From assembly GCF_007859075.1 (NCBI RefSeq), contig NZ_VOAK01000021.1, positions 186,001-250,000 on the forward strand: DNA of 64,000 nucleotides, read 5' to 3'. Source of the stretch: Gemmobacter aquaticus. Lineage in GTDB: Bacteria > Pseudomonadota > Alphaproteobacteria > Rhodobacterales > Rhodobacteraceae. The notes under the pieces were generated by a model. The model searched no databases and had not been told where the DNA came from. It saw nothing but the letters and a program-made list of their open reading frames with translations. Below are positions 1 through 64,000 of this stretch, one piece after another. The position numbers were made by a program, and so were the translations under genes. The stretch's first letter is position 1; every line of letters begins with the position of its first letter.

Positions 1-351
1 ATTGACGGGCTGCCCCTCGACCGTGCCCTTGTCGCGCGCCTCGGCCAGAAAGCCCTCGGGGTCATCCCAGCAGGCCTGCGATCCGGCCGTCATGATCAGG
101 CATTGCACCTCGGGGTCGCGATAGGCGGCCTCGGTCTGGAAGTCGCCGCCAAAGGCGGTTTCCGGGTAGAACCGCAGGAAGGGAACATGCCATTCGCCAT
201 CAAAGCGCACCAGCAGCGGCTTGTCATTCGCAACCAGTTCCGCACAGAGCGAAATGCCGAACAGCACCGCAAAGATCCACAGCGACCACCACGCCCGACG
301 GTTGGCCTTGAAGTTGCGCCAGCGGCGCTGGTTCAGGGGCGAAAGCGCCAT
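1..351 (-). CDS. yejE: Peptide ABC transporter permease YejE, N-terminal part (cut by window edge)
   Basis: Only the first 117 codons lie in the window; the gene runs off the left end. The start ATG at 351 lies 3 nt beyond the stop of the upstream permease, so the two are translationally close. The protein opens with a short basic stretch (SPLNQRRWRNFKANRRAW) followed by a hydrophobic helix and a large extracytoplasmic loop, as in YejE-type permeases, whose N-terminus carries this conserved SPLNQRRW segment. It should form the membrane channel with YejB for peptide uptake. The order yejA-yejB-yejE on the minus strand matches the E. coli yejABEF order, with the ATPase yejF expected beyond the window. 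Confidence 0.85.
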   Translation of the reverse strand, partial: MALSPLNQRRWRNFKANRRAWWSLWIFAVLFGISLCAELVANDKPLLVRFDGEWHVPFLRFYPETAFGGDFQTEAAYRDPEVQCLIMTAGSQACWDDPEGFLAEARDKGTVEGQPVN

Positions 352-354
352 AGC

Positions 355-1512
355 CTAGCCCCTCCCCTCAAAGTCGATGCGCGGATCGACGAACACATAC
401 ATCATGTCCGACAGGATCCCCACGACCAGCCCCAGAAGGCTGAAGAAGAAGAGCGTGCCAAACAGCACCGGATAGTCGCGCGCGACTGCCGCCTCGAACC
501 CCAGGCGGCCAAGGCCATCGAGCGAGAAGATCGTCTCGATGATCATCGACCCGCCAAAGAAGACACTGACGAATACCGCAGGAAAACCCGCGATCACGAT
601 CAGCATGGCGTTGCGGAAGACATGGCCGTAAAGCACCCGACCTTCGGACAAGCCCTTGGCGCGGGCGGTCATCACGTACTGCTTGCGGATCTCGTCCAGG
701 AAGCTGTTCTTGGTCAGCAGCGTCATCGTCGCAAAGCTGGAGATGGTCGAGGCGGTGATCGGCAAGACCATGTGCCACAGGTAGTCGGTGATCTTCTGCC
801 ACCAGGGCAGCTCATTCCAGTTTTCCGACACGAGCCCCCGCAGCGGGAACCACTGGAAATACGACCCGCCCGCGAAGAGCACCATAAGCATGACCGCGAA
901 CAGAAATCCCGGAATGGCATAACCCACGATGATCGCGCCCGAGGTCCAGGTATCAAAGGCCGTGCCGTCACGCACCGCCTTGCGGATACCGAGCGGGATG
1001 GAGATCAGATAGGCGATCAGCGTCGACCACAGGCCAAGCGAGATCGAGACCGGCATCTTTTCCAGCACCAGATCGACCACGCTGATCGACCGGAAGTAGC
1101 TGGTGCCGAAATCGAAGCGCAGATAGTTGCCCATCATGATCCAGAACCGCTCGATCATGCCGATGGTCTCTTTGCGGCACTCGGGCGCCGCGGTCGTGAC
1201 GGGTCCGGTGTAGCCCGCGTCGCAGACGATGCGGGCAAAGCCGAACTCGGCCTCAAGCTGGTCGATGAATTCGGGCGGCAGGCCACGGGCGCCGATATAG
1301 CCGCCGCTGTCCTGCGCACCGGCCTGTTCGGCGCCTGCGTCACCCGCCCCGCCTGCGACGCTCTTGAAGGCATCGCCCTGGCCTTCCAGCCGGGCCAGAA
1401 CCTGTTCAACCGGACCACCGGGCACGAATTGCGTCAGCGCGAAGTTGATCAGCATGATCCCGAACAACGTCGGGATGATCAGCAGCAACCTGCGAAGGAT
1501 ATAGGCGCCCAT
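355..1512 (-). CDS. yejB: Peptide ABC transporter permease YejB
   Basis: Product of 385 aa, an inner-membrane permease of the oligopeptide (DppB/OppB-like) class. It begins [19 protein letters not shown], the usual first helix of YejB. The C-terminal half holds the binding-protein-dependent transport domain with the EAA-loop region ([21 protein letters not shown] is split by the ARAKGL signature typical of DppB-type permeases). A long extracytoplasmic insert near residues 45-110 is rich in Gly and Ala and looks less conserved. The gene follows the binding-protein gene by 22 nt and precedes yejE by 3 nt, so all three are one operon. In enterobacteria YejABEF imports peptides including microcin C; the substrate here is not determined. 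Confidence 0.9.
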
Positions 1513-1534
1513 GGGGTGCGTCTGCCTGCCCTGT

Positions 1535-3460
1535 TTACTTGATGGCGCCGGCGGATTTCAGTGCGGCGGCCTTGTCCGCGTCATACCACCAGAAATCCAG
1601 CTCGCCCAGTGCATAGGGCGGCAACGCCTCAGGGTGGGCATACATGTCATAGTAGGCGACGGTATGCGTGTTCTTGTACCATTGCGGTATCCAGAAGCGT
1701 TCGGCGCGCAGCACGCGATCAAGCGCCTTGGTAGCGATGGTCAGCTCGTCGTTCGAGCCGGCGGCCAGCACCGTGTCAATCAGACGGTCCACCGCGGGCG
1801 ATTGCAGACCCATCAGGTTGAAGGCCGACACATTCGCTGTCTCGGACCCGAAGTACTGCTTGAGTTCCGAGCCCGAGATATAGTTCGACCGCGCATTGCC
1901 GGTGATCAGGTCAAAGTCATAGGCGGGCGGGCGGGTGCGGCTTTCCATCTGTGCCGGATCGACCTTGGTGTTCAGCGCATCGATGCCAAGTGCGCGCAGG
2001 TTCTCGATCACCGGATTGATGACGCGGTCAAATGCAGGATCGTCATTCAGCATTTCGACGCGCAGCACCTCGCCCTTGGCATTGCGACGCAGACCGTCGG
2101 CGCCAACGGGCCAGCCTGCGTCATCAAGCAGCTTCGATGCTGCACGCAGGTTCTTGCGGTCAAGCTGGCGTTCGCTGGAGACGGGGGCCATCACCGCCTC
2201 ATCCGTCAGGATGGATGCGGGCAGCAACCCCTCATCGACAAGCGGCTTCAGAATAGCCGCCTCTTCGGGTGAAGGTGCGCCCTTTGCGGCGAGCCAGCTG
2301 TTTTCCCAAACCGAGTTGATACGCGCATACTGCCCGTAGAACAGCGTCTGGTTCGACCATTCAAAGTTGAACATCATTCCGATCGCCTCGCGCACGCGGG
2401 GGTCCTGGAATTTCTCACGGCGCAGGTTGAACAGGAACGCCTGACCGCTCGCCTTGTTCCCGTTCGGAAGCTCTGCCTTGACCGCATGCCCCTTGGTCAG
2501 CGCGGGAAAGTCGTAGCCCGTCGCCCATTGCTTGGCCGAATTCTCGTTCCGGAAGGTATAGACGCCGGATTTGAACGCCTCGAACGCGGCCGCGCCATCG
2601 GCAAAGTACTCGATACGGATGGTGTCAAAGTTGTTCCGGCCACGGTTGATCGGCAGATCCGCGCCCCAGTAATCGGGGTTTCGGCGATAGACGAGTGTGC
2701 GCCCCGTCTCCATCCGGTCGAACATATAGGGCCCTGATCCGATCCAGGGCTTCAGCGTGCTCTGTTCAAGATCCAGACCGTCGCGTTCGTATTGCGCCTT
2801 TGAGAGCACAGGCAGGCCACCGACGTCCTGAATCAGGTCGCGCTTCGGGAAATCCGCCCGAAAGGTAAATTTGATGCGATGGGTATCCAGGACCTCGACC
2901 TTTTCGACCTGCTTGGCCAGAACGGTGCGAAAATCGGTCAGCCCTTTGGCGAGAAACGTCTCATAGGAAAAGAGGACGTCATCCGCCGTCAGGGGCGTTC
3001 CGTCCGAGAACTTTGCCTCGGGGCGCAGGTTGAAGATGACCCAAGACCGATCCTCGGGGTACTCCAATGTTTCGCAGAGCAGACAATAGGCCGCGCCGAT
3101 TTCATCCGACGTGCCGGTCAGAATTGATTCCAGCATCACCGTGGACAGCGCGGCACCGACGCCCTTCACGGAAAACGGGTTCAGCGAGTCAAACCCGCCC
3201 ATCGCCCATTCGCTGATTTCGCCGCCCTTGGGCGCATCGGGGTTCACATAGTCGAGATGTTTGAAATCGGCCGGATACTTCAACTCTCCAAAAGTCGAGA
3301 TTCCGTGCGCGGTGATGATCCCATCCGCCGCCCGTGCCTGAGCCGCACCGAAGCCGATGGCGAATGCCAAAAGGCCAGCCCCGAGCCAGCGCAGGGCGCT
3401 GCCTTGGTCCGGGCCGGTGGCGGCAAGGGCGAGGGCGGCGCGGCGACGTGTGTGGGGCAT
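1535..3460 (-). CDS. yejA: Periplasmic peptide-binding protein of the Yej transporter (SBP_bac_5 family)
   Basis: Product of 641 aa with an N-terminal basic and hydrophobic signal sequence ending near AQARA. The mature part has the SBP_bac_5 (DppA/OppA) fold, with the class signature near [18 protein letters not shown] and repeated substrate-domain blocks. The start at 3460 (MPHTRRR) is chosen because GAAGGAG lies about 5 nt upstream; an upstream in-frame Met at 3505 has no such site and would bury the signal peptide. The length fits extracellular solute-binding proteins of Yej type (about 600-640 aa). It is the first gene of the yejABE unit and should deliver peptides to YejB/YejE. Confidence 0.88.
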
Positions 3461-3602
3461 GGACACTCCTTCAACGGGGCGCCAAAGGGCGCCCTCTGCG
3501 AACACGGGCCGAGAGTAGCGAAAAATGTCGCCCCCTCAAGGCGCGATTGCGTGAGTTTCCGTGTGCAGCAGCGATCAACTGGCGTGGGGCCGGATTTGCC
3601 CT

Positions 3603-3637
3603 TTGGAATAACAAAGGCCGCCCCATTGGGCGGCCCC
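3603..3637 (-). terminator. Rho-independent terminator of the cytochrome c gene
   Basis: Perfect 8-bp inverted repeat GGCCGCCC at 3616-3623 and GGGCGGCC at 3628-3635 with a 4-nt loop. On the minus strand it is followed by the T-rich tail TTTGTTATT. It lies 26 nt past the stop of the cytochrome c gene, in the direction of that gene. Confidence 0.75.
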
Positions 3638-3661
3638 GTAAACTAGGTATGCTTGCTGCGC

Positions 3662-4189
3662 TTATTGCAGCGAGGCGAGATAAGCGACCAGATTGGCGCG
3701 ATCCTCGACCTTGGGCAGGCCCGCGAAGGACATCTTGTTGCCCGGCGCATAGCCCTTGGGGTTTTCCAGCCAGTGATCCAGTTCTTCCGGAGTCCACGAT
3801 TTGGCGGCCAGCGCCTTCAGCCCGTCCGAGTAGCCAAAGCCACCAACGCTTGCGATCGCACGACCCACGACGCCGTTCAGGTGCGGACCGGTGCCATCGG
3901 TGCCGTCCACCTTGTGGCAAGCCTTGCACTTGGCGAACACTTTCTCGCCCTTGGCCGGATCGGCACTGGCAAGCACCTCGGCGAAGGCAGGGCCTGCTTC
4001 GGCGGCTTCAGCCTCGCCACCCGACTCACCACCTTCGACAGCGATCGTGTAGGCTTGCGCCCCTTCCTCGCCATGGCCGCCGTGGCCCATCGAGTACAGG
4101 CTCGACCCCGCCCAGCCCAGCAGCAGAAACACGAGCAGCGACCCGCAAACCGCGCCCAGACCCTTGGTGATTGTCATCGTGTCGAACAT
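3662..4189 (-). CDS. cycM: Membrane-anchored c-type cytochrome (CycM / cytochrome cy type)
   Basis: Product of 175 aa. Residues 10-33 form an uncleaved transmembrane anchor. Residues 35-70 are a Gly/Glu/Ala-rich flexible acidic linker. The C-terminal 100 residues are a class I cytochrome c domain with heme motif CKACH (C88, C91, H92) and a likely axial Met at M153 (NKMSF). Anchor, linker and domain lengths match cytochrome c552/cy of Paracoccus and Rhodobacter, which carries electrons from the bc1 complex to terminal oxidases while tethered to the inner membrane. The start MFDTM is usual for the family. The gene is monocistronic: a terminator follows, and the divergent gene upstream is pheA. 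Confidence 0.88.
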
Positions 4190-4369
4190 GTCGCGTCCCG
4201 TATTGGCATGAAGCTGTCGCGGCTTCTATCCGCTTCCCCCCCTCGGTTTCAAGGTGTAGTAGCACCTTTGGCCCCGCAAATGCGGCGATTTGACCACGCT
4301 AGGCCCTCAACCGACGGCTTAGCGCGGCAATTGCGCCGGCTGAGAGCGCAAACACGGAGAACCTGACCC

Positions 4370-5200
4370 ATGACCGGACGCATCGCCTTTCAGGGAGAGC
4401 TGGGCGCCTATTCGCATCAGGCCTGCCAGCAGGCTCGCCCGGGAATGGAGCCCGTCCCCTGCACCACCTTTGAGGATGTGGTCGAGATGACCCGGTCGGG
4501 CGAGGTCGATCTGGGGATGCTGGCAGTCGAGAACTCCACCTACGGCCGGGTGGCCGATGTGCATAGCCTGCTGCCCAAAGCAGGGCTGCATATCGTCGAC
4601 GAGGCCTTTGTTCGGGTACATGTCAATCTGCTCGGCATCCGCGGCGGCAAGCTTGAAGACATCCGCGAGGCCCATGGCCATGTCGTCATTCTGCCGCAAT
4701 GCGCGGGATTCCTGCGCAGTCATGGAATTCGGGGCCGTGTAAGCTCGGACAACGCCCGCGCCGCGCGCGAGGTGGCCGAGGCGGGCGATCCGACCCGTGC
4801 CGCGCTGGCGAGCGAGCTTGCGGCCGAGATCTACGGTCTGGATGTTCTTGCCCGCCACATCGAGGACCACAAGAACAACACGACCCGCTTTCTGGTGATG
4901 AGCCGCGCCTTCGACGACAGTCGCCGGGCCGACATGATGATCACCACCTTCACCTTCCGGGTGCGCAACATTCCGGCGGCGCTCTACAAGGCGCTCGGTG
5001 GATTCGCGACGAACGGCGTGAACATGACCAAGCTGGAAAGCTATATGGTGGGCGGAAGCTTCACCGCGACCGAGTTCTACGCCGATATCGAGGGCCACCC
5101 CGAGGATCGGAATGTGGCGCTGGCGCTGGATGAGTTGCGCTACTTCACCACGCACGTCGATATTCTGGGCGTATACCCGGCCGACCGCGCCCGCGGCTGA
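4370..5200 (+). CDS. pheA: Prephenate dehydratase
   Basis: Product of 276 aa that converts prephenate to phenylpyruvate in phenylalanine synthesis. Residues 4-180 form the two-lobed dehydratase domain with the catalytic TTRF motif at 171-174, preceded by HKNN. Residues about 193-270 are an ACT regulatory domain. The usual ESRP motif for Phe binding reads ESYM here (223-226), a variant common in alphaproteobacterial monofunctional enzymes. There is no chorismate mutase domain, so it is the monofunctional form. GGAGA lies about 8 nt before the ATG. The gene is convergent with the following SRPBCC gene; a GC-rich hairpin (5189-5195 paired with 5202-5208) spans its stop codon. Confidence 0.93.
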   Translation: MTGRIAFQGELGAYSHQACQQARPGMEPVPCTTFEDVVEMTRSGEVDLGMLAVENSTYGRVADVHSLLPKAGLHIVDEAFVRVHVNLLGIRGGKLEDIREAHGHVVILPQCAGFLRSHGIRGRVSSDNARAAREVAEAGDPTRAALASELAAEIYGLDVLARHIEDHKNNTTRFLVMSRAFDDSRRADMMITTFTFRVRNIPAALYKALGGFATNGVNMTKLESYMVGGSFTATEFYADIEGHPEDRNVALALDELRYFTTHVDILGVYPADRARG

Positions 5201-5208
5201 ACGCGGGC
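5189..5208. terminator. Hairpin across the pheA stop codon, possible convergent terminator
   Basis: Inverted repeat GCCCGCG (5189-5195) and CGCGGGC (5202-5208) with a 6-nt loop that contains the TGA of pheA. No U-run follows on either strand, so it is at most a weak or Rho-assisted end point between the two convergent genes. Confidence 0.3.
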
Positions 5209-5215
5209 CCGCGCA

Positions 5216-5689
5216 TCAGACCTTGCGCCGGGCCGCGATCTTCTGCTCCAGCTCTTGCGCCAATTGGCCGAGCTTGGCCTCGTATTTCGCCTCGATCCGG
5301 CCGCGCGCGAGTTTCAGCGACTGCACGATCACACGCGCCGACAGGTTGCGCGGCTTGATCTCGGTCCGCAGGATGATGCGTGACTTGCGGACCGAAAGCG
5401 CCACAAACTCGGCTTCGATCATGACGTCCATCAGGCTGCCGAAGGCGTGGAACTTCATACTGGTGGGACGCTCGGCAGAGAGAAGCTTCACCTCGGCCGC
5501 ACGCCGCTTCTCGCGCCACAGAAAACCGATGGCCCAGTGCATCCCGGGCGCAAAGGACGACAGCGTGTCCTTGCGCTCTATCTCTACACCGCGCCGCAGG
5601 GCTGCTCGCTCCCAGATGGCGGTGTCAGTGCAGATGTCAAACACATCGGCGACGGGGGCATCGATGTCCTTGCGGGCGCTCAGCTTCAT
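5216..5689 (-). CDS. SRPBCC-fold protein of unknown role
   Basis: Product of 157 aa. The N-terminus (MKLSARKDIDAPVADVFDI) has the first strand and helix of the START/Bet v1-like SRPBCC superfamily, and the C-terminus ends in a long charged helix (KLGQLAQELEQKI) that may be a coiled coil. The start at 5689 places the fold at the N-terminus; longer in-frame starts add about 74 residues of low-quality sequence that overlap the next gene. No catalytic residues can be named. SRPBCC proteins usually bind hydrophobic ligands. It lies between pheA (convergent) and nudC (upstream, same strand, 52 nt apart). Confidence 0.7.
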   Translation of the reverse strand: MKLSARKDIDAPVADVFDICTDTAIWERAALRRGVEIERKDTLSSFAPGMHWAIGFLWREKRRAAEVKLLSAERPTSMKFHAFGSLMDVMIEAEFVALSVRKSRIILRTEIKPRNLSARVIVQSLKLARGRIEAKYEAKLGQLAQELEQKIAARRKV

Positions 5690-5741
5690 GCGGGTTCCAG
5701 TTCTGACAGGCGGGCTTGTTCTGCCACGCGACCTTTTGATG

Positions 5742-6746
5742 TCAATCCAGCCGATCCGCAAGCCAGTTTGACAGCAGAAATTGCGCGATCGAGCCCTTGC
5801 GGGGTGGGCGAATAGCGGGATTCTCGCCTGCAAAGACAGAAAGCAGGTCTTCGCGGCTGATCCACAGCGCATCTTCAAGCTCGGCCGGGTCAAGCGTGAT
5901 GGCCGTATCAAGCGCTTGCGCCCGGCAGCCGATCATCAGGGAGGCGGGAAAAGGCCAGGGCTGGCTGGCCAGATACTCCACCGGGCCCAGCCGAACACCC
6001 GATTCCTCGAACACTTCGCGCCGGACGGCAGCCTCGACCGTCTCGCCGGGTTCGATGAACCCCGCAAGGCAGGAATACATTCCCTCGGGCCAGCCCGGCG
6101 ACCGCCCGATCAGCGTCTGGTTGCCCTTGGTGACCAGCATGATGACGACTGGATCGGTGCGCGGAAAATGCTGGGTGCCGCAGGCCGCGCAACTGCGCTG
6201 CCAGCCCGCCATCACCATCTCGGATGCAGTGCCGCAATTGGCGCAGAAGCGGTGACTGCGATGCCATGTCAAAAGCGCGCGCGCCGTCGCGACGAGTTCT
6301 GCCTCGACCGGTGTCAGGCCCGCCATCACCTGACGCAGATCGGCAAAGCCCCAGTCGGCGGGCAAGAGCGGATGCTGCTGGACGCTATTGTCGAAGATCC
6401 CCGTGGGCAGCGGCGCGCTGTCGGCGGGCGGCTCCCAAGCAGAGATATCCGTCGCAAAGACAAAGGCGCCCAGATGTTCCCCCAGAAACACCGGCTCAGG
6501 TTCGCCCTGCAGGACGGGATGATCAGGTGGCAGCCAACCGGGCGCGCCTGCGGCCATCAGTACCTTGCCCCGCCAAAGCGCGAGCACACGACCATCCGCC
6601 AGCGCCTCGGCCATCTGCGTCGGATCGGCCCGCAGATGCGCCGAACGGGAGAGCCCGCCACCACCGAACGTCACCGTCTCTGCCAGTCGCAAGATCACAC
6701 CCCCGCCATCGATGCCTGTTTGCTGGCATGGCCTGTGTTCTGGCAT
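5742..6746 (-). CDS. nudC: NAD(+) diphosphatase (NADH pyrophosphatase), Nudix family
   Basis: Splits NAD(H) to NMN(H) and AMP; homologues also remove NAD caps from RNA. The order is an N-terminal NUDIX-like domain, a four-Cys zinc ribbon (FCANCG and SCAACG), and a catalytic Nudix domain. The Nudix box fits GX5EX7REUXEEXGU exactly (GFIEPGE ... RREVFEESG). The NADH-specific motif SQPWPFP lies downstream. The start is uncertain: ATG 6746 is given, an ATG at 6779 and a GTG at 6698 are in frame, and none has a clear ribosome site. The GTG would give 318 aa, closest to the usual family length. Confidence 0.87.
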   Translation of the reverse strand: MPEHRPCQQTGIDGGGVILRLAETVTFGGGGLSRSAHLRADPTQMAEALADGRVLALWRGKVLMAAGAPGWLPPDHPVLQGEPEPVFLGEHLGAFVFATDISAWEPPADSAPLPTGIFDNSVQQHPLLPADWGFADLRQVMAGLTPVEAELVATARALLTWHRSHRFCANCGTASEMVMAGWQRSCAACGTQHFPRTDPVVIMLVTKGNQTLIGRSPGWPEGMYSCLAGFIEPGETVEAAVRREVFEESGVRLGPVEYLASQPWPFPASLMIGCRAQALDTAITLDPAELEDALWISREDLLSVFAGENPAIRPPRKGSIAQFLLSNWLADRLD

Positions 6747-6898
6747 GACCCGTGCGTCGGGTAAACCACCCTCTGGCATCGCTGGATAACGTCAATTCTG
6801 GACACAACCCTGGGGTGATTGTTTACAAGTGATTAAATTGACGTGGATTTTCCGCAGGTCATAATGACACGGGTAGCGGCATCCTCTGTCTGGGCTGC

Positions 6899-8797
6899 GT
6901 GTCCTTTTATCCGAGATTTCGAGTGAGTCCTGCAAATGATCCTGGCACCCATCGCGCCAACCTGCGATTGCTCGCAACGACAGATGTGCATGTCCACCTT
7001 CTCGCCCATGACTACTATGCAGACCGCGCTGCAGCCGTTGGCTTGGCAAAGACGGCGACGCTGATCGCCGCGGCGCGGGCAGAGACCTTCAGCAGCCTCT
7101 TGCTGGACAATGGGGATTTCCTGCAGGGCAATCCACTGGGGGATCACGTGATTGCAGAGATGTCAGGGGACGAAGCGAGCACCTCGACGCATCCCGCGAT
7201 CCGGGTAATGAACCGACTGCGATACGATGCGGCCTGCCTGGGCAACCACGAATTCAACTACGGGCTCGACCTTCTGGAACGTGCCTTGCAGGGGGCAAGC
7301 TTTCCGATCGTCTGCGCCAATATTGCAAGGGAACTGGGCGATGGCCCGCTGCAGGACGCGCTGCTGAAACCGCCTTACGCGCTGCTGCATCTGCAGATCG
7401 CTTGTGATGACGGGCGGACGCTGCCGATATGCGTGGGGGTCGTCGGCTTTGCACCGCCGCAGATCACACAATGGGACCAGAAGGTGCTCAATGGCGCCGT
7501 TATCGCCCGCGGCATTGTCGAGGCCGCCGCCGCATGGGTGCCGCAGCTTCGGGCGGCGGGGGCTGATCTGGTGGTGGCCCTGTCGCATTCAGGTATCGGT
7601 GCCCCGGATGAGCCGGTGATGGCCGAGAACGCGACCGGCGCGCTCGCGCTGATCCCCGGCATCGATGCGATCATCGCCGGACACAGCCATCTTGTCTTTC
7701 CGTCAGGCAGTTTTGCAGACCTGCCCGGCGTCTGCCTTGCCGATGGCACCCTTCACGGGGTGCCCACCGTCATGCCGGGGTTCAACGGCTCGCACCTCGG
7801 GGTGATCGATCTGCGACTGCAGCATCAGGACGGGCGCTGGCGCGTGGAAGGATCGCTGGCAGAGGCGCGGCCCATCACGACAGATACCCCTGATGATCCC
7901 GACATCGCGGCCGCAGTGCACCCCGAACACGAGCGTGCCGTAGCACATGCACGGCGGGCCATTGGTCAGAGCCCGATCGCGATCAACAGTTTCTTCGCCT
8001 GCATCGGCGCCTCAGCGGCACTCGATGTGGTGGCACGCGCCCAGATTGCCCATGTCGCGGCCAGTATCGCAGGCCGCCCTGAGGCCGACCTTCCGATCGT
8101 TGCAGCGGTGGCACCCTTCAAGGCCGGGGGGCGCGGCGGGCCCCTCAACTATACCGACATCCCGGCGGGCGAGATCGCGCTGCGCCATGCCTCTGACCTC
8201 TACATCTTTCCCAATACCATCGCCGCCCTGCGTCTGACCGGGGCCGAGTTGCGGGAGTGGCTGGAAATCTCGGCCGGCATCTATCACCAGATCCTGCCCG
8301 GCTCTTGCGATGCCCCGCTGATCGACCCGGATTTTCCCAGCTACAACCACGACCGCATCTTCGGCCTTTCCGCCATGATCGATCTTTCGCAGCCTGCGCG
8401 CTATGATCGGCACGGAATTCTGCGCAACCCCGCTGCGCACAGGGTGCAGAGCCTGACCTACGCAGGTCAACCCGTCGATGCAGGGCAAGAGTTCATTCTG
8501 GCCACCAACAGCTACCGCGCGGCGGGGTCCGGTGGCTACATTCAGGCCGATCCTTCGCGCCATCTGGATCTTGGCCGGACCCCGATTCGTGATCTGCTGA
8601 TCCGGCATCTGGCCAGCGGGGCGATCCCGGATCAGCCAGAGGCCCCCTGCTTCAGATTTCGCCCCATGCCGGGCACCTCGGTCAGCTTTGCAACTTCTCC
8701 GGCCGCCACAGCGCATCTGGATGACATCGCCGATCTGCGCCCCGAACCCCTCGGGCTCGATCCGGATGGCTTTGCCCGCTTTCGCCTGCATCTTTGA
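6899..8797 (+). CDS. 2',3'-cyclic-nucleotide 2'-phosphodiesterase / 5'-nucleotidase-like metallophosphatase
   Basis: Product of up to 632 aa. The N-terminal calcineurin-like metallophosphatase domain shows the metal motifs TTDVHVHL, DNGDFLQG, GNHEFNYG and GHSHLVFP in order. The C-terminal half is a 5'-nucleotidase C domain with the substrate stretch near NSYRAAGSGGY. This is the CpdB/UshA architecture. Unlike E. coli CpdB, no signal peptide is visible: the metallophosphatase strand starts within about 25 residues of either possible start (GTG 6899 or GTG 6923), so the protein may be cytosolic or use another route. The gene is the first of three same-strand phosphoesterase and hydrolase genes; the next starts 34 nt later. 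Confidence 0.82.
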   Translation: MSFYPRFRVSPANDPGTHRANLRLLATTDVHVHLLAHDYYADRAAAVGLAKTATLIAAARAETFSSLLLDNGDFLQGNPLGDHVIAEMSGDEASTSTHPAIRVMNRLRYDAACLGNHEFNYGLDLLERALQGASFPIVCANIARELGDGPLQDALLKPPYALLHLQIACDDGRTLPICVGVVGFAPPQITQWDQKVLNGAVIARGIVEAAAAWVPQLRAAGADLVVALSHSGIGAPDEPVMAENATGALALIPGIDAIIAGHSHLVFPSGSFADLPGVCLADGTLHGVPTVMPGFNGSHLGVIDLRLQHQDGRWRVEGSLAEARPITTDTPDDPDIAAAVHPEHERAVAHARRAIGQSPIAINSFFACIGASAALDVVARAQIAHVAASIAGRPEADLPIVAAVAPFKAGGRGGPLNYTDIPAGEIALRHASDLYIFPNTIAALRLTGAELREWLEISAGIYHQILPGSCDAPLIDPDFPSYNHDRIFGLSAMIDLSQPARYDRHGILRNPAAHRVQSLTYAGQPVDAGQEFILATNSYRAAGSGGYIQADPSRHLDLGRTPIRDLLIRHLASGAIPDQPEAPCFRFRPMPGTSVSFATSPAATAHLDDIADLRPEPLGLDPDGFARFRLHL

Positions 8798-8831
8798 TCG
8801 GCTAAGGGTTCCGCAACACGCGGAGAAGCCG

Positions 8832-9461
8832 ATGTTCGATGCAGTCATCTTCGACCTGGACGGAACCCTTGTGGACACCGAGGCCGTCGCCCTCGACCTC
8901 GGGCGGCGCTGCCTGATGTCCATGGGGCATGAGCCCGATGATCAGGTGTTCCATCAGATGATCGGCAAGGATGGCCCGACCAGCGATGCCATTCTGGTTG
9001 CCGCCTATCCGGGGCTGGACCTTCCGGCTTTTGACAGGCTTTGGCGCGGCGGCTTTGAGTCGGCGATCGAGAATCACCTGCCATTGAAGCCCGGCGTGCA
9101 TGACCTGATCGCCCGGATCGCACAGCCCATGGCCCTGTGCACCTCGTCGCGCCGGGACAGTGCGCTGCGAAAACTGGCGCTGGCGGGACTTGAGACCGCC
9201 TTCCGTCAGGTGGTTGCACTTGAAGATGTGCAGCGTGCAAAGCCGCATCCCGAGCCCTATCTGACCACGGCGGCCCGCCTGGGCGTGGCCCCGGCGCGCT
9301 GCGTGGTCTTTGAGGACAGCGAGACCGGCGCCGCCGCTGCAAGGGCGGCGGGTTGCATTGTCGTGCAGGTGCCCGACATCCTGCCTGCAACCGGCGATCA
9401 TGCCCATCACGTCGCCCCCACGCTGCTTGACGGTGCGCGCCTGTGCGGGCTGATCGGATGA
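8832..9461 (+). CDS. HAD-superfamily phosphatase, beta-phosphoglucomutase-like subfamily
   Basis: Product of 209 aa with the HAD motif I DLDGTLVDTE at the N-terminus, a helical cap domain, motif II around CTSSRRDS, the Lys region near AKPHPEPY, and motif III FEDSETGAAAARAAG. This is the layout of subfamily IA phosphatases such as phosphoglycolate phosphatase and beta-PGM; the substrate cannot be read from sequence. The start at 8832 is set by GGAGAAG about 6 nt upstream; longer in-frame starts would overlap the preceding gene. Its stop overlaps the next start (ATGA), so it is co-translated with the following hydrolase. Confidence 0.85.
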   Translation: MFDAVIFDLDGTLVDTEAVALDLGRRCLMSMGHEPDDQVFHQMIGKDGPTSDAILVAAYPGLDLPAFDRLWRGGFESAIENHLPLKPGVHDLIARIAQPMALCTSSRRDSALRKLALAGLETAFRQVVALEDVQRAKPHPEPYLTTAARLGVAPARCVVFEDSETGAAAARAAGCIVVQVPDILPATGDHAHHVAPTLLDGARLCGLIG

Positions 9462-10414
9462 GCCGTTCACGCTGGCCACGTCGGCTTCTTCTGGTCCTCG
9501 TGGCCGGGTTTTGCCTCGCCGTGGTCTTTTCCACCTGGTTCTCGCATCGGCTGCTGGTCGAGGTGCTGACCGGGCGCGCCTTTGGTGCGCCAGCCGAAGC
9601 CATCGCCGATCCGCTGGTCATGGGCTATCGCGGCGACCCCGGACAGGCATTCGGCTTGCCATTCCAGACGGTCAGCGTGGATACTCCCGGCGGACCGGCG
9701 CCCGCCTGGTTGATCCCTCCGGCTGCCAATGCAACACCCGACGGAACTGCGGCAATTTTTGTCCACGGCATCGGTGGCGCGCGCGAGGACGGCTATCCCT
9801 ATCTGCACGCCCTGCATGAGGCAGGCCTGCCGGTTCTGTTGATCACCTACAGAAATGACCCCGAGGCACCACGTGCCCCCGACGGTCTGCGCCTTTTCGG
9901 ATTGACGGAATGGGAGGATTTGGACGCCGCCGCCCTCTGGCTGCAGGCGCGCGGCGCGCGCAAGATTGTGCTGGTTGGCGCCTCGATGGGGGGCGGGATT
10001 GTCGGGCAGTTCCTTGCGCGCTCACCAAGGGCCGATCAGGTCAGCGCGCTGATCCTCGATGCACCTGCACTCGATGCGCAAATGGTGCTGGGTCATATCA
10101 CGGACGAGCTGAAACTGCCGCTGCGCAGCCTTGGCGCGAGGCTCGCGATTCCCGCCTTTGCCCTGACGCATGGGGCCAATCTGGCGCAGGCCGCCGTGAT
10201 CCCGGTGGTGGCCGGGTTCGATGGTCCCGTCCTGCTATTTCATGGCGCGGCGGATCGTATCGTGCCACCTGAGATCAGCTTTGCCGTGCTTGAGGCGCGC
10301 GATGGCGGCACGACCATGCTGCACACCGCGGGCGATCATCTGCAAAGCCATCTGGTCGAGCCCGAGCGGTTTGACCGGATCCTGCGTGGCTTCCTCGGCG
10401 CGCTGCCGCGCTGA
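9458..10414 (+). CDS. Membrane-anchored alpha/beta hydrolase
   Basis: Product of 318 aa. A positively charged start and a hydrophobic helix (about residues 8-28) act as anchor or uncleaved signal. The alpha/beta-hydrolase domain shows the oxyanion segment FVHGIGGARED, the nucleophile elbow GASMGGG, an acid in the GAADRIVPP segment and a C-terminal His in TAGDHLQSH. Related proteins are annotated as esterases or peptidases of BEM46/YfhR type. The start overlaps the HAD gene by 4 nt. The following feature is the SRP RNA. Confidence 0.8.
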   Translation: MSRSRWPRRLLLVLVAGFCLAVVFSTWFSHRLLVEVLTGRAFGAPAEAIADPLVMGYRGDPGQAFGLPFQTVSVDTPGGPAPAWLIPPAANATPDGTAAIFVHGIGGAREDGYPYLHALHEAGLPVLLITYRNDPEAPRAPDGLRLFGLTEWEDLDAAALWLQARGARKIVLVGASMGGGIVGQFLARSPRADQVSALILDAPALDAQMVLGHITDELKLPLRSLGARLAIPAFALTHGANLAQAAVIPVVAGFDGPVLLFHGAADRIVPPEISFAVLEARDGGTTMLHTAGDHLQSHLVEPERFDRILRGFLGALPR

Positions 10415-10446
10415 AGTTTGCCGCGGCGCGACCTCTATCGCGCCCC

Positions 10447-10475
10447 TTGCGCTTGGTCACGTCATGCCCTATCTG
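10447..10475 (+). promoter_or_regulatory. Sigma-70-type promoter of the SRP RNA gene
   Basis: TTGCGC (10447-10452), a 17-bp spacer, then TATCTG (10470-10475). The predicted start about 7 nt later coincides with the 5' end of the SRP RNA helix at 10483, which supports the assignment. Confidence 0.5.
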
Positions 10476-10482
10476 ACGCCTT

Positions 10483-10576
10483 GAGAGGTTGGCGCGGGCG
10501 AGCGCCTCGCCAACCCGGTCAGGTCCGGAAGGAAGCAGCCGTAACGAGCCCCGCTTGGGTCGTTGTCCAGCCTCTC
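10483..10576 (+). ncRNA. ffs: Bacterial small signal recognition particle RNA (4.5S)
   Basis: The core GGTCAGGTCCGGAAGGAAGC (about 10517-10536) with the following AGCCGTAAC is the universally conserved SRP domain IV loop region. Flanks pair to close the rod: GAGAGG at 10483-10488 with CCTCTC at 10571-10576. The length of about 94 nt fits the short bacterial form. The RNA binds Ffh and directs co-translational membrane targeting. The exact 3' end is uncertain by a few bases. Confidence 0.95.
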
Positions 10577-10611
10577 ACCCCCTCCCCCCAAATCGTGTTT
10601 TCGGGCCATCG

Positions 10612-12015
10612 CTAGATGATGGTCACCAGACCCGGTTTCTCGGGTTGCGGTTTTTCCGCGCCGTCGGCCAGTGTCACGGCATGGCCGCCATAGACCCGTG
10701 CCGCGTTCCCCAGCAAGGTGCCCGCAATCAGCCAGGTGATCGGGGTCAGCGTCGCATTCGGAATCAGGTCGATGATGTTCATCGTCACGGCAACCGCCAT
10801 TGCCCCCAGCAAGGGAAACTCGCTGCTTTCCACCGACCGGTATTTCGAAGCCGCCCGATACATCAGAAAAACTGGCGCGCAGAGCAACAGGAACGCCGCC
10901 AGATAGCCGACAAGCCCCCGCACGCCGAGGAAGATCACCCAAAGCCCATCGGGAATGTTGACGGTATCGCCATCATAGGGATCGACGTTCAGCGACCGAC
11001 CCGAACCGCCCCAGCCCATCATCGGCTTTTCCAGCGCCCGTTCGAGCAACTTTTCCTCGTTCATCAGGCGGAATTCAAGGGAACGCCCGCGCTCGGGCGA
11101 TATGCTCATGGCGAGATCGACGATCCCCTGCAGCGGCATGAAGGTCGAGGAGCGCAGGACAGGGTAGGCCGTCGCGAGTGTCACGCCGATACAGCAGATC
11201 ATCAGCACCCGCCGCGGGTTGGCAAAGCCGATCAACGGCGCAAAGATCATCGACAGCAGAAGTGCGCCTGCGGATTTGCAGATCAACAGCAGAAGCGCGA
11301 GATAGGCGACCGTAAGTTTTGCGCGCAGCGAACGGTCGGTCTTGGCCAGTCCGACTGAGAAGACAAATGCAATCGAGGTGATCGAGGCCACCCACAGGGG
11401 GTGTTCAAGGAACACGATCGGCCGGTAGCCGCCATAGCGGATCGTCTGCAGGAAGTCGTGCTGGAAGTAGCCATAGACCCAGACGTTGATCTGCGGGCTG
11501 AGCCTGACCTCGATAATCATGGGGATCGAGTAGAAGAGCATCCCCAGGACAACATAGCCGCAAAGCATCTTTGCTCCGCGGTAGTCGTGCAGATACCGAT
11601 AGCCCAGAAGCAGCGGCAGAACCTCGATATAAGCCCCCATCACTTCCTTGACGCCGCTGGCGACCGTCAGTCCCGGCCTGACGGTATTGCCCTCGATCAG
11701 GACATCGCCATTCAGAAGATCGGTAATAAGCGGTGTGACGATAAAGACCGCCAGCAGGACCTTGACGATGGGACCCATCGGCGGCGGATCGGCAACTGTC
11801 TTCTCGTGGCGTTTGCTGGCGAGCAGGATCGCGGCAACGATCGCGGGGATCGAGTGTTTGTCGAAACCCGGAATGCCGGGAAGGTAGAAGGTAATCAATT
11901 GCGGCAGCAGCAGATAGCCCACCACAAGCGAGAGGATCAGCGCCTGTTGCTTGTCGAACTTCGTGAACAGCCACAGCATGACCGCCGGCCAGATGAGCAG
12001 CACAAATCCCGCCAT
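10612..12015 (-). CDS. O-antigen ligase/polymerase-like membrane protein (Wzy/WaaL type)
   Basis: Product of 467 aa, hydrophobic through most of its length with about ten membrane segments. The large loop near residues 330-380 has the pattern of O-antigen ligase family proteins (RGRSLEFRLMNEEKLLERAL followed by PMMGWGGSGRS). Such proteins polymerise or ligate lipid-linked glycans in the inner membrane. The start MAGFVLLIW at 12015 removes a non-hydrophobic N-terminal extension. Neighbours (SMR-like protein, HAD-UbiA fusion, GT87) support a role in surface polysaccharide or lipid-linked sugar assembly. It is transcribed towards ffs. Confidence 0.75.
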   Translation of the reverse strand: MAGFVLLIWPAVMLWLFTKFDKQQALILSLVVGYLLLPQLITFYLPGIPGFDKHSIPAIVAAILLASKRHEKTVADPPPMGPIVKVLLAVFIVTPLITDLLNGDVLIEGNTVRPGLTVASGVKEVMGAYIEVLPLLLGYRYLHDYRGAKMLCGYVVLGMLFYSIPMIIEVRLSPQINVWVYGYFQHDFLQTIRYGGYRPIVFLEHPLWVASITSIAFVFSVGLAKTDRSLRAKLTVAYLALLLLICKSAGALLLSMIFAPLIGFANPRRVLMICCIGVTLATAYPVLRSSTFMPLQGIVDLAMSISPERGRSLEFRLMNEEKLLERALEKPMMGWGGSGRSLNVDPYDGDTVNIPDGLWVIFLGVRGLVGYLAAFLLLCAPVFLMYRAASKYRSVESSEFPLLGAMAVAVTMNIIDLIPNATLTPITWLIAGTLLGNAARVYGGHAVTLADGAEKPQPEKPGLVTII

Positions 12016-12299
12016 GCTACTGCTCCGTCCTGGCCCGGGGTTGTGCTCGCACGCAGAGATGCTCCAGTTTCGATGACCTGCAGGGCAAGACATCTTGTAT
12101 TCGATTGGACCGGAATTGCAACGCAGCGACGGGCCGGCGATCACGGGTTTTGCCGCGCCCTGCAACCACCCACAGTTTGCAGGTGCAGCGTCGCCCTTGA
12201 TCCGCGCCTGGCGCCAGCATAGTGTGACCGCGTTTTCCGCCAGCCGGCAGACCGGGCTGGGATTTGCAATTCCACATCCTTTGAAGGACGGCCGCGCGT

Positions 12300-12665
12300 A
12301 TGAACCACTGGATCCTGATCGTCACCGCCGCCGGCGCCAACGTCGCCCTGAACCTGTTCCTGAAGAAAGGTGGCCAGGGCCTCGATACGACGAACATCGG
12401 CACGTTGATCCTTTCGATCCTTGGGTCTGCATGGATGTGGATGGCGGTCATCAGCGCGGCTGCACTGCTGACTGCGTTTGTTGCCGCGATACGGACCTAC
12501 TCGCTGAGCCTGACCTATACCGCTGTGACGGCCCTCGCCATGGTCACCCTTACGATTGTCGACGCGATGATCCAGCATGAAACCATCGGCATCGGTCGGT
12601 CGCTCGGGCTGGGGCTGATCGTCTCGGGCCTGCTGGTCACCGCCTTCGCGACAACCTCGGCCTGA
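12300..12665 (+). CDS. Small four-helix membrane protein, SMR/EamA-half-transporter-like
   Basis: Product of 121 aa with four hydrophobic segments and the fold pattern of small multidrug resistance or ArnE/ArnF-like proteins (a helix-1 Asn pair, then SLSLTYTAVTALAMV in helix 3). No conserved helix-1 Glu of EmrE is seen, so drug efflux is less likely. Lipid-linked sugar flipping, as proposed for ArnEF, fits the neighbours: an O-antigen-ligase-like gene diverges from it and the HAD-UbiA gene converges on it 18 nt away. The function is inferred. Confidence 0.7.
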   Translation: MNHWILIVTAAGANVALNLFLKKGGQGLDTTNIGTLILSILGSAWMWMAVISAAALLTAFVAAIRTYSLSLTYTAVTALAMVTLTIVDAMIQHETIGIGRSLGLGLIVSGLLVTAFATTSA

Positions 12666-12683
12666 GGCATCCTGACCGCACGC

Positions 12684-14171
12684 TCAGCGCACGGCCAGAA
12701 TGAAGATGAGCAGCATCAGGGCGCCGCAGATCAGACCCACGCGGTCCTTGATCGTGAACACAATCGGATCATCTGACATATGCCCACGGCGGGTAAGCAT
12801 CTGCATGCGGCCAAGCCAGAAGAACAGCACGGGACAGATGAGCAGCAACAGGTTTGGGGTGCCGAAACTCGCCTGAACCTGCGGGTCCTGCGAGTAGAGC
12901 GCAAAGACCAGCACAGCCGCCTGCGCCGCGCCGACAGACATGGCCTGCAGGATCGGCAGATCACCCGCCATCATGTTCCGCCCCGCCGTCTTGTCGGCCC
13001 CGCGCGTCACCATATCCTCAAGCTCGGCCTGCCGCTTGATCGTGGCCAGCGAAAAGAAGAGGAACATCGAGAAGACCAGAAGCCACGGAGAGAGCACGAT
13101 GCCAGTCGCCGCGCTGCCGGCGACGATCCTGAGGGTATAGAGCGAGGCCAGCGCCACGACATCGACCATCATCTTGCGCTTGAGCAGGAAGGAATAGGCC
13201 GAGGTCGCAATGAGATAGATCAGCAGCGTCCAGAAGAACGCAGCCGGCAGCAGGACCGCAGCCACCAGCCCCGAAACCGTCAGCAGACCCACGGCAAGCA
13301 TCGCCCCGCTACGCGCGCTGGCATCGCCTGCGGCAAAGGGGCGGTGCTTCTTGCGCGGATGGGCGCGATCCGAGGGCAGGTCCACCAGATCGTTGATGAT
13401 GTAGATAGCCGAAGCTGTCAGCGAGAAGCAGACCATCGCCAGAAGTGCCGCCGGCAAGTGGGCAAGGTCGTGTGCGGTCAGCACCGGCAACAGCACTAGC
13501 AGGTTCTTGGCCCATTGATGCGGTCGGCAGGCGCGCAGCAGGGCAGGCAGTTCTGACTGCCCGTCGCCGACGCGCTGCAGACGGATGCCCTGCGCCTCGG
13601 CCTGACGTTCGGTTGCGGGGGCCACGCGGATCCCATAGGCCTTGCGTGCCGCTGCCCATACCGGCACATCCGCCGCACTGTCGCCGATATAGTCGAACCC
13701 CTTCGCACCAAAGCGCCGGACAAGGTAGTCGGCCTTCGCGTTCCCCGAGAGGTTGTCGGAAACATCGTCGGAACCGGTTCCCACGGCCTCGTCAAAGAGG
13801 CCAAGGTGACTTGCAATCGCCGACACCTGACGCTGCTCAGAGGCCGAGATCAGCGCGACTTTCCGGCCCTCGGCGCGGGCCGTCTCGATCAGTGCGATCA
13901 CATCGGCATCATAGGGCAGCTGATCAGGATCGATGATCTTGCGATCGGCCAGTGCCGTCTTGAACGCCTTCTTCCCCGAGGCCAGCCAGGATGGCAGGCT
14001 GGCGATGGCGCGCGGGCTGGATGCGAAGAGACCGATCAGCGCCTCATGCATCGTGTCAGTCCGGCACAATGTGTGGTCAAGATCGACAATCAGCGGAATG
14101 GCGACCGGCGCCGGGCGCTGATCCTGCAACCCGTAGTCAGGGACAAATGCCTGGGTATCTTCGGCGGACAT
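12684..14171 (-). CDS. HAD phosphatase - UbiA prenyltransferase fusion (DPPR-synthase-like)
   Basis: Product of 495 aa with two domains. Residues about 24-200 are a HAD phosphatase-like domain with DLDHT at 30-34 and a later GDSAADVPVW motif. Residues about 205-495 are a UbiA-type polyprenyl transferase with nine or so helices and the first Asp-rich motif at N260-D268 (NDLVDLPSD), followed by basic residues. The membrane half resembles decaprenyl-phosphate phosphoribosyltransferase (Rv3806c type) more than quinone-pathway UbiA. In that pathway the transferred 5-phosphoribose must lose its phosphate, and an attached HAD domain would suit this step. Function is inferred from the domain pairing and neighbours. 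Confidence 0.85.
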   Translation of the reverse strand: MSAEDTQAFVPDYGLQDQRPAPVAIPLIVDLDHTLCRTDTMHEALIGLFASSPRAIASLPSWLASGKKAFKTALADRKIIDPDQLPYDADVIALIETARAEGRKVALISASEQRQVSAIASHLGLFDEAVGTGSDDVSDNLSGNAKADYLVRRFGAKGFDYIGDSAADVPVWAAARKAYGIRVAPATERQAEAQGIRLQRVGDGQSELPALLRACRPHQWAKNLLVLLPVLTAHDLAHLPAALLAMVCFSLTASAIYIINDLVDLPSDRAHPRKKHRPFAAGDASARSGAMLAVGLLTVSGLVAAVLLPAAFFWTLLIYLIATSAYSFLLKRKMMVDVVALASLYTLRIVAGSAATGIVLSPWLLVFSMFLFFSLATIKRQAELEDMVTRGADKTAGRNMMAGDLPILQAMSVGAAQAAVLVFALYSQDPQVQASFGTPNLLLLICPVLFFWLGRMQMLTRRGHMSDDPIVFTIKDRVGLICGALMLLIFILAVR

Positions 14172-14253
14172 CGACTAATTTCCATTCAATTTCATTTCAC
14201 GTCATGCCAGAGCGTTACGCTGGCATCTGCGGCATGTGGCGATGCCGCAGAGT

Positions 14254-15471
14254 TCAGGATGCGGGCTCCAGGCGCGATGCGCGCTGTGCCGTCCGGCAAA
14301 TCACCAGATAGATCGTCAGCATCAGCAGAAGCGCCACTTCGCGCGACCGGGCGAGATCTGCCATGTCGAGACGTTCCCATATCCGCTGCGGGAAATAGAT
14401 CACCATCGCCAGAAGGATGATCGACACCAGTGCCAGAGGCTTGCCACGGGATGCCATCAACAGCGGGAAGGTCATGATCGCGAGCGGCGCAAGATCATAG
14501 TCATGGGCGTAGATCAGCAGAACCGAAATCGCCAGAAGCGGGCCGATCAGCCAGACCGCATCGTAGGACTGGCGATAGCGATAGAGGATCACTACGGCAA
14601 CAATGGCCACGGGCAAGGTGGAGGGGATCAAAATGCCCTGCCCCGCAAGCAAGCTGCGGATACCGAAAACATGCTTGAACGCCAGCGTGTTGTAGGTTCC
14701 GTCCTGATAGTCGATCAGCGACCTGACCCAGGCCACCCATGATCCTTCAAGACCGTTCACCCAGAGAGGCCAGCCAGACATCACGACAACGGTCACGGCC
14801 GATGCCGCGATCAGGGTCCAGCGGCGGTCCATCAGAAACCAGAATCCGACCAGAAACACCAGTTGCGGCTTGATGGCGCTGATGCCCAGCAGGACGCCTG
14901 CGACAAGATCAAGACGCTTCGTCGCAAACAGCCAGCTTCCCAGCAGAAAAGCCGCCGAGAACAGGGTCGTCTGCCCCATCCAGACCACATGGGCGGTAAA
15001 GGGATTTCCGATGACCACTGCCCAGGTCACGATCTCGGCCACGCGGAGATTCTGCGCAGCAGCATCGGCGACCGATGGCGTCAGGCGGATCGCGTGATGC
15101 ACAAAGGCGAGTATCCCCAGAATCGAGGCAAGGTTGATCGCGCCAATGATCAGCTGGCCCATGCTGATCGAGCCGACCGACATCGCCAGTGAGAACGGGG
15201 CAGAGTTTGGCGGATAGGCATAGCTGACCGACTGGATATCGGCGATCGTGCTCATCTGCGTCTTGAAGCTGGCGGGATCATAGGGGGTAGATCCATCCTC
15301 CCACATCTCGCCCGAGACGTAGAAATACATGGAATCAAACGCGAAATTCCCACCGCCACGCGCAACACCGGCGTAGCCGAACATCACAAGCGCAGCGACC
15401 CCGAGAAGAAGCATCACGACGGGCAAAATGTAGGACATCCTGGTGGAAGACGTCGCAGGTAAAAAATGCAC
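14254..15471 (-). CDS. GT87-family (DUF2029) polytopic glycosyltransferase
   Basis: Product of 405 aa with about ten membrane helices. The first periplasmic loop holds the DUF2029 pattern (FAFDSMYFYVSGEMWEDGSTPYD, split at FYVSG; then YAYPPNSAPFSL with the YPP motif). GT87 enzymes are GT-C fold transferases that use polyprenyl-phosphate sugars on the outer face of the inner membrane; the family includes mycobacterial mannosyltransferases. The start is a GTG at 15471 with GAGGTG 5 nt upstream; an ATG at 15438 is the alternative. It lies upstream of the HAD-UbiA gene on the same strand, 82 nt apart. Confidence 0.78.
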   Translation of the reverse strand: MHFLPATSSTRMSYILPVVMLLLGVAALVMFGYAGVARGGGNFAFDSMYFYVSGEMWEDGSTPYDPASFKTQMSTIADIQSVSYAYPPNSAPFSLAMSVGSISMGQLIIGAINLASILGILAFVHHAIRLTPSVADAAAQNLRVAEIVTWAVVIGNPFTAHVVWMGQTTLFSAAFLLGSWLFATKRLDLVAGVLLGISAIKPQLVFLVGFWFLMDRRWTLIAASAVTVVVMSGWPLWVNGLEGSWVAWVRSLIDYQDGTYNTLAFKHVFGIRSLLAGQGILIPSTLPVAIVAVVILYRYRQSYDAVWLIGPLLAISVLLIYAHDYDLAPLAIMTFPLLMASRGKPLALVSIILLAMVIYFPQRIWERLDMADLARSREVALLLMLTIYLVICRTAQRASRLEPAS

Positions 15472-15654
15472 TTGTCACCTCACAGTTGAACGAACGCGGA
15501 AATGATTCGTCAGAAATCTTCAATGCACCTGCGGCATTCTGGCTGACATCGACCATCTTGTCTATTCTTGCAGGCCAGATGCGCTTTGACAGTGCCCCCG
15601 TCCTGTGGCGAAAATATGGGGAAAAATGGACCGATCCCGCCACCTCGGCATGGG

Positions 15655-18258
15655 TCAGGGACGACCGCGCAGGCCCAGCCTGATCTGCTTTTCAATCTCG
15701 ATCAGGGCAAGGAAAGCCGCCCCGACCCCCACGATCAGAAGCCCGTCCGACAACGCAACCGGCTCTGTCCCGAAGACCTTCTGAAGTAGAGGCACGTAGG
15801 TGACAGCGACCTGGGCTGCGGTAATCGCGGCTGTCACCGTCCAGATGACCGGGGTTCCCCGCACTGCGCTCCATGTCAGCGATGTGCCGTGAATATTGCG
15901 GATGAAAAATAGATGGAAGATCTCAAGCACCACCAGTGTGTTCATGGCCATGGTCTGCGCGAGCGCGAGCGAATACCCCCGGTCGAGCGCATAGGCGAAG
16001 ACGCCGAAGACTGCAGCCAGAAACAACCCCGTCACGAGCACGACATGCCAGCCGAGCGCCCCCGACAGGATCGGCGCGTCGCGGCCGGGTGGCGGGCGCG
16101 ACATGGTGCCCGCCTCTGTCGGCTCGAAAGCAAGGGCAAGGCCCAGCGTGATGCCGGTGATCAGGTTCACCCACAGGATCTGCACCGCCGTCACCGGCAA
16201 GGAGAGGCCCAGAAGCAAGGCAACCACGATCACCCCGGCCTCACCCGCGCTTGTAGGCAACTCGAACCCGATGACCTTGCGCAGGTTGTCGCGGACGGTG
16301 CGCCCCTCGCGTACGGCGGCGGCGATGGTGGCAAAGTTGTCATCGGCCAGCACCAGATCGGCCACCTCTTTCGCGGCCTCAGATCCTTTCTGGCCCATGG
16401 CGATGCCCACATCCGCGCGCTTCAGCGCCGGGGCGTCATTCACCCCGTCACCGGTCATCGCAACAGACAGACCATTGGCCTGAAGGGCCGCGACAAGGCG
16501 CAGCTTGTGTTCGGGGCTGGTGCGGGCAAAGACATCGACGCCCGCCACCTCCAACGCCAGCTCAGCATCGTCGAGCCCATCGATCTCGGACCCCGTGAGC
16601 ACCCGGTCAGGGGTCTGCAAACCAACCTGCGCCGCGATGGCGGTGGCGGTTCCCGCGTGATCCCCGGTGATCATCTTGACCCTGATGCCCGCTGCCCGGC
16701 ATTCGGCCACAGCGGCAATCGCCTCGGTACGTGGAGGGTCGATCAACCCGACAAGCCCCAGAAAGGTCAGTCCTCCCTGCAGGGTGGTCTCATCGATCTC
16801 TATGCCGGTCTCCGCACGCTCGGCCAATGCCAGCACGCGCAGGCCACGACGCGCCATGATCTCGGCCCGGGTGTGCCAGTGGTGCAGGTCGATCCCTGCG
16901 CACATCATCAGGACCCGTTCAGGCGCGCCCTTCACATGGGTCAGACGACCGCCCTCCCCCTCGGTCAGAACGGCCATGAAGCGATGGCGGCTGTCGAAGG
17001 GCACTGTATCAAGCCGCCGCGCTGCCGGTTGACTGCCAACCTTCCGGGCAAAGGCAAGCAGCGCCCCCTCCATCGGATCCCCTTCGACGGTCCAGCGGCC
17101 ATCCTTGCCGCGCAGATGCGCGTCATTGCATAGCGCCGCGGCACAGGCGAGGCGGCCAAGGTCGCCTGCGGGCGTGATCGTGCCCTCGGGCGCATAGCCA
17201 TCGCCGCTGATCGTGAAGATGCCTTGGGGGGTTTCGGCCACCACCACAACCATCTCGTTGCGCGTCAATGTGCCCGTCTTGTCGGTGCAGATGACCGAGA
17301 CCGATCCGATCGCCTCGATTGCGGGCAGGCGGCGGACGATCGCATTGCGCCGCGCCATCGCCTGCACACCGATGGCGAGCGCAATGGTCATCACGGCGGG
17401 CAAGCCTTCCGGTATTGCGGCCACGGCGACGCCGACCACAGCCATGAACATATCGGGGAAGGCATGGTGCCCAACGAAAGTGCCATGAACCAGAAGCAGA
17501 GCCGAGGCGAGCAGAATGAAGAGCGACAGCCAGCGCGCAAAATGATCCATCTGCGCCACCAGCGGGGTGGTCAGCTCATCCACGTCCGCCAGCAGACCGC
17601 CGATGCGCCCGATTTCAGTCGCAGCGCCAGTCGCCACGACCAGCCCCCGTGCGGAGCCATGGGTCACCAGCGTTCCCGACCAGAGCATCGAGCGCCGATC
17701 CCCTAGCGGCGCATCCATGGCAACCGGGTCGGGCGCCTTTTCCACCGGGACCGACTCCCCGGTAAGGATCGCCTCCTGCGCCGACAAGCTGCGTGCGACC
17801 AGAATACGAAGATCAGCCGGAACTTTGTCGCCAGCCTCCAGCAGCACGACGTCGCCGGGCACGAGGGCGGCCCCGTCGACGCTCAGGCGCAGGCCATCGC
17901 GCAAGACCGCAGCCCTCGGGGCCAGCATCTTCCGGATCGCGACCATTGCCGCCTCGGCCTTGCCCTCTTGCAGGAAACCGATCGCCGCATTGGCGAACAC
18001 AACTGCAAGGATCACGCCGGTATCTACCCAGTGCTGCATGGCGCCCGTGATGATCGCCGAGCCAAGCAGCACATAGATCAGGACATTGTTGAACTGGTCA
18101 AAGAACCGTCGCATCGGACCGCGCGTCCGCACCGCGGGCAGGCGGTTCGGACCTAGCTCGTCCAACCGGCGCGACGCCTCGGCCGAGGTCAGCCCATCAG
18201 AGGCGGATTGCGTCGCCGCAAGGCATTCAGCCACATCAAGGTGATGGAATGCAGTCAT
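15655..18258 (-). CDS. P2-type cation-transporting ATPase (Ca2+/Mn2+-like)
   Basis: Product of 867 aa. It has an N-terminal cation-ATPase domain (residues 4-70), an actuator domain with TGES (around 166-169), PEGLP in helix M4 (283-287), the phosphorylation site DKTGTLT (D326), and a GDGVNDAPALKRADVG hinge. A C-terminal bundle ends with a cation-ATPase C domain. PEGLP is typical of Ca2+ and Mn2+ pumps; heavy-metal pumps have CPC there. M6 reads WVNLITGITLGLALAFEP, so the usual SERCA DGLPA stretch is not conserved and ion choice is open. The gene appears monocistronic. Confidence 0.88.
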   Translation of the reverse strand: MTAFHHLDVAECLAATQSASDGLTSAEASRRLDELGPNRLPAVRTRGPMRRFFDQFNNVLIYVLLGSAIITGAMQHWVDTGVILAVVFANAAIGFLQEGKAEAAMVAIRKMLAPRAAVLRDGLRLSVDGAALVPGDVVLLEAGDKVPADLRILVARSLSAQEAILTGESVPVEKAPDPVAMDAPLGDRRSMLWSGTLVTHGSARGLVVATGAATEIGRIGGLLADVDELTTPLVAQMDHFARWLSLFILLASALLLVHGTFVGHHAFPDMFMAVVGVAVAAIPEGLPAVMTIALAIGVQAMARRNAIVRRLPAIEAIGSVSVICTDKTGTLTRNEMVVVVAETPQGIFTISGDGYAPEGTITPAGDLGRLACAAALCNDAHLRGKDGRWTVEGDPMEGALLAFARKVGSQPAARRLDTVPFDSRHRFMAVLTEGEGGRLTHVKGAPERVLMMCAGIDLHHWHTRAEIMARRGLRVLALAERAETGIEIDETTLQGGLTFLGLVGLIDPPRTEAIAAVAECRAAGIRVKMITGDHAGTATAIAAQVGLQTPDRVLTGSEIDGLDDAELALEVAGVDVFARTSPEHKLRLVAALQANGLSVAMTGDGVNDAPALKRADVGIAMGQKGSEAAKEVADLVLADDNFATIAAAVREGRTVRDNLRKVIGFELPTSAGEAGVIVVALLLGLSLPVTAVQILWVNLITGITLGLALAFEPTEAGTMSRPPPGRDAPILSGALGWHVVLVTGLFLAAVFGVFAYALDRGYSLALAQTMAMNTLVVLEIFHLFFIRNIHGTSLTWSAVRGTPVIWTVTAAITAAQVAVTYVPLLQKVFGTEPVALSDGLLIVGVGAAFLALIEIEKQIRLGLRGRP

Positions 18259-18361
18259 GCGAAGGCCCGGTCAAAGGGCGCACCGACGTGGTGGCGCCGG
18301 TGCAAGGTCGCATGTGCAGCCTATCACGGCCTTGATCTGGCACAAGGTCGGCGCGCGCCGT

Positions 18362-19342
18362 TCAACCCTCGCGGATCACGCAGCGGAAGCTCAGGTGGCT
18401 TGTCGAGGTGTCGATCGCCTCGGCATGGCGGGCGGCAGGGCGATAGCGTTTGCAGTAGTTTGGCGCGCAAAGATGCGAGCCCCCCTTCAGCACGCGCCGC
18501 GGGATGCGGATCGCCGGAAGCGTCGGATCGAAACTTGCCTCCATCGGTCCGCCACGCGGGTTTTCGGGCACACAGCAGGCCTTGGCGACATCAGGGCTAT
18601 GGGCGGTGCTGAACCAGTCCTGCGTCCATTCCCAGCAGTTACCGATCATGTCGAGAACCCCATATCCATTTGGCGGGAAGGCCGTGACCGGGGATGTGCG
18701 CTCATATCCATCGAGCGCGAGGTTCTCGACCGGGAAGGTGCCCTGCCAGGTGTTCGCCATCTGCCGCCCATCGGGGTTCAATTCATCCCCCCAGGCGAAC
18801 TCGGCGCCATCGAGACCGCCACGCGCGGCGAACTCCCACTCTGCCTCGGTCGGCAGATCCTTTCCGGCCCATTTGGCATAGGCCAGCGCATCGGCATAGG
18901 CGACATGCACAACGGGGTGATCATCACGCCCGTGAAGGGTGCTGCCGGGCCCCTCGGGATGGCGCCAGTTCGCCCCCTTGCGAAAGTCCCACCACTGGCT
19001 CCAGTCCTGCAGGTCACGGATTCCGGGCATCGGCGAAAAGACCAGCGAACCCGCATAAAGCAACTCAGGCAGCGCGCCGGGATAGTCCTTGGGGTCAGGC
19101 TTTTTCTCGGCCACGGTGACATGGCCCGTCGCTTTCACAAAGCGCTTGAACTGGGCGTTCGTGACCGGGGTCGTATCAATCCAGAAGCCGCGCACCCTTA
19201 CGCGATGCACCGGCGCCTCTTCAGGGTAGTGGACATCCGATCCCATCCGGAAAAGCCCTCCGGGGATCCAGGTCATGTCACGCAACCGCCGGGCCTGCCT
19301 GCGGTCATCCGCCAAGGGTGCGGGGTGCGCGTCGTCTGGCAT
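18362..19342 (-). CDS. Formylglycine-generating enzyme (sulfatase-modifying factor)
   Basis: Product of 326 aa. The FGE-sulfatase domain starts near MTWIPGGLFRMGS and contains TPVTNAQFKRFV, TEAEWEFAARGGL and IGNCWEWTQDW. Both copper-binding active-site cysteines of true FGEs are present: C292 and C297 in KGGSHLCAPNYCKRYRP, with a conserved FRC near the end. It should oxidise the sulfatase Cys to formylglycine in the cytosol. The start at 19342 is preceded by GAGAGGAAG; the longer Met at 19381 lacks a site. No signal peptide. It is the distal gene of the FGE-HAD-regulator block, whose likely client is the arylsulfatase at 23.6 kb. Confidence 0.92.
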   Translation of the reverse strand: MPDDAHPAPLADDRRQARRLRDMTWIPGGLFRMGSDVHYPEEAPVHRVRVRGFWIDTTPVTNAQFKRFVKATGHVTVAEKKPDPKDYPGALPELLYAGSLVFSPMPGIRDLQDWSQWWDFRKGANWRHPEGPGSTLHGRDDHPVVHVAYADALAYAKWAGKDLPTEAEWEFAARGGLDGAEFAWGDELNPDGRQMANTWQGTFPVENLALDGYERTSPVTAFPPNGYGVLDMIGNCWEWTQDWFSTAHSPDVAKACCVPENPRGGPMEASFDPTLPAIRIPRRVLKGGSHLCAPNYCKRYRPAARHAEAIDTSTSHLSFRCVIREG

Positions 19343-19398
19343 AGTCTTCCTCTCGTCTGTTCCGGCCCGTCCTGGTCCCACTGCCTGTCTCGTGTAGG

Positions 19399-20379
19399 TC
19401 AGGGCGCTGGCGGGAATACCGTTTTCCAGTCGCGGGCCATGTCGATTACCACCCAGCCCTTTTCGGGCGCGTCGGTCAATGCCTTGTCGAGCTTGCCGAT
19501 ATGGCTTTCACGATCATAGGCGAATTCGCGGGCTGCGTCGGTATGGTGAAGGATCAGGCCCAGTCGCGGCCCTTCGGCGGCGGTGACATATTCAAGCATC
19601 TGGTAATCGCCATCCGAATTGCCCACTGCAAGCACCGGACGCTTGCCGATGTGCCGATGGATGCCAACGGGCTTGCCGGGACCATCGTCGACAAAGAAGA
19701 TGCCGGATTCGCGTACCATCTGGGGCTTTCCGTCGATCACTTGGTAGCTTTCCGCGATTTGCGAGCCGACCACCTGCTGGGGCGGAATCCCGTAGGCACT
19801 CTCGACCCATGGCCGCATGAAATCGATGCCGCCGCCCGAGACGATCCAGGTCTCAAAACCATTTGCGCGCAGATAGGTCAGCAGCTCGACCATCGGGGCA
19901 TAGATGGCCGACGTGTAGGGCCGCTCCAGCTTTGGATGTCGGGCCGTGGCGATCCAGTCCTTGACGATCGCCTCGAACTCGTCGGCCGTCATACCTGAAT
20001 GCGTGGCCGCGACAAGCTCCATCAAGCCTTTCTGCCCGGCTTCGGCAAGGGCATGCATGTCGCCGTCAAGCACCGCCTTGAAGGGCTGGGTCGTTGTCCA
20101 TTCAGGATGGTCGGGCGCAAGTGCCCGAACACGGTCCATCACGAACATCGCCTGAAAATACATCGGCTGCTCAGCCCAGAGCGTGCCGTCATTGTCAAAG
20201 GTGGCAATGCGGTCAGCCGGCGCGATCCAGCCCGGGGACCCTTCGGTCGTTGCTGTCGTGACAAAGTCGACGACTGCTTGCTTGACCGGCCCGTCCGTCC
20301 ACGACGGCAAGTCATCCGCACGTGCTGCACCCAGCGAAGCCACGGCGATCAATGCCGAAATCAGGATGGAACGCAGCAT
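19399..20379 (-). CDS. Exported HAD-superfamily phosphatase
   Basis: Product of 326 aa. A Sec signal peptide (MLRSILISALIAVASLGAARA) precedes the HAD domain. Motif I reads FDNDGTLW, where the usual DxD is DND, motif II lies at IVSGGGIDF, and motif III at VGNSDGDYQML. This is the phosphoserine-phosphatase-like class often annotated as haloacid dehalogenase-like hydrolase, here periplasmic. It sits 56 nt upstream of the FGE gene on the same strand, so the two are probably co-transcribed. An exported phosphatase beside an exported sulfatase suggests joint release of phosphate and sulfate esters. Confidence 0.82.
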   Translation of the reverse strand: MLRSILISALIAVASLGAARADDLPSWTDGPVKQAVVDFVTTATTEGSPGWIAPADRIATFDNDGTLWAEQPMYFQAMFVMDRVRALAPDHPEWTTTQPFKAVLDGDMHALAEAGQKGLMELVAATHSGMTADEFEAIVKDWIATARHPKLERPYTSAIYAPMVELLTYLRANGFETWIVSGGGIDFMRPWVESAYGIPPQQVVGSQIAESYQVIDGKPQMVRESGIFFVDDGPGKPVGIHRHIGKRPVLAVGNSDGDYQMLEYVTAAEGPRLGLILHHTDAAREFAYDRESHIGKLDKALTDAPEKGWVVIDMARDWKTVFPPAP

Positions 20380-20494
20380 AAGAAATCTCCTGTCTTACCG
20401 GTGCCTGCCATGCGTCCGGTCAATCGGCCTGTCACTGTCGCGATCCTATGGTCGTGGCCGCCCGGCGCAAGTCGGACCATGGGCCTACCGCCGC

Positions 20495-20860
20495 TCAGGC
20501 GAGCCCGATGCGGGCGAGGATCGCGCCAACCTCTGCCGCACCGACAGGCTTTCCAAGCACCTCAAGCGCCCCGTGCGCCAGGCAACTGTCCTGCACGCCC
20601 GCACGTTTGACCCCCGTGATCATGACCACCGGCACCTCGATCCCGCGTGAGCGGACCTCGGCCAGTACCTCGGTTCCGGATGCGCCCGGCATGTGTACGT
20701 CGAGGATGATCAGGTTGGGCAGTTCCGTCACCAGGCCCGCCAGCATATCGGCGCCGGTTGCATAGACAGTGCAGTCGCATGACATCGCTTCGACCAGCCG
20801 CCGCATTGCGCGCAGCACGGACGGATCGTCATCCACCACCCAGACCGTTGGCTTGCCCAT
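20495..20860 (-). CDS. Single-domain response regulator
   Basis: Product of 121 aa, a lone receiver domain: acidic pocket DDD at residues 10-12, phosphoacceptor Asp in LIILDVHMPG, Thr in VMITG and Lys in LGKPVG. No output domain follows. It lies 73 nt downstream of the LuxR-type regulator gene in the same direction. It may act as a phosphate sink or diguanylate-independent adaptor for the histidine kinase two genes upstream. Confidence 0.85.
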   Translation of the reverse strand: MGKPTVWVVDDDPSVLRAMRRLVEAMSCDCTVYATGADMLAGLVTELPNLIILDVHMPGASGTEVLAEVRSRGIEVPVVMITGVKRAGVQDSCLAHGALEVLGKPVGAAEVGAILARIGLA

Positions 20861-20933
20861 GTTGCGGCCTCGCGTTTCCTGCCTTCATTCTGGCAGACTC
20901 GTCACCGGTGTCGAGTTGGGCCTGGGTCTTATA

Positions 20934-21557
20934 TCAGCCGGCATCACCGTCGCGACCGTCGCGCGCACGCGCGAGAAGCCGGACCAGATCCGCGACCGAT
21001 CGAACCCCAAGCTTGTGCATGACCCGCCCTCGATGAACCTTGATGGTCTTTTCGGCAGCCCCCAGCCTGTCGGCAATCTGCTTGTTCAGACGCCCGGCTG
21101 CAACCTGCTCCATCACCTCGGTCTCGCGCGGGGTCAGGCTTGCAAGGCGTGCACGGTCGGCGTCCACTGCGGCTTTGCGCAGCCTGAGCGTCCCATCACG
21201 CTCGATGGCCGCGTGAATCGATCGGATCAACGCGACGGGCTCGACGGGTTTCGTCAGGAAATCGACCGCCCCTGCCCGCATCGCGCGGACCGACGCGGGT
21301 ATGGTGCCCTGCCCTGTCAGGAACAGGATCTGCCGGCAGCCGTCGGCTTCTGCGAGGCGCTCCTGCAATTCCAGCCCGTCCAGATCGGGCAGACCCAGGT
21401 CGATGACCGCGCATCCCGACCGGCCCGGATCATGGGCGGCCAGAAACGAGGTGGCATCGGCAAAACAGGCAACCTCGAATCCCTCGGCGCCCAGAAGACG
21501 CGAGAGCGCACGCATGACTGCAGGATCGTCATCGACCAGATAGACCACCGCATTCAT
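20934..21557 (-). CDS. FixJ/NarL-type response regulator
   Basis: Product of 207 aa. Residues 1-120 are a receiver domain (DDD at the N-terminus, Asp in AVIDLGLPDLDG, Thr in LFLTGQG, Lys in LTKPV). Residues about 140-200 are a LuxR-type helix-turn-helix (LTPRETEVMEQVAAGRLNKQ, then IKVHRGRVMHKL), which binds DNA and activates transcription. The start overlaps the kinase stop by 4 nt (ATGA), so kinase and regulator are made together. Probable targets are the divergent arylsulfatase gene and its own operon. Confidence 0.9.
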   Translation of the reverse strand: MNAVVYLVDDDPAVMRALSRLLGAEGFEVACFADATSFLAAHDPGRSGCAVIDLGLPDLDGLELQERLAEADGCRQILFLTGQGTIPASVRAMRAGAVDFLTKPVEPVALIRSIHAAIERDGTLRLRKAAVDADRARLASLTPRETEVMEQVAAGRLNKQIADRLGAAEKTIKVHRGRVMHKLGVRSVADLVRLLARARDGRDGDAG

Positions 21558-23422
21558 GCCGCACCTCCCGTCAGGGGCAAGGTCAGTTCAACCCTCGATC
21601 CGGGCGATGGATGGTCGACGAAATCAAGCCCACCGCCATGGGCCTTGGCGATGTTGCGGCATATCGACAATCCGATGCCCAGCCCGGTATCCTTGGTCGA
21701 AAAGAACGGGCGAAAAACCTCTTCCCTGAACCCTTTCTCCACGCCGGGTCCACGATCCTCGACGGCAAGTTCGGCCTTTCCGTTCGGCAACTGGCGGGTC
21801 GCAACACGCAAGACACGCTGTTCGGCGGGAAGCTCCGACATCGCCTCGGCCGCGTTCAGCGTCAGGTTCAGGACGATTTGCTGCATCTGGGGCATGTTCG
21901 CCTGCACCATCAAAGGCACCGCCGACAGATCCTGCTGGACGGTGGCACCCCGCGCAATGAACTCGCTTTCAGCCAGCAGAAGCGTTGCGCGTACCACATC
22001 GTTCAGATCGACCTGCTCAAAGTTTGTCTCGCCCTTGACCATCAGCCGTCGCAGACCGGCAATGATCCCGGCGGCGCGGCGGTCATCGGTCGCGATGTCA
22101 TCAAGGATGGCAGACACCTGTTCGATATCAGGCGGAGTTCGGCGGATGAGCCGGGCGCCAGCCTCGGCATTGGCCAGAATCGCGGCGAGCGGCTGGTTGA
22201 TTTCATGGGCAAGCGCACCGGAAAGCTGGCCAAGGCGCATATTGCGCGACACATGGATGAGCTGCTGACGCTCTAGCGCAAGGGCAGACTGTGCACGCTG
22301 CGCGCGTGCGCGCTGAACGATCAGGGCTGCGATCGTGGCCGTCTGTGCAAGCAGGATTGCAGCAACAGTCAGGATCGCGGTTCGATAGCGTTCCCAGACG
22401 GAGGGTTCATAGAACTTGATCTTTGTGCCTGCAGGAAGCGCCGCACGATCCAGACCCCACCGGTTCAGCTCACGCCAGTCTACTGCGGGATACGGCGAAA
22501 TCGTTGCGATCTGCGGAGGGTCCTGTCCATCAAGGATCATGCGAATGCTGCGGCCGATGCTGCGCCCCGTCTCGCGCGAGTCGTCAACAACGCCGCCGAC
22601 GATGCCATGCCCGATGTAGGTGTCATAGACCCCGTAAAGCGGTGCACCCGAGCGTGCCGAGATTGCGCGCACCGCATCGCGCGGGATGAAGCGGCGCCCG
22701 GTTGCATCCTGCGTAAAGGTCAGCATCAGCACGATTGATGATGGGTCGAGCGTCTCCACCTCGGCCTGCACTGCACCCAACGCCATGTCATCAAGGTAAC
22801 GGACGGACAGGCCCTGATACCTGTCAGCGAACATGCTGCCCGCAGCCTCGCGCCACTGCCGGTCGTAGATGCCCGCGCCCGTGATGATCACCAGCTCTCG
22901 CGCCTCAGGCTGTAGCCGTCGGGCAAGCGCGACCGCCGCGATCGGGTCATATCCGCTGAAGGTTCCGCTTGTCTTTGGCGCGGCCGGCAAGGTGGTGTAC
23001 TGACCCTTGGATATCCCGGTAAAGACGATAGGCGCTCCTGCCGCCAACCTATCGCGGTTGGCAAGGACAAAGCGCATGGCATTCGGGCCCAGAACGACTA
23101 CCGCGTCCAGAGTTGCGCCGCCATGGCGCGCGATCAGTAGATCACGCAGAAGTCGCTGCTGCTGTGGCTCTTCGAAGCGAAACATGTCGAGATACTCGAC
23201 ATAGGTATCGCCACGGGTCATGAAATCCTCGCTCAGCACCTCCTGCATTCCAGCAAGAATGCTTGTGGTCAGCGGAAGCCGGCTGTCGGCTTCGGAGAGA
23301 ACGAGAATTCGCGGGTCATGCTGTGCCTGACTGGCCGGCGCGCAGGCAATGATCAGGACCAGCATCCATATGCACAACCAGGCCTTGCGCCCGCCCGCCA
23401 ATCGTTCGGGTTGTTCTGGCAT
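21554..23422 (-). CDS. Sensor histidine kinase with periplasmic-binding-protein-like sensor domain
   Basis: Product of 622 aa. A signal anchor covers residues about 12-34. Residues 37-325 form a periplasmic ABC-substrate-binding-type (type 1 PBP-like) sensor. A second membrane helix lies at about 348-370. The kinase core has the H-box with phosphoacceptor H406 (GALAHEINQPLAA), N-box NLTLNAAEAM, and G boxes DRGPGV and GLGIGLSI. The start at 23422 has GGAG 9 nt upstream; a GTG at 23431 is in frame. The sensor fold implies direct detection of a small molecule in the periplasm, plausibly a sulfated or phosphorylated organic compound. Confidence 0.88.
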   Translation of the reverse strand: MPEQPERLAGGRKAWLCIWMLVLIIACAPASQAQHDPRILVLSEADSRLPLTTSILAGMQEVLSEDFMTRGDTYVEYLDMFRFEEPQQQRLLRDLLIARHGGATLDAVVVLGPNAMRFVLANRDRLAAGAPIVFTGISKGQYTTLPAAPKTSGTFSGYDPIAAVALARRLQPEARELVIITGAGIYDRQWREAAGSMFADRYQGLSVRYLDDMALGAVQAEVETLDPSSIVLMLTFTQDATGRRFIPRDAVRAISARSGAPLYGVYDTYIGHGIVGGVVDDSRETGRSIGRSIRMILDGQDPPQIATISPYPAVDWRELNRWGLDRAALPAGTKIKFYEPSVWERYRTAILTVAAILLAQTATIAALIVQRARAQRAQSALALERQQLIHVSRNMRLGQLSGALAHEINQPLAAILANAEAGARLIRRTPPDIEQVSAILDDIATDDRRAAGIIAGLRRLMVKGETNFEQVDLNDVVRATLLLAESEFIARGATVQQDLSAVPLMVQANMPQMQQIVLNLTLNAAEAMSELPAEQRVLRVATRQLPNGKAELAVEDRGPGVEKGFREEVFRPFFSTKDTGLGIGLSICRNIAKAHGGGLDFVDHPSPGSRVELTLPLTGGAA

Positions 23423-23586
23423 TGCCCCCACTCCGGCCCAAAAAACCCTGGCAGATAGGTACTAGGTCCAACTGTGCGTAATTGCCGCAGCAAGCCTAAT
23501 CTCGCTGAGACCCTAAGACCAGCAGACCAGCCCTGTCAAAGCGTTACGTGCGCAATGGCGGGGCATTTCAACAGGAGGATTGAAAC

Positions 23587-25194
23587 ATGTTCAGACGCAC
23601 ATTTGCGGCGCTTGGCGGATCATCCGCGCTGATTGCAGCGGCGGCAGTGACGGCGACCATGTTCGGACCCGCGCAGGCGCAGGAAGCGGCCGCGCCCAAT
23701 ATCGTCGTGATCTGGGGAGACGACATCGGCCAGTTCAACATCAGCGCCTACAACATGGGCATGATGGGCTACAAAACGCCCGCCATCGATTCGATTGCCG
23801 AAAGCGGGGCGATGTTCACCGATTGGTATGGCGAACAGTCCTGCACTGCCGGCCGGGCGGCCTTCATTACCGGGCAGGCCCCGATCCGCACCGGCCTGAC
23901 CAAGGTCGGCTTGCCCGGAACGCCCGAAGGGATGCCTGCGGAGGACCCGACCATCGCGACCGTTCTGGGCGACATGGGCTATATGACCGGCCAGTTCGGC
24001 AAGAACCACCTGGGGGACCGCAACGAGCACCTTCCGACCGTCCATGGCTTTGACGAATTCTTCGGCAACCTCTACCACCTGAATGCCGAGGAAGAACCCG
24101 AGAACCCCGACTACCCGAAGGACCCGGCTTTCCGGGACAGGTTTGGACCGCGCGGCGTGCTCGATTGCAAGGCGGCGGATGCCGATACCTCGCCGCCGGA
24201 TCCGCGTTTCGGGGCCTGGGGCAAGCAGACCTGCACCGACACCGGCCCTCTGACCCGCAAGCGGATGGAAACCATCGATGGCGAAGTGCTGACACGCTCG
24301 ATTGATTTCATGCAGCGCGGGGTCGAGGCCAAGAAGCCGTTCTTCCTGTGGTTCAACTCGACCCGCATGCATATCAACACCCACCTCAAGCCAGAATCCG
24401 CTGGCGTGACGGGCCTTGGTGTCTATGCCGATGGTATGGTGGAACATGACGGTCATGTCGCCTCGATCCTGGCCGAGATCGACCGGTTGGGCATCGCTGA
24501 CAACACCATCGTGATCTATTCGACCGACAACGGCGCCGAGGCCTTCTCATGGCCCGATGGCGGAACCACCATGTTCAGGGGAGAGAAGAACACCAACTGG
24601 GAGGGCGGTTACCGCGTGCCCATGATGATCCGCTGGCCCGGCAAGATCGAACCGGGCACCGTTGTGAATGAGATCGGCGCACACTCCGACATGTTCACCA
24701 CGCTGATCGCAGCAGCCGGAAACACCACGGCGGTCGAAGACCTGAAGGCTGGCAAGACCATCGGCGATGTTACCTACAAGTCGCATATCGACGGCTACAA
24801 CCTGTTGCCTGCGCTGGTCGAAGGTGGCGAATGGCCGCGCAACAACTTTATCTACTGGACCGATGACGGCAATGTTGCGGCACTGCGCTATGAAGACTGG
24901 AAGGTGACCTTCCTGCGCCAGAGCGCGACCGGCCTGCATGTCTGGATCGAGCCCTTTGATGTGCTGCGCGCGCCCCTGATCACCAACCTGCGCATGGACC
25001 CGTTCGAACTGGCGCATGAACATGGGGCTGGGTACGACAACTTCTATGTCGATCACATGTTCGCCTTTGCGCCTGCCGGTGCATTTGTCGGGCAATGGCT
25101 GCAAAGCTTCCGTGACTTCCCGCCACGCCAGCGGCCCGGCAGCTTCAACCTTGAAAACGTGATGGAATCGGTCATGTCGGGATCGAACCAGTAA
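23587..25194 (+). CDS. Exported arylsulfatase (type I, formylglycine-dependent)
   Basis: Product of 535 aa. The signal peptide ends near AQA-QEA and contains an RRTF pair of twin-arginine type. Metal ligands begin with GDDIGQ (D45, D46). The sulfatase signature is SCTAGRAAFITGQ with C86 and R90, so the FGly motif is CxAxR rather than CxPxR; Ala at this place is accepted in known sulfatases. Later motifs are HLGD (residues about 139-142) and STDNGAE. AGGAGG lies 8 nt before the ATG. The gene is divergent from the kinase operon and 4.2 kb from an FGE with both active cysteines. Confidence 0.93.
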   Translation: MFRRTFAALGGSSALIAAAAVTATMFGPAQAQEAAAPNIVVIWGDDIGQFNISAYNMGMMGYKTPAIDSIAESGAMFTDWYGEQSCTAGRAAFITGQAPIRTGLTKVGLPGTPEGMPAEDPTIATVLGDMGYMTGQFGKNHLGDRNEHLPTVHGFDEFFGNLYHLNAEEEPENPDYPKDPAFRDRFGPRGVLDCKAADADTSPPDPRFGAWGKQTCTDTGPLTRKRMETIDGEVLTRSIDFMQRGVEAKKPFFLWFNSTRMHINTHLKPESAGVTGLGVYADGMVEHDGHVASILAEIDRLGIADNTIVIYSTDNGAEAFSWPDGGTTMFRGEKNTNWEGGYRVPMMIRWPGKIEPGTVVNEIGAHSDMFTTLIAAAGNTTAVEDLKAGKTIGDVTYKSHIDGYNLLPALVEGGEWPRNNFIYWTDDGNVAALRYEDWKVTFLRQSATGLHVWIEPFDVLRAPLITNLRMDPFELAHEHGAGYDNFYVDHMFAFAPAGAFVGQWLQSFRDFPPRQRPGSFNLENVMESVMSGSNQ

Positions 25195-25210
25195 CCGAAC
25201 AAGCGTGCGG

Positions 25211-25270
25211 AAAAGGGGTCGGCTGCCGGCCCCTGATACTTCGGGGTCGCGCGGTGCGTGGCCCCTTTTT
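25211..25270 (+). terminator. Composite terminator after the arylsulfatase gene
   Basis: AAAAGGGG at 25211-25218 can pair with CCCCTTTT at 25262-25269, enclosing a smaller hairpin (GGGGTCGG with CCGGCCCC through two G-U pairs). The distal arm ends in a T-run (TTTTT). It starts 17 nt past the sulfatase stop. The same repeat may also stop the convergent AHSA1 operon. Confidence 0.55.
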
Positions 25271-25280
25271 GTGTATCGAC

Positions 25281-26156
25281 CTAATCGGCCCCGACAAAGC
25301 GGGCGAGCTTGCCCAGCGTCTGAAGGCCCAGTTCAATCGCGCCGAATCCCTTGGCTTCGTTGAACTCGGTCGTCGTGGCGAAGACCATGCCCAGTGTCAC
25401 CAGGGTTGCGCCATCCGCATCCTCGAACGTCGCCCATGCATCGGCGTGTTTGGGCCCATCCTCACCCCACAAGAGCGAATAGCCGAAGCGCTGCCCCGCC
25501 AGAACCTCGCCATAGCGGTGATGATTGGGAAAGACCGTCCCATCGGGCGCGATCATGTCAAAGACCCACTCCCCACCCGCGCGCAGATCGATGCGCTTGG
25601 TGCGGCAGGAAAACCCGTCAGGACCCCACCATTTCGGCAATGTTTCGGGGTTCATCCACGCGCCCCAGACCACCTGCCGCGGCGCCCGGATTACACGTTG
25701 AAGGACCATCGTGCGCTCGGCCACGCCCGCCAGATTGTCGAGCCCCGCGCCAAAGCCTTGTCGGTAGCCCGCCTCCATACCGGCCGCCAGCGCCGAAAGT
25801 TGCACTGTCACCTCGAGCTTGCACATCGCGCCCGCCTCGCTGAAGGCAGCCGTCACCAATGCCGAGGACTGCGTTACCCCCTGGGACGAGATCACCTCAT
25901 AGTTCACGCTGCGGAAATGGGGCTGCAGCTCCAGCCAGCCCGCCTCGCAACGGACGTCGGGCTGCCCACTGGCCTTGCAGATCGACAGCTCGCGCCCGCC
26001 AACCCGAGGCTCGGATTGAAGAAACTCGACCGTGACTGCGGACGTGGGCGCAGCCCAGATCGCGCGGGCGGCGGGCGCGGTCCAGGCCTGCCACAGCGTT
26101 GCCACAGGGGCCGATACCTGCCGCTCGAACCGCAAGGTCGCGAAGTCGCCGCTCAT
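25281..26156 (-). CDS. Tandem AHSA1/SRPBCC-domain protein
   Basis: Product of 291 aa with two AHSA1 domains. The first (residues about 5-140) begins FERQVSAPVATLWQAWTAP; the second (about 150-290) begins QRVIRAPRQVVWGAWMNPETL and shows the family WWGPDGF motif. The C-terminal half is better conserved. AHSA1 proteins bind hydrophobic ligands and are often paired with ArsR repressors. The start overlaps the stop of the preceding AHSA1 gene by 4 nt. It is third in the arsR-AHSA1-AHSA1 operon. Confidence 0.82.
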   Translation of the reverse strand: MSGDFATLRFERQVSAPVATLWQAWTAPAARAIWAAPTSAVTVEFLQSEPRVGGRELSICKASGQPDVRCEAGWLELQPHFRSVNYEVISSQGVTQSSALVTAAFSEAGAMCKLEVTVQLSALAAGMEAGYRQGFGAGLDNLAGVAERTMVLQRVIRAPRQVVWGAWMNPETLPKWWGPDGFSCRTKRIDLRAGGEWVFDMIAPDGTVFPNHHRYGEVLAGQRFGYSLLWGEDGPKHADAWATFEDADGATLVTLGMVFATTTEFNEAKGFGAIELGLQTLGKLARFVGAD

Positions 26157-26629
26157 CGCATCAGGCCCCGGGCGTAGGTCTCAAGTTGGGTCACCACGGT
26201 GCCCCAGCCATCGTAGAAGCCCATCGACTCATGCGCCTTGCGCGTGTCAGGGTTCCGGTGACGGGCGATCGCCGTATAGGTGGTTCCACCCCCCGGCGCA
26301 TCAGCCAGCAGCAGGATCGCGGTCATGAAGGGTTCGGGCGCGGGTTTCCAGCCTTCGGTGTAGGCATCCGTAAACACAAGCTTTTCGCCATCAACGACAT
26401 CCAGATAGACGCCTTTGTTGTCCATCACGTTGCCCTCGACGTCGAACGTGGTGTTGAATCTTCCGCCCACGCGCAGATCGATGTCGACCGCCGTCACCTT
26501 ATGCGGTGCAGGGATAAAGAAATGGGGAATGTGTTCTGGCGTGGTCCAGCATTCCCAGACCAGCTTGCGCGGAACCGCCAGAGTGCGGGTGAAGCTGAGG
26601 TCCGTTTCCGGATCGAGGTCAAGGGTCAT
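26153..26629 (-). CDS. AHSA1/SRPBCC-domain protein
   Basis: Product of 158 aa with one AHSA1 domain: the opening RTLAVPRKLVWECWTTPEHI and the central VDIDLRVGGRFNTTF are typical. Known relatives fall in the activator of Hsp90 ATPase-like group of small ligand-binding proteins; no enzyme activity can be assigned. Its first codons overlap the 3' end of arsR by 11 nt and its stop overlaps the next start by 4 nt, so the three genes are tightly coupled. Confidence 0.85.
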   Translation of the reverse strand: MTLDLDPETDLSFTRTLAVPRKLVWECWTTPEHIPHFFIPAPHKVTAVDIDLRVGGRFNTTFDVEGNVMDNKGVYLDVVDGEKLVFTDAYTEGWKPAPEPFMTAILLLADAPGGGTTYTAIARHRNPDTRKAHESMGFYDGWGTVVTQLETYARGLMR

Positions 26630-26966
26630 TTGCGCGTTCCTTCATCAGGTTCATGACATAATCGTCCAGCCGGTCGAGCCGTGCTTCCCAGATGGCCCGC
26701 TGCTCATCGAGCCATGTCCGCATCGGGGTCAGCGCCTCGGGCACAATGGCGCAAGACCTGACCCGGCCGTCCTTCGCAGTGGCGATCAGGCCCGCCTCTT
26801 CAAGCACGGCCAGGTGCCGCATGACGGTGGGCAGCCGCAGGCCTGTCGGCGCCGCAAGCTCGGAGACCGGAGCCGCCCCTTTCGCCAGCCGCGACAGGAT
26901 CGCGCGCCGGGTGGGGTCAGCGAGGGCGTGGAAGAGCAGGGAGAGGTCAGGATCATGCTTAGCCAT
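26619..26966 (-). CDS. ArsR-family winged-helix repressor
   Basis: Product of 115 aa. The winged helix is seen in FHALADPTRRAILSRLAKG, then VSELAAPTGLRLPTVMRHLAVLEEAGL, and the wing TAKDGRVRSC. No CxC metal site is visible in the recognition helix, so it is a metal-independent member of the kind that travels with AHSA1 proteins. It heads the three-gene operon. An imperfect TTAG...CTAA inverted repeat surrounds its start codon and could be its own operator. Confidence 0.88.
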   Translation of the reverse strand: MAKHDPDLSLLFHALADPTRRAILSRLAKGAAPVSELAAPTGLRLPTVMRHLAVLEEAGLIATAKDGRVRSCAIVPEALTPMRTWLDEQRAIWEARLDRLDDYVMNLMKERANDP

Positions 26967-27344
26967 GTGACTAACTATACACAGGCAAGACCTCGCATCA
27001 ATGAAAACTTCTCAATATGGCTAAGTATTATTTGGCCGACCTGCGCTTGCGCGCATTTCTGTGGATTTGCGAGGGGAATCGCCGTATTTGTGTTAGTCTA
27101 GTCACGATGTTTAGTAGGTAGCCATTTTGCTGGTAGCGACTGTAGCCAAACCCTTGGCCGAATGTGCGGCCACTCTTTCAAAGGTGCCAACTTGCGGGGC
27201 CGACGCCTGCGCCATGTCGCGTCGAGTGAGAGCGACGTCAGGGTTGCCATCTGACGCCATGATTGCACCTTACAGACAGAATCCCATGTCCGCCCCTGTG
27301 CGGTCTGTGAAAGCAGGCGCCCTTGCTCCAAGGGGTGCTGCGGC
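26967..27344. other. 378-bp intergenic region between arsR and the acyltransferase gene
   Basis: Divergent promoter region. The arsR-proximal 160 bp are more AT-rich than the neighbours. Close to 27328 the stretch AAGGGGTG lies about 9 nt before the ATG of the acyltransferase and is its likely ribosome site. Short open frames in this interval overlap each other on both strands and lack start signals. No RNA gene or repeat was recognised. Confidence 0.5.
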
Positions 27345-29327
27345 ATGATGTTGCACCCGGCCGAACCGCAGTTGGGCTACCGCCCCGAGATTGACGGCCT
27401 GCGCGCCGTCGCGGTGATCGGTGTTGTCCTCTATCACTTCGATTTGCCGGGGCTTCCGGGGGGCTTCACCGGCGTGGACGTATTCTTTGTCCTCTCGGGC
27501 TATCTGATCGGTGCGATCCTGTGGCGCGAATATCGGGAGCGGGGCCGCGTTCACCTTGGGCGCTTCTACGTCCGACGCTTTCGGCGGCTGGCTCCGGCCT
27601 GGACGGTCATGGCGCTGTCGGTCTTTGTGGCGGGCTGGTTCATCCTGTTGCCGCATGACTTTCGGGAACTGGGCAAGTCTCTGATCGCCTCGACCCTTTT
27701 TGTGGCGAACATCCATTTCTGGCGCGGGTCGGGCTATTTCGACAGCGTGGCCGAGGAAAAGCCACTGCTGCACATGTGGTCGCTGTCGCTGGAAGAGCAG
27801 TTCTATGTCGTCCTGCCGCTGCTCCTTCTGCTCTGTGCGCGCAGGCCAAGGCTTGCGCTGTGGCTGCTGGCAGGCGGCGCTCTGGTGTCGCTTGCACTCG
27901 CGCTTGGCTACACGCGGCAGAACCAGACGGCGGCCTTCTTCCTTTTCCCCTTCCGCGCCTGGGAACTTCTGGCGGGCGTGCTTTTGGCCATTCTGGCTGC
28001 GCGGTGCCCCGGCCCGAGGCAGGGGGTGACAGCATCCGCCGCAGGTCTTGCGCTCGTCATTCTGGGGATGACGCTGATCCATCCCGAAGACGGCTTTCCC
28101 GGCCCACTGGCGCTGTTGCCGGTTGTGGGAACCCTCTTGCTGATCTGGAATGGACGGGCGCAGAATCCGATCAACCGGGCGCTCGCTTGGGGGCCGGTGC
28201 GATGGATCGGTCTCATTTCCTATTCGCTCTATCTCTGGCACTGGCCGGTTCGCAGTCTGTCGGACTTTGTGATCGGGACCGAGAAGGGGATCAGCACGAA
28301 CGCAGCGCTGATCCTTCTGTCCGTGGCGCTCGCCTGGCTCAGCTGGCGGTTTGTCGAGCAGCCTGCACGGGATACCGAGCGCCTGTCGGCGCGGCCACTG
28401 ATGATCGGGGTCGTGGTCAGCAGCTCGATCCTGCTGGCGCTTGGCGCCTGGCCCTTCCTGCGCGCGGGCCTGCCCGGTCGCTGGTCGGATGATGTGCTGA
28501 TGCATGCCGACGCGGCCGAGGACTTCATTCAGGACTGGTCGCGTTGCCGCATCCCCGCTGAAGGTGCCTTTGCCGGCGTCGAGATCTGCCCCATTGGCCC
28601 AGAGGGTGCGCCCAAGCTGCTCGTCTGGGGGGATTCGCACATGCGCGCCATGAAAGAGGGGCTGGACCTGCTGGCGCATGAGAGCGGCACCCCTGCCCTT
28701 CTCATCTGGCACGCAGGATGCCCGCCGATGTTCGGCATCGAAAAGCGCGAAACGGCGGCGACGCGGGCCGAGGACGAGAATTGCGCGCGTGCCAATCGCC
28801 AGATCGAGGCCACGCTGCGCGAACAACCCTTTGCCGATGTGCTGCTGATCGGCCGTTGGAGCTATTATGCCGAAGGTGCGGGCGTCGGCGTCGATGCCCA
28901 CAACCGGATCGAGGTGACGCCCTCGTGGCCCGCGGCGGTGGAACATACCATTGGCGTGCTGACCGCCATGGGCAGCCGGGTTCATGTCATGCGACAGGTG
29001 CCCGAGATCCCCGACTACGGTTCCCTGCCAGTTGCGCGCGCCCTTGCCCGGGGCGAGGAGGTGCCGCAGGCACGGCTGGAGGTTTCCCTGCAGCAGGCCG
29101 CAGCCCGTGATGCCGCCGGGTTTGCCCCGTTCACTGCTGCGGCGCGCGATGGGCAGATTGATCTGATTGACCCATGGCCCCTGACTTGCGACGATGATCG
29201 CTGCGGGGTGATGCATGATGGGCGCACGATCTATTATGACAACAACCACATGACCAATCAGGGGGCGATGCGGTTGCGGCACATCTGGGCACCGGTTTTC
29301 GGGCAGAACGCTGACGGTGACAAATGA
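27345..29327 (+). CDS. Acyltransferase-3 / SGNH-hydrolase fusion (OafA-type)
   Basis: Product of 660 aa. Residues about 10-360 are the ten-helix acyltransferase-3 domain, with the start motif EIDGLRAVAVIGVVLYHF, the catalytic His in YHF, and FFVLSGYLI. Residues about 420-650 are a periplasmic SGNH domain with block I GDSHMR and a final block in NNHMTNQG. The pair acetylates surface polysaccharide: the membrane part passes an acyl group across the membrane and the SGNH part transfers it. It heads a run of four overlapping genes ending in the flippase. Confidence 0.92.
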   Translation: MMLHPAEPQLGYRPEIDGLRAVAVIGVVLYHFDLPGLPGGFTGVDVFFVLSGYLIGAILWREYRERGRVHLGRFYVRRFRRLAPAWTVMALSVFVAGWFILLPHDFRELGKSLIASTLFVANIHFWRGSGYFDSVAEEKPLLHMWSLSLEEQFYVVLPLLLLLCARRPRLALWLLAGGALVSLALALGYTRQNQTAAFFLFPFRAWELLAGVLLAILAARCPGPRQGVTASAAGLALVILGMTLIHPEDGFPGPLALLPVVGTLLLIWNGRAQNPINRALAWGPVRWIGLISYSLYLWHWPVRSLSDFVIGTEKGISTNAALILLSVALAWLSWRFVEQPARDTERLSARPLMIGVVVSSSILLALGAWPFLRAGLPGRWSDDVLMHADAAEDFIQDWSRCRIPAEGAFAGVEICPIGPEGAPKLLVWGDSHMRAMKEGLDLLAHESGTPALLIWHAGCPPMFGIEKRETAATRAEDENCARANRQIEATLREQPFADVLLIGRWSYYAEGAGVGVDAHNRIEVTPSWPAAVEHTIGVLTAMGSRVHVMRQVPEIPDYGSLPVARALARGEEVPQARLEVSLQQAAARDAAGFAPFTAAARDGQIDLIDPWPLTCDDDRCGVMHDGRTIYYDNNHMTNQGAMRLRHIWAPVFGQNADGDK

Positions 29328-30901
29328 ACGAGCTTCTGCACCGCAAATGGGACGTCATCATCATCGGCGCGGGGTTGGGCGGCGGCGTTTGCGGTCGCAC
29401 CCTCGCCGAGGCCGGGCTCTCGGTACTTTTTGTCGAGAAGGGCCCCGCAACGCCGCGCCGCGCCGAGAACAATCAGGACTGCGGATATGAAGATCCGTTC
29501 GCGCGCGAAATGTTTGGCTGCTGGCCCCGTCAGGTCGAGGCGCGGGTCAATGGCACGACGACGATAGGATGGGGTGCGCAGGGCGTGGGGGTCGGTGGCA
29601 CCTCGGTCTTTTACGCCGCAGCGATGGAACAACCCGAACGCCACGATTTTGAGCCAGTGCAGGACATGCCGCATCCCACCGGCGGCTGGCCGGTGGGCTA
29701 TGACGAGTTTGCGCCCTGGTACGCGCGTGCCCGCGAGATCATGGCCGTCAACGGCGAGCAAGACCCCCTTGGCGATGCGGTCTTGCCTCTTGCGCCGCCC
29801 ACGCCGCTGGCACCACGCGACGAGGCGCTTGGTCAGGCGCTGATCAAGGCCGGGCTGCACGCCTATCGCGCGCATCTGGCGATCCGCCAGCTCGACGGAT
29901 GCAAAGAGTGCATCGGGCGCAAATGCCCGCGTGACTGCAAGATGGACGGCCGCTCGGCGGGCGTGATGCCTGCGCTGGCGACGGGCCGTGCGGAGGTTCT
30001 GGACGGCGCCGAAGCTCTGGCCCTGGTCGGTGATGCAGGCAGCGTCCAGCATCTGCGCGTGCGCTGGCACGATGCCGAGCATCTTCTGCAGGCGCGGGCC
30101 TTCGTTCTGGCGGGTGGCAGCCTCTCTTCGCCCCGGCTTCTTCTGGCATCCGAGGCCCCGCACTGGCCGGGAGGCTGCGCAAACTCCAGCGGTCTGGTCG
30201 GGCGGGGACTGATGTTCCACATCAACGAGCGTATCGCGATCTGGCCGCCTCGCGGGGCACCACCCAGCAGTCCCGGCCCGCTGAAGGCCTATTCCCTGCG
30301 TGACCTCTACAGAAATGGTCAGGATCGTATGGGCCTGTTTCAGTCGCTCGGCCTGCCGGCAGACTATGGAAACATCCTGTTTGTCCTGCATCAGCGCTAC
30401 GACACCTCACCCCTGCGACGCCTGTCGATCGGGCGCGAGCTCTTGCGTGTGCCGGCCATGATCGCCGCACGCGTGCTGGGCGATGCACGGGTGTTTGCAG
30501 GCATCATCGAGGATCTGCCCGATGACCGGAATCGCGTCCTCTATGATCCGGCCCGGCCTGATACGATCATCTATGACTACACCATCGCCGACGAATTGAT
30601 GGCGCGGCGCCAGCGGTTCCGGCGGCTCCTGAAGCAACGACTGAAGGGGCTGCGTTCGCTTTGGCTCAATCACCGCCCCGAGTTGAACATCGCCCACCCT
30701 TGCGGAACGCTGCGCTTCTCGGATGATCCGCGTCGGGGTGTGCTTGACCGCGACTGCAAGGCCCATGACCTGGACAACCTCTACGTCGCGGATGCGAGCT
30801 TCATGCCCAGTTCGACCGGGGTCAATCCCGGCCTGACCATCGTCGCGAACGCACTGCGCGTGGGACATACGCTAGCGCAAAGACTGAGGGCTTCGGGATG
30901 A
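29324..30901 (+). CDS. GMC-family FAD oxidoreductase
   Basis: Product of 525 aa. The N-terminal FAD site is VIIIGAGLGGGVCGRTLAEAG with the Glu of FVEKG. The C-terminal GMC domain shows HPCGTLRFSDD, then NLYVADASFMPSSTGVNPGL. Four Cys around residues 189-205 (CKECIGRKCPRDC) resemble an iron-sulfur or metal knuckle and are unusual in classic GMC oxidases. Its start overlaps the acyltransferase stop by 4 nt and its stop overlaps the SDR start by 4 nt. In this setting it should oxidise a sugar or lipid-linked sugar rather than a free alcohol. Confidence 0.85.
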   Translation: MNELLHRKWDVIIIGAGLGGGVCGRTLAEAGLSVLFVEKGPATPRRAENNQDCGYEDPFAREMFGCWPRQVEARVNGTTTIGWGAQGVGVGGTSVFYAAAMEQPERHDFEPVQDMPHPTGGWPVGYDEFAPWYARAREIMAVNGEQDPLGDAVLPLAPPTPLAPRDEALGQALIKAGLHAYRAHLAIRQLDGCKECIGRKCPRDCKMDGRSAGVMPALATGRAEVLDGAEALALVGDAGSVQHLRVRWHDAEHLLQARAFVLAGGSLSSPRLLLASEAPHWPGGCANSSGLVGRGLMFHINERIAIWPPRGAPPSSPGPLKAYSLRDLYRNGQDRMGLFQSLGLPADYGNILFVLHQRYDTSPLRRLSIGRELLRVPAMIAARVLGDARVFAGIIEDLPDDRNRVLYDPARPDTIIYDYTIADELMARRQRFRRLLKQRLKGLRSLWLNHRPELNIAHPCGTLRFSDDPRRGVLDRDCKAHDLDNLYVADASFMPSSTGVNPGLTIVANALRVGHTLAQRLRASG

Positions 30902-31698
30902 GCGATCCGTCAGACGCCCCAGTTGTCGTGATCACCGGTGCAAGCTCTGGCCTGGGCCGTGCGCTCGCACGCCGTCTGGTCGCAAAGGGCTTGCGCGTGA
31001 TCGGCATCTCGCGACAACCCGATGGCCGCGACAACCAGATCACCGATGGCCTTGGCAGCCTGTTTACCGGCTTTGCCGGGGATGTCGCTGATGCCGCGCA
31101 AATGCGCCTCATCGCGGCCGAGGTCGAGGCGCGGATCGGCCCAGTCGCGATCCTGATCAACAATGCCGCAACCTATGAGCGGGGCGATTTCCTCTGCACC
31201 CCTGCCGAAGAAATCTGCCGCCACATCGAGGTGAACCTCTGCGGCCAGATCAACGCGGCCTCGGCCTTCCTGCCCGCCATGGTGGACCGCGGGCACGGTC
31301 GTATCGTCAACATCACCAGCTTTGCCGGTGGCGATCCGCTTCCGGGCAGTCTTGGCTATTCGGTGTCAAAGGCCGGAACGCGCAGCTTTTCCAAGGCGCT
31401 GGCGGTTGAACTCGCTGGCCGTCTGCCCGGGATCGTGGTGACGGAATGGGCGCCCGACATGATGGCCACACATATCGGCCGCCCGGACGGCGTCGATCCG
31501 GATCGGGTTGCGCAACTGGGCGTCGCACTTGCGCTGAACGCCGATCCGGCGCTGCATGGGGCGACCTTCCTGCAAGATCAGCAAATCCTGCCCCGGCGTT
31601 CGCTGCGCCGGCGTCTGAAGGACCTGCTGCTCTTGAAACGCCCCGTTCGCCCGCTCCGGTTGATCCCGGACCAGACCCCGCCGGGAGGGACGAGATGA
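30898..31698 (+). CDS. Short-chain dehydrogenase/reductase
   Basis: Product of 266 aa. The dinucleotide site TGASSGLG lies near the N-terminus, NNAA in the middle, and the catalytic Ser and YxxxK in GYSVSKAG. The C-terminal tail is basic and Pro-rich and may touch the membrane. Overlaps of 4 nt with both neighbours suggest it works with the GMC oxidoreductase, for example as the reductase of an oxidation-reduction epimerisation. The substrate is unknown. Confidence 0.87.
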   Translation: MSDPSDAPVVVITGASSGLGRALARRLVAKGLRVIGISRQPDGRDNQITDGLGSLFTGFAGDVADAAQMRLIAAEVEARIGPVAILINNAATYERGDFLCTPAEEICRHIEVNLCGQINAASAFLPAMVDRGHGRIVNITSFAGGDPLPGSLGYSVSKAGTRSFSKALAVELAGRLPGIVVTEWAPDMMATHIGRPDGVDPDRVAQLGVALALNADPALHGATFLQDQQILPRRSLRRRLKDLLLLKRPVRPLRLIPDQTPPGGTR

Positions 31699-32600
31699 CC
31701 CAATGTATTCGGCGCACATTCCTGGCGATTGCCCTGATCCTTCAGGCCAGTCTTGCGGCTGCCGGGCCATGGCCAGAGCGCGACTCGGCCCGGATCTATA
31801 TTTTTGGCAACAGCCTGATCACCCATCTGAGCGACACGCAGGAAACGACCGTGCCCCATTGGCTGGGCATCATGGCAAAGGCCGAGGGCCGCAAGCTGGC
31901 GCTGGACGGGCGGTGGGGCTTTCCGCGCAACTTCCTTCCGCCCATCGACAACTGGGCCTTTGCCGAGGTCGACAGGGCCTGGTATCAGGACCGGCCCTTT
32001 GCAACCGGGAAGTTCGACACGATCATCCTGAACACAGAGAACTTCATTCAGTACAACCTCGCCGACGTTCCATATCTGGGCGACAACCCCGATCAGGCGA
32101 CGCCGCTTGGGGCAACGCTGAAGGTGTTCGACTGGGTAGAACAGAACACCGACACGCTGCCCCGTTTTTTCATCTATGAGGGATGGGAGGGTCTCGGCGA
32201 TGTCAGCAAGGTGTTCCCGCCACCCCCCGAAGTCATGCCGCAATACCATGCCCATGCACAGGGCAGCTATGCTGCGTGGTACGATGATTATGTGGCCAAG
32301 CTGGCAGCAAGTCGTCCGCAAATGGATATTCGTCTGATCCCTGTTGGCCGCATCATGTCAAGACTGCTGAGCGAAGAGCCTCTGTCACAGATCCCGCCCG
32401 AAGCGCTTTATTCCGATCTGTCGCCGCATGGACGCGAGACGACCTATCTTCTGGCAGCGATGATCACTTATGCCGCGGTTTTCGGCGCAAGGCCGCCGGA
32501 AGGGTTGGAGTTGCCGGATTCCATCGACACGGTCTTTGCCACGGCCTATGAAGCGACGGCGGACCGTATCTGGGACATCATGCAGACTGGGGCGAATTGA
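31695..32600 (+). CDS. Exported SGNH-like protein of unknown function
   Basis: Product of 301 aa. The signal peptide MTQCIRRTFLAIALILQASLAAA precedes a mature domain that opens with RIYIFGNSLITHLS. This looks like SGNH block I with GNS in place of GDS, keeping the Ser. A C-terminal DLSPHG looks like block V with Asp and His. It may be an O-acetyl esterase or transferase acting on the polysaccharide made by this locus. GGGAGGGA lies 6 nt upstream of the chosen ATG, which overlaps the SDR stop by 4 nt. The family assignment is from motif spacing only. Confidence 0.72.
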   Translation: MTQCIRRTFLAIALILQASLAAAGPWPERDSARIYIFGNSLITHLSDTQETTVPHWLGIMAKAEGRKLALDGRWGFPRNFLPPIDNWAFAEVDRAWYQDRPFATGKFDTIILNTENFIQYNLADVPYLGDNPDQATPLGATLKVFDWVEQNTDTLPRFFIYEGWEGLGDVSKVFPPPPEVMPQYHAHAQGSYAAWYDDYVAKLAASRPQMDIRLIPVGRIMSRLLSEEPLSQIPPEALYSDLSPHGRETTYLLAAMITYAAVFGARPPEGLELPDSIDTVFATAYEATADRIWDIMQTGAN

Positions 32601-32604
32601 CAAC

Positions 32605-33930
32605 ATGCGCGTGATGATGGGGTCGCTGATCCGCGGCCAGGGACTGGCCCAAAAGGCCCTAAGGGGTTCGGCGCTGACCATGCTCAGTTTCGGGGGCATG
32701 CAGGCGATCCGGCTTGCGTCCAACCTGATCCTGACCCGGCTGCTTTACCCCGAGGTCTTCGGCCTGATGACCCTGATCATGGTGATCATCCAGGGTTTGA
32801 ACAATTTCTCGGACGTGGGCATCACACCGGCCATCCTGCAGAGCAAGCGTGGCGACGACCGGACCTTCCTCGACACGGCCTTCACGATGCAGGCCATCCG
32901 GGGGGTGATCCTCTGGCTGGGATGCTGCATCCTCGCGGTGCCGGCAGCGCGGTTCTACGCGGTGCCCGAGTTGATGTGGTTCCTGCCCGTCGCGGGCACA
33001 ACTGCAATGATCTACGGGCTTCTGCCAACCAAGATCGAAACCGCGAACCGCCACATGCAGATGGGCCGCCTGACGCTGGTCGAGCTGGCGACGGCTGCGA
33101 TGACGACCCTGATCACCATCATTCTGGCGGCGATGCTCGGATCAGCCTGGGCCTTGGTGATCGGGCTGATTCTGGGGTCGGTGGTCAAGGTGCTGATGGT
33201 CCGCTACTGGATGCCCGGCCCGCCCAACCGATTTCATTGGGACAGTGACTGCGCGGCAGAACTGATCCGCTTTGGCAAATGGATCATGCCGTCGACGGTG
33301 GTCGGCTTCGTGATCTCGCAGGGTGACAAGGCGGTACTGGCGCGTTTGCTGACGCTGACGCATCTGGGCATCTACAACATTGCCTATTTCCTCGCCAGCT
33401 TTCCACAGATGCTGGGCACGGCCGTCATTTCGCGGATGATGATCCCGATCTACCGCTCGGCGGCCGAGGATCCGAGTCCAAGGCAGTTTCGCCGCGTGCG
33501 ACAGGTGCGCGCGGTGCTGACCGGAACGCTGATGCTGCTGCTTGCCGTACTTGCCGTCATGGGCGACGACCTCGTTCAGCTGCTCTACGATGACCGCTAT
33601 GCTGAAGCCGGACCGATGGTCACGCTGATTGCGTTGGCCAGCATCCCGGCGCTGATCGGCCTTAGCTACGATCAGGCGGCGCTGGCAGGGGGCGACTCGC
33701 GCGGGTTCTTCTGGGTCACGCTGGTGCGGGCCGTGCTGTTTCTGGGCCTGTTCACGTTGGGCGCGCTTGAGGCAGGGATCCCTGGTGCCCTGGCAGGTCA
33801 GGCGCTGGCTGCCACGCTTGCCTACCCAATGTTGGTGCGCATCGCGCGCAAGCATGGGGTCTGGGATCCTTGGCACGATCTTGGCTTTGCGATCTGCGGC
33901 GCCCTGCTGGCCATTGCGCTGCTGCGCTAG
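32605..33930 (+). CDS. Wzx-type oligosaccharide flippase
   Basis: Product of 441 aa with about 12-14 membrane helices, MOP superfamily (polysaccharide_synt). The first helix region ALTMLSFGGMQAIRLASNLIL with TRLLYPEVFGLMTL is the usual start of these flippases. It should move the undecaprenyl-linked repeat unit across the inner membrane. The start is 4 nt past the previous stop; in-frame ATGs at 32614 and 32617 are alternatives. It is the last gene of the overlapping run and is followed by a strong terminator. Confidence 0.88.
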   Translation: MRVMMGSLIRGQGLAQKALRGSALTMLSFGGMQAIRLASNLILTRLLYPEVFGLMTLIMVIIQGLNNFSDVGITPAILQSKRGDDRTFLDTAFTMQAIRGVILWLGCCILAVPAARFYAVPELMWFLPVAGTTAMIYGLLPTKIETANRHMQMGRLTLVELATAAMTTLITIILAAMLGSAWALVIGLILGSVVKVLMVRYWMPGPPNRFHWDSDCAAELIRFGKWIMPSTVVGFVISQGDKAVLARLLTLTHLGIYNIAYFLASFPQMLGTAVISRMMIPIYRSAAEDPSPRQFRRVRQVRAVLTGTLMLLLAVLAVMGDDLVQLLYDDRYAEAGPMVTLIALASIPALIGLSYDQAALAGGDSRGFFWVTLVRAVLFLGLFTLGALEAGIPGALAGQALAATLAYPMLVRIARKHGVWDPWHDLGFAICGALLAIALLR

Positions 33931-33944
33931 GACACCCCAAACAG

Positions 33945-33975
33945 AAAGACCCGGGGCCAAGGCGCCCGGGTCTTT
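33945..33975. terminator. Bidirectional Rho-independent terminator between flippase and RTX genes
   Basis: Perfect 11-bp stem AAAGACCCGGG (33945-33955) and CCCGGGTCTTT (33965-33975) with a 9-nt loop. A-run on the left and T-run on the right make it work on both strands. It sits between the convergent flippase (stop 33930) and RTX gene (stop 34007). Confidence 0.85.
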
Positions 33976-34006
33976 GGGATCTTGATTATCGATGGGGGTC
34001 AGCCCA

Positions 34007-35191
34007 TCAGATCAAATCGTAGTATCCATGCAGAAGCACGGTATCACCGTTGCCGAAGTTCAACAGAGTGCCATTGCTGACCTCGCGGGCACTGTCGTAG
34101 CCGCTGATCTGATCCCGGCTGTCGAAACCATAGACCGTGTCCTTGCCGTCACCGGCGTTGAAGATGATCACGTCGCGGTCTCCGTCGCCGCCGGTTCCAT
34201 TGCCGATCCAGAGCTGGTCATTGCCGCGCCCGCCTTCGATGGTGTCTTTTCCATCGTCGCTGACAAGCGTGTCATTGCCGTTGCTTCCGATCAGGCGGTC
34301 ATGGCCCCATCTGGTGTTGAAGTTCACCCCCATGCGGTTGCCCGCGATGGTCGCGTCAGACGCATCCAACGTGTCATTACCGCCATGGGTCCAGCCCAGC
34401 TCAAAGTTTGAGAAACGAAGGCTGGACGGCCCCCCGATCGTCGTATTTGCGCCACCGGCCATGCTGCCAGAGGCGTTGATGCTGTTGATCGTGACCCGGA
34501 TCCCGTCGATGCCCTGGGCCTCATTGCTCGGCAGGATATCGCCGCGCTTGATCCAGATGTTGATGAGATCGCTGCCAGACCCACCAGATATCGTATCGTT
34601 CCCCGGATTGTGGTTCTTGTCACCACTACCCCAGCGGATGTTCTCGTTGCCGCCACCACCGTTGATCAAGTCATCGCCAGTGCTGGAGTGGATGAAGTCA
34701 TTGCCGCCGCCAGCGTTGATGGTATCGCTGCCAGAGCCGCCATCGATGATGTCATCAAACCGCGACCCCACGATGCTGTCGTTGCCAGCGCGCGAAAAGA
34801 TCGAAAGCCCGTGGTGCGGAATGCCGTTCCCGGTGCTGTTGTGCTTGGCACCACCACCAAGAAACACGTCGTTCCCGCCGGTCCCGAAGAAGCGCTCAAA
34901 TCCGTTGAACTGCAACTCATTCCCGCCGATCGATACCGTACCGGCATCTGTCGCACGAAACGTGATCGTCGCCCCCGTCGTTCCGTCAAGGTAGAGACGG
35001 TCGCCGCCCGGATTGCCCGGTGCATAGGGGTCGGTGTTGTAGTTTTCACCGCCGGTGCCGCCGTAGTAGGTGTCATTGCCCCGGCCCGAAGTCCAATGGA
35101 AGGTGTCCGCCCCGCCATATCCCCAGACTACGTCGGATTGCTCGCCGCCGCGCAGGACGTTGTCTCTGTCGTTTCCTTCGAAAGTCGGCAT
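34007..35191 (-). CDS. RTX-type calcium-binding repeat protein
   Basis: Product of 394 aa built of glycine-aspartate nonapeptides of GGxGxD type. The densest block is near residues 130-230 (for example SRFDDIIDGGSGSDTINAGG) and a second is near 290-350. Other copies are degenerate. No Sec signal is seen; the C-terminal tail (FGNGDTVLLHGYYDLI) is hydrophobic and acid-poor as in type I secretion substrates. Such proteins fold with Ca2+ outside the cell. No dedicated type I secretion genes are in the window. Lying inside a polysaccharide locus, it may serve in adhesion or as a matrix protein. Confidence 0.87.
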   Translation of the reverse strand: MPTFEGNDRDNVLRGGEQSDVVWGYGGADTFHWTSGRGNDTYYGGTGGENYNTDPYAPGNPGGDRLYLDGTTGATITFRATDAGTVSIGGNELQFNGFERFFGTGGNDVFLGGGAKHNSTGNGIPHHGLSIFSRAGNDSIVGSRFDDIIDGGSGSDTINAGGGNDFIHSSTGDDLINGGGGNENIRWGSGDKNHNPGNDTISGGSGSDLINIWIKRGDILPSNEAQGIDGIRVTINSINASGSMAGGANTTIGGPSSLRFSNFELGWTHGGNDTLDASDATIAGNRMGVNFNTRWGHDRLIGSNGNDTLVSDDGKDTIEGGRGNDQLWIGNGTGGDGDRDVIIFNAGDGKDTVYGFDSRDQISGYDSAREVSNGTLLNFGNGDTVLLHGYYDLI

Positions 35192-35403
35192 GGTGTCCCC
35201 ACGATTGTTGCCTGTTTCAAGGCGACACTATTCTTACGTCACGAGGCAAATTTTAACCCGTTTTCTCGCACCCATGAAAAAGGAAGCGAATTCTCGCGGA
35301 ATCGCGGAGCGCAGTCGGCGGTTCACCGCCTTTCCGCAGGGGCAATGCCCGAGATTTGAACTTGTTCCACCATAAAGTGACCGGTTTCAGCATTCGAATC
35401 CAG

Positions 35404-36579
35404 TCAACTCGCGCGGATCCGATCCAGCAGAAGACGTGCATTCCGGCGCCGGTCGAACAGCGCAAGCGCGGTTTCACGGGCCTTTACCCCGATCTGTTCA
35501 GCCAGATCCGCGTCGTTCAGAAGACGCCGCAGCCGATCGGCGATGGCGGCCACATCGCGCTGATCCACAAGGTATCCATCGACGCCATCGTTGATCATGT
35601 CCGGCGTGCCCCCGATGCGCGAGCAGATTACTGGCAGGCCACAGGCCATGGCCTCCATGACCGTGACGGGTGCCGCCTCTCCCTGCCCGAAAGAGGTGAG
35701 AAGAAGCGCGTCGATGCCCTGCAGCAGGTCAAGCACCTTGTCCTCGTCAAGCGAGCCCAGCATCCGCACCTGACCGCGCAACGCCAATCGGTCGATCTCG
35801 GCCTCGATGGCAGCGCGGTCCGGCCCCTCGCCAGCGATCAGGTAGTCGATCCTGATACCCTGATCGCGCAGTTGTGCAAGCGCCTGTAGGGCGAAAACAT
35901 GACCCTTCATCGGGTTCAGCCGTGCGACGGTCGCCACTGTGAACACCGCGTTGCGCGACCGCGAGACAGGGGTGAAACGGTCGCAGTCAACGCCCATCCA
36001 GATCACCGGCGCGTCGGTCGAGGGGCTTACCCCGGCGATCTGCTCTGCCAGGGGGCGCGTCACGGCGGCCACGAACTTTGCCTTACGCATCTTGGCCGCA
36101 TGGTCCACACCATAGACCGGCAAGTCCCCATGCAGGGTCAGGCTATAGGGCAGCCCCCCAAGGATCGAGGCCAGCGCGCCCAGATGAGCGGCATTCGCGC
36201 AGGAATGGATGTGGAGATGACTGACCCCATGGCCACGCGCGTCATCAACCAGTTGTGCCGCCGAAGGGACCAGCGCCATCAGTTTCAGCCGCTCTCGCCA
36301 AGGGGTTTCCGAAAGTCCCGCGACATAAGCCACCGATCGAAGCGTGCGCAGCGGATGGAGTGCGAGGTGCAAGAGCGCCCGTCCTCCCGGTGGAAAGACA
36401 TAGGTCGTCCGCGCGGCAGCCTCGGGCCCGAAGGCGTGCGGGCAGGAACCGGGCACAGGCCGGCGGGTGGAATATAGACGAACCGCGACCCCTTCATCCT
36501 CGATCGCCCCGATCTCTCGCCAGAAGAATGCGTGGGTCTGGCCCGGAAATTCCGGCACGAGGTAACCAAGTGTCATCAT
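35404..36579 (-). CDS. GT4-family glycosyltransferase
   Basis: Product of 391 aa with two Rossmann lobes of GT-B fold. The C-terminal lobe holds VARLNPMKGH, then the nucleotide-sugar motif EAAPVTVMEAMACGLPVI (EX7E class) and a GGTPDMI segment. It opens with GYLVPEFPGQTHAFFWREI, a start seen in colanic-acid and succinoglycan-type transferases. The start at 36579 has AAGGGGA 6 nt upstream. It is cytosolic, membrane-associated, and adds one sugar to the lipid-linked repeat unit. It diverges from the next GT4 gene. Confidence 0.88.
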   Translation of the reverse strand: MMTLGYLVPEFPGQTHAFFWREIGAIEDEGVAVRLYSTRRPVPGSCPHAFGPEAAARTTYVFPPGGRALLHLALHPLRTLRSVAYVAGLSETPWRERLKLMALVPSAAQLVDDARGHGVSHLHIHSCANAAHLGALASILGGLPYSLTLHGDLPVYGVDHAAKMRKAKFVAAVTRPLAEQIAGVSPSTDAPVIWMGVDCDRFTPVSRSRNAVFTVATVARLNPMKGHVFALQALAQLRDQGIRIDYLIAGEGPDRAAIEAEIDRLALRGQVRMLGSLDEDKVLDLLQGIDALLLTSFGQGEAAPVTVMEAMACGLPVICSRIGGTPDMINDGVDGYLVDQRDVAAIADRLRRLLNDADLAEQIGVKARETALALFDRRRNARLLLDRIRAS

Positions 36580-36749
36580 CAAATCCCCTTTGAGGCACAA
36601 AGGTACACGGGCCGAAACCGGGACCGCAAACTAAAAAACGCTGCACTGTTGCAATCGGGCAGGTGGCCTCGGCTTGCCGCCTCGGCTAGGGTCATCCATG
36701 TTGTCGGTGGTCGCATGTGCGACGTCAAGATCACTGGAAAGGCAAGTGG

Positions 36750-38057
36750 ATGTCCCAGTCGCGACCAAAGGTCCTCGCCATTGCCGAGGCGGCGAACCCT
36801 GAATGGGTATCTGTGCCTCTGGTCGGTTGGTCACTGGCCTCTGCCCTGCGCAACCACGCCGATGTCCATATCGTGACGCAGATCCGCAACCGGGATGCCT
36901 TTCTGCGCGCCGGTCTGGTCGAAGGGCAGGACTTCACCGCCATCGACAGCGAGGCCGTCGCCGCCCCCATGTACCGCATGGCCGAGGCGCTTCGCATGGG
37001 CAAGGGGCGCGGCTGGACGACGGTCACGGCAATCGCTGCGCTCAGCTACCCCTATTTCGAACGGCTGGTCTGGAAGCGGTTTGGCGATGATATCCGCGCG
37101 GGCCGCTTCGATGTGGTCCATCGCATCACGCCCCTGTCTCCCACTACTGCCTCGACCCTTGCGCCCAAGGTCAGGGCAGCGGGCGTGCCCTTTGTGCTGG
37201 GGCCGCTCAACGGCGGTGTGCCGTGGCCCAAGGGCTTTGAGGCCGAGCGGATGCGCGAGCGCGAATGGCTTTCCTATATTCGCGGCATCTATCGCCTGAA
37301 CCCGCAGATCCGCCGGACCCATGCCGCTGCCTCGCTGATCCTTGCCGGATCACGTCACACGGCCAGCGAGATACCGGCGGCCTTTCAGGACAAGGTTGTC
37401 TGGATGCCCGAGAACGCGATCGATCCGTCGCGGTTCAATCTTGTTGCGCCACAGAACCTGACACTGCCGCTGCGGGCGTGTTTTGTCGGCAGACTGGTGC
37501 CCTACAAGGGGCCGCATTTCCTTTTGGACGCCATTGCGCCTTTCGCCCGTGACGGGCGGCTGGTGCTGGATGTCGTGGGCGACGGCCCGATGCTGGAGGA
37601 CCTGCGCGCGCAGGCCAAGACGCTTGGTATCGCAGGACAGGTCACCTTCCACGGCGCCCTGCCGCATCATCAGGTGCAAGAGGTGCTTGCCGCCGCGAAC
37701 CTGTTTACCTTCCCCTCCATCCGCGAATTCGGGGGCGGTGTCGTGCTTGAGGCGATGGCGCTTGGTGTGGTCCCGGTGATCGTGAACTACGCAGGGCCGG
37801 GCGAGCTGGTTTCCGAAGCGACCGGTTATCCCATCCCGCTTGGCACCCGCGAAGAGATCACGGAACGTCTGGGCGGCATCCTTGCATCCATTCTGGAGAA
37901 TCCCGGAGTGCTGACGGAAAAAGCCCGCGCCGCGCGCGAGCTTGTTCGGTCTGATTATACCTGGGATGCAAAAGCCGCGCGGATCGTCGATCTCTACCGC
38001 AGCCTGCCCGCAGTGAAGACGCGCGAGGGCCAGGCCCGCGCCGGGATCAGGGCTTAA
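36750..38057 (+). CDS. GT4-family glycosyltransferase
   Basis: Product of 435 aa, GT-B fold. The C-terminal lobe has FVGRLVPYKGPHFLLDAI, GDGPMLEDL and the EX7E motif in EFGGGVVLEAMALGVVPVI. The N-terminal lobe has the pattern of enzymes acting on polyprenyl-linked oligosaccharide. The chosen ATG has GGAAAGG about 7 nt upstream. It is divergent from the other GT4 gene (170 bp shared promoter region) and its stop overlaps the stop of the glutamine synthetase gene by 4 nt in convergent arrangement. Confidence 0.87.
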   Translation: MSQSRPKVLAIAEAANPEWVSVPLVGWSLASALRNHADVHIVTQIRNRDAFLRAGLVEGQDFTAIDSEAVAAPMYRMAEALRMGKGRGWTTVTAIAALSYPYFERLVWKRFGDDIRAGRFDVVHRITPLSPTTASTLAPKVRAAGVPFVLGPLNGGVPWPKGFEAERMREREWLSYIRGIYRLNPQIRRTHAAASLILAGSRHTASEIPAAFQDKVVWMPENAIDPSRFNLVAPQNLTLPLRACFVGRLVPYKGPHFLLDAIAPFARDGRLVLDVVGDGPMLEDLRAQAKTLGIAGQVTFHGALPHHQVQEVLAAANLFTFPSIREFGGGVVLEAMALGVVPVIVNYAGPGELVSEATGYPIPLGTREEITERLGGILASILENPGVLTEKARAARELVRSDYTWDAKAARIVDLYRSLPAVKTREGQARAGIRA

Positions 38058-39361
38058 ACGTCGAGCGTATTCTCGTGTTCCCATTTCGAGAAATGCGAGA
38101 CGTAGCTGTCCCACTCCCTGCGCTTCAGCTTGACATAGGCGGTCGAGAACTCTTCGCCCATCATCGCTTTCAGCGTGCTGTCGTTGTCGTAGTCGCGCAA
38201 AGCATCCAGCAGGTTCAGCGGCAGCTTCGGCGCATCGGTGATCGTATGGCCGTGCTGATACATGTCGATGTCATGCCGCTTGCCTGGATCGGCCTTGGTG
38301 CGTACTCCGTCCAGACCGGCGGCAAGGATCACAGCCTGCATCAGATAGGGGTTGGCTGCGCCATCGGGCAGCCGCAACTCGAACCGGCCCGGACCAGGCA
38401 CGCGGACCATATGGGTGCGGTTGTTGCCGGTCCATGTCACCGTATTGGGCGCCCATGTCGCGCCGGATGATGTGCGGGGCGCGTTGATCCGCTTGTAGCT
38501 GTTGACTGTCGGATTGCAGATCGCCGCAAGCGCACTGGCGTGTTTCATGATGCCACCCAGAAAGTTGCGGCCCTGATCCGAAAGGCCAAGCTCCTTGCTG
38601 TCATCGGCGAAGGCATTCTTCGTGCCATCCAGCGACCAGACCGAGATATGGGCGTGGCAGCCCGAACCCGTCAGCCCCTTGAACGGCTTCGGCATGAAGG
38701 TCGCGCGCAGACCGTGCTTTTCTGCCACCGATTTCAGCATGAACTTGAAAAAGCTGTGCTTGTCGGCCGTCTGCAGGACGTCGTCATACTTCCAGTTCAT
38801 CTCGAACTGGCCGGTCGCATCCTCATGGTCGTTCTGATAGGCCTCCCAGCCGAGTTCCAGCATGTAGTCGCAGACTTCGGCAATCACGTCATAGCGGCGC
38901 ATGACCGCCTGTTGATCATAGCAGGGCTTTTCGGCGCAATCGTAAGGGTCCGAGATCTGGTCGCCCTCGGGGGTCAGCAGAAAGAACTCGGGCTCGACCC
39001 CGGTCTTGACGCGCAGGCCCTCCTTGGCAGCCTCATCCACCAGCTGGCGCAGCACGTTGCGGGGGGCCTGTGCCACCGGCGCGCCCTCCATCACGCAGTT
39101 CGAGGCAAGCCAGGCCACCTCCTTCTTCCAGGGCAACTGGATGGCCGAGGCCGGGTCGGGTACGGCCATCATGTCGGGATGGGCAGGCGTCAGGTCCAGC
39201 CAGGTGGCAAAGCCGGCAAAACCCGCCCCCTCGCGCGCCATGTCATTGATGGCCTGCCAGGGAACCAGCTTGGCGCGCTGGCCCCCAAACAGGTCGGTGT
39301 AGGACACCATGAAGTATTTGACGCCCTTTTCCTGGGCCCATGCCGCAAGGTCTTTGACCAT
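38054..39361 (-). CDS. glnT: Type III glutamine synthetase / gamma-glutamylmethylamide synthetase
   Basis: Product of 435 aa, the length of GlnT and GmaS. The N-terminal beta-grasp domain reads VSYTDLFGGQRAKLVP. The catalytic domain shows ATP and metal motifs EPEFFLL, NDHEDATGQFEMNW, GSGCHAHISVW, and NNRTHMVRVPGPGRFELRLP. The reaction joins glutamate with ammonia or with methylamine; sequence alone does not separate the two here. It is the last gene of a four-gene set whose other members match MgsABC/GlxBCD, which favours either N-methylglutamate-pathway GmaS or rhizobial-type GlnT. Operon spacing is 29 nt. Confidence 0.88.
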   Translation of the reverse strand: MVKDLAAWAQEKGVKYFMVSYTDLFGGQRAKLVPWQAINDMAREGAGFAGFATWLDLTPAHPDMMAVPDPASAIQLPWKKEVAWLASNCVMEGAPVAQAPRNVLRQLVDEAAKEGLRVKTGVEPEFFLLTPEGDQISDPYDCAEKPCYDQQAVMRRYDVIAEVCDYMLELGWEAYQNDHEDATGQFEMNWKYDDVLQTADKHSFFKFMLKSVAEKHGLRATFMPKPFKGLTGSGCHAHISVWSLDGTKNAFADDSKELGLSDQGRNFLGGIMKHASALAAICNPTVNSYKRINAPRTSSGATWAPNTVTWTGNNRTHMVRVPGPGRFELRLPDGAANPYLMQAVILAAGLDGVRTKADPGKRHDIDMYQHGHTITDAPKLPLNLLDALRDYDNDSTLKAMMGEEFSTAYVKLKRREWDSYVSHFSKWEHENTLDV

Positions 39362-39390
39362 TTTTCATACATCCCTGTTCGTTTTCTTGT

Positions 39391-40719
39391 TCAGAACCCG
39401 CCGGTGCGACCGGGGATCCAGTTGGTGCCCGCAAGGGGCACGCCCGCCATCGCGGCGGCCTCGATGGTCAAGGAACACAGGTCTTCAGGTTCCAGATTGT
39501 GCAGGTGGTTCTTGCCGCAGGCGCGCGCGATGGTCTGGGCCTCTAGAGTCATCACCTTGAGGTAGTTCTTCAGCCGCCGCCCGCCGAGCACGGGGTCAAA
39601 ACGGCTGGCGAGCTCCGGGTCCTGGGTGGTGATGCCGGCGGGATCGCGCCCCTCGTGCCAGTCGTCATAGGCGTCGGCGGTGGAACCAAGCGCCTGATAT
39701 TCGGCCTCCCATTTCGGATCGTTGTCGCCAAGCGCGATCAGGGCAGCCGTGCCGATGGCCACCGCATCCGCGCCAAGCGCCAGAGCCTTGGCCACATCGG
39801 CGCCCGTGCGGATCCCGCCCGAGACGATCAGCTGCACCTTGCGATGCATGCCCAGATCCTGCAGCGCCTTCACCGCCTGCGGAATGCAGGCAAGGATCGG
39901 CATGCCGACATGTTCAATGAACACGTCTTGCGTGGCCGCCGTCCCGCCCTGCATGCCGTCAACCACGACCACATCGGCCCCGGCCTTCACCGCAAGCGCG
40001 GTATCGTAATAGGGTCGCGCGCCACCGACCTTCACATAGATCGGCTTTTCCCAATTGGTGATCTCGCGCAGTTCAAGGATCTTGATCTCAAGGTCGTCAG
40101 GGCCGGTCCAGTCGGGGTGACGGCAGGCCGAGCGCTGATCGATGCCCTTGGGCAGGTTGCGCATCTGGGCCACGCGGTCGCTGATCTTCTGGCCAAGCAG
40201 CATGCCGCCACCGCCGGGTTTTGCCCCCTGCCCCACCACGATCTCGATGGCATCGGCGCGGCGCAGGTCATCGGGGTTCATGCCATAACGGCTGGGAAGA
40301 TACTGATAGACCAGCGTTTTGGAATGGCCGCGCTCTTCCTCGGTCATGCCTCCGTCGCCGGTGGTGGTCGAGGTTCCCGCCTCTGAAGCGCCACGCCCAA
40401 GCGCCTCTTTTGCGGGGCCGGACAATGCGCCGAACGACATGCCCGCGATCGTCACCGGGATGTCCAGATGGATCGGGTTCTTCGCAAAGCGCGTGCCCAG
40501 CCAGACATCGGTCGCGCATTTCTCGCGATACCCTTCCAGCGGATAGCGGCTGATCGAGGCGCCGAGGAACAGCAAGTCATCAAAGTGCGGCAGATGGCGT
40601 TTGGTGCCACCGCCACGAATGTCATAGATGCCCGAGGCGGCTGCGCGGCGGATCTCGGCATTGACCGCCGGGGTGAAGGTTGCCGAAAAGCGGGGCGGGG
40701 TGCGGGGAAAATCACTCAT
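39391..40719 (-). CDS. FMN-binding glutamate-synthase-family protein (MgsC/GlxD-like)
   Basis: Product of 442 aa corresponding to the FMN and Fe-S part of large-subunit glutamate synthase. The motifs are GQGAKPGGGGMLLG, YVKVGGARPYYD, VDGMQGGTAATQD and a C-terminal barrel end. In N-methylglutamate synthase, MgsC carries the synthase site that joins 2-oxoglutarate-derived glutamate carbon with methylamine; in GlxD the role is unsettled. A usual GltB would be near 1500 aa, so this is the split form with amidotransferase and GXGXG parts on separate genes upstream. Confidence 0.86.
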   Translation of the reverse strand: MSDFPRTPPRFSATFTPAVNAEIRRAAASGIYDIRGGGTKRHLPHFDDLLFLGASISRYPLEGYREKCATDVWLGTRFAKNPIHLDIPVTIAGMSFGALSGPAKEALGRGASEAGTSTTTGDGGMTEEERGHSKTLVYQYLPSRYGMNPDDLRRADAIEIVVGQGAKPGGGGMLLGQKISDRVAQMRNLPKGIDQRSACRHPDWTGPDDLEIKILELREITNWEKPIYVKVGGARPYYDTALAVKAGADVVVVDGMQGGTAATQDVFIEHVGMPILACIPQAVKALQDLGMHRKVQLIVSGGIRTGADVAKALALGADAVAIGTAALIALGDNDPKWEAEYQALGSTADAYDDWHEGRDPAGITTQDPELASRFDPVLGGRRLKNYLKVMTLEAQTIARACGKNHLHNLEPEDLCSLTIEAAAMAGVPLAGTNWIPGRTGGF

Positions 40720-40743
40720 GCTGATGTCTCGATAGGTCGACGC

Positions 40744-41433
40744 TCAGTAGGACTGGGCATTGTCGATGTTGAAATTGTAGAGCTTGCGGGCCGAGCCATA
40801 GCGGCGGAACTCTTCGGGTCTGGCCTTCGCATCGGCCTCACCCCGCCGCAGCAGGTCTTCGACGATCAGGAAATGCTCGTCGCGCATTTCCTTCTCGATG
40901 CAGTCGGTGCCCAGCGACTTGACCTTGCCGCGCACGAAAAGGCGCGCCTCGTAAAGCGAGTCGCCAAGCGCCTCGCCTGCATCACCAAGCACCACCAGAT
41001 TGCCCGATTGCGCCATGAAGCAGGACATGTGGCCGATGTTGCCATGCACCACGATGTCGATGCCCTTCATCGAAATGCCGCAGCGACTGCTGGCATTGCC
41101 CTTGATCACAAGCAGCCCGCCACGCCCGGTTGCCCCGGCATACTGGCTGGCATCCCCGTCGATGATGACGGTGCCCGACATCATGTTCTCGGCCACGCCC
41201 GGCCCGGCGCTGCCCTTGATGCGAATGGTGGCAAGCTTGTTCATCCCCGCGCAGTAGTAGCCGGTCGAACCCCGGACGGTGATCTCGACCGGAGCATCGA
41301 CACCTGCGGCGATGGCATGGGCGCCCTTGGGATTGATCACCTCCCATGCCGTCATGTTGGTCTGCCCCTTCAGGGCATGTAGCGCGGAGTTCAGGGCGCG
41401 CAGCCCCTCGGCCTCCAGATCGAAGGTTTGCAT
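40744..41433 (-). CDS. GXGXG-domain glutamate-synthase-like subunit (MgsB/GlxC-like)
   Basis: Product of 229 aa with the right-handed beta-helix of the glutamate-synthase C-terminal domain, seen as repeats such as GSAGPGVAENM, GDASQYAGATGRGGLLVIKG and GNIGHMSCFM. It matches the length of MgsB. The start MQTFDLEAEG at 41433 follows the previous stop by 4 nt; a longer in-frame start would run into the amidotransferase gene. It should be the structural subunit that holds the split enzyme together. Confidence 0.85.
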   Translation of the reverse strand: MQTFDLEAEGLRALNSALHALKGQTNMTAWEVINPKGAHAIAAGVDAPVEITVRGSTGYYCAGMNKLATIRIKGSAGPGVAENMMSGTVIIDGDASQYAGATGRGGLLVIKGNASSRCGISMKGIDIVVHGNIGHMSCFMAQSGNLVVLGDAGEALGDSLYEARLFVRGKVKSLGTDCIEKEMRDEHFLIVEDLLRRGEADAKARPEEFRRYGSARKLYNFNIDNAQSY

Positions 41434-41437
41434 GGTC

Positions 41438-42334
41438 TCAGCGCTCCCAGAAATAGACGGTGGCGGGCTCGGGCTCCCAGACGCGGGCGGTCTCGATGCC
41501 CGGAAGGTTGACCAGCGCGCGGTATTCGCTGCCGAAGGCGACGTATTGATCGGTTTCGGCCATGACGGCGGGCTTGCAGGCGATCGGATCACGCACCACG
41601 CCAAAGCCGTTCTTTGTGCCGACCACAAAGGTGAAGAACCCGTCAAGGTCGGTCAGCGTGGCCTCCATCGCCTCGCCCAGTTTCTTGCCCTCTTGCAGCT
41701 TGTGGCTGATGAAGGCGGCGGCGACTTCGGTATCGTTTTCGGTCTCGAAGGTCATGCCCGCCTTCTTCAGCACGCGGCGCACGCCGTTATGGTTTGACAG
41801 CGATCCGTTGTGCACAAGGCACTGATCCGCCCCGGTCGAGAACGGATGCGCGCCCATCGTCGTGACGGCGGATTCGGTTGCCATGCGGGTATGGCCGATC
41901 CCGTGGGTGCCCGACATCTTCGCCACCTCGAACCGGGCGGCGACATCCTTGGGAAGCCCGACTTCCTTGAAGATCTCGATGCTTTCGCCCGCGCTCATCA
42001 CCTTGATCGCGGGACGATGCGACGCAAGCGCCTGACGGGCCGCATCAAGCTTGCCGGCGGGCAGGTCAACCACCGCATGGGTCGATTTGACCGCAACCGA
42101 TACGGGGGCACCGATGGCCTTGGCCAGAGCCACGTCGAGATCTGCGAAGTCCGTCTCGGGAGAGGCAGATTGCAGGGTGAGCTTGGCCTGCCCTTCTTCC
42201 GCACCTGAATAGATCGCGATGCCCGCTGAATCCGGGCCGCGGTCGGTCATGGTGACCAGCATATCGGTCAGAAGCTGACCAAGCCGGGGTTCAAGTTTTG
42301 GGTCCTTGAGAAACAACCCAACGATTCCGCACAT
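41438..42334 (-). CDS. Class II glutamine amidotransferase (MgsA/GlxB-like)
   Basis: Product of 298 aa that starts MCGIVGLF, so Cys2 becomes the N-terminal nucleophile after Met removal. It shows GHTRMATES and HNGSLSNH, both conserved in PurF/GltB-type Ntn amidotransferases. It should release ammonia from glutamine, or in N-methylglutamate synthase move the amine to the synthase site. It heads the four-gene set on the minus strand. Its promoter lies in the 308-bp AT-rich interval upstream. Confidence 0.88.
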   Translation of the reverse strand: MCGIVGLFLKDPKLEPRLGQLLTDMLVTMTDRGPDSAGIAIYSGAEEGQAKLTLQSASPETDFADLDVALAKAIGAPVSVAVKSTHAVVDLPAGKLDAARQALASHRPAIKVMSAGESIEIFKEVGLPKDVAARFEVAKMSGTHGIGHTRMATESAVTTMGAHPFSTGADQCLVHNGSLSNHNGVRRVLKKAGMTFETENDTEVAAAFISHKLQEGKKLGEAMEATLTDLDGFFTFVVGTKNGFGVVRDPIACKPAVMAETDQYVAFGSEYRALVNLPGIETARVWEPEPATVYFWER

Positions 42335-42642
42335 GGATTCGCCTTTCTGTTTGGGGATTGAGGTCAGGCTACCGACGCCACCCCCTCAATTCAACCAACA
42401 AGAAACAAATTTGACTTTTGGTGAATTTTCTTGGCGGAAATTTATGCGTGCAACACGTCCGATTGCATCGAATGCCCAAACTTTACTCAGGTGAAAATCA
42501 ATTGCCGGGCAGGGGATTCGGGCGCTGCAACGCTGCGCCCGAACATGAGAAAAACCCGGACGCGCACTTGGCGAGTCCGGGGCTTCGGTTTTGGGGGCCG
42601 GTCATCTGTGCCTGGCCAAGTGGTTCCGCGATTGGTGGCGCG
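42335..42642. other. 308-bp intergenic region upstream of the amidotransferase gene
   Basis: Holds the terminator of the semialdehyde dehydrogenase operon (42550-42581) and, nearer 42334, an AT-rich tract (about 42385-42450) that must carry the promoter of the mgs/glx-type set. A pure -35/-10 pair could not be fixed. No gene, RNA or repeat was recognised. Confidence 0.5.
42550..42581 (-). terminator. Rho-independent terminator of the amine-catabolic operon
   Basis: On the minus strand CCCGGAC (42581-42575) pairs with GTCCGGG (42561-42555), followed by TTTTT (42554-42550). It lies 62 nt past the stop of the last operon gene. Confidence 0.75.
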
Positions 42643-44082
42643 TCAGACCGAGAGACAGGCGTATTTCAGCTCCAGATAGTCCTCAATTCCGTGGCGCGAT
42701 CCTTCGCGCCCGATCCCGGATTGCTTTACCCCGCCGAACGGGGCGACCTCGGTGCTGATCAGGCCGGTGTTGATGCCCACCATGCCATATTCCAGCCCCT
42801 CCATCACGCGCCAGACCCGGCCCATATCGCGGGTGTAGACGTAGGAGGCGAGGCCGAATTCCGTGTCATTCGCGGCGTCAATCACCTCGGCTTCGGTCTG
42901 GAACCGAAACACGGGGGCGAGGGGGCCGAATGTTTCCTCGCGGGCAACCGTCATATCGGGTGTCATCCCGGCCAGCACCGTGGGGCGGAAGAAGGTGCCC
43001 TCGATGCGCGTGCCGCCGGTCATCAGCCGTGCCCCCTTGGCGCAGGCATCCGCAATATGCGCCTCGACCTTCGCCAGCGCGGCCGGGGTGATCAGCGGAC
43101 CGATCTCGGACCCGGCCTCGTCCCCCGGTCCAACGCGCAACGCGGCGACCGCCTCGGCCAGGCGGGCGATGAAGGCATCGTGGATACCCGATTGGGCATA
43201 GATGCGGTTGGTGCAGACGCAGGTCTGCCCGGCATTCCGAAACTTCGAGGCGATGCAGCCCTGAACCGCCGCCTCGAGATCGGCGTCGTCAAAGACGATG
43301 AACGGGGCGTTTCCACCAAGCTCAAGCGACAGTTTCTTGATCTGCGCGGCTCCCTGCCGCATCAGGATGCGGCCCACATTGGTCGATCCGGTGAAGCTGA
43401 TCTTTGCAACCTTCGGGTTCTCGCAGAACTCGATCCCCAGGCCTACTGCATCGGTCGAGGGCAGGATCGACAGCACCCCGGCGGGCAGGCCCGCACGCTC
43501 GGCCAGCACCGCAAGGGCAAGGGCCGAGAGCGGCGTTTCGGCCGCAGGCTTCGCCACAATCGCGCAACCTGCCGCAAGGGCCGGGGCCAGCTTGCGGGCG
43601 ATCATCGCATTGGGAAAGTTCCAGGGCGTGATCGCGGCCACCACACCCACCGGCTGCCGGATGACCAAGAGCCGCTTGTCGCGCTGGTGGCCGGGGATGG
43701 TCTCGCCATAGACGCGCTTTGCCTCTTCGGCGAACCATTCGATATAGCTTGCACCATAAAGAATCTCGCCCCGCGCCTCGGCCAGCGGCTTGCCCATTTC
43801 GGCGGTCAGGATCGCCGCAAGATCATCGGCATTCGCCACGACAAGATCGTGCCAGCGCCGCAGGATCGCGGCGCGCTCCTTGCCGGTCAGCGCCGCCCAC
43901 CCGGGCTGCGCCGCTTTCGCGGCGGCGATGGCGGTGGCGGCATCGGTACGGCTGCAATCGGCCACCTCGGCCAGCAGCGTGCCGCGCGCAGGGTCATGCA
44001 CCGTCAGGCGCGCGCTGGTCTGCACCCAGGCGCCAGCCAGATAAGCGCGGGTTTCCAGAAGGCCCGGATCATTCAGCCGCAT
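42643..44082 (-). CDS. NAD(P)-dependent succinate-semialdehyde-type dehydrogenase
   Basis: Product of 479 aa, aldehyde dehydrogenase superfamily, GabD class. The motifs are TPWNFPNAMIARKLAPALAAG, GSTNVGRILM, catalytic Glu in SLELGGNAP and catalytic Cys in NAGQTCVC. The close N-terminal pattern ETRAYLAGAWV and the SSADH-type segments make succinate semialdehyde the likely substrate, giving succinate. The start at 44082 has AAGG upstream and lies 4 nt past the ABC ATPase stop, so it is the last gene of the long operon. Glutarate semialdehyde is the main alternative. Confidence 0.87.
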   Translation of the reverse strand: MRLNDPGLLETRAYLAGAWVQTSARLTVHDPARGTLLAEVADCSRTDAATAIAAAKAAQPGWAALTGKERAAILRRWHDLVVANADDLAAILTAEMGKPLAEARGEILYGASYIEWFAEEAKRVYGETIPGHQRDKRLLVIRQPVGVVAAITPWNFPNAMIARKLAPALAAGCAIVAKPAAETPLSALALAVLAERAGLPAGVLSILPSTDAVGLGIEFCENPKVAKISFTGSTNVGRILMRQGAAQIKKLSLELGGNAPFIVFDDADLEAAVQGCIASKFRNAGQTCVCTNRIYAQSGIHDAFIARLAEAVAALRVGPGDEAGSEIGPLITPAALAKVEAHIADACAKGARLMTGGTRIEGTFFRPTVLAGMTPDMTVAREETFGPLAPVFRFQTEAEVIDAANDTEFGLASYVYTRDMGRVWRVMEGLEYGMVGINTGLISTEVAPFGGVKQSGIGREGSRHGIEDYLELKYACLSV

Positions 44083-44086
44083 CGCC

Positions 44087-45172
44087 TTAGCCCCTGACAA
44101 AGGCATGGGCCGCCTCAGGCGCCCAGCGGATATGCAACCGGTCGCCCCGCGCGATACGGGCTGACAGCGGATGGCCGAAGTTGAGCCGCACCGAAAGCGC
44201 GCCGCCCCATCCGGTACGGGCCGAAACGGTGGTGTTGTTGCCAAGGAATGTCAGGTCCTCCACCGTCACCGGCAGGCTTGCACCCTCGGGCCCTGGCTCG
44301 GGCGAAAGCTCGATCCGCTCGGGCCGCAGCATCAGCTCGGCCGCCTGCCCGGCAATGCCCCGCCCATGCAGCGGCACCGCCGCCACGGTAGAGCCATCGG
44401 CGAAGCGCAGGCCCGCGCGACCCTCGGCCACCCCGGCCAGCTCTCCTGCCAGAAAGGCGCTGTCGCCGATGAAATCAGCCACGAAATGGGTCGCGGGATT
44501 GGCGTAAAGCTCAGGCCCCGTGCCAACCTGTTCGATCTTTCCCTTGTTGAAGATCGCGATGCGGTCCGACAGGCGCAGGGCTTCTTCCTGATCGTGGGTG
44601 ACATAGAGGATGGTCACGCCGGTTTCCTGATGGATGCGGCGGATTTCGAACTGGATCTCTTCGCGCAGCTTCTTGTCCAGCGCCGAAAGCGGCTCATCCA
44701 TCAAAAGGACCGGCGGGTCATAGACCAGCGCACGGGCGAGGGCGACGCGCTGTTGCTGACCGCCCGACATCTTGGCGGGCATCCGGTCCTCGAACCCGTC
44801 GAGCCGCACCAGCGCCAGTGCGCGCTTCACCTTTTCGGCCACCTCGCTTTGCCCCATCCGCCGCACCCGCAGCGGGAAGGCCACGTTTTCACCCACGGTC
44901 AGATGGGGAAAGAGCGTATAGCGCTGAAACACCATACCGATGTTGCGCTTGTGCGAGGGCGTCTGAAGGATGGACTGGCCGCGCAGCTTGATGTCGCCCG
45001 ATGTGGGGTCCTGAAACCCCGCGAGGATGTAAAGCGTGGTCGACTTGCCCGACCCCGAGGGGCCGAGGAAGGTCATGAATTCGCCTTCCGCGATGGAAAG
45101 CTCCACATGGTCAGTGGCCACGACATCGCCATAGGTCTTGCGGATGCCGTTGATATGCAGGAACGGGGTCAT
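44087..45172 (-). CDS. ABC transporter ATPase, spermidine/putrescine (PotA) type
   Basis: Product of 361 aa. Walker A is GPSGSGKST at residues 37-45, the signature MSGGQQQRVALARAL, Walker B VLLMDEPLSALD, and the H-loop VTHDQEEA. A TOBE_2 domain fills the last 90 residues. This is the energising subunit of the PotABCD-like importer. The start overlaps the permease stop by 4 nt. Confidence 0.9.
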   Translation of the reverse strand: MTPFLHINGIRKTYGDVVATDHVELSIAEGEFMTFLGPSGSGKSTTLYILAGFQDPTSGDIKLRGQSILQTPSHKRNIGMVFQRYTLFPHLTVGENVAFPLRVRRMGQSEVAEKVKRALALVRLDGFEDRMPAKMSGGQQQRVALARALVYDPPVLLMDEPLSALDKKLREEIQFEIRRIHQETGVTILYVTHDQEEALRLSDRIAIFNKGKIEQVGTGPELYANPATHFVADFIGDSAFLAGELAGVAEGRAGLRFADGSTVAAVPLHGRGIAGQAAELMLRPERIELSPEPGPEGASLPVTVEDLTFLGNNTTVSARTGWGGALSVRLNFGHPLSARIARGDRLHIRWAPEAAHAFVRG

Positions 45173-45969
45173 TCGGATTTACCTTTGCGAAGAACGGCGG
45201 CGGCGATCATCAGAAGCACCGTCAGCGCGACAAGCAGGGTGGAGGCTGCAGCGATCACCGGGGTCAGGTCCTGCCGCAGTGTGGTCCAGACCTTGACCGG
45301 CAGGGTCTGGAGGGTCGGCGAGGCCATGAAAATCGCCAGCACCACCTCGTCCCATGAGATCAGAAAAGAGAAGATCGCAGCCGAAAACAGGCCGTGCCGG
45401 ATGCCCGGCAGGGTGACGCGCAATCGCGCCTCCCAGGGGGAGGCACCGCAGAGGATTGCGGCATCCTCGATCGCGGGATCAAAGGTTTCCAGCGCCCCGG
45501 TGATGGTGATGATTGCAAAGGGCAGCGCCACGATGACATGGGCGATGACAAAGCCCGGAAGCGTGCCGTTCAGTCCCAGCCTCAGGAAGGCTGCGTAAAG
45601 CGCCACCGCCACGATAACCACGGGAAGCACCATTGGCGTCAGGAAGAAGGCCCGCAGGACCGCCCGCCCACGGAATGTGCCGCGCACAAGTGCAAGCGAG
45701 GCAAGAAGCCCAAGGACCACCGAGATCACCATCACGATGACCCCGATTTTGGCCGAGGTGAGCGCTGCCCCGATCCAGCGTGGATCGGCGAAAAGCTCTT
45801 CATACCACTTCAGCGTCCAGCCCGGCGGCGGAAAGATCAGCCAGCGCGAATTGCCGAAAGACAGCGCGACGATGAACAGGATCGGCAGCAGCAGAAACAG
45901 GCTCATCACCGCGCAGATTGCCGTCAGAACCCAACGCCAGGCGCCCAGTTTGTGAAAATCCAGAAGCAT
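45169..45969 (-). CDS. ABC transporter permease, PotC type
   Basis: Product of 266 aa with six helices and the permease EAA loop (EDAAILCGASPWEARLRVTLP). It has the placement and length of PotC. It overlaps the ATPase gene by 4 nt and the other permease by 1 nt. It forms half of the membrane channel for uptake of a small amine or amine-like compound. Confidence 0.88.
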   Translation of the reverse strand: MLLDFHKLGAWRWVLTAICAVMSLFLLLPILFIVALSFGNSRWLIFPPPGWTLKWYEELFADPRWIGAALTSAKIGVIVMVISVVLGLLASLALVRGTFRGRAVLRAFFLTPMVLPVVIVAVALYAAFLRLGLNGTLPGFVIAHVIVALPFAIITITGALETFDPAIEDAAILCGASPWEARLRVTLPGIRHGLFSAAIFSFLISWDEVVLAIFMASPTLQTLPVKVWTTLRQDLTPVIAAASTLLVALTVLLMIAAAVLRKGKSE

Positions 45970-46802
45970 CAGCGCCCCTCCTTCGGTTCAAAGAAGCGCA
46001 GTTGCACGGCGTAAAGGCCCAGGGTGACGAGCAGCAGCAAAAAGGCCGCAGCGCCGCCCATGCCCCAGTTCACAAGGCTTTGCACCTGTTGCGCGATCAG
46101 CTCGGCCAGCATCATGTTGGCGGTGCCGCCCAGAAGCGAGGGCGTGACGTAGTAGCCAAGCGACATCACAAAGACCATCAGCGCGCCCGAGGCGATGCCG
46201 GGTGCCGCCAGCGGAACCAGAACGCGGGTCAGCGCTTGCCATTTCGTTGCCCCACAAAGTGCTGCGGCCTGCAGGATCGCCGGGTCGATCTTCTTGATGA
46301 CGCCCATCAGCGGGAGGATCATGAAGGGCAGCATGATATAGACCATGCCGATGGTCACACCGATCAGATTGTTGGTCAGCTGCAGGGGCTGGTCGATCAG
46401 ACCAATCGCCTTCAGCATCCGATTGATCAGCCCGGTCTGTTGCAGAAGCACCATCCAGGCGTAGGTCCGCGCCAGAAGGTTCGTCCACATCGATAGAAGG
46501 ATGATCGCAAAGACGACCGAGGCCCATCGACCTGGCATGATCGCCAGTGCCCATGCCACCGGAAAGGCGATCAGCACGGTCACCAGCGTCACGACACCGG
46601 CAACGAGGAACGTGTTGAAGAACACCTTCGCATAGGTCGTGCTGCCAACAAGTGCCGCATAGTTCTGCAGGCCCAGTTGCGGCTCTGTCACCGAGCGGGT
46701 GAGCAGGAACACGACAGGGATGACAAAGAAGGCAGCCAGCAACAGGATCGCAGACATGGCGAAGCCAAGCCCCGATCCGCGCCGGGTGGCGGCGGAAAAC
46801 AT
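45969..46802 (-). CDS. ABC transporter permease, PotB type
   Basis: Product of 277 aa with six helices and the EAA loop (LQAAALCGATKWQALTRVLVP). It is the PotB partner of the downstream permease. It follows the binding-protein gene by 59 nt across a perfect hairpin, so its expression may be lower than that of the binding protein. Confidence 0.88.
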   Translation of the reverse strand: MFSAATRRGSGLGFAMSAILLLAAFFVIPVVFLLTRSVTEPQLGLQNYAALVGSTTYAKVFFNTFLVAGVVTLVTVLIAFPVAWALAIMPGRWASVVFAIILLSMWTNLLARTYAWMVLLQQTGLINRMLKAIGLIDQPLQLTNNLIGVTIGMVYIMLPFMILPLMGVIKKIDPAILQAAALCGATKWQALTRVLVPLAAPGIASGALMVFVMSLGYYVTPSLLGGTANMMLAELIAQQVQSLVNWGMGGAAAFLLLLVTLGLYAVQLRFFEPKEGR

Positions 46803-46828
46803 GTCCGATCCTCCTCTAGACAGGACGC

Positions 46829-46853
46829 TCCCCGGGCCAAAGTGGCCCGGGGA
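46829..46853 (-). promoter_or_regulatory. Intercistronic hairpin between binding-protein and permease genes
   Basis: Perfect 11-bp stem TCCCCGGGCCA (46829-46839) and TGGCCCGGGGA (46843-46853) with a 3-nt loop and no U-run. Such hairpins after binding-protein genes usually protect the upstream mRNA from 3' decay and lower permease output. Confidence 0.65.
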
Positions 46854-46861
46854 CGATGCGG

Positions 46862-47869
46862 TTACTGTGCCTGCCAGGCGTACCAGCGGTTGCCGATCTC
46901 ATCGCGGTGCTCGGCCCAGTAGGCCATGTCGGCGTTCACCTGCACGGCAGTCTGCGCATCCGGCAGGGTCGCGCGGACGGCAGGATCCATCAGATCGGCC
47001 GATCCAAGATTGATCGGGGCATAGCCGGTCGCCGCGGCAAAGGCAGCCTGCCCTTCGGCGCTGGTGGCCTCGGCGATAAACTTCATCGCAGCATCCTTGT
47101 TTTTCGCGCCCTTGGGCACGACAAGCGCATCAGCCGCCGTGATGTTCTGGTCCCAGCTGACGCCGACCTCCATCCCGTCGGACTGCAGCGCAGAAATACG
47201 GCCATTCCAGAAGAAGCCGATCGGCGCCTCGCCCGAGGCGAGCAATTGCTGCGATTGCGCGCCGCCTTCCCACCAGATGATATCCGCCTTGATCGTGTCG
47301 AGCTTCTTGAACGCACGGTCGAGGTCGAGCGGATAGAGTGCATCGGGTGCCACGCCATCGGCCAGCAGCGCTGCCTCGATCACGCCCGGCGCCGACCATT
47401 TGTAGAAGGTCCGCTTGCCGGGAAATTTCGCCGTGTCGAACAGGTCCGCCAGGGTCGAAGGCTGCGCATCGGCAAAGTTCGCCGGGTTCCAGCCCAGCAC
47501 GAAGGAATAGTAGAACGACCCCACCGCGAAATCCGACACAAAGCGCGGATCAAGCTTGGACTTGTCGATCACTGCAAAGTCCAGCGGCTCCAGCAGACCG
47601 GCTTTGCCCGCCTGAAGCGCCCAGTCGTATTCAACGTCGACCACATCCCAGGTGACGGCGCCGGCCTCGACCATCGCTTTGATCTTGCCATAGTCGGTGG
47701 GGCCATCCTGTACCACGGCCGGGCCACCCTTTTCGGTGAAGGGCGCGGCCCAATGCGCGGCCTGCGCATCCTGGGTGGTGCCGCCCCATGAGGTGAACAC
47801 CATGTCCTGCGCCTGCGCAGCCGAGGTCAGGGCGCTGGCGAAGGCCAGCGCAATCAAGGTCTTTTTCAT
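46862..47869 (-). CDS. Periplasmic solute-binding protein, PotD type
   Basis: Product of 335 aa with a clean Sec signal peptide (MKKTLIALAFASALTSAAQAQ). The mature part has the SBP_bac_8/PotD pattern (MVFTSWGGTTQDAQ; DVVDVEYDWALQAGKAGLLEPLD is split around YDWA). Family members bind polyamines or other small cationic or polar nitrogen compounds. It lies just downstream of the aldehyde dehydrogenase and upstream of the permeases, so the imported compound is likely the substrate of the operon's enzymes. Confidence 0.88.
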   Translation of the reverse strand: MKKTLIALAFASALTSAAQAQDMVFTSWGGTTQDAQAAHWAAPFTEKGGPAVVQDGPTDYGKIKAMVEAGAVTWDVVDVEYDWALQAGKAGLLEPLDFAVIDKSKLDPRFVSDFAVGSFYYSFVLGWNPANFADAQPSTLADLFDTAKFPGKRTFYKWSAPGVIEAALLADGVAPDALYPLDLDRAFKKLDTIKADIIWWEGGAQSQQLLASGEAPIGFFWNGRISALQSDGMEVGVSWDQNITAADALVVPKGAKNKDAAMKFIAEATSAEGQAAFAAATGYAPINLGSADLMDPAVRATLPDAQTAVQVNADMAYWAEHRDEIGNRWYAWQAQ

Positions 47870-47893
47870 GTTCGTTTCCCTGTTGTCGCCTGT

Positions 47894-49357
47894 TCAACGC
47901 ATGACGAACGGGTCCGGGATCGGATCGTCCGAAGTGCGCAACCAGACAGTTTTCACGGTCGTGTAGTCCAGTGCCGCGGCAAGGCCCCCTTCCCTGCCAT
48001 GGCCAGAAAGCCCGTGCCCGCCAAAAGGCGCGATAGGGGATACGGCACGGTAAGTGTTCACCCACACGATGCCGGCGCGGATGCCCCGGATCATGCGATG
48101 GGCACGGGTCAGGCTGCGGGTGAAGACCCCCGACGCCAGTCCGTATTCGGTATCATTCGCCAGACGCAGCGCCTCTATCTCGGTGTCAAAGGTGACAACC
48201 GAGAGGACCGGACCGAAGAACTCCTCATTCAGGCAAGGCGCGGCCGGCGCATCGGAACAATCGAGGATCGTCGGCGGAAAGTAGAAGCCCGGCCCCTCTG
48301 GCACCCCACCGCCGGTGACAAGCCGCGCCCCGGCATCCAGCGACCGGGCGATCAGATCGGCGATCCGGTCGCGCTGGCGCAGGGTGCAAAGGGGTCCGAC
48401 TTCGGTCTCCATCTGATCCGGTGCGCCGATGGCCACCGCTTCGGCCTTGGCCTTGATCCGGGCGAGGAAGGCATCCTTCACCCCCCGCTGCACCAGCAGG
48501 CGCGAACCCGCCACGCAACTTTGCCCGGTCGCGGCAAAGATGCCCGAGACTTGCGCATTGGCCGCGCTGTCCAGATCCGCATCATCAAAGACGATGAAGG
48601 GCGACTTGCCGCCAAGTTCAAGCGAGGTTTTCGACAGGTTCTCGGCCGAGGCGCGCACGATATGGCGCGCAGTCTCGGGTCCACCGGTGAACGCGATATG
48701 GGCGATGTGTGGATGGCTGGTCAGTGCACGCCCTGCCTCGGGTCCGCCGGTCAGGATATTGACGACACCCGGCGGAAATCCCGCCGCATGAACCAGACGG
48801 GCGAACTCCAGCAACGGGGCGGGGCCATCCTCTGACGCCTTGACGACGAGTGTGCACCCCGCCGCAAGGGCCGGGCCGATCTTCACAGCCGACAGGAACA
48901 ACTGGCTGTTCCAGGGCACGATTGCCGCGACCACACCCACCGGCTCTCGGCGCAGCCAAACCTCCATATCCGGCTTGTCGATCGGCAGATGCGCGCCTTC
49001 GATCTTGTCGGCAAGGCCTGCGTAGTAGCGGTAGTATTCGGCGACATAGGCGATCTGGGCGCTGGTTTCGCGGATGATCTTGCCGGTATCGCGCGTCTCG
49101 AGTTGCGCCAGACGGGGTGCCGCTTCCTGCACCAGATCGGCAAGCCGCAGCAGAAGTTTGCCGCGCGCGGTGGCCGTCAGCCCTGCCCATTCGGGCGCAT
49201 GGAACGCCCGATGCGCCGCGCGGACGGCCCGATCGACATCAGCTGCATCCGCCGCAGGCATCAGGGCCCAGGCAGCGCCGGTTGCGGGATCGAGACTTTC
49301 GAAAGCCCCGGCCCCATCCTCGAAACGGCCATCGATATAGTGCTGGAAGCGGTCCAT
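47894..49357 (-). CDS. Aldehyde dehydrogenase (betaine/aminobutyraldehyde-like)
   Basis: Product of 487 aa. The motifs are VPWNSQLFLSAVKIGPALAAG, GGPETARHIV in the NAD-site area, catalytic Glu in LELGGKSP and catalytic Cys in GQSCVAGSRLL. It differs from the GabD-type enzyme at the operon end, so the operon has two aldehyde oxidation steps. The closest general class is the betaine-aldehyde or 4-aminobutyraldehyde group; the substrate is open. It lies 12 nt from the LLM gene. Confidence 0.87.
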   Translation of the reverse strand: MDRFQHYIDGRFEDGAGAFESLDPATGAAWALMPAADAADVDRAVRAAHRAFHAPEWAGLTATARGKLLLRLADLVQEAAPRLAQLETRDTGKIIRETSAQIAYVAEYYRYYAGLADKIEGAHLPIDKPDMEVWLRREPVGVVAAIVPWNSQLFLSAVKIGPALAAGCTLVVKASEDGPAPLLEFARLVHAAGFPPGVVNILTGGPEAGRALTSHPHIAHIAFTGGPETARHIVRASAENLSKTSLELGGKSPFIVFDDADLDSAANAQVSGIFAATGQSCVAGSRLLVQRGVKDAFLARIKAKAEAVAIGAPDQMETEVGPLCTLRQRDRIADLIARSLDAGARLVTGGGVPEGPGFYFPPTILDCSDAPAAPCLNEEFFGPVLSVVTFDTEIEALRLANDTEYGLASGVFTRSLTRAHRMIRGIRAGIVWVNTYRAVSPIAPFGGHGLSGHGREGGLAAALDYTTVKTVWLRTSDDPIPDPFVMR

Positions 49358-49368
49358 CTGTTCCCCTG

Positions 49369-50406
49369 TCAGGCGAAGGCGGGCATCACATCGCGGATGA
49401 GCCGCTCCAGCGACGCCTTCTTGCGCTCAAAGCTCATGCCCGTGTCGATCCAGAAGCTGAACTCGTCATACCCAAGCGCCTCATAGCCCTTGATGCGGGC
49501 GATCACCTCTGGCGCCTCGCCGATGATCTGGTTCTTGCGCATGCCCGCCGCAGTGTAGAACGGATGGGCGGCGATTTCTTCATCCGTCAGCTGCTGGATC
49601 AGGCCCTGGGTGATCGGACGCTCGTTCTTGAACCAGGCGCCGAAGTAGCAATAAAACCTGTTGATCTCTTCAGCTGCAAGCTGGGCGTCGGCCTCGCTGT
49701 CAGCGACATAGGCGTGGCGCAGCACCATGATCTTGGGACGCGGAACCTCGGGGTGGGCCGCGCAGGCAGCATTGAAGCGGTCCATCAGGCTGACCACCTC
49801 TTCATCGCCCAGATGCAACGGCGTCACCTGCACGTTGCAGCCATTGGCGACCGCGAAATCGTGGCTGTTTGGATCGCGGGCCGCCACCCAGATCGGGGGG
49901 CCGGGCTGCTGCACGGGTTTGGGCGAAGAGGTCGTCTTTGGGAACTGCCAGTACTCGCCGGCATGCTCATAGTCGCCTTCCCACAGCTTCCTGATGGCCG
50001 GCACCAGCTCTCGCATCCGCCCGCCCGCGCCCCAGGCATCCAAACCGGGCATCAGGCGTTCATATTCAAAGTTGTAGGCACCGCGGGCAATGCCCAGATC
50101 CAGCCGCCCATCCATGATGATATCGGCCATTGCGGCCTCACCTGCGAGGCGGATCGGGTGCCAGAATGGCGCGATCACCGTGCCTGTGCCAAGGCGGACG
50201 TTCTTCGTGCGGCGCGCCAGATCAACAAGGTTCAGCAGCGGGTTCGGCGCGATGGTGAAGTTCATTCCATGATGCTCGCCCGTCCAGATGGCATGCATCC
50301 CGCCTTCGTCCGCGATACGGCACAACTCGATCATTTCATCATAGAGCTGCTTCTGGTCGTCCTCGGCCGAGACGCGCTCCATATGGATGAAAAGTGAGAA
50401 TTTCAT
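49369..50406 (-). CDS. LLM-class flavin-dependent monooxygenase
   Basis: Product of 345 aa, a luciferase-like TIM barrel. It starts KFSLFIHMERVSAEDDQK and contains TGEHHGMNF, RLGTGTVIAPFWHPIRLAGE and DLGIARGAYNFEYERL, all common in two-component FMNH2 monooxygenases such as RutA and PyrA. It needs reduced flavin from a reductase, encoded by the next gene upstream with a 1-nt overlap. It is the probable entry enzyme that oxidises a C-N bond or a ring of the imported compound. Confidence 0.9.
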   Translation of the reverse strand: MKFSLFIHMERVSAEDDQKQLYDEMIELCRIADEGGMHAIWTGEHHGMNFTIAPNPLLNLVDLARRTKNVRLGTGTVIAPFWHPIRLAGEAAMADIIMDGRLDLGIARGAYNFEYERLMPGLDAWGAGGRMRELVPAIRKLWEGDYEHAGEYWQFPKTTSSPKPVQQPGPPIWVAARDPNSHDFAVANGCNVQVTPLHLGDEEVVSLMDRFNAACAAHPEVPRPKIMVLRHAYVADSEADAQLAAEEINRFYCYFGAWFKNERPITQGLIQQLTDEEIAAHPFYTAAGMRKNQIIGEAPEVIARIKGYEALGYDEFSFWIDTGMSFERKKASLERLIRDVMPAFA

Positions 50407-51359
50407 CAGTTCTGTCCTTCTGCGATACGTTGCACGCGTCCCTGTTCATGTGTGCCGAAATAGGTTCCATAGTTCCCCATGCGGGATTCCTCGGCCAGAC
50501 GCTGCAACATGCTGCGCAGGGCGGGATCGGTGACATCGGCCACCCCTTCCGGCGAAAGTTCGACAAAGGCGCCTTTTGCGCATTGGTTGTTTCGGGCGGG
50601 GCAGCGCAAAGCCAAATGCTGGGTTCCCAGCCGGGCATCCTCGTAAACCGCATAGACTGACCCGGCCTCGGCCTCGACCGACAAGGTTTCCAGAAGGGCG
50701 GACAGCGCGGCCTGAACGCCCTCGCGCCCCACCCGTGTCATCGGGACCGAGAGGCCACCGCGCCCGTCATCGACCAGAAGCACCTGACCAGCAGACTGGA
50801 TGATTGCCGAAAGCACCACATCAGGCCCGGCAGGCAGCTGCGCGGCCGTGGCGGCCGGGGTGACATAGGCCCCCCGATAGTAGCCAAGACCGGGATGGGC
50901 ATTGGCCTCGAACGCACCGATCCGGCCCAGCAGGATCGTGTGGTCCCCCGCCGGGATCACCTGTTCCATCGTACAGTCGAACCAGCCCGAGACCTCGGCA
51001 ATCAGGGGCGATCCGACCGGCCCATGGCGCCAGTAGACCGAGGCGAAACGATCCTCTGACGGCTTTGCAAAGGTGGCCGAGATGTCGCGCTGCCCCTCGG
51101 ACAGAATGTTCACCGCAAATCCCTTGGCGTTGCGGAACTGTTCAAGATTGGCCGACCGGTTTGCGATCGATACCAGCAGCAGCGGCGGGTCCAGCGAAAC
51201 CGACGAAAACGAGTTGGCGGTGAAGCCGAGCGGCTTGCCCTGATCATCGAGCGCGGTAACGACGGTAACGCCGGTCATGAAGCAGCCGAAGGCATCGCGC
51301 AAGGCGCGGGGATCAAGCACATTCGGGTCAGACAGACGAGGGTCAGGCGAGTTCGTCAT
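50406..51359 (-). CDS. Flavin reductase with extra C-terminal domain
   Basis: Product of 317 aa. Residues about 18-165 are the flavin-reductase-like (FMN-binding split barrel) domain with VTVVTALDDQGKPLGFTANS, SLDPPLLLVSI and the end GYYRGAY. Residues about 180-317 form a second domain that is not a reductase; its strand pattern (VVLSAIIQSAGQVLLVDDGR) is Nudix-like but it lacks a Nudix box. Reductases of RutF/HpaC type are about 165-185 aa, so this is a long variant. It supplies FMNH2 to the LLM enzyme. Confidence 0.85.
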   Translation of the reverse strand: MTNSPDPRLSDPNVLDPRALRDAFGCFMTGVTVVTALDDQGKPLGFTANSFSSVSLDPPLLLVSIANRSANLEQFRNAKGFAVNILSEGQRDISATFAKPSEDRFASVYWRHGPVGSPLIAEVSGWFDCTMEQVIPAGDHTILLGRIGAFEANAHPGLGYYRGAYVTPAATAAQLPAGPDVVLSAIIQSAGQVLLVDDGRGGLSVPMTRVGREGVQAALSALLETLSVEAEAGSVYAVYEDARLGTQHLALRCPARNNQCAKGAFVELSPEGVADVTDPALRSMLQRLAEESRMGNYGTYFGTHEQGRVQRIAEGQN

Positions 51360-52153
51360 TTCGGGACCTCCTCGGTCGCAAGCCAGCGCTTCATTTCTGC
51401 CGTGACCGCATCGGGTGCGGTCAGGTTGACCATGTGACGATGGCCCGCGATCACAACCGCGCGGCCCTGCGGTGCCATGGCTGCCATTGTCCTCGACATC
51501 GCCGGGGTCGAGTTTGCGTCGCCATCACCGGTCAGCACCAGCAACGGACAGCGCACCTGCCCCAAGCGGTCGGCATAAACCGTGTCCCCCTCGGCAAAGG
51601 CGCGATAGGCGGCGGCGTAGCCCCTGGGTGAGACGGCACGCAACCAGCCCGCGACCTGATCCCGGACGTCATCCTCATCTGTCCCGAACCAGCGGGAAAG
51701 CGGCGCCTCCACCGCGACCACGCCGGAGGCAAGTTCGTTCGCCCGGGCCATCACAGCGGCGCGGGCCGTGGCATCCCGACGGTGGACGCCATTGAGCAGC
51801 GCCGCGCGTGCAACCAGATCCGGCCGTTCAACCGCAAGCCCGCCTGCGATAAGCGACCCCATGGAGTGCCCCGCTACCGACACCGGGCCAAGGCCCAAAG
51901 CCTCGATCACGCGGGCCGCCCAGGCCACATAGTCTGGCAGTCGCGGATCACCGGGCAACGCGTCGCTTTCGCCGTGGCCTGGCATGTCCACCGCGATCAC
52001 GCGATGATCCGAGGCCAGCGCCACAATCTGCGGCCCCCAGGCCTCGGCCCGCATCCCGACCCCGTGGATAAGCAGGACCGGAGCCCCCGCCGATCCGGCC
52101 TCGATCACGCGGACCGCAGCGCCATCAGACAGCCGCAGGGTTCGCGACATCAT
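51356..52153 (-). CDS. Alpha/beta hydrolase (RutD-like position)
   Basis: Product of 265 aa. The motifs are LLIHGVGMRAEAWGPQI for the oxyanion site, nucleophile elbow GHSMGSL, acid in LTGDGDANS, and His in AGHRHMVN. It could hydrolyse an ester, enamine or amide intermediate, as RutD does for aminoacrylate. The start at 52153 keeps the usual N-terminal strand and overlaps the AA_synth gene by 29 nt; the long N-terminal extension in frame is rejected. It overlaps the reductase gene by 4 nt. Confidence 0.85.
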   Translation of the reverse strand: MMSRTLRLSDGAAVRVIEAGSAGAPVLLIHGVGMRAEAWGPQIVALASDHRVIAVDMPGHGESDALPGDPRLPDYVAWAARVIEALGLGPVSVAGHSMGSLIAGGLAVERPDLVARAALLNGVHRRDATARAAVMARANELASGVVAVEAPLSRWFGTDEDDVRDQVAGWLRAVSPRGYAAAYRAFAEGDTVYADRLGQVRCPLLVLTGDGDANSTPAMSRTMAAMAPQGRAVVIAGHRHMVNLTAPDAVTAEMKRWLATEEVPK

Positions 52154-52727
52154 GGCCCAGATCCTTGAGATCCTGATAGCGGTCGCCGATGCGGTGATGT
52201 GGCCGCCCGCCGGTTGAGGCGCCAAGAGCCACGACGATCTCGTCGGCCGCAGGCGCGTCGGGAATCGCGAAGTGGATGGTCTGATAGTGCGACCGGCGCC
52301 CCTCATCATGCTTGTCCATAAGGGGGATCATGACAGGGGTATTCGCAGGTCCGCGCACATTCGTGAATGCAAGGTAGGTTTTGGCTCCAACCGCCTGACG
52401 GTAGTGGTTGCCAAAGCGCAAGGTGTGGATCAGGGCGTTGGCGTGCTCCAGCTCTCCGTCCAGGCCCACCACGGCTGCTTTGCCATAGCCCTCGACGTTG
52501 TCAGCGCCACCCGCAGCCTCAAGGATCATTGCGGTCAACAGGGCACCGATTTCAGGTGCGATTGCGTGGATCTCGGGCTTCAGGTCCTCGACAAAGCCAC
52601 GACCAGCCCAAGGGTTCTTCAGAACGACAGCGGCCGAGATCAGCTTCAACGGCTTTGGCGCAGCGCGTCCGCCTTCGATCAGCGTTGTCTCGATATTGAG
52701 ATAGGTCTTGCGAATCTGTGCAGTCAC
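52125..52727 (-). CDS. Amino-acid-synthesis family protein (AA_synth, DUF1185)
   Basis: Product of 200 aa of the AA_synth family (Pfam PF06684), with IRKTYLNIETTLIEGG, LKNPWAGRGFVEDL, and GKAAVVGLDGELEHANAL as landmarks. The family's reaction is not known to me. The start is GTG at 52727 because GGAGG lies 5 nt upstream; the in-frame ATG at 52739 is itself part of that ribosome site. It is the first gene of the ten-gene operon, next to the operator. Confidence 0.83.
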   Translation of the reverse strand: MTAQIRKTYLNIETTLIEGGRAAPKPLKLISAAVVLKNPWAGRGFVEDLKPEIHAIAPEIGALLTAMILEAAGGADNVEGYGKAAVVGLDGELEHANALIHTLRFGNHYRQAVGAKTYLAFTNVRGPANTPVMIPLMDKHDEGRRSHYQTIHFAIPDAPAADEIVVALGASTGGRPHHRIGDRYQDLKDLGHDVANPAAV

Positions 52728-52748
52728 GAGCGCCTCCATTCCGGTTAT

Positions 52749-52774
52749 CCGTAAGATGGTATACCAACATACGG
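52749..52774. promoter_or_regulatory. GntR-type operator between the divergent GntR gene and the catabolic operon
   Basis: Perfect palindrome TGGTATACCA at 52757-52766, flanked symmetrically by CCGTA (52749-52753) and TACGG (52770-52774). The central GTATAC is typical of FCD-type GntR sites. For the minus-strand operon it lies between a TTGACA (52782-52777) and a weak CATCTT (52758-52753) 18 bp apart, so bound repressor would block RNA polymerase. Confidence 0.7.
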
Positions 52775-52789
52775 CATGTCAAGAACAAC

Positions 52790-52818
52790 TTGCATTAAAC
52801 CCCGTCCACCCCTATTCT
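52790..52818 (+). promoter_or_regulatory. Promoter of the GntR gene, leaderless
   Basis: TTGCAT (52790-52795), 17-bp spacer, TATTCT (52813-52818). The predicted start falls at or next to the ATG at 52825, and no ribosome site is seen upstream, so the message is probably leaderless. Confidence 0.5.
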
Positions 52819-52824
52819 GCTCAC

Positions 52825-53508
52825 ATGGATCAGACACATGACGCCGACCTGCGCATCGCGCATCCCCCCACCACACTGCGCGAGCTCGCGGTTGAACGGC
52901 TGCGACAGGCGATCATTTCCGGGCGGTTTCCGGGCGGGGTCCGGCTGGTCGAGCGCACGCTCTGCGACCAGTTGGGCGTGTCACGATCGGTCGTGCGCGA
53001 AGCGATCCGCTACCTCGAGGCCGAGGGTCTTGTCGAAACCCTTCCCCGTAGCGGGCCAGTGGTCGCAAAGCTCGACTGGGCCCGCGCGCAACAGATCTAT
53101 GATATCCGCCGCCTGCTGGAGTCCGATGCCGCCGCCGCCTGTGCACGGCTGGCCGACGATGCGGTCAAGGCGCGGCTGATCACGGCGCTTTCCCAGCTTG
53201 AGGCGGCCTTTACCGAAGCGACGCCCCCGCAGCTTTACGATGCAACGACGCGCTTCTACGAGGTCATCTTCAGCGCCGCCGGCCATGATATCGCCTGGGA
53301 GATCGTGCAGCGCCTGAACAGCCGCATCTCGCGGCTAAGGGCGCTGACGCTGGCCACGACCGATCGTCGAACCTCGGGCCCTGCCCACATGGCGCGGATC
53401 TGCGCCGCAATATGCGCAGGCGATCCCGACGCCGCTGCACAGGCCGTCCGCGAACACCTGACTGACGCCTCTGAGATCGCACGAACCCTGCTGGAGCGTG
53501 AGGGATGA
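52825..53508 (+). CDS. GntR-family regulator, FCD/FadR subfamily
   Basis: Product of 227 aa. The winged helix (residues about 15-75) reads LRELAVERLRQAIISGRF and LGVSRSVVREAIRYLEAEG. The FCD effector domain follows (about 85-220) with YDIRRLLESDAAA and later His positions for a metal. It should bind the TGGTATACCA site 51 nt upstream and release it when an intermediate of the operon's pathway accumulates. The start MDQTHDAD suits a leaderless message; longer frames overlap the operator. Overlaps the next gene by 4 nt. Confidence 0.9.
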   Translation: MDQTHDADLRIAHPPTTLRELAVERLRQAIISGRFPGGVRLVERTLCDQLGVSRSVVREAIRYLEAEGLVETLPRSGPVVAKLDWARAQQIYDIRRLLESDAAAACARLADDAVKARLITALSQLEAAFTEATPPQLYDATTRFYEVIFSAAGHDIAWEIVQRLNSRISRLRALTLATTDRRTSGPAHMARICAAICAGDPDAAAQAVREHLTDASEIARTLLEREG

Positions 53509-53801
53509 CCGCCTACTGGATCGCCCATGTCACTGTCACCGACCCCGAGGCATATGCCGGGTATCAGGCTCTGGCCCCGGCAGCCTTTGCGGCCCATGGC
53601 GCACGGTTTCTGGCGCGCGGCGGCACTTCCGAGGTTCTGGAAGGACCAGAGCTTTCCCGCCATGTGGTGATCGAGTTCCCATCGCTCGAGGCCGCGCGGG
53701 CCTGCTATGCCTCCGACGCCTATCAGGCCGCCAAACGCCGCCGCGACGCCGCAGCCATCGCCCATGTCGTCATCGTCGAGGGGTTGTCTAAGCCGGCTTA
53801 G
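53505..53801 (+). CDS. DUF1330-family protein
   Basis: Product of 98 aa of the DUF1330 family, a ferredoxin-like dimeric alpha/beta-barrel fold. It starts MTAYWIAHVTVTDPEAYAGYQ and keeps EFPSLEAARACYASDAYQ. Such small proteins often accompany monooxygenases but their role is not established. The start overlaps the gntR stop by 4 nt, so it is under the same promoter. Confidence 0.86.
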   Translation: MTAYWIAHVTVTDPEAYAGYQALAPAAFAAHGARFLARGGTSEVLEGPELSRHVVIEFPSLEAARACYASDAYQAAKRRRDAAAIAHVVIVEGLSKPA

Positions 53802-53853
53802 CCAGTAATTGACTGCTCATTCAATTCAACCTCACGACTGATCCTTCATGAAA

Positions 53854-54087
53854 TCAGTTATCACTATAATATCCCAGGAAAGTTCCAACCTTAACAAAAA
53901 CAGGTATCACGATACCTATACCAAATCCAATTGTTAGCAAAACACCGCCAAAAAACATAAATATATGATTCCCTAAGTATAAACTGGCAACAAAAGCAAT
54001 GAATGCCAATGCAAACATAGCGGCCCCAATTTTAAAATATGTAGACATTCGGGGGCTGCCTTCCCCATTCTTTGGCTTTTTGCTCAT
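53854..54087 (-). CDS. Small two-helix membrane protein in an AT-rich patch
   Basis: Product of 77 aa, unrecognised. A short charged N-terminus (MSKKPKNGEGS) precedes two hydrophobic helices (about residues 20-40 and 44-66). AGGGAAG lies about 8 nt upstream of the ATG at 54087. The gene and its flanks (53821-54060) have about 37% GC, far below the neighbouring genes, and codons end in A or T. It looks like a recently acquired or relaxed gene. Function unknown. Confidence 0.65.
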   Translation of the reverse strand: MSKKPKNGEGSPRMSTYFKIGAAMFALAFIAFVASLYLGNHIFMFFGGVLLTIGFGIGIVIPVFVKVGTFLGYYSDN

Positions 54088-54136
54088 GAAAATCTTCCCT
54101 TACCGTCAATTGCGCCTGGTGTGGGCAGTCTCCATC

Positions 54137-54784
54137 TCAGCCCTGCGGATAGGCGATCACCGAGAGATAACGCGCAGGCAGCTTGACCAGGACCTCGGGC
54201 CCGTGGGGCGCATCGGCGTCGAAGAACAGGCTGTCGCCGGGTTTCAGCGGATAGACCTCGTCGCCGTGCCGGTAGTCGACCTCGCCCTCAAGCATGTAAA
54301 GCAACTCCAGCCCGTCATGCTGAAAGGCTGGAAAGGTGTCGCTCTCGGTCGTCAGCGTGATCAGATAGGGTTCCACCACCACGCCGGACGCGTTCGACCC
54401 GATATGGCCCAGCAGGTGATACTGGTGTCCGGCCCGCGTACCACGGCGCTCGATCTCAAGATGCTCACCCGCGCGCACATGCTGCGCCTCGCGCCGCTCT
54501 TCGTAGCTGCGAAAGAAGGCCGTCACCGGAACCGAGAACGCATGACTGAGCACCTGAAGGGTGTTGAGCGACGGAGAGGTGATGCCGTTCTCGATCTTGG
54601 AGAGCATCCCGATCGACAGGCCGGTGATTCCCGCCAGCTCCGCAACAGTCATGTTCTGCTGGCGACGAAAGTTCCTGACCTCGCGCCCGATCGCGGCCTC
54701 AAGATTGCGTTCGGCGACCTCTCGCACGCGGTGCGGGTCTTGATCGAACGAGGGCTTGCCGCGCGGAATGACGGGATCGGTCAT
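54137..54784 (-). CDS. XRE-family regulator with cupin sensor domain
   Basis: Product of 215 aa. Residues about 30-90 are an XRE helix-turn-helix (FRRQQNMTVAELAGITGLSI, then ISKIENGITSPSLNTLQVL read as GMLSKIENGITSPSL). Residues about 130-205 are a cupin with EGEVDYRHGDEVYPLKPGDS. This is the PuuR-like architecture that senses amines or their products. It lies beside the GlxA-type regulator and the sox/mgd operon, and may regulate either. Confidence 0.87.
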   Translation of the reverse strand: MTDPVIPRGKPSFDQDPHRVREVAERNLEAAIGREVRNFRRQQNMTVAELAGITGLSIGMLSKIENGITSPSLNTLQVLSHAFSVPVTAFFRSYEERREAQHVRAGEHLEIERRGTRAGHQYHLLGHIGSNASGVVVEPYLITLTTESDTFPAFQHDGLELLYMLEGEVDYRHGDEVYPLKPGDSLFFDADAPHGPEVLVKLPARYLSVIAYPQG

Positions 54785-54861
54785 GGGCGTCTGTTCACTG
54801 TGATGGGTTGCTTTTCACTACCGGGAAACGGGCGCCTTGGCAATCGGGCCGCCCGCTGCAC

Positions 54862-55824
54862 CTAGGCCGCGCGACGCCGCCGCGCGGGTGGGGTTCCGAA
54901 TTTCGCAGTGAAGCAGCGGGTAAAATGCGCAGCACTTGCAAAGCCGGTCATCAGCGCGATCTCAAGAACCGGCAGAGATGTCTGCTGCAGCAACTCATCC
55001 GCCTTGGCCAGCCGCAGGTCGCGGTAAAAGGCCATCATCGACATTCCGAACTGCGCCGCGAACAGCCGCTGCAACTGCCGCGCACTGCCGCCCGCGAGTG
55101 TTGAAAGCTGATCCGGCGAAAGCGGATCGCCAAGATGGCTGGTCATCAATTCGACTGCAGCCTCCAGCACAGGGTGATGCAGGTTGAACCGCTGGCCCGC
55201 GCCAGATTGCTGCGGCTCTTCGGCCGGTCGAAGGCGGGGGTGGATGAACCACTCGCTGACCTTGCGCGCGAAGGCTGCACCATGTTCGCGGGCGATCAAG
55301 GCACCCATCATGTCCATCGCCGCCACGCCGCCGGCGCAGGTATAGCGGTCACGGTCAACCACATAGAGCGCGCGCTCGATCAGCAGATCGGGGGCAGTGT
55401 CGGCCAGCGCGTCGATATGCGCCCAGTGAACGGTAAAGCGCCGCCCCTCCATCAACCCGGCCTTGGCAAGGATCGCAGATCCGCCGGATATCCCGCCGAG
55501 CCGCACCGACCGCTGGACCAACCCGCGCAGCGCCCGGATCAGTGTCGGGTCCTCATAAAGCATCGGATTGCCGCCCGCGACAACCAGAGCGAGGTCAGGC
55601 GTTCCGACTTCGGCCAACGGATGCGTCTCGAACCCGCCGCCGGAGGTTGAAGGCATGAAGCCCCCTGCAGCCGAGTAGAACAGGCAGCGATAGAGGTTCC
55701 GCCCGGCCAGATGATTGGCGGCCCGCAAGGGCTCGACCGCGGCCGCGAGCGACATCAGCGCATAGTCCGGCGTCAGCAGGAAGGCGATGGTCATCGGACG
55801 GGATGGCGCAGGCATGGGCGACAT
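54862..55824 (-). CDS. GlxA/SouR-type AraC regulator (DJ-1/PfpI domain)
   Basis: Product of 320 aa. Residues about 10-180 are a GATase1-like DJ-1/PfpI ligand domain (TIAFLLTPDYALMSLAAAVE; LGGISGGSAILAKAGL). Residues about 225-315 are two AraC helix-turn-helix units (LSTLAGGSARQLQRLF; LEIALMTGFASAAHFTRCF). GbdR, SouR and CdhR, which control glycine-betaine, sarcosine and carnitine use, share this layout. The start MSPMPAPS has AGGGATC about 9 nt upstream. It is divergent from the sox/mgd operon, which is its likely target. Confidence 0.87.
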   Translation of the reverse strand: MSPMPAPSRPMTIAFLLTPDYALMSLAAAVEPLRAANHLAGRNLYRCLFYSAAGGFMPSTSGGGFETHPLAEVGTPDLALVVAGGNPMLYEDPTLIRALRGLVQRSVRLGGISGGSAILAKAGLMEGRRFTVHWAHIDALADTAPDLLIERALYVVDRDRYTCAGGVAAMDMMGALIAREHGAAFARKVSEWFIHPRLRPAEEPQQSGAGQRFNLHHPVLEAAVELMTSHLGDPLSPDQLSTLAGGSARQLQRLFAAQFGMSMMAFYRDLRLAKADELLQQTSLPVLEIALMTGFASAAHFTRCFTAKFGTPPARRRRAA

Positions 55825-55965
55825 TGCGGTGATCCCTGAAAAGCACCCCGAACACCTATCAGCGATGACCGATACAGACAAGAATATGTCCGTATGGATC
55901 AAACCGCTTCCGACAGGGCGCGCTAGGCAGGAAGGAACGACGGGTCCACACAAGGATGATCGGAA

Positions 55966-57216
55966 ATGCGCTATTCGGCGTTCCGGGTTCTGAAAGAGGC
56001 ATTGACCGGCCATAAGGGCTGGCAACCGCTGTGGCGCAACCCCGATCCCAAACCGGCCTATGACTATGTCATCGTGGGCGGCGGCGGCCACGGGCTTGCC
56101 ACCGCCTATTATCTGGCTCGGACCTTTCGCAAAGCCCGGATCGCGGTGCTGGAGAAATCCTGGCTCGGGTCCGGCAACATCGGGCGGAACACCACGATCA
56201 TCCGATCAAACTATCTGCTGCCGGGGAACGAGCCGTTCTACGAATTCTCGATGAAGCTGTGGGAGAACCTGGAGCAGGAGTTCAATTTCAACGCGATGGT
56301 CAGCCAGCGCGGCATCCTGAACCTGATCCACACCGATGGTCAGCGCGATGCCTATCGTCGGCGCGGCAACGCGATGCTGCTGGCGGGCGCCGATGCCGAG
56401 CTGCTGGATCAGGCGCAGGTCCGCGATATGGCGCCCTTCCTGAACTTTGACAATGCGCGCTTCCCGATCAAGGGCGGGCTCTTGCAGCGGCGCGCGGGCA
56501 CGGCGCGGCATGACGGCGTGGCCTGGGGTTACGCACGGGGGGCCGATCTGGCCGGGGTCGACCTGATCCAGAATTGCGAAGTGACAGGCTTTCGCATCGC
56601 GGGTGGCCGGGTGCAGGGCGTCGAAACCTCGCGCGGCTACATAGGGGCGGGCAAGGTTGGCGTAGCGGTCGCGGGATCGACAAGCCGGGTCATGGCACAG
56701 GCCGGCATGCGCCTGCCAATCGAAAGCCATGTCCTGCAGGCCTTCGTCTCTGAGGGGTTGAAGCCCACCATCCCCGGCGTGATCACCTTTGGCGCAGGTC
56801 ACTTCTATGTCAGCCAGTCTGACAAGGGCGGCCTCGTCTTTGGCGGTGACATCGACGGCTACAACTCGTACGCACAGCGCGGAAACATGCCCGTGATCGA
56901 GGACGTGGCCGAGGGTGGCATGGCGTTGATGCCGATGATCGGCCGGGCGCGCCTGCTGCGCATCTGGGGCGGCATCATGGACATGTCGATGGACGGCTCG
57001 CCCATCATCGACCGGACGCCGGTCGAAGGGCTCTATCTGAATGCAGGCTGGTGCTACGGCGGGTTCAAGGCAACCCCGGCCTCGGGCTACGCCTTCGCGC
57101 ATCTGCTGGCGACCGACACGCCACATGATACCGCCCGCGCCTATCGGCTCGACCGGTTCAACCGTGGCTATGTGATCGACGAAAAGGGCATGGGCGCCCA
57201 ACCGAACCTGCATTGA
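55966..57216 (+). CDS. soxB: Sarcosine oxidase / N-methylglutamate dehydrogenase beta-type subunit
   Basis: Product of 416 aa, FAD-dependent DAO fold. The FAD site is VIVGGGGHGLATAYYLA; NIGRNTTIIRSNYLLPGN follows. ARHDGVAWGYARGAD with H182 matches the region that binds FMN covalently in SoxB. GWCYGGFKATPASG closes the substrate area. The N-terminus (MRYSAFRVLKEALTGHKGWQ) differs from the canonical SoxB start and fits an alphaproteobacterial subclass that may be MgdA. The subunit oxidises an N-methyl group to formaldehyde or methylene-THF. It starts the four-gene operon. Confidence 0.88.
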   Translation: MRYSAFRVLKEALTGHKGWQPLWRNPDPKPAYDYVIVGGGGHGLATAYYLARTFRKARIAVLEKSWLGSGNIGRNTTIIRSNYLLPGNEPFYEFSMKLWENLEQEFNFNAMVSQRGILNLIHTDGQRDAYRRRGNAMLLAGADAELLDQAQVRDMAPFLNFDNARFPIKGGLLQRRAGTARHDGVAWGYARGADLAGVDLIQNCEVTGFRIAGGRVQGVETSRGYIGAGKVGVAVAGSTSRVMAQAGMRLPIESHVLQAFVSEGLKPTIPGVITFGAGHFYVSQSDKGGLVFGGDIDGYNSYAQRGNMPVIEDVAEGGMALMPMIGRARLLRIWGGIMDMSMDGSPIIDRTPVEGLYLNAGWCYGGFKATPASGYAFAHLLATDTPHDTARAYRLDRFNRGYVIDEKGMGAQPNLH

Positions 57217-57225
57217 GGTGATGCG

Positions 57226-57507
57226 ATGCTGATCCCCCACCCGCTTCTGGGCCTGCGCGACGCACAGGAGTTCACATATCTGGGCGATGCGGCCTTGCTG
57301 AACCGCCCGGATGGCCTGACCGCTCCCGAAGCCTTCAACGACTATGTTTACCTGCGCGACAATCCGGCGGGTGTGCATCGTGAACTATGGTTCCACGAAC
57401 AGGGTGATCGCAGCTGGCTGATCGTGACCCGCAACACCCTGACCCATGACATTCTGGGCGTAGAGCTTGCCCGCGATGTGGCGCTTGGCGCAAAAGGTGC
57501 GAAATGA
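57226..57507 (+). CDS. soxD: Sarcosine-oxidase delta-type subunit lacking zinc cysteines
   Basis: Product of 93 aa that follows soxB by 9 nt and overlaps soxA by 4 nt, the position of SoxD. Landmarks RDAQEFTYLGDA, YVYLRDNPAG, RELWFHEQGDRSW and TRNTLTHDI match the family. Canonical SoxD holds Zn with CPxCG near the start and a His and Cys later. Here the first pair reads HPLLG, the later Cys is Asp, and the protein has no Cys at all; only the His remains. So the zinc site is lost, a trait I recall in the mgd-like subclass. Confidence 0.82.
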   Translation: MLIPHPLLGLRDAQEFTYLGDAALLNRPDGLTAPEAFNDYVYLRDNPAGVHRELWFHEQGDRSWLIVTRNTLTHDILGVELARDVALGAKGAK

Positions 57508-60431
57508 GACTGCAGGGCGGCTTGATCGACCGCAGCAAGACGCTGCGCTTCACCTTTGACGGCAAATCCTATCAGGGTCATCCGGGCGATACGCTGGCCT
57601 CGGCCCTTCTCGCGAATGGTGTGCGGCTGATGGGGCGCAGCTTCAAGTACCATCGCCCGCGCGGCCCGCTCTCTGCCGGATCGGAAGAGCCGAATGCGCT
57701 GGTTGAATTGCGCAGTGGCGCGCGGCAGGAGCCCAATACCCGCGCAACGGTGGTCGAGCTTTTCGACGGGCTGGAGGCCGCAAGTCAGAACCGCTGGCCC
57801 TCGCTTGCGTTCGATGCGATGGCGGTCAACGACCTCTTGGCCGATTTCCTGACGGCGGGCTTTTACTACAAGACCTTCATGTGGCCGCGCGCCTTCTGGG
57901 AAAAGCTTTACGAGCCCGCGATCCGCAACGCAGCCGGCCTTGGGCGCCTGTCCATGGAGGCCGACCCGGATGCCTATGACAAGGGCTTTCTGCATTGCGA
58001 TCTTCTGGTCGTGGGTGGCGGGGCGGCGGGTCTGGCGGCCGCGCTGACGGCCGCGCGGGCCGGGGCATCCGTCATCCTGGCCGATGAGGACCACAGGTTG
58101 GGGGGGCGCCTGCTGGCAGAAAGCGACCTGTTGGACGATCAGCCCGCAACGACCTGGATCGCGGATGTCGAGTCGGAATTCGCCAGCCTGCCGAACCTGC
58201 GGATCATGCGCCGCACCACCGTCTGGGGGGCGTTCGACCATGGCGTCTATGGGGCTGTGGAGCGTGTGGCAGACCACCTGCCCACCCCCGCAAGTGCCGT
58301 GCGCCAGACCCTGTGGCGCATCACCGCGCGGCGGATGATCCTTGCGGCGGGTGCAACCGAGCGCCACATCCCATTTGCCAACAACGACCGGCCCGGCATC
58401 ATGCTGGCGGGGGCCATGCGCGCCTATGCCAATCGCTGGGCGGCAAGCCCTGCAGACCGCGTGGCCGTCTTTACCAACAACGATGATGGCCACCACAGCG
58501 CGCTGGACATGAAGGCAAAGGGTGTCAGCGTGGCAGCCGTGATTGACGCGCGGCCAGATGCCAAGGCGTTCGGCGATTACCGCTTGATTGCCGGGGCGCA
58601 TGTGACGAGCAGCCGCGGACGCCTGGGGCTTCGGTCCGTTCAGGTGACCCATGATCGGGGGCGCGAATGGATCGACTGCGGCGCGCTTGGCGTGGCCGGG
58701 GGGTGGAACCCGAACCTGCAACTTGCCTCCCATCAGCGTGGTCGCCCGGTCTGGGACGACACGCTGCACGCCTTCCTGCCCGGTGATCTGCCCGCGGGGA
58801 TGACCGTCGCAGGGGCTGCGGCAGGTCACGGCAGCACGCAGGCTGCACTGGCCTCGGGCACCAAGGCGGCGGTCGAGGCGCTGGCGGCCCTTGGCATGAC
58901 GGCCCTGCCCGCCACACTTCCACGTGCCGAGGATCGCGCCTCGGGGCTGCACCCCCTGTGGCATGTACCCGGCAAGGGACGTGCCTGGGTCGATTTCCAG
59001 AATGATGTCACGGTCAAGGATATCCGGCTCGCCCATAAAGAGAACATGCGTCCGGTCGAACATCTGAAGCGCTGGACCACGCTCGGCATGGCAACCGATC
59101 AGGGCAAGACCTCGAACGTGACTGCGCTTGCGGTCATGGCCGAACTGACCGGGCAGTCGATCGCCGCGACCGGCACCACCATCTTCCGCCCACCCTATAC
59201 GCCGGTTTCGCTCTCGGTTCTGGGTGGGGGCGACACCGGCACCCATTTCCGGCCCCGGCGCCTGACGCCCAGCCATGAATGGGCCCGCGCGCATGGCGCG
59301 GTCTTCGTCGAGGTCGGGCAATGGATGCGCGCGCAGTATTTCGTCCAGCCCGGCGAGACGCACTGGCGCCAGTCGGTCGACCGTGAGGTTCTGGCAACCC
59401 GCAAGGGTGTGGGCATTTGCGACGTGACCACGCTGGGCAAGATCGATGTTCAGGGCGCGGATGCGGGCGCGTTTCTGGATCGGCTTTACGCCAATCCCAT
59501 GGCGTCGCTGAAAGTGGGTATGGTCCGCTATGGGCTGATGCTGCGCGAGGATGGTCATGCTTATGACGATGGCACCTGCGCCAGATTGACCGAGGACCAT
59601 TTTGTCGTGACCACCACCACCGCACAGGCGGGGCCTGTCTACCGCCACATGGAGTTCGCACGCCAATGCCTCTGGCCCGAGCTTGATGTGCAGCTGATTT
59701 CGACCACCGACGCCTGGGCGCAATTCTCTGTCGCGGGGCCGAACGCACGCAAACTGCTGGAGCGTATCGTGGACGGGTTCGATCTGTCGAACGCCGCCTT
59801 CCCCTTCATGGCCTGCGCCAGTCTGACGGTCTGCGGCGGACTTCGGGCCCGGCTCTTCCGCATCTCTTTTTCGGGCGAACTGGCCTATGAGATCGCGGTT
59901 CCGGCACGCTACGGACATGCGTTGATCGCCCGGATGATCGAACTCGGCGCAGATCTGGGGGTCACGCCCTATGGAACCGAGGCGCTTGGCGTCCTGCGGA
60001 TCGAGAAGGGTCACCCGGCCGGGAACGAGTTGAACGGCCAGACCACGGCGCAGATGCTGGGCATGGGGCAGATGGTCTCTGCCAAAAAGGATGCGATCGG
60101 CGCGGTCATGTCGCGCCGCGAAGGCCTGCTTGCCGAGCCCAGGGTATTGGTCGGCCTTCTGCCGGTAAACCCTGCCGACCCGGTTGTCGCGGGCTCGCAC
60201 CTTTTCACCAAGGATGCAGAGCAACGAACCGAGACGGATGAGGGCTGGATCACTTCGGCCGCCTTCTCACCCCACATCGGCTCGGCGATCGGGCTGGGTT
60301 TTCTTGCCAATGGTCGCGCGCGGTTGGGGGAAGTGATCACCGCCGCCAATCCGCTGCAGGGTCAGCAGATCGCGCTGCGTGTCGTATCCGCCCATTTCGT
60401 CGATCCGGAAGGAGAACGTCTCCGTGCCTGA
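57504..60431 (+). CDS. soxA: Sarcosine-oxidase / N-methylglutamate-dehydrogenase alpha-type subunit
   Basis: Product of 975 aa. It has an N-terminal 2Fe-2S-like Sox domain (DGKSYQGHPGDTLASALLAN), a Rossmann NAD(P) and FAD segment (LLVVGGGAAGLAAALTAARAG), a central region, and a C-terminal GcvT-type tetrahydrofolate-binding domain (residues about 580-970, with GICDVTTLGKIDVQGADAGAF split at LGKIDV). This gives transfer of the released C1 unit to THF. Size and order match SoxA and MgdC. It overlaps soxD by 4 nt and soxG by 8 nt. Confidence 0.9.
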   Translation: MRLQGGLIDRSKTLRFTFDGKSYQGHPGDTLASALLANGVRLMGRSFKYHRPRGPLSAGSEEPNALVELRSGARQEPNTRATVVELFDGLEAASQNRWPSLAFDAMAVNDLLADFLTAGFYYKTFMWPRAFWEKLYEPAIRNAAGLGRLSMEADPDAYDKGFLHCDLLVVGGGAAGLAAALTAARAGASVILADEDHRLGGRLLAESDLLDDQPATTWIADVESEFASLPNLRIMRRTTVWGAFDHGVYGAVERVADHLPTPASAVRQTLWRITARRMILAAGATERHIPFANNDRPGIMLAGAMRAYANRWAASPADRVAVFTNNDDGHHSALDMKAKGVSVAAVIDARPDAKAFGDYRLIAGAHVTSSRGRLGLRSVQVTHDRGREWIDCGALGVAGGWNPNLQLASHQRGRPVWDDTLHAFLPGDLPAGMTVAGAAAGHGSTQAALASGTKAAVEALAALGMTALPATLPRAEDRASGLHPLWHVPGKGRAWVDFQNDVTVKDIRLAHKENMRPVEHLKRWTTLGMATDQGKTSNVTALAVMAELTGQSIAATGTTIFRPPYTPVSLSVLGGGDTGTHFRPRRLTPSHEWARAHGAVFVEVGQWMRAQYFVQPGETHWRQSVDREVLATRKGVGICDVTTLGKIDVQGADAGAFLDRLYANPMASLKVGMVRYGLMLREDGHAYDDGTCARLTEDHFVVTTTTAQAGPVYRHMEFARQCLWPELDVQLISTTDAWAQFSVAGPNARKLLERIVDGFDLSNAAFPFMACASLTVCGGLRARLFRISFSGELAYEIAVPARYGHALIARMIELGADLGVTPYGTEALGVLRIEKGHPAGNELNGQTTAQMLGMGQMVSAKKDAIGAVMSRREGLLAEPRVLVGLLPVNPADPVVAGSHLFTKDAEQRTETDEGWITSAAFSPHIGSAIGLGFLANGRARLGEVITAANPLQGQQIALRVVSAHFVDPEGERLRA

Positions 60432-60996
60432 AGCCGCAGTTCAACCGCTCTTGGCCCTGACCGCACTTGGCGGCGCCACCCCGCGCAAGGCTGTGCATGG
60501 CGTACTGACGCTTGAAGAAAATCCCGGCCTCGCGCTCGCCTCGCTGGCCCTGCGCCGTGGCACATCGAGGCCCACGCCCTTTGGCATACCCCTGCCCGAT
60601 GCCGGGGGCTGGACAGGCCGCGACGGCGTCTCGATCTTCTGGACCGCGCCGGACCAGTGGTTGGTCGCAGCCGAGGCCCGCGCGGACTCCGACTTTGCGG
60701 CAACCGTTGCGGCCGAGGCTCCGGGATGTTCCGTCACCGAGCAGACAGACGGCTTTGCCGCGTTCGAGATCACCGCATCAACCGGCGAGGCCCCGATCCT
60801 GTCGCTTATGGCAAAGCTCGTGAACCTCGATCCCCGGCGATACGGCCCCGGCACGGCAACCCGGACCGGGTTGGAGCATATGAGTGTCTTTGTCATCCGA
60901 CCCGCTCCCGGCCGGCTGTCGGTCTTGGGGATGCGATCGGCGGCCGGATCGCTGTGGCATGCGCTGGAAACCGCCGTTGCGCGGATAGCTCCCTGA
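60424..60996 (+). CDS. soxG: Sarcosine-oxidase gamma-type subunit
   Basis: Product of 190 aa of the SoxG family, a GcvT-like small subunit. Landmarks are GVSIFWTAPDQWLVAAE and LVNLDPRRYGPGTATRTGLEHM. The GTG start at 60424 is set by GGAAGGAG about 9 nt upstream; an earlier in-frame ATG at 60379 lies inside soxA without a site. It closes the four-gene operon soxBDAG (mgdABCD). Confidence 0.85.
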   Translation: MPEAAVQPLLALTALGGATPRKAVHGVLTLEENPGLALASLALRRGTSRPTPFGIPLPDAGGWTGRDGVSIFWTAPDQWLVAAEARADSDFAATVAAEAPGCSVTEQTDGFAAFEITASTGEAPILSLMAKLVNLDPRRYGPGTATRTGLEHMSVFVIRPAPGRLSVLGMRSAAGSLWHALETAVARIAP

Positions 60997-61108
60997 CACG
61001 GGTGGCGGACCGGGGTTGCCCCCCGCTTGCATCGCGAAACCCAAGACCATCGGCGCCGCCTCGCTCGGGCGGCTCTGTTGACCTGACACTTCAACCAAGA
61101 GAACGCCC

Positions 61109-61993
61109 ATGAACCGTTATGCCCTGCGCGTCATCTGCACCTCCACCCGCGGGATCGTCGCCGCAATCACCGGCTATCTGGCCGACCGCGGTTGCAACAT
61201 CACCGACAGCGCGCAGTTTGACGATATCCATACCGGCCGTTTTTTTATGAGGGTGAGCTTCCGATCGGAAGAAGGGGTCTCGCTCGACTCATTGCGCGAG
61301 GGCTTTGCCAGCATCGCCACCGACTTTGGGATGGAGGTCGAATTCCTTGACGAGGCGAAAAAGCGCAAGGTCGTGCTGATGGTTTCGCGTTTCGGCCATT
61401 GTCTGAACGACCTGCTCTACCGCTGGCGCATCGGGGCGCTGCCGATCGATATCGTCGCAGTGATCTCGAACCATATGGACTATCAGAAGGTCGTGGTGAA
61501 CCACGACATCCCATTCCATTGCATCAAGGTCACCAAAGAGAACAAGCCGCAGGCCGAGGCCGAGCAAATGCGCATCCTACGCGAGACCGGGGCCGAGTTG
61601 GTCGTGCTGGCACGCTATATGCAGGTGCTGTCGGATCAGATGTGCAAGGAAATGTCGGGGCGGATCATCAACATCCACCACTCGTTCCTGCCGTCATTCA
61701 AGGGCGCCAACCCCTACAAACAGGCCTATGAGCGCGGGGTGAAGCTGATCGGGGCAACCTCGCATTACGTTACCGCCGATCTGGACGAGGGCCCGATTAT
61801 CGAACAGGACACGGTCCGGATCACGCATGCACAATCGCCCGAGGATTATGTCTCGCTTGGCCGCGATGTCGAGGCTGCGGTCCTGTCGCGCGCCATCCAC
61901 GCCCATGTCAACGGACGCGTCTTCCTGAATGGCGAAAAGACTGACGTCTTCCCCGCCTCGCCGGGGTCCTATGCAAGCGAGCGCATGGGCTGA
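61109..61993 (+). CDS. purU: Formyltetrahydrofolate deformylase
   Basis: Product of 294 aa. Residues about 5-80 are an ACT domain (LRVICTSTRGIVAAITGYLA). Residues 90-285 are a formyl-transferase fold with the catalytic stretch INIHHSFLPSFKGANPYKQA and the Asp in SHYVTADLDEGPII. It hydrolyses 10-formyl-THF to formate and THF, balancing C1 units released by the upstream operon. AAGAGAA lies about 6 nt before the ATG. It follows soxG by 112 nt and is probably co-regulated. Confidence 0.93.
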   Translation: MNRYALRVICTSTRGIVAAITGYLADRGCNITDSAQFDDIHTGRFFMRVSFRSEEGVSLDSLREGFASIATDFGMEVEFLDEAKKRKVVLMVSRFGHCLNDLLYRWRIGALPIDIVAVISNHMDYQKVVVNHDIPFHCIKVTKENKPQAEAEQMRILRETGAELVVLARYMQVLSDQMCKEMSGRIINIHHSFLPSFKGANPYKQAYERGVKLIGATSHYVTADLDEGPIIEQDTVRITHAQSPEDYVSLGRDVEAAVLSRAIHAHVNGRVFLNGEKTDVFPASPGSYASERMG

Positions 61994-62027
61994 CGCTGCA
62001 CCCGACGCAGGCCACCAGCGCAAACAA

Positions 62028-63674
62028 TCATGCCGTGCGAAGGCGGCTTTCCCGCAGCAAGCCGAGATGGTCAAGGATCGGATAGGCGACCGAGGCGAGA
62101 TGGGCGTTCACCCGTTTCAGATCGCGCAGCAGATCAAGATGGATCGTGCTGGTCTCGATCGTCTCACGCCGCCCGGCCTTCATCCGCTCCAGATGGGCCT
62201 CTGCCGACTTTGCCTCAAGCTTGCGGCTGACGATCTTCTGATCAACCAGACGCCGTGCAAGCTCGGGGTCGCGCGAGAGGAAGATCGCTTGCGCCATCCG
62301 CAGGTTCTCGCGCGTGTGCTGGTAAAAGTCCGCGATCTCTGCCTGCCCCTCGGGCGAAAGGGTCAGCCGCTTGCGGGCCTTCTTGATCGCGATCTCGGCC
62401 AGACCGGTCTCGATGATGTCGCCGATATGCTCAAGGTTGATCGCGTATGAGATGATCTCGTTTGCGCGACGGGCGTCATTCTCGTCCAGTTCGGCCCGGC
62501 TCAGACGCGCGACATAGAGCTTGATCGCCTCGTGCAGCCGATCCACCTCGGACTCCAGCCGTCCCACCTCGGCGCAGGGGGCCTCATCCGCGCTGGTCAG
62601 GCTGTCGAGCGTGCGATCCAGCATTTCGCCCACCAGATCGCCAAGTCGCAGCGTCTCGCGTGCCGCAACGGCTAGCGCCATGTCCGGCATGGGCAGAAGC
62701 CCGTCATCCAGATAGCTGGGCGTCACGCTTCCGGCTTCAGCGCTGTCGGGCAGGATCATTTCGGCCAACCGCCCCACCGGACCGATCAGTGGCATGAAGA
62801 TCACCAGAAGCCCGAAGTTGAAGGCCAGATGCGCCCCCACCACCAGATCGCTTGGATCGGGCAGCAGGCGCATCAAGAGGTCGGTGACCGGGCCGGCCAT
62901 GATCAGCACAAGCACCGTGCCCGCCCCGCGGACCAGAAGGTTTGACAGCGCAAGCCGCCGTGCAGCAGGCCCGTCGCTCTGGACAGCCATCAAGGGCGGA
63001 ATCGCGCCACCCAGGTTGGCCCCGGCAACCAGAAGAAGCGACAGTTCCGGACCGACGACGCCGCCGGCGGCCATCAGCATCACCAGCATCACCACCGCCA
63101 GACTTGATGATCCCAGGACTGCCAGACCGGCAGCCAGCAGCACTGCAAAGACCGGCGCCTGATCAAGCGCGCGAAGGACCACCACCATGGTCGGCGACTC
63201 GCGCATCGGTTCGGTCACACCGCTCAGCAGTTGCAGCGCCAGCATCATGAGCCCCAAGCCAAGGATCGCCCGTGCAAGATTGCGGCCGCGCGTTGCCCGT
63301 GCCATGCCGAAACCTGCCACACCGACAAAGATCAGAACGCTTCCCAGCCAGGACACCTCGGCCGACAGGATCAGTGCAACGACCGCTGTCCCAAGATTGG
63401 CGCCCAGCATCATGGCCTGCCCCATCCTCGGCTGAATCATGTCGCGCGCCGCGAATGAGCCGATGATCACAGCCGTCGCCGTGCTGGACTGCAGACCCAG
63501 GGTCGCGACAAATCCCCAGAATGCCGCCGCCAGACGATTGCCGGTGCCACGACCGATCCACTGTCGCAGGACTGCGCCGTAGGCCCTGAGGATACCTGTC
63601 TTGATCAGGCGCAATCCCCAGAGGAGCAGCGCCGCCGCACCAAGAAGATCGATGAGCTGGATGGTCGCGTCCAA
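62028..63674 (-). CDS. Na/Pi cotransporter family protein with PhoU-like domain
   Basis: Product of 548 aa. Residues about 5-310 are the two inverted repeats of the NptA family, with the QSSTATAVI motif and a second block near GAIPPLMAV. Residues about 340-530 are a helical PhoU-like regulatory domain. It imports phosphate with sodium or exports excess phosphate. The gene is convergent with purU (34 nt between stops) and divergent from the LacI gene. Confidence 0.88.
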   Translation of the reverse strand: MDATIQLIDLLGAAALLLWGLRLIKTGILRAYGAVLRQWIGRGTGNRLAAAFWGFVATLGLQSSTATAVIIGSFAARDMIQPRMGQAMMLGANLGTAVVALILSAEVSWLGSVLIFVGVAGFGMARATRGRNLARAILGLGLMMLALQLLSGVTEPMRESPTMVVVLRALDQAPVFAVLLAAGLAVLGSSSLAVVMLVMLMAAGGVVGPELSLLLVAGANLGGAIPPLMAVQSDGPAARRLALSNLLVRGAGTVLVLIMAGPVTDLLMRLLPDPSDLVVGAHLAFNFGLLVIFMPLIGPVGRLAEMILPDSAEAGSVTPSYLDDGLLPMPDMALAVAARETLRLGDLVGEMLDRTLDSLTSADEAPCAEVGRLESEVDRLHEAIKLYVARLSRAELDENDARRANEIISYAINLEHIGDIIETGLAEIAIKKARKRLTLSPEGQAEIADFYQHTRENLRMAQAIFLSRDPELARRLVDQKIVSRKLEAKSAEAHLERMKAGRRETIETSTIHLDLLRDLKRVNAHLASVAYPILDHLGLLRESRLRTA

Positions 63675-63877
63675 TTTCTATCCCCAAGCGCCGGACTGAA
63701 ATGCCGCGCAGGATTCAGCCTGCCATCAATTGCACAGCCTTGCAACAAAACTGTTACAATTGTGCGTTATGCTTGCCATGCAATGTTCACAAGCCACAGT
63801 ATCCACGTCGGATTCTTCTGGTTTTCTGTTAGTTTTCACTGAAATGCGCAGGGGCCGTTTCTACCGTGGCCAAACTG

Positions 63878-63889
63878 TGCAATATTGCA
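63878..63889. promoter_or_regulatory. Palindrome TGCAATATTGCA, candidate LacI-type operator
   Basis: Perfect 12-bp palindrome in the 242-bp interval between the Na/Pi gene and the LacI-family gene, 27 nt before the chosen TTG start. The place suits autoregulation by the LacI protein. Confidence 0.4.
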
Positions 63890-63916
63890 ACAGCAGTGCA
63901 AGGATCGGGGTGGGTC

Positions 63917-64000
63917 TTGGCCAAGTCGAAGCGAAAACCGAAGAAGGCGTCGGTCAGCGCCAACCGGGTGGCCGAACTTGCAGGCGTGTCACGCTCGGCC
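63917..64000 (+). CDS. LacI-family transcriptional regulator, first 28 codons (cut by window edge)
   Basis: The open frame from TTG 63917 reads a lysine-rich lead (LAKSKRKPKKA) followed by SANRVAELAGVSRSA, the first helix-turn-helix of LacI-type regulators. The gene runs off the right end. No ATG or GTG in frame is found just upstream, so TTG is the best start. Targets and ligand cannot be seen. Confidence 0.6.
   Translation, partial: MAKSKRKPKKASVSANRVAELAGVSRSA

Follow-up and report, generated by a model that had tools for sequence, protein, structure and literature searches.

The ten-gene cluster in the window (the whole stretch of 64,000 nucleotides from Gemmobacter aquaticus that was analysed) is very probably a catabolic (tgn) operon for trigonelline (N-methylnicotinate), which is widespread in plants, as judged by similarity, gene order, tree position and a promoter palindrome. 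Trigonelline, and not pyridine, pyrrolidinone, uracil or a polyamine, would be the likely substrate, and the operon is most likely one that is already known. The earlier note had proposed an undescribed ring-opening pathway for a nitrogen compound: the two-component LLM monooxygenase, the aldehyde dehydrogenase, the succinate-semialdehyde dehydrogenase (SSADH) and succinate as the end point all stand, whereas the claim of novelty does not, since the layout is that of the tgn cluster. Even the exact set with AA_synth, not recognised there as a described pathway, corresponds together with GntR and DUF1330 to the tgn layout in Acinetobacter sp. PK01 and A. baylyi. A false lead is thus removed, and the operon requires no new pathway.

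The list of open reading frames confirmed the positions of the ten minus-strand genes (42643-52739) and of the facing gntR-DUF1330 pair (Table 1). Pfam placed the ten products in AA_synth, Abhydrolase_1, Flavin_Reduct, Bac_luciferase, Aldedh (twice), SBP_bac_8, BPD_transp_1 (twice) and ABC_tran, while the divergent pair carried GntR plus FCD and DUF1330 domains; the operon described beforehand, with its families and close spacing, was therefore borne out. With start codons that we chose on the listed frames, that of SSADH included, AA_synth and the hydrolase overlapped by 29 nt with a start at 52153 or by 26 nt with one at 52150, hydrolase and reductase by 4 nt, and reductase and LLM gene by 1 nt; gaps of 11, 24 and 59 nt followed between LLM gene and aldehyde dehydrogenase, aldehyde dehydrogenase and binding protein, and binding protein and first permease. 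The two permease genes overlapped by 1 nt and the second permease and ATPase genes by 4 nt, and the ATPase gene was separated from that of SSADH by 4 nt or overlapped it by 20 nt (start at 44082 or 44106). Among solved structures, the best relative of the LLM enzyme was 7bip (104.4 bits), and the relatives of the AA_synth protein, 3byq and 2qtp, are both uncharacterized.

Table 1. Features of the candidate trigonelline region and its flanks (window positions; identities are to the locus or gene named).
Feature	Position	Strand	Basis
Type III glutamate-ammonia ligase-like, probable gamma-glutamylmethylamide synthetase	38054..39361	-	TIGR03105, 659.3 bits (cut-off 469.6); methylamine role from context
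Probable N-methylglutamate synthase, Glu_synthase subunit	39391..40719	-	PF01645; role from context
Probable N-methylglutamate synthase, GXGXG subunit	40744..41433	-	PF01493; role from context
Probable N-methylglutamate synthase, amidotransferase subunit	41438..42334	-	PF13522; role from context
Succinate-semialdehyde dehydrogenase (SSADH)	42643..44082	-	TIGR01780, 680.5 bits (cut-off 646.35); 55% A. baylyi, 64% pSymA
ABC importer ATPase, PotA-like	44087..45172	-	Pfam, NCBIfam; 67% pSymA
ABC importer permease, PotC-like	45169..45969	-	Pfam, NCBIfam; 57% pSymA
ABC importer permease, PotB-like	45969..46802	-	Pfam, NCBIfam; 74% pSymA
ABC importer substrate-binding protein	46862..47869	-	Pfam; 75% to S. 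meliloti pSymA gene in equivalent place
Aldehyde dehydrogenase, probable TgnC	47894..49357	-	69% A. baylyi; 70% PK01 gene annotated tgnC
LLM monooxygenase, probable TgnB, oxygenase component	49369..50406	-	Full length 76% A. baylyi locus, 77% PK01 tgnB; tree
Flavin reductase, probable TgnA, reductase component of trigonelline monooxygenase	50406..51359	-	PK01 tgnA position; 46% A. baylyi, 47% PK01
Alpha/beta hydrolase, probable hydrolase of ring-opened acid (presumably TgnD)	51356..52153	-	Pfam; 52% A. baylyi; role from position and general knowledge
AA_synth/DUF1185 protein, operon gene 1	52125..52739	-	Pfam; 68% A. baylyi locus
Probable GntR operator	52751..52772	.	In 85-nt divergent promoter; core TGGTATACCA at 52757-52766
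GntR/FCD regulator, divergent	52825..53508	+	Domains; 53% A. baylyi
DUF1330 protein	53505..53801	+	Domain; 53% A. baylyi
Sarcosine-oxidase-beta-like, probable N-methylglutamate dehydrogenase	55966..57216	+	TIGR01373, 681.1 bits (cut-off 529.45); substrate from context only
SoxD-like subunit, probable N-methylglutamate dehydrogenase	57226..57507	+	PF04267 above cut-off; TIGR01374, 80.2 bits, below 116.5
Sarcosine-oxidase-alpha-like subunit, probable N-methylglutamate dehydrogenase	57504..60431	+	TIGR01372, 1325.9 bits (cut-off 1164)
Probable fourth dehydrogenase subunit	60424..60996	+	Position only; no TIGR or Pfam match at the E-value limits used
PurU, formyltetrahydrofolate deformylase	61109..61993	+	TIGR00655, 328.3 bits (cut-off 285.95)

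The same neighbourhood was sought in other genomes, as the earlier note had suggested, and the genes for AA_synth, hydrolase, reductase, LLM enzyme and aldehyde dehydrogenase were consecutive and co-directional in 73 of the 80 loci compared; because this five-gene order is kept so widely, the cluster is not a product of chance. The seven exceptions were five Caballeronia loci, one Burkholderia locus (L076) and one locus that starts near a contig end (L107). SSADH at more than 50% identity was found in only 41 of the 80 loci in the flanks examined, which weighs against the trigonelline reading. In a quick-search tree with 49 open forks, the LLM enzyme of the window fell in a clade of 121 rows with those of Acinetobacter and S. 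meliloti (SH-aLRT 99), and a narrower group uniting it with Acinetobacter had a support of 88. The clade alone does not fix the substrate, because it also includes an uncharacterised group of nine rows. In the eight stretches read for that group, AA_synth and the hydrolase adjoined the LLM gene, and gntR, DUF1330 and SSADH were not found beside it. Around one member (L153), ten open reading frames included its own AA_synth and aldehyde dehydrogenase; the others, an amidohydrolase among them, had no evident link to the pathway, and two had no family match, one of these lying directly upstream of AA_synth.

The divergent GntR protein probably acts at a single palindrome between the two transcripts. 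Of 57 distinct promoter sequences, that of the window among them, 52 contained the exact core TGGTATACCA (shuffle mean 0.0); the A. baylyi promoter did not, its core carrying one change. This candidate operator could help to locate tgn clusters in other genomes. Shared GntR control of the flanking methylamine genes was also considered and is unsupported, as the core occurs once in the window with at most one mismatch and once in this genome in an exact-form search.

In the proposed pathway, the ABC importer would take up N-methylnicotinate, and the flavin reductase TgnA would supply the LLM oxygenase TgnB with reduced flavin; TgnB is predicted to open the pyridinium ring. The steps after ring opening follow general knowledge of the tgn pathway: the aldehyde dehydrogenase TgnC would convert the ring-opened product into an acid, the alpha/beta hydrolase would cleave this acid to give succinate semialdehyde along with methylamine, formate and CO2, and SSADH would oxidize the semialdehyde to succinate. 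The importer had been described as an amine-type PotD/B/C/A system, and its family is indeed spermidine/putrescine-like. However, that label says little about what is imported, because the NCBIfam models shown for the four proteins were all below cut-off and the similarity of the binding protein to the PotD model was weak (41.7 bits, cut-off 582).

Genes for methylamine use through N-methylglutamate likely flank the operon on both sides. As in the N-methylglutamate pathway, the flanks contain a synthetase-like gene and three glutamate-synthase-like subunits, assigned at family level only, together with sarcosine-oxidase-like subunits; these genes are split between the two sides of the operon. 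Sarcosine-oxidase family models match three subunits of the putative dehydrogenase and do not separate it from sarcosine oxidase, and the one other full-length relative of the alpha-like subunit in this genome (46%) may be either enzyme. The released methylamine would probably be converted to N-methylglutamate by the flanking genes and then to glutamate and a folate-bound C1 unit. If this is true, the strain is predicted to use trigonelline as carbon and nitrogen source and to re-use the methylamine via N-methylglutamate. The substrate, the individual reactions in this strain, what AA_synth and DUF1330 do, binding by GntR and the methylamine link are inferred from sequence or taken from general knowledge. 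It is a tentative idea, which we doubt more than we favour, that 38054-61993 forms a 24-kb island for complete trigonelline use, where genes that break down the ring lie beside genes that use the N-methyl group set free, and that the nine-row LLM group at the same time opens a different N-methylpyridinium.

That uncharacterised group, which shares the clade, also bears on whether the cluster itself might attack a related N-methylpyridinium, for instance homarine (N-methylpicolinate), through ring opening of the same kind, a reading that we consider improbable. If, as reported, homarine is broken down to N-methylglutamate, the flanking N-methylglutamate dehydrogenase, whose substrate is read from context, would serve homarine too. 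However, the SSADH of the operon suits the nicotinate skeleton, and the cluster closely resembles the loci of A. baylyi and S. meliloti, which argues for trigonelline. Section 8 of PMC8269262 assigns ring opening to TgnA/TgnB, citing Perchat et al. 2018, and considers action of these enzymes on homarine improbable on steric grounds. Our literature search on homarine found no described homarine gene set.

The lead towards a PyrA-like pyridine pathway or a Rut-like pyrimidine pathway fared worse and now appears very unlikely. The Rut and Arthrobacter pyridine pathways do open their rings with two-component LLM enzymes, as the window would, and the LLM enzyme, flavin reductase, hydrolase and dehydrogenases form a common enzyme logic. 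Unlike in the Rut pathway, the window proteins scored far under the Rut cut-offs (RutF 79.2 bits against 254.75, RutD 63.9 against 238.5; the comparison covered the Rut models). Furthermore, the LLM enzyme is 77% identical to annotated TgnB, and candidate methylamine genes flank the operon whereas pyridine has no methyl group. A sulfur-source system for desulfonation or dimethylsulfone shares with the operon LLM family membership only and is hardly credible: SsuD reached 23.9 bits (cut-off 518.2) and SfnG 42.9 (cut-off 382.95), and none of the ten operon proteins belonged to a sulfur family in Pfam. These model scores were the ground for rejecting the Rut, sulfonate and dimethylsulfone readings.

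The trigonelline reading agrees with what is known of Sinorhizobium meliloti. Its pSymA replicon carries the enzymes, a GntR gene, an importer and SSADH, and records of pSymA size from strains 1021 and 2011 also gave LLM matches. As in the window, the enzymes stand in equal order, with a four-gene ABC importer and SSADH downstream. However, gntR is co-oriented with the operon there, a NIPSNAP gene is inserted, and the 25 kb read showed neither DUF1330 nor N-methylglutamate genes. Goldmann 1991, by its title, places trigonelline genes on pSym, and PMC4207669 separates wild-type S. meliloti, which grows on trigonelline, from a pSymA-deleted strain, which does not, the deletion being the loss of the whole replicon and not of the trigonelline locus alone. 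The window itself holds a TgnB-like LLM enzyme, an adjacent TgnA reductase and an adjacent TgnC, with hydrolase and SSADH in the cluster.

The trigonelline (tgn) pathway was published by Perchat et al. in 2018, reportedly from work on A. baylyi. The A. baylyi locus has matches to eight of the twelve operon and regulator genes (46-76%), the absent ones being the four importer genes; the weakest identities, those of the reductase (46%) and the hydrolase (52%), point against the tgn assignment. In none of the Acinetobacter loci examined were there importer genes resembling the four of the window, and the PK01 plasmid has a cytosine permease in their place. That plasmid shows the same divergent layout as the window, and its tgnA, tgnB and tgnC genes carry trigonelline annotations, although the names look automatically assigned. 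Like the window, the Acinetobacter tgn cluster has a divergent DUF1330-gntR pair, an identical order of AA_synth, hydrolase, reductase, LLM and aldehyde dehydrogenase genes, and SSADH downstream.

Open reading frames and family models recovered all ten genes on the minus strand, and the gntR-DUF1330 pair that faces them, with the coordinates, families and tight spacing claimed in the earlier note. Its PotABCD-like label for the importer holds loosely, none of the models shown reaching cut-off. What did not stand was the suggestion that the pathway is undescribed: the operon most likely belongs to the trigonelline (N-methylnicotinate; tgn) pathway, which has been described, and the chemistry proposed earlier, ring-opening catabolism of an N-compound, was largely right. 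A protein search of plasmid records gave 77% identity between the LLM enzyme of the window and TgnB of Acinetobacter sp. PK01, which carries the annotation trigonelline monooxygenase, oxygenase component. The A. baylyi type strain (L040) carries the same locus, in which 8 of the 12 window genes were matched (LLM 76%, aldehyde dehydrogenase 69%, AA_synth 68%, succinate-semialdehyde dehydrogenase (SSADH) 55%, GntR 53%, DUF1330 53%, hydrolase 52%, reductase 46%), the four importer genes having no match there.

Features in and around the tgn-like operon (window coordinates)
Feature	Position	Strand	Placement	Basis
Type III glutamate-ammonia ligase-like gene, three glutamate-synthase-like subunits	38054-42334		one flank	family models
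Ten-gene operon	42643-52739	minus		open reading frames, family models
Palindrome	52751-52772		gntR/AA_synth gap	
gntR-DUF1330 pair	52825-53801	plus	facing operon	open reading frames, family models
XRE-cupin-like regulator	54137-54784			by eye
GlxA/AraC-like gene	54862-56091		next to regulator	by eye
Sarcosine-oxidase-like subunits, PurU	55966-61993		opposite flank	family models

The trigonelline pathway was reportedly worked out in A. baylyi by Perchat et al. in 2018. Judging from similarity and the literature, TgnA and TgnB would open the ring of trigonelline. TgnC is then said to yield an acid, hydrolysis of which reportedly gives methylamine, formate, CO2 and succinate semialdehyde, the last being converted to succinate by SSADH; these later steps fit the genes of the window. 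A conserved hypothetical protein reportedly assists the SSADH step there, and it might be the AA_synth protein.

Gene order was compared in 80 genome_contigs loci, the best 80 of at least 559 relatives ranked by similarity to the Acinetobacter protein, with flanks of up to 10 kb. The five-gene core (AA_synth, hydrolase, reductase, LLM, aldehyde dehydrogenase) was consecutive and co-directional in 73 of these, GntR (>40% identity) occurred in 72, DUF1330 in 60, SSADH (>50%) in 41 and at least three importer genes (>50%) in 32. The LLM gene was found in 65/394 genomes of the family (E ≤1e-100) and matched in 41/398 of the phylum (E ≤1e-20), where weaker matches were other LLM enzymes. The nearest named relative was Gemmobacter fulvus (91%). 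In a 140-row tree, the enzymes of the window, A. baylyi and S. meliloti shared a 121-row clade (support 99), which also includes an uncharacterised nine-row LLM group. A narrower 68-row group joined the window to Acinetobacter and Burkholderia (support 88), and S. meliloti fell in a separate group (support 89), the branching order of the two not being settled by the tree. Eight stretches of the nine-row group (L148-L155) hold an LLM 62-67% identical to that of the window; AA_synth and hydrolase adjoin it in all eight and the complete five-gene order occurs in five, while gntR (>40%), DUF1330 and SSADH (>50%) were found in none of the eight. Four Caballeronia loci (L070, L071, L074, L075) carry a second five-gene set (LLM 62-63% identical to the window's) back to back with a tgn-like one, and the tgn-like set yielded no reductase.

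Within the 85 nt that separate gntR from AA_synth lies TGGTATACCA, itself part of a longer palindrome. The comparison covered promoters with a divergent gntR of >40% identity no more than 500 nt away (59 including the window, 57 distinct; pSymA falls outside it, as gntR there is not divergent). The exact core occurred in 52/57 distinct promoters (shuffle mean 0.0/57) and the looser form TNGTNNACNA in 57/57 (shuffle mean 2.2/57), though many are closely related and thus not independent; A. baylyi, one of the five without the exact core, has TGGTATACAA. The conserved palindrome is a probable operator. The exact core occurs once in the genome and is thus not shared, in that form, with the flanking operons.

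The genes on both flanks look like those of the N-methylglutamate route, which would use methylamine, an expected by-product of trigonelline breakdown, but the models used do not separate N-methylglutamate dehydrogenase from sarcosine oxidase. The large sarcosine-oxidase-like subunit has one further full-length relative in the genome (46%), and the next-best match to the synthetase is 38%. Methylamine-type genes (>30% identity) occurred in 6 of the best 80 of at least 559 relatives, within flanks of up to 10 kb: four Acinetobacter (L038-L041; 32-42%) and two Rhizobiales (L100, L110; 70-87%). PK01 likewise carries them. In ten stretches from the family, such genes were matched closely in L160 (90-92%), and in L165 the synthetase was matched at 30%. 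However, none were found in the G. fulvus or pSymA stretches, which counts against a general link; the two sets of genes are paired repeatedly, though not as a rule. In L100 and L110, matches at 68-69% to the XRE-cupin-like regulator adjoin the methylamine-type genes; the regulator may therefore belong with these rather than with tgn.

In S. meliloti, the five-gene core is found on pSymA, together with the four importer genes (57-75%), an SSADH (64%) and a GntR gene (44%). PMC4207669 distinguishes strains by growth on trigonelline, on which the wild type grows and a pSymA-deleted strain does not; as the entire replicon is lost, this difference does not single out the tgn-like locus. Trigonelline genes are placed on pSym by Goldmann 1991, as cited in PMC12489286. 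PMC8269262 describes TgnA/TgnB as a ring-opening system and growth of Ruegeria pomeroyi on homarine as less effective than on trigonelline, and TgnB is listed among LLM enzymes in PMC11354265.

Three records labelled Acinetobacter baumannii plasmids (NZ_CP104448.1, NZ_CP077849.1, NZ_CP064203.1) measure 3.7-4.1 Mb, a size that suggests chromosomes.

The PK01 locus has the same layout as the window, with DUF1330 and GntR divergent from AA_synth, alpha/beta hydrolase, tgnA (reductase), tgnB (LLM) and tgnC (aldehyde dehydrogenase). It differs downstream of tgnC, where PK01 carries a cytosine permease, a hypothetical protein and SSADH, whereas the window has its four importer genes and SSADH.
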